Below, one piece after another: positions 1 to 28,838 of a stretch of 28,838 nt of DNA. Each line of letters begins with the position of its first letter. Within the stretch, counting starts at the first letter, position 1. The stretch is from a virus. The stretch covers positions 1 through 28,838 of IMG/VR virus record IMGVR_UViG_3300025132_000210, one strand, 5' to 3'. Under the pieces are notes generated by a model. That model was not told the origin of the DNA and searched no databases. It worked only from the letters and a program-made list of their open reading frames with translations. The position numbers were made by a program, and so were the translations under genes.

Positions 1-114
1 AAATATATCCATCTGAGCTTGTAAGCAATATAAATTAAAATCCTGAGGAGATATATAGCCGTAGTTGTTTTTATTAGCTACTGCAAGTACCGTGTTTCTA
101 ATTGAGTTTATCAT
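1..114 (-). CDS. Start of a conserved phage protein, cut by the window edge
   Basis: Only the first 38 codons are present: ATG is at 114-112 and the frame stays open to base 1. The visible start is MINSIRNTVLAVANKNNYGY, followed by ISPQDFNLYCLQAQMDIF. The other upstream ATG (118-116) stops after six codons, so 114 is the start. A TATCTTTG box lies just upstream (137-130) and an intrinsic terminator separates this gene from the one before it, so it probably begins its own transcript. From memory, a YISPxxFNxxxxxAQxxxF pattern at the N-terminus is common in virion or neck-region proteins of marine phages, but the function is not established. The reading frame itself is well supported; the role is not. 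Confidence 0.7.
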   Translation of the reverse strand, partial: MINSIRNTVLAVANKNNYGYISPQDFNLYCLQAQMDIF

Positions 115-129
115 CCATTAATCTTTTTA

Positions 130-137
130 CAAAGATA
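130..137 (-). promoter_or_regulatory. Bacteroidota-type -7 box TATCTTTG
   Basis: On the minus strand the sequence TATCTTTG matches the Bacteroidota -7 consensus TANNTTTG exactly. It lies 15 bases upstream of the ATG at 114 and just after a terminator, where a new promoter is expected. No TTG -33 box is seen at the usual spacing. The flanking ATCTTT (121-126) and AAAGAT (131-136) form an inverted repeat with spacer TTAC. Confidence 0.55.
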
Positions 138-139
138 AC

Positions 140-174
140 AAAAAAAAAGAGGCCTAATTTTTTTAGACCCCTCT
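140..174 (-). terminator. Intrinsic terminator after the 197-745 gene
   Basis: On the minus strand AGAGG and CTAA pair with TTAG and CCTCT around an A-rich loop, with a small asymmetric internal loop (GGT against G). The hairpin is followed directly by a run of at least eight T. It lies about 20 bases past the stop codon of the 197-745 gene, which is the expected place. Confidence 0.75.
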
Positions 175-196
175 CTCTATTTTGGTTAAGTTCAGA

Positions 197-745
197 TTAA
201 ACTTTTGATATATCTAAAATTAAACTTGACGGTAAAGACCATGAGTATTTTACCATTGGCCATGCTTGAATTAAAGAAGCGCTTACAGCGTCCTCAAATC
301 CATCTCTCATAGCTTCATCACCAGCAGCTACTGCTGCGTGAGTAATTTTAACTACGATTCCGCTTGATCCACAATATTGAATATTAACTTCGCTATTTAT
401 AGGATCGGCGGCAGCGTTTTCAACAAGAACAACTCCATCTGAAGCTATTAATTGTTTTGAAGACGCAGTGGCAGAGTAAATAATAAAGTTTTTACCAGTG
501 CCTACGCCATTACCTTGTGTTGCTCCAATAGCAGTTAAAGATAATACATTGGCGCTATCAATAGCTGAAACCGTATACATTCTATCATCAGACGTGTCGT
601 GTAAGATGTCTCCTACAGCAACTCCTGAAGCAAACGCTCCAGTGTCCTCAACTTTATTGTTTCCGCTTTGATCTGCGGTAGATGTTCCTGTTACTGCGAC
701 ATCTTGAACAGAAACCTCAACATACTTTTGCATTGAACTATACAT
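197..745 (-). CDS. Two-module virion-type protein of unknown function
   Basis: 182 residues (178 if the second Met at 733 is used). The protein has two parts. Residues about 30-95 form a Gly/Asp/Val-rich beta module with the pattern VxVGDIxxDT, TVSAIDSxxxLxLTA and a closing YxxY-like strand; the 21076-21633 protein carries a similar module. Residues about 115-175 (from VNIQYCGSSGIVVKITHA to QAWPMV) resemble almost the whole protein encoded immediately upstream (745-1026). The start overlaps the upstream stop in the form TAATG, which suggests translational coupling. No signal peptide or membrane segment is seen. The position after the capsid genes fits a small virion or neck protein, but this is inference. 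Confidence 0.75.
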   Translation of the reverse strand: MYSSMQKYVEVSVQDVAVTGTSTADQSGNNKVEDTGAFASGVAVGDILHDTSDDRMYTVSAIDSANVLSLTAIGATQGNGVGTGKNFIIYSATASSKQLIASDGVVLVENAAADPINSEVNIQYCGSSGIVVKITHAAVAAGDEAMRDGFEDAVSASLIQAWPMVKYSWSLPSSLILDISKV

Positions 746-1026
746 TAAGATATAGCTATACCAGTGACAGCGTCACTTGGAATGTAGTCTACAGCTACAG
801 TAGTCCAACCTGTCGCGAGGGCTGAAACAATAGCGTCTTGCACTTCGTCTCTATAAGTTTCTACTCCTGCTCCTAAAGCATTAGTATAAGTTATAGTGAC
901 AACCTTACCAGAGCCATAGGCTAAAGTAACGGTTGTAGTAGATGCTTGTTCTACTAATTTAACATCCAGAATAGAAACGATTTGTTTTTGTTCGTTTGTT
1001 ACTGGGATTTGTAAGAATTTTTCCAT
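745..1026 (-). CDS. Small virion-type protein, paralogue of the next gene's C-terminus
   Basis: 93 residues from the start at 1026 (MEKFLQIPVTNEQ); an in-frame ATG at 1041 would add five residues. The core has beta-strand character (TTTVTLAYGSGKVVTITYTN), then YRDEVQDAIVSALATGW, which looks like one helix. This pattern recurs in residues 115-175 of the protein encoded next (197-745): both have a xVxxxYxxSxxVVxIT strand pair, an amphipathic helix RDxxxDAxxxxL and a following W. The two genes are probably products of duplication with fusion. A TATCTTTG box lies 18-40 bases upstream. The function is unknown; a small capsid-decoration or neck protein is possible. Confidence 0.72.
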   Translation of the reverse strand: MEKFLQIPVTNEQKQIVSILDVKLVEQASTTTVTLAYGSGKVVTITYTNALGAGVETYRDEVQDAIVSALATGWTTVAVDYIPSDAVTGIAIS

Positions 1027-1058
1027 AATAAATAATAACATTAAGGGTTAATAAAGTA

Positions 1059-1066
1059 CAAAGATA
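1059..1066 (-). promoter_or_regulatory. Bacteroidota-type -7 box TATCTTTG
   Basis: Exact TANNTTTG match on the minus strand in the 37-bp gap between two genes, placed to start transcription about 10-25 bases before the ATG of the 745-1026 gene. No TTG -33 element is seen at the usual distance. Confidence 0.5.
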
Positions 1067-1077
1067 CAAAAGCTAAA

Positions 1078-1833
1078 CTATTTTTTTTCAGCCTTTTTCT
1101 TTAGTAGTTTATAAGTCTCAATGCCATCGTCGTCTTGGAAGAATGAAGCCACAATAAAATAATGGTCTTCTCCAAACGGAACAGATAAAAGCTTATTTTT
1201 ATTTTTTGGTAAATTAAAATAAACATCCTTGCCGTTGTTTTTTAATATCAACCAGGTTTTATTAAAGAATGTTACAACGTCTCCATATAATTCTAACTGA
1301 GGGTCTTGAACAGTTTCTAAAAAGTCTTCAGGACTATTCTTCGCGTATATTAATACATCTCTTCTTAATTCAGGCGTAGTCATATTATCTGCTGCGCCAC
1401 CCATAAGAACTCTACATACAGTTAATAATTTATCTCCTTTTAAATCTTTAGCTATAAGTTGCGCTTCCAATCCTTGCTCTACATAAGCAAGCTCTTGGGC
1501 TGCATCTTTTGCGTGATTGATTTCCTCAAAAACTTTTCCATTTGAGGGGTGATAATATAAAAACTTTTGTAAAGTTTGATTAGACTTCTGCACTTGTAAC
1601 ATACCGTCTTCAAACACAATAGGTTCTAAAACAGCATTTCCATCTTGCTCATCTTCAAAAGGTGACTTTTGATTACGCGCATAGCGCAGGGGTCTATTAA
1701 CACCTTTTTCTTCATCAAACCATAATAAGGGGGATCTTCGTGTATGGCGAGAAGCCAACATATACGACAGCGGTGCTGCCTTGCCTAACAATCTATAGGC
1801 TTTGTTTTCAAATTTTTCTTTTGCCTTTTTCAT
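1078..1833 (-). CDS. Conserved phage head-region protein, function unknown
   Basis: 251 residues from ATG at 1833. An earlier in-frame ATG at 1890 would put 19 extra residues inside the terminator hairpin; the 1833 start also has the leader TTAAATTTAAATAAAATG that recurs across this phage, so it is preferred. The N-terminus is basic. The most distinctive stretch lies near residues 28-75: YMLASRHTRRSPLLWFDEE, then GVNRPLRYARNQKSPFEDE and a VLEPIVFEDG motif. An HYxxP-like segment and a charged helical middle follow. I recall similar proteins next to capsid genes of uncultured marine phages, which suggests a virion or capsid-associated role, but no catalytic motif is visible. Confidence 0.75.
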   Translation of the reverse strand: MKKAKEKFENKAYRLLGKAAPLSYMLASRHTRRSPLLWFDEEKGVNRPLRYARNQKSPFEDEQDGNAVLEPIVFEDGMLQVQKSNQTLQKFLYYHPSNGKVFEEINHAKDAAQELAYVEQGLEAQLIAKDLKGDKLLTVCRVLMGGAADNMTTPELRRDVLIYAKNSPEDFLETVQDPQLELYGDVVTFFNKTWLILKNNGKDVYFNLPKNKNKLLSVPFGEDHYFIVASFFQDDDGIETYKLLKKKAEKK

Positions 1834-1862
1834 TTTATTTAAATTTAATTTTATTAATAAAA

Positions 1863-1893
1863 AATACCTGGGGGTGAAGGCCACCCCCAAGAT
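1863..1893 (-). terminator. Strong intrinsic terminator behind the capsid gene
   Basis: On the minus strand CTTGGGGGTG (1891-1882) pairs with CACCCCCAGG (1876-1867) over ten pairs, one of them G-T, around a five-base loop. It is followed by TATTTTTTATT. It begins about 20 bases after the capsid stop codon, so transcripts carrying the capsid gene should mostly end here. Confidence 0.8.
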
Positions 1894-1909
1894 ATTAGTA
1901 ATTTACTTC

Positions 1910-3385
1910 TTATGCGTCTTGGAATAAGAAGAAGTTGTTTGCTCCTAAAACACAAACTGCTCTTTCAGTTAAGAAATTAACCTCCATTGCATCTAAAGAT
2001 GATGTTCTTGCTCCACCAGCCGAACCAGTGATCCAAGTTTTGTAACGTCTATCTTCAGCTTCTGAAGCTCTATATCTTACATGTAAGAATGGTCTCTTAG
2101 CGTTTTTACCTAAGATTTGGTCATATACTGAAGTTGAACCAGCTGGAACTAAAAGTCCGTTGATTGCTCCTGCAGTTAAACCACCTCTCATAGTAGGATC
2201 GTTAAGATATTTCCAGTCTGATTTATAGAAATCATAACCTCTACGGAATCCAGAGAAGCCAAGGTTTAGTGCCATTTCTTCGTCATTGTCAAACAATCCG
2301 TATGATGTACCACCAGCTCCATAAGAGTTTTGAGCAGCCAACATATCGTCAATGTCAAACGAGAAGTTTCTGTTTACGAAGATAACATTTTCTTCGATTG
2401 CACCTTGCTTATCTAATCTTTGAATAATGCTGTCGAAGTCTGCTAATACAGCTGGATTACCTCCACCATATACATTACCTCTTAAGCCTACCACATAAAA
2501 TACACCGTCAGAACCGTTAAGGTTAGCTGCTGATAAACCAGCACCTGTTCCTTGGAAGAAATCTCCCGCTCCTGAACCAGCGTCAGCTGGAACCGCTTCG
2601 ATCATAGCTGTTTCCATGTAATCTTCAAATCTTAATCTTGTGTCGTGCTCAGATTTTAAATACCATAAGTATCCGCTTACGCCATCTTCACCACTTACTT
2701 CAACCCAACCAATTTGAGCCATGTCAGAACCAGATACTGAATATTTGTCTTTAATAATAATTGGCTTATTATCAAAAAATAAATCATCAGCTTCTAAAGA
2801 TCCTTCCATTCCGCTTGTTCCTTTGTTAAATTCAGAACCGTAAATGAAAACATCACAAGCTACACCCGCTGCTACTGCCTGTCCAGTTGCTTCATAATAA
2901 GCTACTGTAAAAGTGTTTGGGTTAGCATTTGTTGGTCCAGCAGTTACAACTGCTTTGTTAGTAAGGTTTGATCCAGGCGTGCTGTCTGAAATCATAACTG
3001 TTTGTCCTACTCTTAACACGTTACGCGCTCCACTTGCTCCTGTAGGTACTGTAATACCTGGGTTAAAGTTACCTGCGTTGTTAGGAATTGTCCAAACTGC
3101 ACCTGCGTCTGCACCTGCAGCTGCTGCTGAAGTACATCCTGTGTATTTAATATGCAATCTTCCTTGCTCCGCCCATTTAATAAGGTCAGAGTTAGAAGGC
3201 ATTTCTGCTCCTACCATACGTAGGAATGAACTAATGCTTCGATTACCATATCTTTCAAATTCTTTTTCATAAGTATCAGGTAGATACTGATTCAAGAAAT
3301 CAAAATTATTGATATAATTCTGCTCCAACGGAATTTGTTGCGCAGAAGGTTGTAAATCGAAACCTGGGGCTAAATTTACTGCCAT
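1910..3385 (-). CDS. Major capsid protein (candidate)
   Basis: 491 residues, starting MAVNLAPGFDLQPSAQQIPL. The call rests on context and size: the gene directly follows an acidic scaffold-like gene and lies downstream of portal and terminase, the usual order for head genes, and a strong terminator follows it. Near residues 34-75 there is a motif of the type YLPDxYExExERYGNRSIxxFLRMVGAE, then KWAEQGRLHIKY, which resembles capsid proteins of crAss-like and related Bacteroidota podoviruses as far as I remember. Residues about 95-180 (from IPNNAGNFNPGITVP to YGSEFNKG) are Gly/Ala/Thr-rich and may form an inserted surface beta-domain. No signal peptide or protease motif is seen. An HK97 fold is expected but cannot be shown from sequence alone. 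Confidence 0.78.
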   Translation of the reverse strand: MAVNLAPGFDLQPSAQQIPLEQNYINNFDFLNQYLPDTYEKEFERYGNRSISSFLRMVGAEMPSNSDLIKWAEQGRLHIKYTGCTSAAAAGADAGAVWTIPNNAGNFNPGITVPTGASGARNVLRVGQTVMISDSTPGSNLTNKAVVTAGPTNANPNTFTVAYYEATGQAVAAGVACDVFIYGSEFNKGTSGMEGSLEADDLFFDNKPIIIKDKYSVSGSDMAQIGWVEVSGEDGVSGYLWYLKSEHDTRLRFEDYMETAMIEAVPADAGSGAGDFFQGTGAGLSAANLNGSDGVFYVVGLRGNVYGGGNPAVLADFDSIIQRLDKQGAIEENVIFVNRNFSFDIDDMLAAQNSYGAGGTSYGLFDNDEEMALNLGFSGFRRGYDFYKSDWKYLNDPTMRGGLTAGAINGLLVPAGSTSVYDQILGKNAKRPFLHVRYRASEAEDRRYKTWITGSAGGARTSSLDAMEVNFLTERAVCVLGANNFFLFQDA

Positions 3386-3403
3386 AATTTTTAATTTTAA
3401 TTG

Positions 3404-4546
3404 TTAAACTTTTTTAATACTTCTAATTTTAAGTCCTCTTCCACTCGAAGTATCGCCAACCGGTCTAATCTTTAAGCTATTTTTTGTGTTTAATTGAGGG
3501 GCTCTACGAACATCCATATTGATGTTTTTAGATTTTTTTGCTACATCATCCACTGTTGCAGCAACACCTTGCTCATAAAAAAACTTTGCAAACTTTTCAG
3601 GATTCATTGCAACCGACATAGCTTTATGATAAGCCTGCGCATTGTCAATCAACCCATCTTCAGTTAAAAATGATTCAAGCCATTTATTAACATTAGACTG
3701 TTTGTTTTTTAGCTCTTCAGCCGTTCCTGGTTTATAACTAATTTTTTTGTCGTCAGATACGCTAAATTCAAAACCTTTGAAATTATCGTTAAATACTTCT
3801 CCTGTACGCTTTTTAAAATAATCATAAGCCTTAGCTTGGCGCTCCTTTTGAGAGTCTGATTCCTTAATATAATTCTTGTAAGCATTAAGGTCTTTTTCTT
3901 GATCTTCAGATAATCCACCCCCACTTGACTCAAGAGGGATTTTATACTTATCTTTCTGTTCGTTAAAAAATTTCCTCGCTTTTGCAAGTTCTCTTTTTTT
4001 AGCTAATTTCTTCTTCTTAACATCTTTGGGCTCATCTTCTTCTTCATCGAATCCGAATTTGTCATCCATAACGTCTTGAATATCTATAGCATCAAGACCT
4101 TCCTCTTGAATGCTGTAGTAGTCAGCTAAAACAGAATCATCGTCCATAGCACTGTAGTCTTTTTGTAATTTTACAAAATCCTCAATACTACGTCCGGTCT
4201 CTTTTTTATAATCAAAATATAATTTAATATCTTCTGGTAAATCTGGATTTGATTCTTTCGTTTCAAATAATTCATCAACAGAATTTATTTCTTTATTATA
4301 TCTTTCGTTAATATAAGAAAGAACGTGTTCGTCATTTAACTCTGACGAGGGAGTTTTTTCTTCCTGCGGCTCTTCAGCCACAACTTCCGGTGTTTCCGGA
4401 GTATCCTTTTCTGTTTCTACTTGTTCAACCTTTTGAGGTTGCTCTTTCGATTCTTCTTGAGAGTTATGTTTTTCTAATAACTGCTCTTCTATTTCGGCTT
4501 GTGATTTTTGAGTGTTGCCGTCCACTGCTTTTACTTTTATTTCCAT
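3404..4546 (-). CDS. Acidic scaffold-like head assembly protein
   Basis: 380 residues. The first 80 are strongly acidic and Gln/Glu/Pro-rich (EESKEQPQKVEQVETEKD, then PETPEVVAEEPQEEK), probably disordered. Residues about 140-215 hold an acidic patch (DEEEDEPKD) followed by Lys-rich KKKKLAKKRELAKARKF. The C-terminal part is helical and ends basic (GRGLKIRSIKKV). High charge, low complexity, predicted helix and a place immediately before the capsid gene are the usual signs of a phage scaffolding protein, which binds capsid subunits during procapsid assembly and then leaves. No protease motif is seen. A TAATTTTG box lies 16 bases before the ATG, and the start has the recurrent AATTTAATCAAATG leader. 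Confidence 0.65.
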   Translation of the reverse strand: MEIKVKAVDGNTQKSQAEIEEQLLEKHNSQEESKEQPQKVEQVETEKDTPETPEVVAEEPQEEKTPSSELNDEHVLSYINERYNKEINSVDELFETKESNPDLPEDIKLYFDYKKETGRSIEDFVKLQKDYSAMDDDSVLADYYSIQEEGLDAIDIQDVMDDKFGFDEEEDEPKDVKKKKLAKKRELAKARKFFNEQKDKYKIPLESSGGGLSEDQEKDLNAYKNYIKESDSQKERQAKAYDYFKKRTGEVFNDNFKGFEFSVSDDKKISYKPGTAEELKNKQSNVNKWLESFLTEDGLIDNAQAYHKAMSVAMNPEKFAKFFYEQGVAATVDDVAKKSKNINMDVRRAPQLNTKNSLKIRPVGDTSSGRGLKIRSIKKV

Positions 4547-4562
4547 TTGATTAAATTTTATA

Positions 4563-4570
4563 CAAAATTA
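4563..4570 (-). promoter_or_regulatory. Putative -7 box TAATTTTG before scaffold and capsid genes
   Basis: Minus-strand TAATTTTG fits TANNTTTG and lies in the 45-bp gap before the scaffold gene. Together with the terminator at 1863-1893 it would define a short scaffold-capsid transcript. No -33 TTG is seen. Confidence 0.4.
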
Positions 4571-4591
4571 AACATTAATTTATTATTGTTT

Positions 4592-5128
4592 TTAAGCGCT
4601 CTTAAAGTGTTGATATAAAGACTCCCCTAAGCTTTCTCCTACTTTTTTGTCAGATTCATAATGAACTCTGGCGGCTATTCTACTTTGTGAAACGTGTTCT
4701 GCAGTCTGCATAAACTCCTGTCTCATTTCCGGATATAGGTCACTTAAAACCAGTCCTATTAGTTTTGATTGTGTAGAATGTCCTGAAGGAAACGCTGGGG
4801 TTTGTGCGCTTTTCATATAATTATATGAAAGGTTTATGTTAAAATCTTTCGCCACCTCGTTCGGCCTTTTTCGATTGTGGTAATTTTTTAGTTTTAGTAT
4901 TATCGGCCTGGAGTGCTCTAATAAATCGTCAACAAGTTTTTCAGGAAACTTACGTGTTCTGTTTTTAAATAATCTTTCAAACGAACTCTTTACATCATCA
5001 TATTTTTGAGAATAAGAAATGTCTACAGGTTTATTTATAAGCTGCTTTATTTCGTTTAAAGTTTTTAGACTGTGGTCTGGGGGGAACGTAGTTCTTTTAT
5101 ATTTTTCTAAATTAAAATCACTAAACAT
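4592..5128 (-). CDS. PAP2-superfamily phosphatase-like protein in the head module
   Basis: 178 residues. All three signature motifs of the PAP2/class A acid phosphatase superfamily are present with exact spacing: K81-x6-R88-P89 (KNYHNRKRP), S115-G116-H117 (PSGHS), and S149-R150-x5-H156-x3-D160 (SRIAARVHYESD). In this family the second His forms a phosphohistidine and the first His acts as acid/base, so the site looks catalytically complete. There is no signal peptide and no clear membrane helix, so the protein is predicted to be cytosolic or virion-bound; most family members are secreted or membrane proteins. It lies between portal and scaffold genes, which suggests co-expression with head assembly. 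The substrate is unknown; nucleotides, phospholipid or a phosphorylated host compound are all possible. Confidence 0.8.
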   Translation of the reverse strand: MFSDFNLEKYKRTTFPPDHSLKTLNEIKQLINKPVDISYSQKYDDVKSSFERLFKNRTRKFPEKLVDDLLEHSRPIILKLKNYHNRKRPNEVAKDFNINLSYNYMKSAQTPAFPSGHSTQSKLIGLVLSDLYPEMRQEFMQTAEHVSQSRIAARVHYESDKKVGESLGESLYQHFKSA

Positions 5129-5137
5129 TGAGTTTTT

Positions 5138-7573
5138 TTATTTAGGTCCAAATTGAGCAAGATCAAAGCCATCCAAAGTGTCTTCATTAGACTCAAAAGT
5201 TATTGGCGGTAGATTTCGTTTTCTTTGCTCAATTAATCTTGATTGTTGCGAGTTAGCCATTGTAATTCTTTCTGACTTACCTTTTTCTTTTGCTGCCTCT
5301 CTTTGGTCTATTTGTGATTGCTCAATACCTTTTAACTGCATGTTAAATGCAAATTCTTTTTCCATAAGCTGAGATTTTAGCATAGCCTCGTTATTCATCT
5401 TTTCTATCTCCATGCCTATTTCAGCTTGCTTAAGCTGCATAGCGTTTTCCATCTCCATTAATTTCTTCTGCTGCTCTGCTTGAGATTGAGCCATTATTGC
5501 TGCCTGTTGTTGTTCAGCTTGCATGGCTTGCATTTCCATTTGTTGTTTTTGCTCTCTTTCTACTTTTTGCTTACGCTTCAGTTTAAGTAACTGATTAGCT
5601 TGCTTTAGATTATGAAGCTCTCTTATGTCTAACGCATCTTCTAAATTAATATCTTCTTTAGATAAAGCCATTTGTATATTAGCCTCCAGCATCATTTTTT
5701 CTTCCTCATCAGGAGCCAGTTCTAAGAATATTCCAAAATCATATAAATATAAATTCTTTATATCTTCTAAAAGGTTTAGGTTGTATTTACCAATTTGCAT
5801 AGCAAACTGATCTTTAAATTCAGCAAACTCTAAAACATCAGCAGTCCTTAAAACAATTCCCTCCGCTAATCTTTGTGTAATAAATAAACTTGCGTTTAAT
5901 ATATGTCTTGTAGCTGTGTTAGAATTTAAGGCGGCAAGTTTTTGAGTCCCAACTAAAGCGTCTGGGTTAGGTGTAGATCCATCACGAGCTTCGTTTAGCC
6001 CAGTAACAGTTCTTATCATATCTAAATAATGATTATAGTTTCCTATTAACATTTGCATTTTACCACTTCCGCTGTTTCCAGTTAAAGGACTGATTGGAAC
6101 TTTTCCGTTATTAAATTCACCATCCTGAGTAAAACTTCTACCTACTACACTACCTGTTTGAAAATATAAACGTAAAGCATCTTCGGGATTATAAGCAGCA
6201 CCTGTACCTAAGTCAACTTCATTAAGCCCGTCAGCGTCAATATAAACACCATCTGGAACCATACGAGATACGACCTGTTGTAATTTTAAGTGTGAGATTT
6301 GAATTAAGTCAGCAAAAGGTATCATTCTTCTTACTAATGACTCAAAAGCTCCTTTGTACATTCTGGGCGCACACGCAACGTAGTTTGGTAATGCGTGTTG
6401 ACTTGCTGATTTAGGACGAACCATGTTTTGGGCTAACTGCCACTTTAATAAAATATTTGTGCCCATTACCATAATACCATCATACCAAACTTCAATCTTT
6501 TTTTCTACCCTTTCAAACTTACCTTCTTTCTGCATTTCTGCCGGCGGGTTAAATTGATCGTCTTTTTCAACAACCTTAAAGCTACCGTCAGGCATTTCTT
6601 TTTTCTTATAAACAAAAGTGTGAGTGGTTTTGTAGTTAAAATAAAGAAGGGTACAAGTGTCTCTGTAAAATAAAGAGTTTTGATAAAACTGAGCATTGTT
6701 ATAATAGTTGTACCAAGACTGACTGTATTTAGCAATCTCTTCCATTTGCTCATTAGTTATTTCTGGATCTATTTTAACGAGCTCAGCCATAGGAATGGTT
6801 TTTATTTCACCCCAGTAAAAACAGTCTTTAAAATAAGGATCTTCGGTGTAGCTGTAAACAACATTAGCTGGGTCTACATAATCCAACTGAATACCTTGTC
6901 CTGGCAAAAATTGGTGCTTACACATTCCAACTCCTAATGTTGTAATATCATAATCAACTCTTTTTCTAATGTCTGGATAGTGATTTTGCTGAAGCACTGT
7001 ATCTATAGCTTCTTCTGCAGCTATTTCTACAGCAGGCTTATATTTCATTTGCATATATAAATCCAACTCTTCATCCGTTTCAGGAATCTCTGCCTCCTGC
7101 ATAGTCATAACATTTAAGTCAAACTGTTCTTCAATTTGAGACAATAGTGGTTTCGCAATCATTTCAGCCTCAACTGCTTTTTGAAAAGTATTTCTTTTTT
7201 CTGCAGACATTGCGTCTTCTGCAAAAGCATTTATTTTAAATAACCTATCGTTTAAGCCATTTACCACAATATCAACAAACTTTGGAATTATAGGAACAGG
7301 AGTCCAGTCTAAATTTAAATAAGATAGATCACCGTCAACAGCAATTTCATTTTTATACTTCTGCACAGACTGCTCACCTCTTGCGTACAAACGCAGTCGG
7401 TTAAATTCTCCCCACATATTTAAATACCTACATGACCCGTTGTCTTTTCGAAACCATTCGTATTGTATTGCTTGACCCACCTGCAGACCATACTCTAAAG
7501 TATCTTTCTGTGCATCAGTGGCAAATTCATTAGGAAATGCAGCCGCTTTTAAATTAATTGTAACGTCTTTCAT
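5138..7573 (-). CDS. Portal protein
   Basis: 811 residues. It is called portal from position (its start overlaps the terminase stop by 4 bp, and scaffold and capsid genes follow), size, and layout: a long alpha/beta body, then a helical C-terminal tail. Residues about 655-770 are a Gln/Glu/Met-rich coiled coil (QKQQMEMQAMQAEQQQAA and similar runs), common at the C-terminus of large podovirus-type portals. The body includes DPANVVYSYTEDPYFKDCFYW and a helix-rich segment ARDGSTPNPDALVGTQKLA, a pattern I associate with portals of crAss-like and marine phages. The dodecameric portal would form the DNA channel and dock the terminase. No other function fits as well, but the family was not tested by search. 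Confidence 0.8.
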   Translation of the reverse strand: MKDVTINLKAAAFPNEFATDAQKDTLEYGLQVGQAIQYEWFRKDNGSCRYLNMWGEFNRLRLYARGEQSVQKYKNEIAVDGDLSYLNLDWTPVPIIPKFVDIVVNGLNDRLFKINAFAEDAMSAEKRNTFQKAVEAEMIAKPLLSQIEEQFDLNVMTMQEAEIPETDEELDLYMQMKYKPAVEIAAEEAIDTVLQQNHYPDIRKRVDYDITTLGVGMCKHQFLPGQGIQLDYVDPANVVYSYTEDPYFKDCFYWGEIKTIPMAELVKIDPEITNEQMEEIAKYSQSWYNYYNNAQFYQNSLFYRDTCTLLYFNYKTTHTFVYKKKEMPDGSFKVVEKDDQFNPPAEMQKEGKFERVEKKIEVWYDGIMVMGTNILLKWQLAQNMVRPKSASQHALPNYVACAPRMYKGAFESLVRRMIPFADLIQISHLKLQQVVSRMVPDGVYIDADGLNEVDLGTGAAYNPEDALRLYFQTGSVVGRSFTQDGEFNNGKVPISPLTGNSGSGKMQMLIGNYNHYLDMIRTVTGLNEARDGSTPNPDALVGTQKLAALNSNTATRHILNASLFITQRLAEGIVLRTADVLEFAEFKDQFAMQIGKYNLNLLEDIKNLYLYDFGIFLELAPDEEEKMMLEANIQMALSKEDINLEDALDIRELHNLKQANQLLKLKRKQKVEREQKQQMEMQAMQAEQQQAAIMAQSQAEQQKKLMEMENAMQLKQAEIGMEIEKMNNEAMLKSQLMEKEFAFNMQLKGIEQSQIDQREAAKEKGKSERITMANSQQSRLIEQRKRNLPPITFESNEDTLDGFDLAQFGPK

Positions 7574-9819
7574 CTATTAATTATTCGACTAACTTTATTG
7601 CTGTTATTATATCTCGCAAAGTTAATGCTTATTTTTGTTTTTTCTTTAGTCGGTGTGTATAAGTGTTTTTGATTAGCCATTATAGCTAAACCTGAACTAA
7701 TTGAAGCATCAAATTTAGTTCTGTTTGATATATCAAACTTGGCCCAATCCTCAAGTGTTCTTTGGTGATACATGTCGCCCATGTCCCCTTGAACCCTATT
7801 TACACCATTCATGTCTAAACCTATATATTTTTCAATATAAGATTCAATAGCAGCCGCATGAGACTGTTTTACATCTTCTGATGTATTAGGTATACCTCCT
7901 ATTTCTTTTTCAGTTTTTGACAACTTATTATATTTTTTATCTGGCCTATTCATACTAAAAGGTCTATACCCTCTGTTTTTCAAATGATACAATAATCTTG
8001 GTTTATTGTTTTCACACAATATAGGCATTCCATAAAAAACACAAGCCATCAAAACTTCTTCAAAAAATATTTCAGCAGTTTGCGGTCGAGCTATATATTC
8101 TAAAAAAAAATGGTTGCTCGGCATGTCCTCCATGGAAAACTTTGTAAGCCCATGCAAAGAGCCGTTAGACCCCCTGCCAACTACCACTCCAGAAATGTCG
8201 TATGAATCGCATCCAAATGATCCCAAGTGTTCGTTTCCTGGATAGTATAATCCGTTTTTTCTAACAACATTATTTTGAAGTCTTAGCTCTGGCATGTAAG
8301 TTACAAAAAATCTACCTCTTTTGTTTGGAGTCCAAACCACTTTACTGTCTTTAATTCCATCCTTCCAACTAAAGGATCCTTGAGTAACAAAATGTTCTTT
8401 TATTAAAGTGTCGTTATAATCAATTTGCTGGTATAATTTTGTTAAATTAAATAAAGACTGCTTACTCTCATCTCTAAATGCGTGTGACTCTGTTCGCGGA
8501 AACTGTCTGTAAAATTCATTTAAAGCGTCTGGGTCAGAAGATAATGACTCAACTTCATTTTTCCAGTAGTTTACCGACCCTTGATATATCTCCTCTGAGT
8601 CTACCCCTAAAACCCCAGTGTCTGGTGTTTCTAAAACAGGCATACCGTATCTATCTATAAAACCTTCCATATTCCACTCCATAGGTATAAATAAGTTATA
8701 TAAACCACTTTTAGTTTGCCCGTTAGCATTTCTTTTAGTGGCATCAGAATCCATAAAAAGTTTTTTAAAATTACTTCCGCCTTTATCTAAAGCGTTAGAC
8801 GTAGACCCCATCATGCACTTACCTATAATTTTACTACCTAAACGTAAACATGTTTTTGTAACCCTCCAGTTGTTTAAAATATTTTCAGGCCTCTCCCATT
8901 TTCCGCTTTCATCATGTATCAGCAACTGTAGCTTTTCTCCGTCATAACTATTATCAGAGGTGTTTTTCCAATCTATAGTAGTATCCAAACCCTCAAGCGT
9001 TTCCTCTTCTATAGTAAACATATTTTTTTTAGTAATTTTTGATGCGGGTACTCTGTAAGCTAATTCAGTTTTAGGTTTATCCATACCGTCTTGTATGGGC
9101 TTGAAAAAGAACGGGTAGTTGTTAGATATAGGAACTATTTTGTCTGTGAACATTTTTTTTGCATCTGATCCTGTTTTAGATAGTATTCCAATTCGTGCAT
9201 TTTTTGTTATAGTGCCTGTATTTACACCCTCACATGAACTCATGAATGAAAAACCTGATCGTCTTATTTTTAAATAACACATACCAAAACTTCTTTTGTC
9301 CGCCTTACAGGCTTCCCAAAAAATATAAAATATTCTATTTGCCTCTCTAAAATCTGGATGCCCTACATCTATTTTTGTCCACTGCAAATACATATAATGA
9401 GTTCCAGTTATGTACACCGGATCGCCGTTATTCATAAACCAATAACCGCTTTCTCTCCTATTAAACTCTTCTTCTATGTAATCTATCCACTGGTTTTTAA
9501 AATCAATAGGCGCTTCATGCCACTGAAATATGGTAGAAATTCTTTTTAATATAGACGGTAGTTCTGCAGCTTCCCAATACTGATCTTTTTTTTTATCGCT
9601 TCTTTTAAATATTTTATCTGGAGCTTTAGGCAGTCCAATCCTAACACCTGAAACATAAATTATATCGCCAACAGTTCCATCTTTAGATATTATGACTACG
9701 TCATACTTTTCGTTATAACCATAGGACCAGCTATGCGCTTTATTTTTACGCTTTAAAACATGTGTAGGAATTATGTCTTTACACTTAAAATAAATATTAT
9801 TTTGATCTTGATTCTGCAA
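7570..9819 (-). CDS. terL: Terminase large subunit (packaging ATPase and nuclease)
   Basis: 749 residues. The ATPase half has a Walker A-like segment K184-I-R-R-S-G-F-S191; it lacks the usual GK[ST] but matches the lambda gpA-type variant, in which an upstream Lys is used (KxxRxGYS). Walker B is LLIHDE with D303-E304, followed by the coupling segment GSTSNA (338-343). The motif RQFPRTESHAF (438-448) is typical of the region linking to the nuclease. The RNase H-like nuclease half shows GCD (D538) and PILCEN (E603) as likely metal-binding acids. The enzyme pumps and cuts concatemeric DNA at the portal, whose gene overlaps by 4 bp. The start overlaps the preceding gene by 23 bp. Confidence 0.9.
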   Translation of the reverse strand: MQNQDQNNIYFKCKDIIPTHVLKRKNKAHSWSYGYNEKYDVVIISKDGTVGDIIYVSGVRIGLPKAPDKIFKRSDKKKDQYWEAAELPSILKRISTIFQWHEAPIDFKNQWIDYIEEEFNRRESGYWFMNNGDPVYITGTHYMYLQWTKIDVGHPDFREANRIFYIFWEACKADKRSFGMCYLKIRRSGFSFMSSCEGVNTGTITKNARIGILSKTGSDAKKMFTDKIVPISNNYPFFFKPIQDGMDKPKTELAYRVPASKITKKNMFTIEEETLEGLDTTIDWKNTSDNSYDGEKLQLLIHDESGKWERPENILNNWRVTKTCLRLGSKIIGKCMMGSTSNALDKGGSNFKKLFMDSDATKRNANGQTKSGLYNLFIPMEWNMEGFIDRYGMPVLETPDTGVLGVDSEEIYQGSVNYWKNEVESLSSDPDALNEFYRQFPRTESHAFRDESKQSLFNLTKLYQQIDYNDTLIKEHFVTQGSFSWKDGIKDSKVVWTPNKRGRFFVTYMPELRLQNNVVRKNGLYYPGNEHLGSFGCDSYDISGVVVGRGSNGSLHGLTKFSMEDMPSNHFFLEYIARPQTAEIFFEEVLMACVFYGMPILCENNKPRLLYHLKNRGYRPFSMNRPDKKYNKLSKTEKEIGGIPNTSEDVKQSHAAAIESYIEKYIGLDMNGVNRVQGDMGDMYHQRTLEDWAKFDISNRTKFDASISSGLAIMANQKHLYTPTKEKTKISINFARYNNSNKVSRIINR

Positions 9820-10069
9820 ATCCTTTAGGTACGTTATTTTTTTTAATTTGATTTCCGTCTAACTTATCCTTCTCTTCCTCAACACGTTTTAATATTTCAA
9901 AAGCGTCAAAAATTGCTAATTTTTTTGTAGCAGCAGCATTTTTTAATCTGTCTGCCGAAACATCATCATCGGTTCCTGTAACAATTTTTTCTTTTGCGAC
10001 ACTAATAAGTTCTTCAACAGCATTTTGTCCTGCCGCTATAATTTTAAGTTTTAATGCTTTACTGTCCAT
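9797..10069 (-). CDS. Small helical protein before terL; possible small terminase
   Basis: 90 residues, mostly helical and charged: KLKIIAAGQNAVEELISVAK, then a second helix DAFEILKRVEEEKDKL and a polar tail. Its position directly before the large terminase, with a 23-bp overlap, and its small size suggest a small terminase subunit or an accessory packaging factor. I see no clear helix-turn-helix, and DNA recognition cannot be shown from the sequence. The gene overlaps the upstream GroES-like gene by 11 bp, so these genes are read as one operon. Confidence 0.65.
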   Translation of the reverse strand: MDSKALKLKIIAAGQNAVEELISVAKEKIVTGTDDDVSADRLKNAAATKKLAIFDAFEILKRVEEEKDKLDGNQIKKNNVPKGFAESRSK

Positions 10070-10631
10070 TTGAAATAGTTATATTATTGGTAAACATACG
10101 GTATAGTTTTTCATTGTCTATTGTAAACATATACTCACTGTTTGGTTGAAAAGAAATTTCGTCCCCCTCTTCAACGCCAAGTTTTTTTAATTCGTCGTTG
10201 GTGTATTTCAAAACACCCCATAAAGGCTCTTCAGTAACTCCGACGCCATCTAAATAAAAATCTTTTTTTGGAATCGGTTTAACAAAACAATATTTACTAT
10301 GACTATACCATTTATTATTTTGCTTATATAGATAGAACTGCTCGGGGTCAACTAAAAATAAATCATCCATCAACCAGCTTCTTCCGCTTTTTTGTCTTCC
10401 ATAAATATCATTATAATATTTGAAAACATTATGATGCACAACAAGTATGTCGCCTTTTTTTATTTTACCGTTATAATTTATTGGGGTTTCGATTACGGTT
10501 GCAAATCTTGTAGAAACCGTATGGTCTTCTTCCGAGGTACTGGTGAAAAATTTATGTTCACCGTAATATTTTATATTGTCATAACGCCTTCCATTGTAAG
10601 GAGTTACGATAAAACAAAAAGGGGATTTCAT
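10059..10631 (-). CDS. Tandem GroES-like beta-barrel protein
   Basis: 190 residues. The C-terminal half (about 114-187) follows the order of a GroES subunit: a first strand YCFVKPI, a loop (121-137), G139-V-L-x-x-x-N-x-x-L, then G152-V-E-E-G-D-E-I-S-F, S-E-Y, I171-D-N-E-K-L-Y-R-M and a last strand. In E. coli GroES the matching stretch is GEVLAVG, VKVGDIVIF, KIDNEEVLIM. The N-terminal half (about 5-103) has a similar outline: FCFIVTP, a long loop (14-42), FATVIETP, IKKGDILVVHH. This suggests two GroES-like barrels in one chain. Neither loop has a clear Ile-Val-Leu GroEL-binding tripeptide. It lies in the packaging operon, some 15 kb from the separate groES gene. It may be a capsid-folding cap (as gp31 is in T4) or a virion protein. 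The fold is inferred, not searched. Confidence 0.6.
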   Translation of the reverse strand: MKSPFCFIVTPYNGRRYDNIKYYGEHKFFTSTSEEDHTVSTRFATVIETPINYNGKIKKGDILVVHHNVFKYYNDIYGRQKSGRSWLMDDLFLVDPEQFYLYKQNNKWYSHSKYCFVKPIPKKDFYLDGVGVTEEPLWGVLKYTNDELKKLGVEEGDEISFQPNSEYMFTIDNEKLYRMFTNNITISNGQ

Positions 10632-10849
10632 TAAAAATTTATATTATATTCTAAAGATATAGGCATGGTAGTTTTAAACTCTTTCCATAAAACTATCTCT
10701 TCTTCCTGTATAATCCAAATCTTATAAGAGTCGCCATCAGCTTGAATTAAATGAATCTTGTAAGATCCGCCTAATACATCCTGCCCTATTATATAGTGCA
10801 TAGCTCCAGACTTATAGTCTGCTCCAATAGAAATTTTTCTTATATCCAT
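10631..10849 (-). CDS. Small conserved protein, function unknown
   Basis: 72 residues beginning MDIRKISIGADYKSGAMHYI, then IGQDVLGGSYKIHLIQ and a closing beta-rich part with WIIQEEEIVLWKEF. The pattern of alternating hydrophobic residues suggests a small all-beta protein. It overlaps the downstream GroES-like gene by one base, and the start carries the recurrent TTTTAATTAAATG leader. I recall that similar small proteins occur near terminase genes of marine phages but know no function. No catalytic motif is visible. Confidence 0.68.
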   Translation of the reverse strand: MDIRKISIGADYKSGAMHYIIGQDVLGGSYKIHLIQADGDSYKIWIIQEEEIVLWKEFKTTMPISLEYNINF

Positions 10850-10853
10850 TTAA

Positions 10854-11393
10854 TTAAAATGTTGAGCCTACTGTTAAGACTCTGTAAAATACATTAGCAT
10901 ATAAAACGCCCGAACCTTGTGTAGGGTTTGCTTGGGCTTCTAAAGTTAATGCTGTGTTTTGCGCTATAATTTCATTGGTGCCAGAAGGAACCTCTGGTTT
11001 AAAAACCGCATCAGTGGCTGAGTTTATAGTTGTGTTGCTGTTTGGAATACTTGCTATTTGCTCACTTCCTATTTTAATAGGTAATGCTCCGGTTCCAAAA
11101 TCATAAGCAACAGAACCTGCGTCTAAATAAAACATTATACTTAAAACATCAAGAACCTTTAAAGCTCCTGGTGCCGGTATTAAAGTTGCTGCTGTTGTGT
11201 TTAGGGTTAATAAAGACGCGCTATTAATAGCAACCTTAGCCACAAATGTATCAATGCCAAACAAACTTTGAATTTGAGAAATAGTTGCAGTTTTTGTCAT
11301 AAGACTATTTTCTGCATCCGTAATAACTAAGTAGTCTGCTGGATCTAAATTTGATATACTTGGATATGCTGATGTGTTGCTAATTTTTGCCAT
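10854..11393 (-). CDS. Fibre-family protein with short N-terminal anchor module
   Basis: 179 residues. The N-terminus (MAKISNTSAYPSISNLDPAD, then YLVITDAENSLMTKTATISQ) is one copy of a module seen several times in the neighbouring 13499-15871 protein: DxLxxxDxxxxxxxKxxTxxxL. The rest is Ala/Thr/Asn-rich beta sequence (from VAKVAINSASLLTLNTTAA to LYANVFYRVLTVGSTF). The start also resembles the 15888-16634 protein (MARISTY, then KWIGSDSQNNFQTKNFTAGD). These features fit a small tail or head fibre component, or an adaptor attached to the larger fibres. The function is inferred from shared modules. Confidence 0.7.
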   Translation of the reverse strand: MAKISNTSAYPSISNLDPADYLVITDAENSLMTKTATISQIQSLFGIDTFVAKVAINSASLLTLNTTAATLIPAPGALKVLDVLSIMFYLDAGSVAYDFGTGALPIKIGSEQIASIPNSNTTINSATDAVFKPEVPSGTNEIIAQNTALTLEAQANPTQGSGVLYANVFYRVLTVGSTF

Positions 11394-11639
11394 TTATTTC
11401 TTTTTTTCTGGAGGTTTAACCTCCCCTGTTCTTAAATCTATTGTCGCGTCTTTTCCGTATGTTTCAATAAGAGAAGATTCCAGTTTACTAAATTCTGCTT
11501 GAACTAAGTCAAGTTCAGCAATAGATTTTGCTTTGTTAATCTCTGCATCTGCTATTTTTACTTTAAGTTGTAAAAACTTTTGATTTAAAGATTGTACGCT
11601 ATCTAACTCTTCTTTTTTTAACTTTATTGTTTTTGCCAT
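11394..11639 (-). CDS. Small coiled-coil protein of the fibre cluster
   Basis: 81 residues, largely one long amphipathic helix: SVQSLNQKFLQLKVKIADAE, then IAELDLVQAEFSKLESSLIE, followed by a short tail ending PPEKKK. A heptad-like pattern supports a coiled coil. The gene abuts the 10854-11393 gene and starts with an AATTAAATTTAATAAAATGG leader. A TATATTTG box lies 31 bases upstream, so this may be the first gene of a transcript leading into the packaging genes. Possible roles are a fibre chaperone or a trimerising factor. Confidence 0.65.
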   Translation of the reverse strand: MAKTIKLKKEELDSVQSLNQKFLQLKVKIADAEINKAKSIAELDLVQAEFSKLESSLIETYGKDATIDLRTGEVKPPEKKK

Positions 11640-11669
11640 TTTATTAAATTTAATTATTATACAATACTA

Positions 11670-11677
11670 CAAATATA
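11670..11677 (-). promoter_or_regulatory. Putative -7 box TATATTTG
   Basis: Minus-strand TATATTTG fits TANNTTTG. It is in the 50-bp gap between two fibre-cluster genes, and it would drive the 11394-11639 gene and those after it. No -33 TTG is seen at the expected spacing. Confidence 0.42.
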
Positions 11678-11689
11678 GTAAAATTTACT

Positions 11690-13486
11690 TTACCCATTAG
11701 AAGTTTTGTTAATGTCTACATTGTTTACAAGACCAGCTTGATAGTTTAATTGAGCATATCTTATTTGTATATACCAAGCCGCAGTTGGCAATGCGGTTAA
11801 GTTAGATGCGGATCTAAGCAGTAAAGCTTTGTTTAGCTGGAAAGTATTTGCGCCCACCTCATTCAATGTTGCGCTACTCCTTGACCAAAACCAAGTTCCG
11901 GTTTGAGTTACAAGAGACCTTGGTAACTTCCACACCGCATCAAAAGCATTTGTAAGACTACAGTTAAGAGAATTTCCTTGGCAAAAACCTATTTCAGCTC
12001 CAAAGTTTGGCGAGCTTGATGGCCAGCCAGTACCAGTTGTTCCAGTGTCTTTATATATAAGAATTTCAAAAGGAAGTATAATGCTGTTTGATCCAGGCGC
12101 TGCTATTAATGTTGTTCCTACACTGGATAAGTCTTTAAAGGCATTACCTGAAACTTTTATTGTAATTATACGTCTTTCTTCAACCACCTTACCAGCGCTT
12201 CCAAACGCTGCAACATATTTAGGTTGGTTAATATTAGTTGATATACCAAAGTAATTACCTTGACCGTAATTACCCATTTTAACATATTTACCGCCCGCAG
12301 AACCATTTCCGTCTACATATAAATTTTGCTCGGTAGTATTACCAACATTTAATTGGTTCCTAACTCGCATTGTTCCATTTACATCAAAAGCAGAGCCAGG
12401 CGTAGAGGTTCTAAATCCTACCTTTCGGTTGGCTGTATCTATATAAAGTGTTTCTTGACTTGAAGCGTCGCTTCCTATTTTAACAAGACTTCCAGTGTCA
12501 GTTATTTCCGAGTCTGTTAGGGCTGAAGAACTGCTCCATTTTGGTAAAGTATTAGCAGTTCCAGTGCCGGTAACTGTTCCATTATTATCTGCTGTAATTG
12601 TAAAGGATGGATAAGTTCCAGTTATACTTATACCGGTGCTTCCCGTTAAAGAAACTGTTAGGTCAGGAGCAGTATTTGTAATTGTTAATTTTGCTCCTGA
12701 AGCTGCAGTACAATCAATACCAGTGCCTCCAATGAAATCAACTGTATCCCCACTTCCTATACCAACAACAGTACCTGATGTATCACCATCTAATTTCCAT
12801 CCAGTATAATCACTTGTTCCTGCACCAATATCACTTCTTACTTGAGCCGCTGTTCTTGTTTTAATTACATTACTGTCGTTTACTAAAAACGATGATGCCG
12901 CAGTGCCTAAAGCACTAAGCGTTGTTAATTTGGTTCCTGAAGAGCTAAAGTTGACTATTTCGCTACCTCCAGCAGAAATTTCTAAATTGTCCGCAGCAGA
13001 ACTAAATATACCAGTATTGGTGTCTTGAGCTCCAGTTCCACTTCTCATTCCAAAATTTAAACCTGGTTTAGATACTACTCCTGGTGTAATTTGAAGAGTT
13101 GATGAATTTGAAGTAGCCGAACCTTCAAATTTTACAGTACCCACCCCGCCATCATTCTGCATTTGTACAGGCGTACTTGTAGTGTTGTTAAAAAAAGTTG
13201 TATTAGTACCGAACACCAGCCTTAGCGTGTCAGTTAAATCAGTAGTTCCGTTCCATATCGCCACCCTGGTTGCAGTACCTGATCCAGTAACTGTTCCACT
13301 TCCAGTTCCCGCGCCAATATCACTTCTAATTTCAGAAGGGGTTCTTGACACTACAATACCGTTTGAGTCAGCAACAAGAATTTTTGCGGGTGTGCTGCCT
13401 AATGCAGCTATATTACCAATAGTAAGGGTCCCACTTAGACTTATATCGTCATCCGTACTTGTGTCTGCCAAGAATTTTATTGCCAT
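11690..13486 (-). CDS. Tail- or head-fibre protein with repeated modules
   Basis: 598 residues, rich in Gly, Ser, Thr and Asn, with beta-repeat character throughout. Two copies of a module are clear: ILVADSNGIVVSRTPSEIRS plus DIGAGT in the first 60 residues, and FLVNDSNVIKTRTAAQVRSD plus IGAGT near residues 200-225. A third relative is in the neighbouring fibre (ILVSTSGLIERRTKAEILSD plus IGAGT). A further pattern, GTATRVAIWNGTTDLTD and GTANTLPKWSSSSALTD, also occurs twice. The N-terminus MAIKFL is shared with the neighbour (MAIRFL) and may attach both to the same virion part. The C-terminal 170 residues are not repeated and may bind the receptor. Recognition of the host surface is the likely role. 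Confidence 0.8.
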   Translation of the reverse strand: MAIKFLADTSTDDDISLSGTLTIGNIAALGSTPAKILVADSNGIVVSRTPSEIRSDIGAGTGSGTVTGSGTATRVAIWNGTTDLTDTLRLVFGTNTTFFNNTTSTPVQMQNDGGVGTVKFEGSATSNSSTLQITPGVVSKPGLNFGMRSGTGAQDTNTGIFSSAADNLEISAGGSEIVNFSSSGTKLTTLSALGTAASSFLVNDSNVIKTRTAAQVRSDIGAGTSDYTGWKLDGDTSGTVVGIGSGDTVDFIGGTGIDCTAASGAKLTITNTAPDLTVSLTGSTGISITGTYPSFTITADNNGTVTGTGTANTLPKWSSSSALTDSEITDTGSLVKIGSDASSQETLYIDTANRKVGFRTSTPGSAFDVNGTMRVRNQLNVGNTTEQNLYVDGNGSAGGKYVKMGNYGQGNYFGISTNINQPKYVAAFGSAGKVVEERRIITIKVSGNAFKDLSSVGTTLIAAPGSNSIILPFEILIYKDTGTTGTGWPSSSPNFGAEIGFCQGNSLNCSLTNAFDAVWKLPRSLVTQTGTWFWSRSSATLNEVGANTFQLNKALLLRSASNLTALPTAAWYIQIRYAQLNYQAGLVNNVDINKTSNG

Positions 13487-13498
13487 ATTAAATTATAT

Positions 13499-15871
13499 TT
13501 ATGACACCTTCGTAATCAATATTCTTATACCAGCTGTTGCAGGTGCCGTTGTAAAGTCAACAGTTACCACAGAGGTTGATGTTCTTACCACGTCTGCATA
13601 AACTGTATCAAAATTAGTGTTATCGTATAATTGAACCATTACATCGCGAGTCCCTAAGTTGTGAGTTACCGCTATTGATGTAGCTGAATTGTTACCTATA
13701 GATGCAGTGTATTGCTCGTTAGACGCAATACATGTGCTTACTGCAGTACAGAAGTCACTAACTTGTGATGCAGTAATATCTATATCTTGTTCAGCAGCCG
13801 ATTGTGCTACACCGTATTTGTCAAAGTTTATACTTAAAGACTTAGATGCTCCACCATAAGTTTGTTCCGTAATACTTTGATCAATTAATTGAATCCAACC
13901 ATTACTGGTAGCTGTAAATATCGCACTATCGAATCCAGAAACTCCTTTTTCAGTAGCTCCATCTGTAGCGCCTACTCCTGCAATATTTGCATCTTGTCGA
14001 ACCACAGTATAAACTGATTGATTTGGGTCTGAGCTGGCTGTAATATTTTGATTAGCGTAAATCATATCGCCAACCTCAAGAGTTACACCATAAAATGCAG
14101 TACCATCTACGGTTACCACAAAGAAGTCACCCTTATCTAAAGCTATATTGCTTGCTCCGTCTAAAGAACCATTTGTTGAAAGGTCTGTAGTTAAACCAGT
14201 GTTTGCGTTATATCCTCCTTGGAATAAACCTACACCTGACACGGCTGAATTTAACTGACCAACGTTTACAGCATCAGTATCGTCTGATCCAGCTTTTAGA
14301 TGCTTAATTCTAAATTCACTACCTGAGGATCCCATGTTTACATCTGCTTCTGCTTTACCCCATTGGCTTAAGTGTATATTGTTAACTACTATTTTTTCGT
14401 TTTTAGTATCCGCGTTGTTTACAAATACCAATTCATCATTAGCTTCATCAACAGTTGTTTGTAAATCAAGAAGGTCTAAATTTAAACCTATAGTAAGAGT
14501 GTCTGTTGCGCTTACGGCTACCTCAATACCTTCTCTTCCGTCTGCTGAATCTGGTTGAACAAGAACTGTATTATTACTACCAATAGTTTGAGTAGTCGTT
14601 CCATCGGAAAGAGTCCATGATCCATAATTATCAGCACCTATATATGTTTTTAATTGACTTGCTGTAACATATACTGTAGCAGTAGACGCAGATGTTGCAT
14701 TTATATCTTGTAATAAAAGTAAATCACCATCAGCTATAGTAACCGAAGCTCCATTGTTTGCATCTGCAATAATTCCTGTTGAAGTATAATCAACCGCTAC
14801 TGTAGCAGCTGCACCCACTGTTGTTACTTTAATTCCACTACCTGATGATATACTTGTTATTGCTCCAATGTAAGTTTTAAGAGCACTAAGTGCTATTTGT
14901 TTATTTTTGGTAGTATCTAAATCATAAATTAAAAGTAAATCACCATCAGCTCCAGTGCCTAATGAAGTTTGTCCTGCTATGTCTACACCAACCTCAGGAA
15001 TTGGACCAGTTTGATTGGCTATAGTAATACCCAGTTTTGCATCGGCAGTAGAAGGGATTACAGATGTAATATCTCCGGCTATCCCGCTTTGAATTTGATC
15101 TTTTAAAGTTTTAAATGTTACGGCTAAATTTTGTGTCGCAGTGTCGTCATGAACAAGAAACTCATCGTCATCAGCTAAGTTGCCTGCTCCAATATTTGCT
15201 TGACCTATAATATCCACACCAATTTTTGGAATTGGGCCAGTACCGCTGGTAACCTTAATACCTGCTTCGCTTGCGGCTGTACTTTTTTCAACAGCGGTTA
15301 TATCTCCTTGTGGAGCTAAGTCAGCAATACTTTGAGCGGTTACACTTTTAATATTATTTGAATCGTTAATATCTGCGATAGCTATTAAATCTCCACCAGC
15401 CACAGTTGCCGATGTTAGAGAGGCAATAGGAAATCCTATTTCAAGAATACGGTTAGCTTTTGTTTCTGTAACTATACCATTAACACCATTATACGTAGCG
15501 GTGTCTCCATCATTTACATCTTGAGCGGTTCCACTGTCACCAGCAAGAACCCATTTTGTATAACTACTTCCTGAAGCATTAATTGTAATTGTTCCATCAG
15601 GATTAGAAACTGTAGATACACCTGTGCCTCCTAAAATAGAAAGAGTGTCACTGTCAGATATTGTAGTTGTCGCAGTATTCGTGTCAGCCGCAACAGTAAA
15701 AGAAGTCATTGTTCCTGCTCCTATATCCGATAATATTTCTGCTTTTGTTCTTCTTTCTATTAAACCTGAGGTTGATACTAATATACCATCATATCCAGCG
15801 TTCGCATCAGCGTTAATAGTTGCGGTTACTGTACCGTCTATATTAAGTGCATTTAAAAATCTTATTGCCAT
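13499..15871 (-). CDS. Large fibre protein with five repeat units and C-terminal knob
   Basis: 790 residues. The N-terminus MAIRFLNALNIDGTVTATIN is followed by the DIGAGT module shared with the 11690-13486 protein. Then at least four or five copies of a DxLLxxxDxxxxxxxxxxxxxxLK unit follow: DLIAIADINDSNN, DEFLVHDDTATQN, DLLLIYDLDTTKN, DLLLLQDINATSA and DELVFVNNADTKN. A middle domain (AVNVGQLNSAVSGVGLFQGG and what follows) precedes a C-terminal domain YTASIGNNSATSIAVTHNLG, then DVMVQLYDN and VTVDFT. The 15888-16634 protein ends with a similar domain. This build is typical of phage fibres: repeats as shaft, terminal domain for trimerisation or receptor binding. Confidence 0.83.
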   Translation of the reverse strand: MAIRFLNALNIDGTVTATINADANAGYDGILVSTSGLIERRTKAEILSDIGAGTMTSFTVAADTNTATTTISDSDTLSILGGTGVSTVSNPDGTITINASGSSYTKWVLAGDSGTAQDVNDGDTATYNGVNGIVTETKANRILEIGFPIASLTSATVAGGDLIAIADINDSNNIKSVTAQSIADLAPQGDITAVEKSTAASEAGIKVTSGTGPIPKIGVDIIGQANIGAGNLADDDEFLVHDDTATQNLAVTFKTLKDQIQSGIAGDITSVIPSTADAKLGITIANQTGPIPEVGVDIAGQTSLGTGADGDLLLIYDLDTTKNKQIALSALKTYIGAITSISSGSGIKVTTVGAAATVAVDYTSTGIIADANNGASVTIADGDLLLLQDINATSASTATVYVTASQLKTYIGADNYGSWTLSDGTTTQTIGSNNTVLVQPDSADGREGIEVAVSATDTLTIGLNLDLLDLQTTVDEANDELVFVNNADTKNEKIVVNNIHLSQWGKAEADVNMGSSGSEFRIKHLKAGSDDTDAVNVGQLNSAVSGVGLFQGGYNANTGLTTDLSTNGSLDGASNIALDKGDFFVVTVDGTAFYGVTLEVGDMIYANQNITASSDPNQSVYTVVRQDANIAGVGATDGATEKGVSGFDSAIFTATSNGWIQLIDQSITEQTYGGASKSLSINFDKYGVAQSAAEQDIDITASQVSDFCTAVSTCIASNEQYTASIGNNSATSIAVTHNLGTRDVMVQLYDNTNFDTVYADVVRTSTSVVTVDFTTAPATAGIRILITKVS

Positions 15872-15887
15872 TTTTTTATAATTTTTT

Positions 15888-16634
15888 TTAGTTAAATATT
15901 GCTACTCCTGTAAAATTGTTTGTAAAATCAAGCCTTACTTGATTTAAATTAATATAGGTTACCTCGCATCCAATTTCTTCAGTAGGCGCGGCTGGAGTGC
16001 CTAAGCTAACGCTTACTGCTGGAAATTTGTTAAGATTGTGAGTAACAACATAAGTGCTATTTCCTGTTAATTGTGCGCTTACCTCGTTTTTGTCACCAGA
16101 ACTTCCCGCATATTGTAGCAAAGATATAAAATAATCTTTTTCTGCAGTTAAGCCCCCGTTACCCGCAGTGTAAGTTAGGCTTATGTCCCAGAAAGTTGGT
16201 TCCCCTCCTTTTTGACTCGCACCGTTCCACTTATAAATAGCCCAATTTGTAATATCATCACACTGTGTAATAAGCACATCAGACCCGGTTAAGGGTGAGG
16301 TGTACCATGTGGACACATTAATAGAAAGGCCGCCTTGATTTTCTGCATATTGACTTAAAACAAAAGTAGATATTCCGGAAAAGGGAACAGTAAAAGCCCC
16401 GCCCGCTGCAAAAGATATGCTTTCTGCTGGTCGCGGCAAGCCGCCTCCAGGGGGAGTGTATTGACTATATTGGTATCTAAAAAGCTGCGACTCAGATCCT
16501 ACTGTGTTTATAAACTTCGCAACATCTCCTGCGGTAAAATTTTTAGTTTGAAAATTATTTTGCGAATCCGAACCTATCCATTTATCCGCAGCAACAATAT
16601 TAGTGTCCTTTACGTATGTCGATATTCTTGCCAT
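15888..16634 (-). CDS. Fibre-family protein, shorter paralogue
   Basis: 248 residues. It starts with the anchor-like segment MARISTYVKDTNIVAADKWI and GSDSQNNFQTKNFTAGDVAK, related to the start of the 10854-11393 protein. The middle is beta-rich with several Trp and Tyr. The last 65 residues (SAQLTGNSTYVVTHNLNKFP, then VSLG, EVTYINLNQVRLDFTNNF) match the terminal domain of the 13499-15871 fibre in order: VTHNL, a V-x-V strand, and a closing V-x-x-DFT strand. The two proteins may form different layers of one adhesion device, or be alternative receptor binders. The gene begins 3 bases after the holin stop. Confidence 0.75.
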   Translation of the reverse strand: MARISTYVKDTNIVAADKWIGSDSQNNFQTKNFTAGDVAKFINTVGSESQLFRYQYSQYTPPGGGLPRPAESISFAAGGAFTVPFSGISTFVLSQYAENQGGLSINVSTWYTSPLTGSDVLITQCDDITNWAIYKWNGASQKGGEPTFWDISLTYTAGNGGLTAEKDYFISLLQYAGSSGDKNEVSAQLTGNSTYVVTHNLNKFPAVSVSLGTPAAPTEEIGCEVTYINLNQVRLDFTNNFTGVAIFN

Positions 16635-16637
16635 TAA

Positions 16638-17096
16638 CTACTTATTTATTGATTTACCCTTTTCATAACTACGCCCACCGAAATAGGCTGCAGTGATAGT
16701 AATAAGAAGCATTTTCAAAAGCTCCTTCCACTCGTTATCAACTGCAAAGTTAATAAATCCTGAGTCAATAAAGATAAGCAATATCGTAGACACAAATAAA
16801 AATATAAGTGTTAATGGCCTTACAGACTTTGATAATTTATTATCGCTTGTCATGTCTGCCGTCCATCTTTTTGAAACCTCCTGCATTTCTACTTGTTGAG
16901 ACTCATAGAGTAGTTGTTGTAGTTTAATTTTATCTTCAGAAGGTATATCGGCTTTTGTAATTTCTTCAAATGCTTGTTGAGGGTCCGTAACACCCTGAAG
17001 CACTTTTCCCAAAGTTGGGTTTATTGTTCCAGCAACTCCTAAAAGCAGTTTACCGACGGTTGTGTCTTTGAATTTTTTTTTCTTTTTTTCTTCCAT
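16638..17096 (-). CDS. 3TM-family holin
   Basis: 152 residues from ATG at 17096. An alternative ATG at 17111 would overlap the upstream gene; the 17096 start is two bases after that stop and has GGAGG eight bases upstream, one of the few Shine-Dalgarno-like sites seen here. The order matches the phage 3TM holin family: a basic N-terminus, an amphipathic helix with INPTLGKVLQG, the motif EVSKRWTADMTSDNKLSKSV plus RPLTL, then two clear membrane helices at about 95-111 and 126-141 with a short basic tail. It would open the inner membrane at the end of infection and let the M15 peptidase reach the cell wall. Three basic-protein genes separate the two lysis genes. Confidence 0.85.
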   Translation of the reverse strand: MEEKKKKKFKDTTVGKLLLGVAGTINPTLGKVLQGVTDPQQAFEEITKADIPSEDKIKLQQLLYESQQVEMQEVSKRWTADMTSDNKLSKSVRPLTLIFLFVSTILLIFIDSGFINFAVDNEWKELLKMLLITITAAYFGGRSYEKGKSINK

Positions 17097-17098
17097 AA

Positions 17099-17605
17099 TT
17101 AGCACCTCCATCTTCTTCGAGCTTGTCTAATTCTCGAGTTAGGATTATTTCTTGTTTTTGCACTTGATCTTTTTAACTGACCCAAGCTTCTTGCGCAATA
17201 AGATTTTCTTCTTGCTGCTCTTTTACCTTTGGGCTTTTTTTCAGTAACCGCAGTTTGTAAATTACCTCCAGTTTTTCTATTGTAAGCAGCCACGCCTTTT
17301 TTAGTCATACCAGCTCCTTTTTTAGTTGGGCGATAATTTGCGCTTTTGCCTTTAGTTGTTTTTCTAATTAGTTTTGGAGAAACTTCTTTTGTGTTTTTTA
17401 CAAATTGCTTTCCTAAAGATCCTTCTCGTTTTTTCTTGCGCGCGGTTTTAGCTAAAGCTCTTTTAGAGAGTCTTTCGGCTTTTGCTCTCGGCAAACAACG
17501 ATCAGGGTTTTTTTTATTTTTAGACGTGCCACATTTGCCCTTGATTTTACCATCAGTGCCAATGCGAACCCAGTCTTGTTTTACCCAGTCTTTTAACTTA
17601 CCCAT
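17099..17605 (-). CDS. Basic Cys-containing protein, conserved in marine viruses
   Basis: 168 residues, very rich in Lys and Arg. The N-terminal part has KLKDWVKQDWVRIGTDGKIK, then GKCGTSKNKKNPDRCLPRAK, a pattern I recall from small domains of marine phages and some large algal viruses (DUF5872-like). The C-terminal part has GMTKKGVAAYNRKTGGNLQT, RRKSYCARS and a closing RRRWRC, which recalls a second domain shared by those viruses (DUF6321-like). Four Cys (in GKCG, DRCLP, YCAR and at the end) are spaced as if they could bind metal or form disulphides. No known activity; a nucleic-acid-binding or virion protein is plausible. The domain names come from memory. Confidence 0.72.
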   Translation of the reverse strand: MGKLKDWVKQDWVRIGTDGKIKGKCGTSKNKKNPDRCLPRAKAERLSKRALAKTARKKKREGSLGKQFVKNTKEVSPKLIRKTTKGKSANYRPTKKGAGMTKKGVAAYNRKTGGNLQTAVTEKKPKGKRAARRKSYCARSLGQLKRSSAKTRNNPNSRIRQARRRWRC

Positions 17606-17936
17606 TTCTTTTTTGTCTTCTTCTTTCTTTTTTCATTTTTCTGTAAGCCTTCATGGCCTCTCTTTTAGCCTTACCCTTTTTCCAAGAGCCAGCCGCAAAT
17701 CTTTCTGCTCTTCTTTTTGACTTAAACTCATAAACCTCACCTGCCGCTAAAGCCTCATTAAAACTTTGAGGTCTTGCCTTTTCTTTACCTTTGAATGTTA
17801 TAGTAGGTGCGGCATAATTTTTTTCATTGTTTTTACCTCCAGTATAATAACCCATTTTAACAGTTTCCTTTCTGCCTGACTTATTTCTTTCAAGGTTTCT
17901 TAAATGCTTTTTTCTTCTTCTTTTTACTGTAGGCAT
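17598..17936 (-). CDS. Small basic protein, function unknown
   Basis: 112 residues with a basic first section (MPTVKRRRKKHLRNLERNKS), a middle with AAPTITFKGKEKARPQSF, then EVYEFKSKRRAERFAAGSWK and a long basic tail (AMKAYRKMKKERRRQKRNG). The AxxFxSKRxAERFAAGSWKKG pattern is one I associate with small phage proteins of unknown role. It overlaps the upstream gene by one base and the downstream gene by 8 bp, so translation is probably coupled. Nucleic-acid binding is likely from charge alone. Confidence 0.7.
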   Translation of the reverse strand: MPTVKRRRKKHLRNLERNKSGRKETVKMGYYTGGKNNEKNYAAPTITFKGKEKARPQSFNEALAAGEVYEFKSKRRAERFAAGSWKKGKAKREAMKAYRKMKKERRRQKRNG

Positions 17937-18421
17937 TATTTCTTTTTACTTTTTTTTGCGTAATTTGGATCTTTACAATATTTACTTGCTGCCATATTTG
18001 CATAAGCACTCGGGTATTTATCAAAAGTTCTTTTAGCCCAGGCTATTCCAGCAGGACATATCTTATTGCTTTTCTTTGGTCTTTTTGTTGACATCTTTGG
18101 TTTTTTACGGCCAATTGTATCCGCCGCCTTTACACTTCCCTTTTTTGCAAGTTGTTTTGAAAGATATTTAACCACTGCCTTTCCTCCTTTAAGCAGAGAG
18201 CCGCCACCTATCATTCCACCTCCAACTATACCCCCTTTTCTGTAATCTTCGGGTCTTATTTTTACATACTTTTTAGACTCAGCTTTTAATTTAGCAGCCT
18301 TGGCCGCCGCTTGTTTTTTTGTTAGCAATTTTTTTCGAGCTTTTTGAGGCGCTCTGGATGCTACAGCTGTAGATGATCTAACTACTTTTCTAACAGGTTT
18401 TTTAATTTTTCTTTTTGCCAT
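17936..18421 (-). CDS. Basic protein with C-terminal YPSAYANMAASKYC motif
   Basis: 161 residues. The first 50 are Lys/Ala/Arg-rich and resemble histone H1-like tails (KKPVRKVVRSSTAVASRAPQ). A Gly-rich stretch (GGIVGGGMIGGGSLLKGG) near the middle may form a membrane-interacting or flexible segment. The C-terminus has KICPAGIAWAKRTFDKYPSA followed by YANMAASKYCKDPNY, a motif I recall in many marine phage proteins, with two Cys that could form a pair. It begins at the base where the endolysin gene ends. The function is unknown. Confidence 0.72.
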   Translation of the reverse strand: MAKRKIKKPVRKVVRSSTAVASRAPQKARKKLLTKKQAAAKAAKLKAESKKYVKIRPEDYRKGGIVGGGMIGGGSLLKGGKAVVKYLSKQLAKKGSVKAADTIGRKKPKMSTKRPKKSNKICPAGIAWAKRTFDKYPSAYANMAASKYCKDPNYAKKSKKK

Positions 18422-18885
18422 TATATAACTTTATATTTAGTTCTACCGCTTTCCTTGTATGCTTTTAAACATCTGTTTCTGTTATCTTCGTCGTTGACAT
18501 AAGAAACATGTATCCAATTAGGATTCATATCTGTTCCAAACTCCCATATTAGTTGATCAAAATTTAAATTCTCTTTAATCCACTGATACATTTCTGCGTT
18601 AGTTTTATGGCCATAGACATCGTCAAGGTCCATTGCCTGTCCCTTCATGTGTTGGCTTGTCTTACTGCTTCCGCCAATAGCTTCATTTAAAGCAGGAGAT
18701 CTGAACATGCTTGTAACCTTTATAGGCCCCCCTACAAATTTACGTAAAGGCTCGAATATTTTTTCAGCCGTTATCTTCATTACTTCTACCTGCGCTGCGC
18801 TCGGCGTATTGTCTATTCCTTTTCTTTTTGCTGTATTAGAGTGTATGGACTCAGCGTATGTTATGTGTTCGGATATTTTTTTCAT
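18421..18885 (-). CDS. M15-family peptidase endolysin
   Basis: 154 residues, a complete peptidase M15A-type domain. Expected zinc and catalytic residues are visible: H79 and D86 in SQHMKGQAMDLD, and H126 in PNWIHVSY, with E115 in QLIWEF as the likely catalytic acid. The preceding FRSPALNEAIGGSSKTSQ is also typical. Such enzymes cut peptide cross-links of peptidoglycan. There is no signal peptide, so release should depend on the holin encoded downstream (16638-17096). The gene overlaps both neighbours by one base. Confidence 0.88.
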   Translation of the reverse strand: MKKISEHITYAESIHSNTAKRKGIDNTPSAAQVEVMKITAEKIFEPLRKFVGGPIKVTSMFRSPALNEAIGGSSKTSQHMKGQAMDLDDVYGHKTNAEMYQWIKENLNFDQLIWEFGTDMNPNWIHVSYVNDEDNRNRCLKAYKESGRTKYKVI

Positions 18886-19226
18886 TATCTTTTTGTTAAT
18901 CGTTTTCCTTTTCTTGTCATTCTTTTTCTAAAACGTTCTGCTCGAGCTTTACTTATTTCTTTTTCAGTACATGCCTTTTTTTTATTTGCAGGACACTTCA
19001 TCATGTAGAACTTACCATTCTTCTTTTTTATAGTACCCTTAAAACTTTCTTTAGAAGCGCCTCTTTTGTTGGTTTTTAATTTTAAATAACTTGTGCCGCT
19101 ACCATCTTTGTTGATGTCGACAGTTTTGCTTTTAAACTTTTCAGAAGCCTTTCCTTTTTTAGCTTTTAGTTTTACTGTATTTTTTGCATAAAGCTGAGAT
19201 GCTGGTATTGTTTTTTTATTTTTCAT
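18885..19226 (-). CDS. Small basic protein with two or more Cys
   Basis: 113 residues, Lys-rich. The order is a basic N-terminus (YAKNTVKLKAKKGKASEKF), a beta-like segment GSGTSYLKLKTNKRG, then KNGKFYMMKCPANKKKACTE and a strongly basic C-terminal helix (AERFRKRMTRKGKRLTKR). The C-x7-C pair could bind a metal ion or be redox-active. Its start overlaps the end of the beta-barrel gene by 4 bp (ATGA type), so the two are translated together. The function is not known. Confidence 0.7.
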   Translation of the reverse strand: MKNKKTIPASQLYAKNTVKLKAKKGKASEKFKSKTVDINKDGSGTSYLKLKTNKRGASKESFKGTIKKKNGKFYMMKCPANKKKACTEKEISKARAERFRKRMTRKGKRLTKR

Positions 19227-20452
19227 AATCTTACATTTAATCCAACACTACTATTATATATTTCTGAGTCCCAAAACTTAGTATATTCTGCCTCTACAAA
19301 TATTCCGAGTGTTTTTGTAATTTTCCATCCAACTATCAACCCGCCTTGATAATCGCTCCACTGTTCGCCAGAAGACTGGTTGTTGTGGCCCCCGAGCCCC
19401 CAGCTATTGCGATGCAGATAACTGAAGTCGACATTACCCTTAAAATATTTATGATACGGCAAAATCCAGTTTGCATAAGTGTGAAGCCAAAATTTTGACT
19501 TGTAGTGATAGAAATCAAAACCTACAATAGGCGCGTATTCTGCAAACGCATCAAGCTGTGCCCATTGTTCTTGATTATAACGATTCATTAATTGCCCGAA
19601 TATTAAATCTCTAAATTGCCTGTCAGTGTATGCTATTATTTCTCCATTAGGATCGGTCCAGTACCAGTCAAAAAACTCGTTACCATTTTGATCTTCAGAT
19701 GTATAATACCAATCATCATAACCATATTCAAAACCTAAACTGTACCAAGGATTTAAAGCGTCTCCGTTTTCATCAGTTTCATTTAACCATATTTCTACTG
19801 GATTGTATCCAAAAGCTTTTTGATGGGTTCTTGCAATAACACCTGCGGATATACTAAACTTTTTTCCTATTGGTAAACGAGCCCTAACTTCTGCGCTTTG
19901 ATATTTAAAATCAATATTGCCTACTTCTCGCTGCTCTATTTTTACAATATGATATTTACCGGTGTGCCTTAAAAAATATCTTGAGTTGTTAAACACGTCT
20001 GATCTTTGTCTTTCTTGTTCCCAATGTACCAAGTATTCAAACCCTTTGACAGCTGCCGTGGGCGCTGATAAAGCTTTTATATTTTCTGTACCATCATAAT
20101 AATTTCTACCCTTTATTTCATAATCAAACCTTGCAAGCTTACGTATACCAAAACCAATTCGGTAATCAAAAGGATGATAAATCGTCTCGTCAATTACCTG
20201 CGGTATAGCATATAGATTGTCAGGATTGGTTCTAATAAAATAATCAGGATAAGGGGTTTCATAGGCGTTGCCAATATCTCCAGCTACATAAACAGTAGCA
20301 TATTTGAAAACATTTTTATAAAGGTTATCTATAAAGTTTTTAGTTTTGTATTTACGAACTAATTTATTTTCTAACTTTTTGTTAGTGTCTATTAACTGGG
20401 CTTGTGCGTTAAATGCAAATAATATTAATATGTATATTATTAATTTTTTCAT
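19223..20452 (-). CDS. Secreted outer-membrane beta-barrel-like protein
   Basis: 409 residues with a clear Sec signal peptide: MKKLIIYILILFAFNAQAQ, cleaved probably after AQA. The mature part is rich in aromatic residues and alternates hydrophobic and polar positions, as in outer-membrane barrels: FDYRIGFGIRKLARFDYEIK, ARLPIGKKFSISAGVIART, FWLHTYANWILPYHKYFKGN, QGGLIVGWKITKTLGIFVEA. The last strand (NSSVGLNVRL) ends with alternating hydrophobics, like a barrel-assembly signal, although the final residue is Leu rather than Phe. A phage-made protein placed in the host outer membrane could block a receptor, change permeability or serve in lysis. It follows a secreted thioredoxin-like gene by 2 bp. 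The barrel is predicted only. Confidence 0.7.
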   Translation of the reverse strand: MKKLIIYILILFAFNAQAQLIDTNKKLENKLVRKYKTKNFIDNLYKNVFKYATVYVAGDIGNAYETPYPDYFIRTNPDNLYAIPQVIDETIYHPFDYRIGFGIRKLARFDYEIKGRNYYDGTENIKALSAPTAAVKGFEYLVHWEQERQRSDVFNNSRYFLRHTGKYHIVKIEQREVGNIDFKYQSAEVRARLPIGKKFSISAGVIARTHQKAFGYNPVEIWLNETDENGDALNPWYSLGFEYGYDDWYYTSEDQNGNEFFDWYWTDPNGEIIAYTDRQFRDLIFGQLMNRYNQEQWAQLDAFAEYAPIVGFDFYHYKSKFWLHTYANWILPYHKYFKGNVDFSYLHRNSWGLGGHNNQSSGEQWSDYQGGLIVGWKITKTLGIFVEAEYTKFWDSEIYNSSVGLNVRL

Positions 20453-20454
20453 AT

Positions 20455-20793
20455 TTAAAATTTACTTTCAAGGATTTGATCTATTTCTTTCTCTACCAAC
20501 TCTATGGTATTTTCGGGTAGTTTTAAGGATATACCGCTCTCAATCCGAACAACTTCTTTACCATTGTGATAAAGCACAACGGTAGGAAGGTATTTGATTT
20601 TTTCTTTATCAAATACTTTTTGTTTTTCAGTTATACAAAACCGATAAATATTATATGATTTAAATTTTTTTAATGAAACCTCCGCTTCTGAAGTGAACGG
20701 AGCGCTATATTGTACAATCGAAATATCCTCTTTATATTCTTGAGCATTAAGATTGTAAAAAGAAAAAATTAGAAATACTATCCATATTCTCAT
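20455..20793 (-). CDS. Secreted thioredoxin-like protein without CXXC
   Basis: 112 residues with a short signal peptide (MRIWIVFLIFSFYNLNAQ). The mature part has a thioredoxin-like outline: a first strand ISIVQYSAPF where the redox motif would sit, a helix, a second strand YNIYRFCI, then the conserved cis-proline loop YLPTVVLYHNGKEVVRIES with P70, and a last helix. The CXXC pair is missing; only one Cys (C53) remains, so it should not act as a normal oxidoreductase. It may bind periplasmic proteins or the neighbouring barrel. The start overlaps the upstream gene by 4 bp. The fold is inferred from the LPTVxLYxNGKEVxR pattern. Confidence 0.68.
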   Translation of the reverse strand: MRIWIVFLIFSFYNLNAQEYKEDISIVQYSAPFTSEAEVSLKKFKSYNIYRFCITEKQKVFDKEKIKYLPTVVLYHNGKEVVRIESGISLKLPENTIELVEKEIDQILESKF

Positions 20794-21074
20794 CGTTCTT
20801 TTGTAATTTCATAAAGGCGCTCTTCTAACTTAGCTAACGTTTCCTTCATCTCCTTAACATCGTCCTGCGTTGTCATTATGGCGTCTCTAATTATTTGGTC
20901 TTTATAAGTAAATTCAGTTTTGGTCACCTCTGGCTTCGGCATTTCCATTGCCTGAGCAATGTCCGCTTGTAAAATAAAATACATACTGCACAATGAAACT
21001 GTGAACCCGACTATCATAGATATAGTCTTAAGATCTAATGTAACCTCTGTATTTTCACTTATTTTTTGTGCCAT
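20790..21074 (-). CDS. Membrane-anchored coiled-coil protein
   Basis: 94 residues: a short N-terminal part (MAQKISENTEVTLDLKTIS), one membrane helix at about 19-36 (MIVGFTVSLCSMYFILQA), then a helical C-terminal part with heptad character (TTQDDVKEMKETLAKLEERL). It is encoded one base after the 21076 gene and overlaps the secreted thioredoxin-like gene by 4 bp. The layout resembles an inner-membrane anchor with a coiled coil, seen in some spanin-like and holin-accessory proteins, but no partner can be identified. I recall similar proteins in marine phages. Confidence 0.7.
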   Translation of the reverse strand: MAQKISENTEVTLDLKTISMIVGFTVSLCSMYFILQADIAQAMEMPKPEVTKTEFTYKDQIIRDAIMTTQDDVKEMKETLAKLEERLYEITKER

Positions 21075-21075
21075 C

Positions 21076-21633
21076 TTACCAAATTGCTATACATGCTTGA
21101 TTTTTAATTGTAGTGCTACTTCCTGCGCTTCTTAATTTTCTTACTTGCACTGGAAGATAGTTGCCAACTTTAAAGTTTTTAAATGTAACGGTGTGAGGAG
21201 ACTGTATTGTTCCTTGAGCTGTATCTACACATACATCTACATATTCATCTCCGACCGCAGCTACTGTAGCATTTGATCCAACATACAATAAACAGCTTGA
21301 AGAAGACTCTATTCTTTTTTCAAATATTGGTCCGCCCTGAAATACTATGTAAGTATCGTTTGGTGCATTTGTAAATATGTCTGCACTAAGCTCTAATATA
21401 GTAGAGCTATCAACTGCTGTTACTGTTGCAATACCTCCCGTAGCTGTGTTATATACAATATCGTGTACCACAACATTAGAAAAATCAGCTCCTACGTCCA
21501 CAAGTTTATCTGTGGTGTTTGCTGTATTATTTCCTTTTAGTTGTGGGCAACCAGGATAAGGTATTGGTATTGAGTCTGCAGCTATGACTGGAAGTGCTAA
21601 GCCGGTGTTTACGGTAATTTTTGGATATGCCAT
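21076..21633 (-). CDS. Beta-rich protein sharing a module with the 197-745 protein
   Basis: 185 residues without signal peptide. Residues about 35-100 (KLVDVGADFS, VVVHDIVYNTATGGIATVTA, VDSSTILELSADIF, YIVFQGG) match a module in the 197-745 protein at the far end of the window: VxVGDIxxDTxxxxxxTVxAIDSxxxLxLxA. The remainder is beta-rich with two Cys (YVDVCVDTAQGT and IKNQACIAIW) and a TVTFKNFKVGNYLPVQVRKL segment. The shared module and the lack of a secretion signal suggest a small virion or decoration protein, although the gene lies in the accessory block. The function is inferred only. Confidence 0.7.
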   Translation of the reverse strand: MAYPKITVNTGLALPVIAADSIPIPYPGCPQLKGNNTANTTDKLVDVGADFSNVVVHDIVYNTATGGIATVTAVDSSTILELSADIFTNAPNDTYIVFQGGPIFEKRIESSSSCLLYVGSNATVAAVGDEYVDVCVDTAQGTIQSPHTVTFKNFKVGNYLPVQVRKLRSAGSSTTIKNQACIAIW

Positions 21634-21663
21634 TTTTTATATTTTGAGGGTTAAAAATCTCTT

Positions 21664-21819
21664 TTATTTTTTATAAGGAAAAACACGGTTTAAAGTGTCT
21701 CTCCTTTGACTACATCCGCAATCTTTTCCCATTGCGTTGTAGGCTTTTGTAACCACATTTTTAATACCAGTGGCTTTGGTAAATTTTTCTATGCTGTCGC
21801 CTAATCCTCTTGATTTCAT
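21664..21819 (-). CDS. Short conserved protein with CGC motif
   Basis: 51 residues: MKSRGLGDSIEKFTKATGIK, NVVTKAYNAMGKDCGCSQRR, then DTLNRVFPYKK. ATG is at 21819 and TAA at 21666-21664. The pattern GLGDxIEKFTKATGIKxxVxK, DCGCxxRxxxLNxxFPYKK is one I recall from uncultured marine phages, so this small frame is probably real. The two Cys may bind metal. The function is unknown. It follows the 21821-21967 gene by one base. Confidence 0.72.
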   Translation of the reverse strand: MKSRGLGDSIEKFTKATGIKNVVTKAYNAMGKDCGCSQRRDTLNRVFPYKK

Positions 21820-21820
21820 T

Positions 21821-21967
21821 TTATTTTTGTTTTTTACAAACACACTGTGCTACAGGACATTCGTTTACATTCACTATTAATTTAGATATAATCCAATTCC
21901 ACTTGCACATTAATTTGCACCAAGCTTTTTGTATCCAAAATCCTAACTTAACTAATAATTTTCCCAT
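21821..21967 (-). CDS. Short Trp/Cys-rich hypothetical protein
   Basis: 48 residues: MGKLLVKLGFWIQKAWCKLM, CKWNWIISKLIVNVNECPVA, then QCVCKKQK. ATG is at 21967 and TAA at 21823-21821. It has five Cys and four Trp, with an amphipathic or weakly membrane-associated helix in the middle. It is packed between two other small genes with gaps of one and four bases, which supports it as a real gene. The function cannot be read from sequence. Confidence 0.6.
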   Translation of the reverse strand: MGKLLVKLGFWIQKAWCKLMCKWNWIISKLIVNVNECPVAQCVCKKQK

Positions 21968-21971
21968 TTTA

Positions 21972-22133
21972 TTATTTTTTTGGAGGAGGAACTCTATCTA
22001 TTTTTCTGGGCACGTAAGGTACTTTATAGAAAGTTTTAACCGCGGCAACCTTAGTAGGTTCTTTTTTCTCCACTATTATTTTTTTGGTTAATGCCTTTTT
22101 TTTAGCAATAACCTTTTTTTTACTTTTATTCAT
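21972..22133 (-). CDS. Short Lys-rich protein with Pro-rich end
   Basis: 53 residues: MNKSKKKVIAKKKALTKKII, then VEKKEPTKVAAVKTFYKVPY and VPRKIDRVPPPKK. ATG is at 22133 and TAA at 21974-21972. The start carries the recurrent TTTAAATTTAATATAATG leader. The first half is almost only Lys and hydrophobics; the second half has a YKVPYVPRKIDRVPPPKK pattern that recalls small conserved marine phage proteins. Part of the basic-protein cluster; the role is unknown. Confidence 0.65.
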   Translation of the reverse strand: MNKSKKKVIAKKKALTKKIIVEKKEPTKVAAVKTFYKVPYVPRKIDRVPPPKK

Positions 22134-22143
22134 TATATTAAAT

Positions 22144-22461
22144 TTAAATAGGAAGCTTTATTCCTTGAGCTCCTGCAACAGATCTCCCAAAATTAAGAGT
22201 ATCTCCTACTACCTTTGCTGGGTTTAAATGTTCTAAAAACTTTGGGTTTTTAGTTTTTTTTAAACTCATTTTAGGTTTTTTCATTTTGCATCCAAAGTTG
22301 TTTGCGTAATTTGCCATCTCTACAACATTTTTAGAGTATTTGTTTTTGCTCTTCATAACTGCAGAAGCGGCGCTACAAGCGTCTTTGAAGCCGTTCTTTT
22401 TCGCCCAAGCTGTAAACTTTCCTTGGTTTTTCTTTTTTATTTTTGGAAACGGCTTTTTCAT
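22144..22461 (-). CDS. Small basic protein with KKP motifs
   Basis: 105 residues. After MKKPFPKIKKKNQ comes a compact segment KFTAWAKKNGFKDACSAASA, VMKSKNKYSKNVVEMANYAN, NFGC, a pattern I recall as widespread in marine phage proteins. A KKPKMSLKK motif (61-69) follows, then a helical tail with HLNPAKVVGDTLNFGRSVAG. The two Cys (29 and 58) may pair. KKP(K/M)M motifs also occur in the 23063-23620 and 24018-25004 proteins. It overlaps the upstream gene by one base. Nucleic-acid or virion binding is inferred from charge. Confidence 0.72.
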   Translation of the reverse strand: MKKPFPKIKKKNQGKFTAWAKKNGFKDACSAASAVMKSKNKYSKNVVEMANYANNFGCKMKKPKMSLKKTKNPKFLEHLNPAKVVGDTLNFGRSVAGAQGIKLPI

Positions 22462-22673
22462 TATTTTCTAATAAGTCCGCCAATATGTCCTTTTACGCTC
22501 GATGGGTATCCTTTTTCGTAGCCCATAGAGTGATCTCCTCCATAAGAGTGACCATACATTTTCTTAGACATAGCCTTAGATTCGTCTCTACGATCTTTTA
22601 AGGATTGCTTATGCTTTCCTTTGTGCTTGTTTCCTAAAGACTCATCAAGTCTCGCGTTATAACCTTGTTTCAT
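22461..22673 (-). CDS. Small polar basic protein, function unknown
   Basis: 70 residues, polar and mostly disordered in appearance: MKQGYNARLDESLGNKHKGK, HKQSLKDRRDESKAMSKKMY and a Gly/Tyr-rich end. The MKQGYNxRLDESLG start and the RRDESK box are features I recall from small proteins of other marine phages. A TATATTTG box lies 22 bases upstream, so this gene may head a transcript of the small-protein group. No domain is seen. Confidence 0.68.
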   Translation of the reverse strand: MKQGYNARLDESLGNKHKGKHKQSLKDRRDESKAMSKKMYGHSYGGDHSMGYEKGYPSSVKGHIGGLIRK

Positions 22674-22694
22674 AATAATAAGTTTTTAATAATA

Positions 22695-22702
22695 CAAATA
22701 TA
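22695..22702 (-). promoter_or_regulatory. Putative -7 box TATATTTG
   Basis: Minus-strand TATATTTG fits TANNTTTG and lies in the 44-bp gap before the 22461-22673 gene. No -33 TTG is found at the usual spacing. Confidence 0.42.
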
Positions 22703-22717
22703 ATAATATTTTAAATG

Positions 22718-23062
22718 TTAGTGGTGAGCGTCTTCCTCCCAAGGCAAATCTCTATCGTGTGTATTGATTTGGCTATTAGGTATAACTTCAATTTGGCTAA
22801 AAGGATCTGGTTTGTAATAATAATTATTATGATCAAACCTAAGCATCCCGCTTTTCATTTGACGCAAATGATCAAGCTCATGTTTTACTGCTTTTCTTTT
22901 TAGTGCAGGAGACATGTTTTTCTCAATCTCAATTACGCCATTTGGATTTATTGTGCCAAGAGTATGTTTACCAAGATCTGTTTCAACTACCTTATAATCT
23001 CCTGTTGAATACTCTTTACTAAACCCAAATACTTCGTGTATGTTTTTTAATTTAAAAGACAT
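22718..23062 (-). CDS. Small HExxH metallopeptidase-like protein
   Basis: 114 residues. A zincin motif H61-E-L-D-H65 lies in a helix after KRKAVK, with QMKSGMLRFDHNNYYY behind it, and a PWEEDAHH end whose Glu (109 or 110) could be the third metal ligand. The first half is beta-rich with GTINPNGVIEIEK. I recall phage proteins with the same order (KHExxHxxQMKxGxLxYD, then LPWExxA). No signal peptide is seen, so it would act in the cytosol or be packaged. Possible tasks are processing of a virion protein or cleavage of a host protein. The gene ends one base from the 23063 gene start region and shares its transcript. Confidence 0.72.
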   Translation of the reverse strand: MSFKLKNIHEVFGFSKEYSTGDYKVVETDLGKHTLGTINPNGVIEIEKNMSPALKRKAVKHELDHLRQMKSGMLRFDHNNYYYKPDPFSQIEVIPNSQINTHDRDLPWEEDAHH

Positions 23063-23620
23063 TTATTTTTTTAATCGCTTTCCGACTGGGTCTTTTGGCG
23101 CTTTTGTTCCTCCTTTTTTCATTTGTCTTTTAACTGCCTTTAAAACAAGTGCTTTGCCTTTTTTATCTGCAGCCTCAGACTGAGCTCTTTTCTTTTTTGC
23201 TTTAGTAAACTTTCTATTAGCAGCTTTTAACTTTCTTTCAGCAGCTTTTGTTTTACCTGCTTTTCTTAAAGCAGCAGCCTTGTTGCCTTTTACAGCATCA
23301 CCTTTGAAACCTTTTCTATCTGAAGCTTTCATTTTTCTTACGCTTTTCTTTGCAGCTCTTACTATTTTACCAGCCTCTTTTTTAGTAGCGCCAATTTCAT
23401 TCATTACCATTTTTTTAGCCTTAGCCTTTTTTGTAAGCATAGGCTTTTTCATAGCCATCATAGGCTTTTTCATGGCCATCTTAGGCTTCTTCTTTTTTAG
23501 AATTTTAGTCTGCACCTCTTTTGGTAAAGAGTCAAACCCAGCGTTTAGCTTGGGTTTTTTAGAGTTCATTGCCATAGACATTCTTGCTTTCTGTATGGCG
23601 TTTAACTTTGGTAGTTTCAT
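23063..23620 (-). CDS. Lys/Ala-rich histone-like protein with KKPM repeats
   Basis: 185 residues, extremely basic. Residues 43-62 hold repeats (KKPKMAMKKPMMAMKKPML), encoded by two 21-base direct repeats at 23439-23480. The second half is Lys/Ala-rich helical sequence (VRAAKKSVRKMKASDRKGFK, AALRKAGKTKAAERKLKAAN) resembling eukaryotic-type histone H1 tails or bacterial H1-like proteins. Similar KPMM motifs occur in the 24018-25004 protein. Such composition suggests DNA or RNA condensation, inside the capsid or on host DNA. No globular domain is recognised. It follows the metallopeptidase-like gene directly on the left. Confidence 0.72.
   Translation of the reverse strand: MKLPKLNAIQKARMSMAMNSKKPKLNAGFDSLPKEVQTKILKKKKPKMAMKKPMMAMKKPMLTKKAKAKKMVMNEIGATKKEAGKIVRAAKKSVRKMKASDRKGFKGDAVKGNKAAALRKAGKTKAAERKLKAANRKFTKAKKKRAQSEAADKKGKALVLKAVKRQMKKGGTKAPKDPVGKRLKK
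23439..23480. repeat. Two 21-bp direct repeats inside a basic-protein gene
   Basis: 23439-23459 and 23460-23480 are adjacent copies that differ at one position (ATAGGCTTTTTCATRGCCATC on the plus strand). They encode the seven-residue unit MAMKKPM. A diverged partial copy follows. The repeat is in frame and explains the KKPM array by tandem duplication. Confidence 0.8.
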
Positions 23621-23640
23621 TGTTTTATTAATTTATGTGT

Positions 23641-23781
23641 TTATCTTCCTTGCCCTCGGTAAATTTTACCCGAGTAGTATTTTCCATTTACATTATTAGT
23701 GTGCCTATTCTTGCTGTGAATATTAGGTCTCTTAGCATGAACAGATTTTTTATAAGTAGAGGTTAATCCTTTTCTTGCCAT
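23641..23781 (-). CDS. Short basic protein with HSKNxHTNN motif
   Basis: 46 residues: MARKGLTSTYKKSVHAKRPN, IHSKNRHTNNVNGKYYSGKI, then YRGQGR. ATG is at 23781 and TAA at 23643-23641. It overlaps the upstream stop as TAATG. The pattern SVHxKxPNIHSKNxHTNNVxGKxYxxxYRGQGR looks conserved and I recall close relatives in marine viruses, so the frame is very likely real. It has four His and many Lys/Arg; no function is known. Confidence 0.72.
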   Translation of the reverse strand: MARKGLTSTYKKSVHAKRPNIHSKNRHTNNVNGKYYSGKIYRGQGR

Positions 23782-24014
23782 TATCTTCTTCTTCTTCTTC
23801 TTGGTTTGTTAACCGCACATCCAGTAACTCTTCCTCTTTTATCTCTTATTTTTCTTGAACCTCTGCCGCAAGTAATTCCTCTGGCTTTGCTTCTAAGCTT
23901 TCTTGCTTTGTCTGATTTTCTTTCAGCTCTTTTGAACTTACCTTTGCTTCTTAGCTCGGCAGCTCTATCACTTTTTTTATCGGCTCTTCTCATAAGCCTT
24001 TCATATCTTGGCAT
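23781..24014 (-). CDS. Arg/Lys-rich protein with two Cys
   Basis: 77 residues. Residues 1-45 form a charged helix with repeated RxxRADKKSDRAAELRSKGK type units (two similar SD(R/K)A(A/R)xLRSK segments). The C-terminal part ITCGRGSRKIRDKRGRVTGC, then AVNKPRRRRRR, has two Cys and a polyarginine end, as in protamine-like or nucleic-acid-binding tails. It lies four bases from the 24018-25004 stop and overlaps the next small gene by one base. Confidence 0.7.
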   Translation of the reverse strand: MPRYERLMRRADKKSDRAAELRSKGKFKRAERKSDKARKLRSKARGITCGRGSRKIRDKRGRVTGCAVNKPRRRRRR

Positions 24015-24017
24015 AAT

Positions 24018-25004
24018 TTATCTTTTATATGGTTTATAATTGTTATAAGGATCGCCACTTTGACGGCCTATTCTTTTTGGTGAACCTTGTTTTTTAGCAA
24101 CTTTATTAATTTTTCTTACTTTTCTATTTATTGCTCTATCCTTTCTTCCTTCAGACTTATAAAGTTTATTTATTTTGCGTATAGTTTTTTTATCTTTAGA
24201 CGACAGAGAACTTGGATCACCTTTTACTTTGCTGTAATAATCTTTTCTTCCAAGCTTATCATATAGCCCTCTTGCAAGTTTGTCTCTTTCAGCTTGCATT
24301 TTACGCAGCTTTACTCCTTTTCTTTGAGCAGCCGCAGCTTTTCTTGCGCTTTTTCTGTCAAGCCTTGACAATTTAGATGTTTTCTTTTTTCCAGACAACA
24401 TAGGTTTTATTACACCCGTCATCATAGGTTTCTTCATAGAAGACATCATGGGTTTTTTCATAGCCATTTTAGGTTTTATTGAAGCGCTTACTTTAGCCTC
24501 ACCTTTCTTTCTAACCTTTTGAAGTATAGCTTTTCTTTTTTTCAACCCCTCTTTGCGTTTTTTGCTCAGCGGTTTATCAAAAGATCCACCAGCTTTTTTC
24601 TTTGCTGTTGTAAGCATTGGTTTTTTTGTTCCTACCATTTTTACCTTTTTTTCTTTTTTAGGATAAGATCTTTTTGCGGTCACGGCTTTTGCAGTGTCAG
24701 CTAAACCTTTAGCGGCTTTATCAAACTTTCCTTTTTTTATTGCACTATAAGTAGATGATGCAGCTGTAACTATCTTGCCAAGCTTGCTGCCTTTTATTTT
24801 ATCTACTTTCTTTTTAATTTTATCCGCAGTATTTTTAACTTTTTGAATCGTTCTTCCTGCGCCGGTTTTGCCGGTTTTTACAATTTTGGACTGTCTTTTC
24901 GCAAGCCTTGTAGCTCTTTTGGTATTACCCTTGATATTAGCTTTGTTGATTTTTCTACTAAGTTTATCTTTTCTGCGAGCCGCAGCTTTTGTCATTGTGG
25001 CCAT
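24018..25004 (-). CDS. Long Lys-rich histone-like protein with KPM repeats
   Basis: 328 residues, the largest basic protein here. Residues 1-120 are Lys/Ala/Ser/Thr-rich with a helical outline (KIVKTGKTGAGRTIQKVKNT). Residues 128-131 and 177-203 hold KPM motifs (KPKMAMKKPMMSSMKKPMM, then IKPML) like those of the 23063-23620 protein. The C-terminal 110 residues are a different basic helical part (ERDKLARGLYDKLGRKDYYS) ending RQSGDPYNNYKPYKR. It is the first gene of the accessory block and is divergent from the plus-strand regulator-like gene; a TATCTTTG box lies 26 bases upstream. DNA-binding is inferred from composition only. Confidence 0.72.
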   Translation of the reverse strand: MATMTKAAARRKDKLSRKINKANIKGNTKRATRLAKRQSKIVKTGKTGAGRTIQKVKNTADKIKKKVDKIKGSKLGKIVTAASSTYSAIKKGKFDKAAKGLADTAKAVTAKRSYPKKEKKVKMVGTKKPMLTTAKKKAGGSFDKPLSKKRKEGLKKRKAILQKVRKKGEAKVSASIKPKMAMKKPMMSSMKKPMMTGVIKPMLSGKKKTSKLSRLDRKSARKAAAAQRKGVKLRKMQAERDKLARGLYDKLGRKDYYSKVKGDPSSLSSKDKKTIRKINKLYKSEGRKDRAINRKVRKINKVAKKQGSPKRIGRQSGDPYNNYKPYKR

Positions 25005-25021
25005 TGTAATATTTTTGTTTG

Positions 25022-25037
25022 TATCTTTACAAAGATA
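25022..25037. promoter_or_regulatory. Inverted repeat with a -7 box between divergent genes
   Basis: TATCTTT (25022-25028), AC, AAAGATA (25031-25037): two seven-base arms around two bases. Read on the minus strand, 25037-25030 is an exact TATCTTTG -7 box for the 24018-25004 gene; on the plus strand the near-match TATCTTTA could serve the 25061 gene. The symmetry makes it a candidate operator for the neighbouring winged-helix-like protein. Confidence 0.5.
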
Positions 25038-25060
25038 AATAATTAAATCTAATACTTTTT

Positions 25061-25510
25061 ATGCCTATTCCTATCCGAAACACTTCGCGTATACAGCCCG
25101 AACACGACTACTTAAAATATTGGAAAGTTGTGAAGTATTGGGCGAAAAGAAAATATAATATAACTACCGGAGAGATGGAGCTTATGTTTTTTTTATACAG
25201 CGAACATCTTTTTAATAAAACTCAGTTTGAAGAATACAACGAGCTTATGTCTTGGGATAATAATCGTTTTTATAAATTAATAAAAGACGGATGGATTCAT
25301 AAGTGGAGAGAAAAAAAAGGAAGTCAAGCAGCCTTATATGAGCTGACATATAAAGCAAAAAGAATGATAAACAATATTTATGACAAGTTAAACGGAAAGA
25401 ATTTTCCTGAAAACCCTGTAAACAACCCAGTATTTAAACATGATGTAAAATACAGGGATAAGGTTTATAGAAAATACATGAAGAAAATAAACCAAGAGGA
25501 TAGGTTATAA
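25061..25510 (+). CDS. Winged-helix-like putative transcription regulator
   Basis: 149 residues on the plus strand, alone among minus-strand genes. Residues about 17-105 have a MarR-like outline: helices YLKYWKVVKYWAKRKY and TTGEMELMFFLYSEHLF, then FEEYNELMSWDNNRFYKLIK as the recognition part, DGWIHKWREKKGSQAALYEL as the wing, and a closing helix TYKAKRMINNIYDKLNG. The tail is basic. Its opposite orientation and the inverted repeat 24 bases upstream suggest autoregulation and control of the divergent accessory block. It ends inside the end of groES: the two stop codons abut, giving a 6-bp convergent overlap. The fold is inferred from pattern. Confidence 0.65.
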   Translation: MPIPIRNTSRIQPEHDYLKYWKVVKYWAKRKYNITTGEMELMFFLYSEHLFNKTQFEEYNELMSWDNNRFYKLIKDGWIHKWREKKGSQAALYELTYKAKRMINNIYDKLNGKNFPENPVNNPVFKHDVKYRDKVYRKYMKKINQEDRL

Positions 25511-25762
25511 AACCACAACAACATCTCTTTCCTCTATGATTGTATAGGTTTCATCATTAATTATCATGGAGTGTCCTGCAGCTTTATCAAAAAATATTAC
25601 ATCTTCTTTTTTAACACTGTCTACGTTTGTTCCAGGATTGTGAACAACCCCTTTGTGATACCTTAATGAAGAAACGTCTTCGTTAGAAAGAAGAAGTCCT
25701 GATTTAGTTTTATACTCTTCGTTTATTTTCTTTATTACAATATATTTATTAATTGCTTGCAT
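25505..25762 (-). CDS. groES: Co-chaperonin GroES (Cpn10)
   Basis: 85 residues, compared with about 97 for E. coli GroES. The order agrees: first strand INKYIVIKKI, a mobile loop EEYKTKSGLLLS with the hydrophobic LLL (23-25) in place of Ile-Val-Leu that docks on GroEL, then GVVHNPG, a VKKEDVIFFDKAA strand pair with SMIINDETYTIIEERDVVVV at the end. The roof-loop region is short. It lies in the same minus-strand set as groEL with one small gene between, and overlaps that gene by 14 bp. It should cap the phage or host GroEL ring. Confidence 0.85.
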   Translation of the reverse strand: MQAINKYIVIKKINEEYKTKSGLLLSNEDVSSLRYHKGVVHNPGTNVDSVKKEDVIFFDKAAGHSMIINDETYTIIEERDVVVVL

Positions 25763-25904
25763 TTACATTTTCTTCTGGAACTTGAACATAGGTCTTCGCT
25801 TTTGAAGAAACTACGTATCCATTTTTAGTTAACAAAGCTATTGCTTTTTCTATTTCTTGTCTTTCTTTTCTTACTATTTCAAATAAGTGATTATGAATTA
25901 CCAT
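25749..25904 (-). CDS. Small protein between groEL and groES
   Basis: 51 residues from ATG at 25904 (MVIHNHLFEIVRKERQEIEK, AIALLTKNGYVVSSKAKTYV, then QVPEENVNASN). A longer frame to 25952 overlaps groEL; the shorter start has the recurrent TTAAATTTAATATAATGG leader, so it is preferred. A helix followed by a strand-like end (GYVVSSKAKTYVQV) is suggested. Its place inside a chaperonin operon makes a chaperonin-linked role possible, but nothing in the sequence shows one. Confidence 0.62.
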   Translation of the reverse strand: MVIHNHLFEIVRKERQEIEKAIALLTKNGYVVSSKAKTYVQVPEENVNASN

Positions 25905-25914
25905 TATATTAAAT

Positions 25915-27540
25915 TTAATTTTTATTATTACTTTGATCTCTATTACCCACACGAGCGTGAGTAACGATTGCGTTTGTAGTAAGTATGGTTGTTGCTACAC
26001 TAACTGCATTTATTAATGCGTTCCTTGTAACCTTCAATGGATCTATAACTCCCATTTTATACATATCGCCATACTCTTCGTTTTTAACATCAAATCCGAA
26101 GGATTTGTTTTTTTTCAAATCTGCTAATATTTTTTCAGGATCCATTCCCGCATTAATTAGTATTTGCTGGAAGGGAGCTTGCATGGCTTCAGTTATAATA
26201 TCTTTAGCCACCAACCACTCTGACTCTTTTGCTTTATCTTCCTGTCCTAAATTTTTCGCACAATTCAATAATGCAATACCTCCACCGGGAACAATTCCTT
26301 CCTCAAGTGCGGAACGCACTGCACACACCGAGTCATCGACTCGGTCAAATTTTTCTTTTTGCTCCACATCTGAATTACCACCCACGTAGATGCAACCGAT
26401 AGCTCCAGCTAAACTTGCTATACGTTCATCAACAAACTTTTTTTCTACTGGATCTTTTAAGTTAGACTGCTGTTCTTTTAGTTCAGAAATTCTAACACGC
26501 ATCTCTTCGCTTGGGTCTTCGTTCTTAATTAATACGGTATTTGTTTTACCTACAATTATTTTATCTGCATGTCCTAAGTCAGTAATACTTAGTGTGGATA
26601 GATCATCTCCAGTTTTTTCAGAAATATATTTAGCTCCTAAGGTAATTGCAATGTCTTGCATAAGCTCATGTTTTTTATAACCAAAGGAAGGACATTGTAT
26701 ACTACAAAGCTTAAGTCCGTTTCTTACAACATTAGCAGCAAGAGTGTTTACCACATTTACTCCGCAGTCAGCAATGATGAGTAAAGTTTCATTGTTTTGA
26801 ATGATTGGTTTTAACACAGACTCTATTTGAAGTATGTTACTTATGTCTTGGTCACAAACTAAAACCTTTACATTTTCTAATATACACTCGTCCTTCTTGT
26901 GGTTATTTATAAAAAGATTTGAAGCATAACCTCTGTCTATCTTTATACCGTTAGTTACTTCTGCAAATGTCTCATGGTTTTGAGAACGCTCTACAGTTAC
27001 AATTCCGTCTTTGCCTACTTTCTTATAAGCATCATATATAAGCTTTCCTATTTCCGCATCATTATTTGCTGAGATCTTTGCAACGTCAAGCAAACTACTA
27101 TTGGTGATTTTTTTTGAACCTTTCTCCAGATCTTTAACTACGCTTGATATAATTTCATTTGTATATTTTACAACCTGTGAAATATTGTGTTCTGGTTTTA
27201 TGTGCTTGTTACCGCACTTTACAAACGCTTCTGCTAAAACTATAGCTGTGGTTGTTCCATCACCAGCTGAATTAGCTGTACGATTAGAAGCATCCTTCAT
27301 CATTTGTATTGCTATGTTTTCTACGGGGTCATCCAAGAACACACTACGTGCTACGGTCACACCGTCCTTGGTGATAGTCATTCCACGCAAGTGATCGGTT
27401 GATTCTATTATCACCGTTTTACCGCGTGGGCCTAATGTACTTTTAACTGCGTTTGAAATTTTTGATATTCCGGAAACTAATTTAGATCTGCCCTCTTCAT
27501 TGAAATGCAAATCTTTTGGTATATAACCTTGCTGACTCAT
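25915..27540 (-). CDS. groEL: Chaperonin GroEL (Cpn60)
   Basis: 541 residues, nearly the bacterial length (548 in E. coli). Nucleotide-binding motifs are intact: TLGPRGK (35-41), TITKDGVTVA (55-64), GDGTTTA (93-99) with D94, the pre-hydrolysis Asp at 403 in RVDDSVCAVR, PGGGIAL (418-424) and YGDMYKMGVIDPLKVTR near 470. The C-terminus ends ARVGNRDQSNNKN instead of the GGM-rich tail found in many bacterial GroELs, which would change the cavity floor. GroES is encoded two genes on. A promoter-like TTG-N20-TACATTTA lies upstream and the ATG has an AATATAATG leader. The product probably folds capsid or fibre proteins. GroEL genes are much rarer in phages than GroES-type genes. Confidence 0.93.
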   Translation of the reverse strand: MSQQGYIPKDLHFNEEGRSKLVSGISKISNAVKSTLGPRGKTVIIESTDHLRGMTITKDGVTVARSVFLDDPVENIAIQMMKDASNRTANSAGDGTTTAIVLAEAFVKCGNKHIKPEHNISQVVKYTNEIISSVVKDLEKGSKKITNSSLLDVAKISANNDAEIGKLIYDAYKKVGKDGIVTVERSQNHETFAEVTNGIKIDRGYASNLFINNHKKDECILENVKVLVCDQDISNILQIESVLKPIIQNNETLLIIADCGVNVVNTLAANVVRNGLKLCSIQCPSFGYKKHELMQDIAITLGAKYISEKTGDDLSTLSITDLGHADKIIVGKTNTVLIKNEDPSEEMRVRISELKEQQSNLKDPVEKKFVDERIASLAGAIGCIYVGGNSDVEQKEKFDRVDDSVCAVRSALEEGIVPGGGIALLNCAKNLGQEDKAKESEWLVAKDIITEAMQAPFQQILINAGMDPEKILADLKKNKSFGFDVKNEEYGDMYKMGVIDPLKVTRNALINAVSVATTILTTNAIVTHARVGNRDQSNNKN

Positions 27541-27563
27541 TATATTAGATTTTATTATTTAGG

Positions 27564-27594
27564 TAAATGTATAAATAATATTTTAATTATGCAA
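27564..27594 (-). promoter_or_regulatory. Putative groEL promoter with -33 and -7 boxes
   Basis: On the minus strand TTG (27594-27592), 20 bases, TACATTTA (27571-27564). This fits the Bacteroidota layout TTG-N19-21-TANNTTTG with one mismatch in the last base. The ATG is about 24 bases further on. GTGACAAATGACA (27595-27607) adjoins the -33 box, so a repressor or activator could act here. Confidence 0.45.
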
Positions 27595-27783
27595 GTGACA
27601 AATGACAAACTGAAATGTGTTTTTATAGACTATATACTTTTACTCTACTTTCTTTTTTTTATATGTATAAATAATAGAAAAAAACTGTCATTTCTGTCAC
27701 TTTGATTATAACTATCTGATTATTAGTTATTTATATATTTTATTTTTGTCACAAAATTGTCACAAAAGAGTAATATAATGACA
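27595..27783. repeat. TGTCAC/TGACA repeat cluster upstream of groEL
   Basis: An AT-rich 190-bp stretch holds GTGACA-AA-TGACA (27595-27607), TGTCA-TTTC-TGTCAC (27686-27700; the opposite orientation), two exact tandem copies of TTGTCACAAAA (27746-27756 and 27757-27767) and another TGACA (27779-27783). Elements in both orientations and an 11-bp tandem period suggest a row of protein-binding sites. The rest of the 27541-27855 gap holds a promoter, a terminator and no convincing gene. Confidence 0.6.
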
Positions 27784-27815
27784 AAAAAAAGAGCTTCACT
27801 ATGGAAACTCCTTTT
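27783..27815 (-). terminator. Intrinsic terminator after the 27856-28080 gene
   Basis: On the minus strand AAAGGAGTTTC, loop CATAGT, GAAGCTC and then at least eight T. The core stem has seven pairs including one G-T and extends by A-T pairs into the T run. It is placed about 40 bases past the stop of the 27856-28080 gene. Confidence 0.72.
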
Positions 27816-27821
27816 CTACTC

Positions 27822-27841
27822 AAATCAAAACAGAACAAATA
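27822..27841. repeat. First copy of a 20-bp A-rich repeat
   Basis: AAATCAAAACAGAACAAATA occurs here and, with one difference, at 28414-28433. The two copies flank the small gene 27856-28080 and the gene-free control region. The sequence is simple, so chance similarity is possible. Confidence 0.4.
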
Positions 27842-27855
27842 GGGATCTTAATTTC

Positions 27856-28080
27856 TTAAAACTCTAATTGGTTAAAGTTCTTTTTGTCCTCAGCAAGTTG
27901 TATTGCTTCAGCTATTTGGTTAATCTTACGATCGTTCTTTATAGACCTTTTAATAGACGCTGCTCTTGCTATTCCGCTTTGTCCATCAGGCCTGTCGTTT
28001 ATTAATCTTCCGTTTCTAACGTAGAGTCCGTCTACATAGTTGTTAGTGCTTGGATCTTTATATAGTTGCTTGTATCCCAT
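27856..28080 (-). CDS. Small hypothetical protein, first minus-strand gene
   Basis: 74 residues: MGYKQLYKDPSTNNYVDGLY, VRNGRLINDRPDGQSGIARA, then a helix ASIKRSIKNDRKINQIAEAI and a polar end. The first half has beta-hairpin character, the second is a charged helix. It is transcribed alone: a TATCTTTG box is 17 bases upstream and a terminator follows. As the first gene beside the control region it could be an early or regulatory product, but no known domain is recognised. Confidence 0.7.
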   Translation of the reverse strand: MGYKQLYKDPSTNNYVDGLYVRNGRLINDRPDGQSGIARAASIKRSIKNDRKINQIAEAIQLAEDKKNFNQLEF

Positions 28081-28096
28081 AACGTTTATTTTTACA

Positions 28097-28104
28097 CAAA
28101 GATA
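28097..28104 (-). promoter_or_regulatory. -7 box TATCTTTG before the 27856-28080 gene
   Basis: Exact minus-strand TATCTTTG, 17 bases upstream of the ATG at 28080. No -33 TTG is seen. The box is identical to those at 130-137, 1059-1066 and 25030-25037. Confidence 0.52.
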
Positions 28105-28254
28105 ATAAATTTTTTTAGATACTCAGGGGTTGAGGATAATACTACGCTATACGTTTGCTACCCCCTAAAAAAAAAGTCAATATTTCTGGCGAGAAGTCGA
28201 ATCAAAATAAAATTTTTGCTGTACTTTTTTGGGTTTTTCCTGAGGCAGTCCGAC

Positions 28255-28291
28255 CACACACGTACACGCACACGCACACGCACACACGCGT
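28255..28291. repeat. 37-bp alternating purine/pyrimidine tract with ACACGC repeats
   Basis: From 28255 to 28291 pyrimidine and purine alternate without a break. It includes three perfect tandem ACACGC units (28264-28281) and then ACACACGCG. Long CA/CG alternation is the classic setting for left-handed Z-DNA under negative supercoiling. It is out of keeping with the AT-rich genome. Confidence 0.85.
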
Positions 28292-28320
28292 TCGTTTGTC
28301 GTTTCGTTTGGGGGTATCGT

Positions 28321-28358
28321 TCCCCCTTCCCCCGTTGCCCGTGTCCCCCTTCCCCCGT
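28321..28358. repeat. C5-tract direct repeat, G-quadruplex/i-motif candidate
   Basis: Two perfect copies of TCCCCCTTCCCCCGT (28321-28335 and 28344-28358) with TGCCCGTG between. C runs lie at 28322-28326, 28329-28333, 28338-28340, 28345-28349 and 28352-28356, so the minus strand carries five G runs with loops of two to four bases, enough for a G-quadruplex. GGGGG at 28310-28314 could instead pair with the first C run. Confidence 0.85.
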
Positions 28359-28413
28359 ATTTTTATTTAAAAGATACTTAACGCCTTGCGTTTATAACTG
28401 CACGACCTCAACA

Positions 28414-28433
28414 AAATCAAAACAAAACAAATA
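28414..28433. repeat. Second copy of a 20-bp A-rich repeat
   Basis: AAATCAAAACAAAACAAATA matches 27822-27841 at 19 of 20 bases in the same orientation. Both are preceded by CTCA within a few bases. Confidence 0.4.
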
Positions 28434-28523
28434 AAAATTAAAAAAAAATTCATTTCATAAGTCATTGACTATCAGCCAACTAAAAGAAAACTTTTGATGT
28501 AAGTAAATATTTTTTAAAAAAAG

Positions 28524-28556
28524 TTTGTTTTATTAAATAGTTTTGCTTTATATTTG
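28524..28556 (+). promoter_or_regulatory. Full Bacteroidota-type promoter for the rightward gene
   Basis: TTTG (28524-28527), 21 bases, TATATTTG (28549-28556): both elements match the Bacteroidota consensus for the main sigma factor. The ATG follows 35 bases later. Unlike most leftward boxes here, it has a clear -33 element, which suits an early promoter read by unmodified host polymerase. Confidence 0.7.
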
Positions 28557-28591
28557 CACTAACAATAAACATTTTATAAATTATTTTTACT

Positions 28592-28838
28592 ATGATAGCA
28601 ACAATTAAAAACGAATTATTATCTCATATTGAAGATTATAACAACGAAGATAAAAATCATTACACAATGTTCAACGAAGATTATTATATAATCGGATATT
28701 GTAAGGCAGATAATTGGCTAACAAAGCACGGTTTAAACGTGTTTGAGGCAATAAGAATTTGCAACGACTACGAACAGGAGCATTTCGGAGAGATACAAAC
28801 CACTTTCGACAATGCCGAAAAATTAGTAAATCATCTTG
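28592..28838 (+). CDS. Start of a rightward early gene, cut by the window edge
   Basis: 82 complete codons from ATG at 28592 to the end of the window, open throughout: MIATIKNELLSHIEDYNNED, KNHYTMFNEDYYIIGYCKAD, NWLTKHGLNVFEAIRICNDY, EQEHFGEIQTTFDNAEKLVN, HL. The product is acidic and rich in Asn, Glu and aromatic residues, with a likely alpha/beta fold. The pattern FNEDYYIIGYxxAxxWLxxH, EHFGExQTxFxNAEKLVN is one I recall from small early proteins of Bacteroidota phages, of unknown function. A good promoter lies upstream. Its direction is opposite to almost all other genes, which suggests the early region starts here. Confidence 0.8.
   Translation, partial: MIATIKNELLSHIEDYNNEDKNHYTMFNEDYYIIGYCKADNWLTKHGLNVFEAIRICNDYEQEHFGEIQTTFDNAEKLVNHL

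Follow-up and report, generated by a model that had tools for sequence, protein, structure and literature searches.

What does an exceptionally GC-rich, repetitive tract do in a gene-free gap between oppositely transcribed phage genes? The question arose from a linear 28,838-bp IMG/VR contig (the window, meaning the whole stretch of DNA analysed), in which a first-pass annotation took an alternating purine/pyrimidine run and a C-rich direct repeat at 28255-28358 to suggest a supercoiling-sensitive switch, a replication origin or a packaging site. Our comparison with related phages supported the packaging site, but neither the switch nor the origin. Very probably, the tract belongs to a packaging terminus like that of phage T7, namely a short direct terminal repeat on a linear podovirus genome about 60.5 kb long. 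No literature on this element was found.

Tracts, genes and promoters of the divergent gap

The tracts noted earlier were confirmed. Positions 28255-28291 form an uninterrupted purine/pyrimidine alternation of 37 bp, as compared to 11 bp for the longest other run in the window and to a mean of 13.8 and a maximum of 23 for the longest run in first-order Markov sequences (n=200). The perfect 15-bp repeat TCCCCCTTCCCCCGT occurs exactly two times, at 28321 and 28344. The cluster of G runs on the minus strand is present and is the sole G4-type motif of the window, but it consists of four G5 runs and one G3 run rather than five G5 runs; a plus-strand G5 is also present at 28310. The 60-bp segment at 28301 has the highest GC content of any in the contig (0.63 vs 0.352 overall), and the gap indeed separates opposed gene directions, with a minus-strand gene at 27856-28080 and a plus-strand ORF from 28592. 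Dozens of independent contigs, as well as the complete genome of Caudoviricetes sp. ctfjg026 (MW202828), carry similar tracts in the corresponding position, and the tract is thus not an assembly artefact of one contig, a possibility that had been raised.

The window phage encodes a terminase (phrog_6681), a portal protein (phrog_6547) and GroEL/GroES, and is a podovirus of a Bacteroidota-phage group. Among annotated genomes, MW202828 comes closest (71% in terminase), with elemo, Calle/phi38:1, phi13:2-type phages, Gundel and Maribacter phage Panino at a greater distance. One contig, G038 (IMGVR 3300017773_000028; 1-43767 compared), shares the window's terminase at 100% and overlaps both window ends, the right one over 28532-28838 and the left one, as calculated by offset, over about 1-11801; combined, the two contigs give a genome of about 60.5 kb. 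The 307-bp overlap between the right end of the window and the start of G038 (28532) was rejected as a terminal repeat, since it lies outside the repeat defined by two full-length relatives (G027 and G028, see below), and was ascribed to contig chance. The late block of the window contains runs of small, very Lys/Arg-rich proteins (17099-19226 and 22144-25004) with a strong AT skew. Another contig, G036 (the L167 contig, 105,284 bp), carries two different terminases 60.8 kb apart, with 85% and 83% identity to that of the window; two related genomes are joined in it, as a chimera or mosaic.

The features of the gap and its flanks are as follows.

27856-28080, minus strand: 74-aa gene, first of the leftward (late, GroEL side) block (ORF list and relatives)
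28097-28122, minus strand: putative leftward late promoter with -7 box TATCTTTG (CAAAGATA on the plus strand, 28097-28104) (alignment and consensus of relatives)
28116-28122: conserved TTAGATA upstream of the late -7 box (alignment and consensus of relatives)
28127-28157: conserved GGTTGAGG(G/A)TTATA..TATACG block spanning the left boundary predicted for the terminal repeat (alignment)
28140-28358: predicted direct terminal repeat, about 219 bp (alignment to the G027 and G028 repeats and the G040 end)
28173-28239: conserved T/G-rich core (AAAGTCA ... TTTTTTGGGTTTTT), kept more widely than any other part (nhmmer)
28240-28358: GC-rich, A-poor, low-complexity segment, its place and composition kept, its sequence differing per phage
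28255-28291: 37-bp alternating purine/pyrimidine run of CACACG type, the window phage's version of the GC-rich segment
28310-28326: hairpin-forming inverted repeat GGGGG-TATCGTT-CCCCC adjoining the right-end motif (sequence)
28321-28335, plus strand: first TCCCCCTTCCCCCGT copy, with right-end motif CCTTCCCYCGTT (motif analysis)
28344-28358, plus strand: second TCCCCCTTCCCCCGT copy, predicted right end of the terminal repeat (motif and the G027 and G040 ends)
28380-28405: hairpin AACGC-CTT-GCGTT and conserved TTATAnCnnCACGA motif, just past the repeat (alignments of relatives)
28458-28482: imperfect, operator-like dyad TAAGTCATTGA-CTA-TCAGCCAACTA, in many relatives (alignments, by eye)
28524-28556, plus strand: putative early promoter of Bacteroidota type, TTTG - 21 nt - TATATTTG (sequence; same arrangement in relatives)
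28592-28838, plus strand: first rightward (early) ORF, truncated by the contig end (ORF list)

Relatives of the 74-aa gene were found in viral contigs only, and none in the bacterial genomes searched. The putative late promoter lies just outside the predicted terminal repeat, on its left. Within 28097-28141 (minus strand) it has an ordinary Bacteroidota -7 box, a conserved ATATCTAA replacing the -33 TTTG and a GGTTGAGGGTTATA block upstream; the replacement of TTTG and the additional block suggest a phage-encoded activator of the late promoter. The operator-like dyad upstream of the early promoter follows the pattern TAASTYRNTGAnnnTCANYRASTTA in many relatives.

The shared element and the probable genome ends of related phages

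Loci of relatives were retrieved via GroEL, the 74-aa gene and the right-hand ORF. They share one gap architecture, in which a conserved left element is followed by GC-rich low-complexity DNA, a C-rich motif and a hairpin, and then by an AT-rich stretch, the dyad and a Bacteroidota-type promoter. An nhmmer profile of the left element matched 107 loci (81 non-redundant). The refined core profile also matched elemoA (2e-7), MW202828 (3.5e-6), Calle (1.7e-5) and phi38:1 (7.6e-5), with a marginal match in phi13:2 (0.043), and Baltivirus/Bacelvirus relatives retain AGATTTTTGACTTTTTGCA. In every isolate found, the core is located in the late/early gap in one orientation to both blocks. Some small annotated CDSs on the core or tract, or elsewhere in the divergent gap, are probably spurious: L187:13897-14296 (MW202828 42896-43295), L196:23013-23126 (phi13:2 gp058) and L192:19215-20068 (elemoA gp58-61).

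Tabulating where contigs end with respect to the core singled out two full-length genomes, closely related in their late regions, that each begin and end inside the element: G027 (60,405 bp) and G028 (62,950 bp). In both contig sequences the same sequence stands in direct orientation at both ends, as a terminal repeat of 183 bp in G027 (start/end identity 98.4%) and of 171 bp in G028 (95.9%), comprising core, tract and hairpin. Apart from the outermost differences, the G027 copies differ only in the length of homopolymers, which is what two copies read independently should show. The G027 repeat ends in ...GGAAGAGGTGTTCACACCTTCCCTT and the contig in ...CACCTTCCCTT. A different species from a third sample, G040, ends in ...CACCTTCCCGTT at the G027 end motif, the common ending being CACCTTCCC(T/G)TT. 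Broken terminase frames were observed in these three records only, out of 50; judging from their frameshifts only, they are probably long-read-type contigs. All three end in the repeat, as compared to 2 of the 47 others (Fisher p 5e-4, post hoc).

The Tenacibaculum phage Gundel provides a further case, with a 322-bp terminal repeat predicted by PhageTerm and described as "not experimentally verified" (PMC8776804). This predicted repeat occupies the corresponding divergent gap, and its start lies 17 bp ahead of the core sequence AGATTTTTCGTTTTGGCA, which is found at base 18 of the Gundel record and, within the genome parts searched, only in the two repeat copies. The right ends of G027, G028 and G040 agree within about 30 bp in the contig sequences, and Gundel agrees with them, whereas short-read contigs end at many places. 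Short-read contig ends do pile up at the element, which is suggestive, but low-complexity DNA breaks assemblies anyway.

End overlaps in G004 (369 bp at 95%) and G039 (148 bp) were rejected as terminal repeats and attributed to circular assembly. Strain variants in circular assemblies also yield imperfect end overlaps that mimic terminal repeats, and the weight of the argument is therefore carried by the coincidence of several contig ends at one homologous site. Headful (pac) packaging yields terminally redundant, circularly permuted genomes without fixed ends. The coinciding ends of the three contigs and Gundel would argue against such a mechanism.

By alignment, G027 and G028 have their left ends at positions equivalent to about 28140-28152 of the window. 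The window phage's own direct terminal repeat is thus a prediction from its relatives, with ends at about 28140-28358; taking the first CCCCCTTCCCCCGT copy as its end would shorten it to about 197 bp. Given the ends of G027, G028 and G040 together with Gundel, the tract at 28255-28358 is most likely the inner and right part of this repeat. Two observations count against the terminal-repeat reading. The window contig continues through the element into early genes, which would be expected, however, if two repeat copies collapse in assembly, and the right-end motif is recognisable in just 28 of 62 relatives.

Composition and sequence of the GC-rich segment

Conservation of the tracts in close relatives had been proposed as a check. 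The exact tracts are not kept; their place and composition are. In 64 relatives, GC content rises from 0.29 to 0.61 directly after the core and A falls to approximately 0.15, over about 120 bp, before the background level returns. A segment within the top 2% of local GC lies inside the tract in 64 of 79 loci, and one within the lowest 2% of complexity in 36 of 79, and some relatives' tracts contain A-free stretches of 100-139 nt. The repeat units differ by phage, with CACACG in the window and GTTTAAAC, GGCTC, CCTGT, GGTTCCCTT, CCCGCTACAGC and GGTTGG elsewhere. The CCTTCCCY-type motif follows the tract in the above-mentioned 28 relatives (vs 0.5% of background windows), and a hairpin of at least 6 bp precedes this right-end motif in 12 of these 28 (3.0 expected).

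We rejected the idea that the tract evolves faster than its surroundings. Divergence among relatives was not above that of the AT-rich flank on its right: both are near random at core identity below 0.8, and equal in close pairs. In elemo alone the tract site is the one variable spot. Thus, "hypervariable" fits only the contrast with the core, and elemo.

One tentative explanation, which we hold to be possible but doubtful, is that the segment is a cassette in the terminal repeat, selected for composition (GC-rich, A-poor on the early-reading strand, low complexity) and free in sequence. Slippage or hairpin-primed repair at each packaging duplication might renew it, giving lineage-specific "telomere-like" ends with a composition-set function such as end protection, terminase stalling or strand opening.

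Alternative readings and the proposed T7-type terminus

The element has a putative promoter on either side, TATCTTTG reading leftward and TTTG-n21-TATATTTG reading rightward, and conserved blocks adjoin the late promoter. It might therefore be read as regulatory DNA, a hub that serves the divergent late and early promoters through activator sites, bending A/T tracts or a topological insulator, rather than as a genome end. RNAalifold found no consensus fold on either strand among the relatives, and there was no Rfam match, which suggests that the element acts as DNA; the folding of single tracts was close to that of shuffled sequence. However, a hub leaves unexplained why terminal repeats or contig ends occur at this exact place in G027, G028, G040 and Gundel, and the core, whose conservation reaches deepest, is set apart from the promoters and is kept where the promoter block is not. 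We therefore regard a hub in place of a genome end as unlikely, although the promoter hub on both flanks is real and the two roles can coexist. A promoter for an N4/crAss-type virion RNA polymerase was rejected, the DxDGD motif being absent from the giant proteins of MW202828, elemo and Calle. The giant late proteins of MW202828 (741-12320, 3859 aa) and elemoA (gp21, 3694 aa) have no PHROG match; the giant proteins of MW202828 and elemo gave no profile match, and that of MW202828 no PDB sequence match.

A bidirectional replication origin, with the T-rich core as unwinding element beside the GC-rich block, would suit the position between divergent blocks and the T-rich/GC-rich arrangement with its dyad, and relatives encode DnaA-like or initiator proteins. 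The strand-skew check suggested earlier nevertheless gave no support in MW202828 or the window. In MW202828, third-position GC skew shows no reversal at the gap, one strand being G-rich throughout (+0.2 to +0.3 for the late coding strand, about -0.1 for the early one), and in the window it is inconsistent. No iteron is conserved across relatives, and we judge an origin highly improbable. The idea that is hardest to credit is a supercoiling-sensitive Z-DNA/G-quadruplex switch. The window phage does combine the 37-bp alternating run with a G4-type motif, and MW202828 and L051 likewise have long CG/CA or GT alternations, but in other phages their place is taken by GGTTCCCTT, GGCTC, CCTGT or GTTTAAAC repeats. 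An alternating run reaches or exceeds 20 bp in the tract of only 2 of 62 relatives (median 8), and a G4-type motif (four G3+ runs) is present in only 16 of 62, so neither is a kept property.

The packaging site, by comparison, is supported by long-read-type genomes of relatives that begin or end in the element and by the predicted Gundel repeat that starts beside the core. As a terminal repeat, the same approximately 200 bp would occur twice, preceding the early genes on the left and following the late genes on the right. Its left part would be marked by the T/G-rich core, a candidate terminase recognition or cut region, and its right end by the CCTTCCC(C/T)CGTT motif, often behind a hairpin. 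The linear left end would then consist of the repeat, the early promoter and the early genes, and the right end of late genes reading inward from the promoter just left of the repeat. Terminases of T7-type phages are known to cut concatemers. By analogy, replication most likely produces head-to-tail concatemers that the terminase would cut at the element, with the repeat copied at cutting, so that every virion genome would carry it at both ends, as in T7. Each lineage would fill the approximately 120 bp between core and motif with its own GC-rich, A-poor, low-complexity sequence, a composition-constrained spacer whose repeats probably arise by slippage.

Escherichia phage T7 (NC_001604) has a comparable layout: its linear podovirus genome is bounded on either side by a short direct terminal repeat, with early promoters just inside the left end. 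Its repeat of 160 bp holds a G5/C5 hairpin (CCCCC-ATA-GGGGG), comparable to GGGGG-TATCGTT-CCCCC in the window, and bases 1-355 contain 14 C(C/A)TAAAG copies, low-complexity short repeats; the likeness noted is one of layout. The short-repeat arrays of T7 are mostly outside its repeat, whereas the low-complexity segment in the window's group is inside the repeat, with a sequence that changes between related phages. Gundel_1 (Pachyviridae) has a related terminase and portal, the repeat in the same divergent gap, a T-rich core at the repeat start and a hairpin near the right end. It differs in its longer repeat and in an A-poor, G/T-rich stretch just after the repeat (about 360-530) that is not GC-rich. 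MW202828, Cellulophaga Calle/phi38:1 (Pervagoviridae), elemo and Baltivirus share core, place and orientation, and MW202828 has a tract of about 270 bp of ACGCG/CACAC at the element; these are, however, circular or partial records without annotated ends, and elemo has a variable spot at the tract's place but no GC-rich island.

The finding raises the question of why composition, yet not sequence, is kept inside a terminal repeat. On the terminal-repeat reading, a puzzling tract would become a physical landmark of genome ends, and these genomes would resemble that of T7 in loading early promoters on the left and late promoters on the right. The signature of core, GC-rich island and CCTTCCCYCGTT may then predict linear genome ends without read data, and it would apply to a large group of mostly uncultured Bacteroidota phages.
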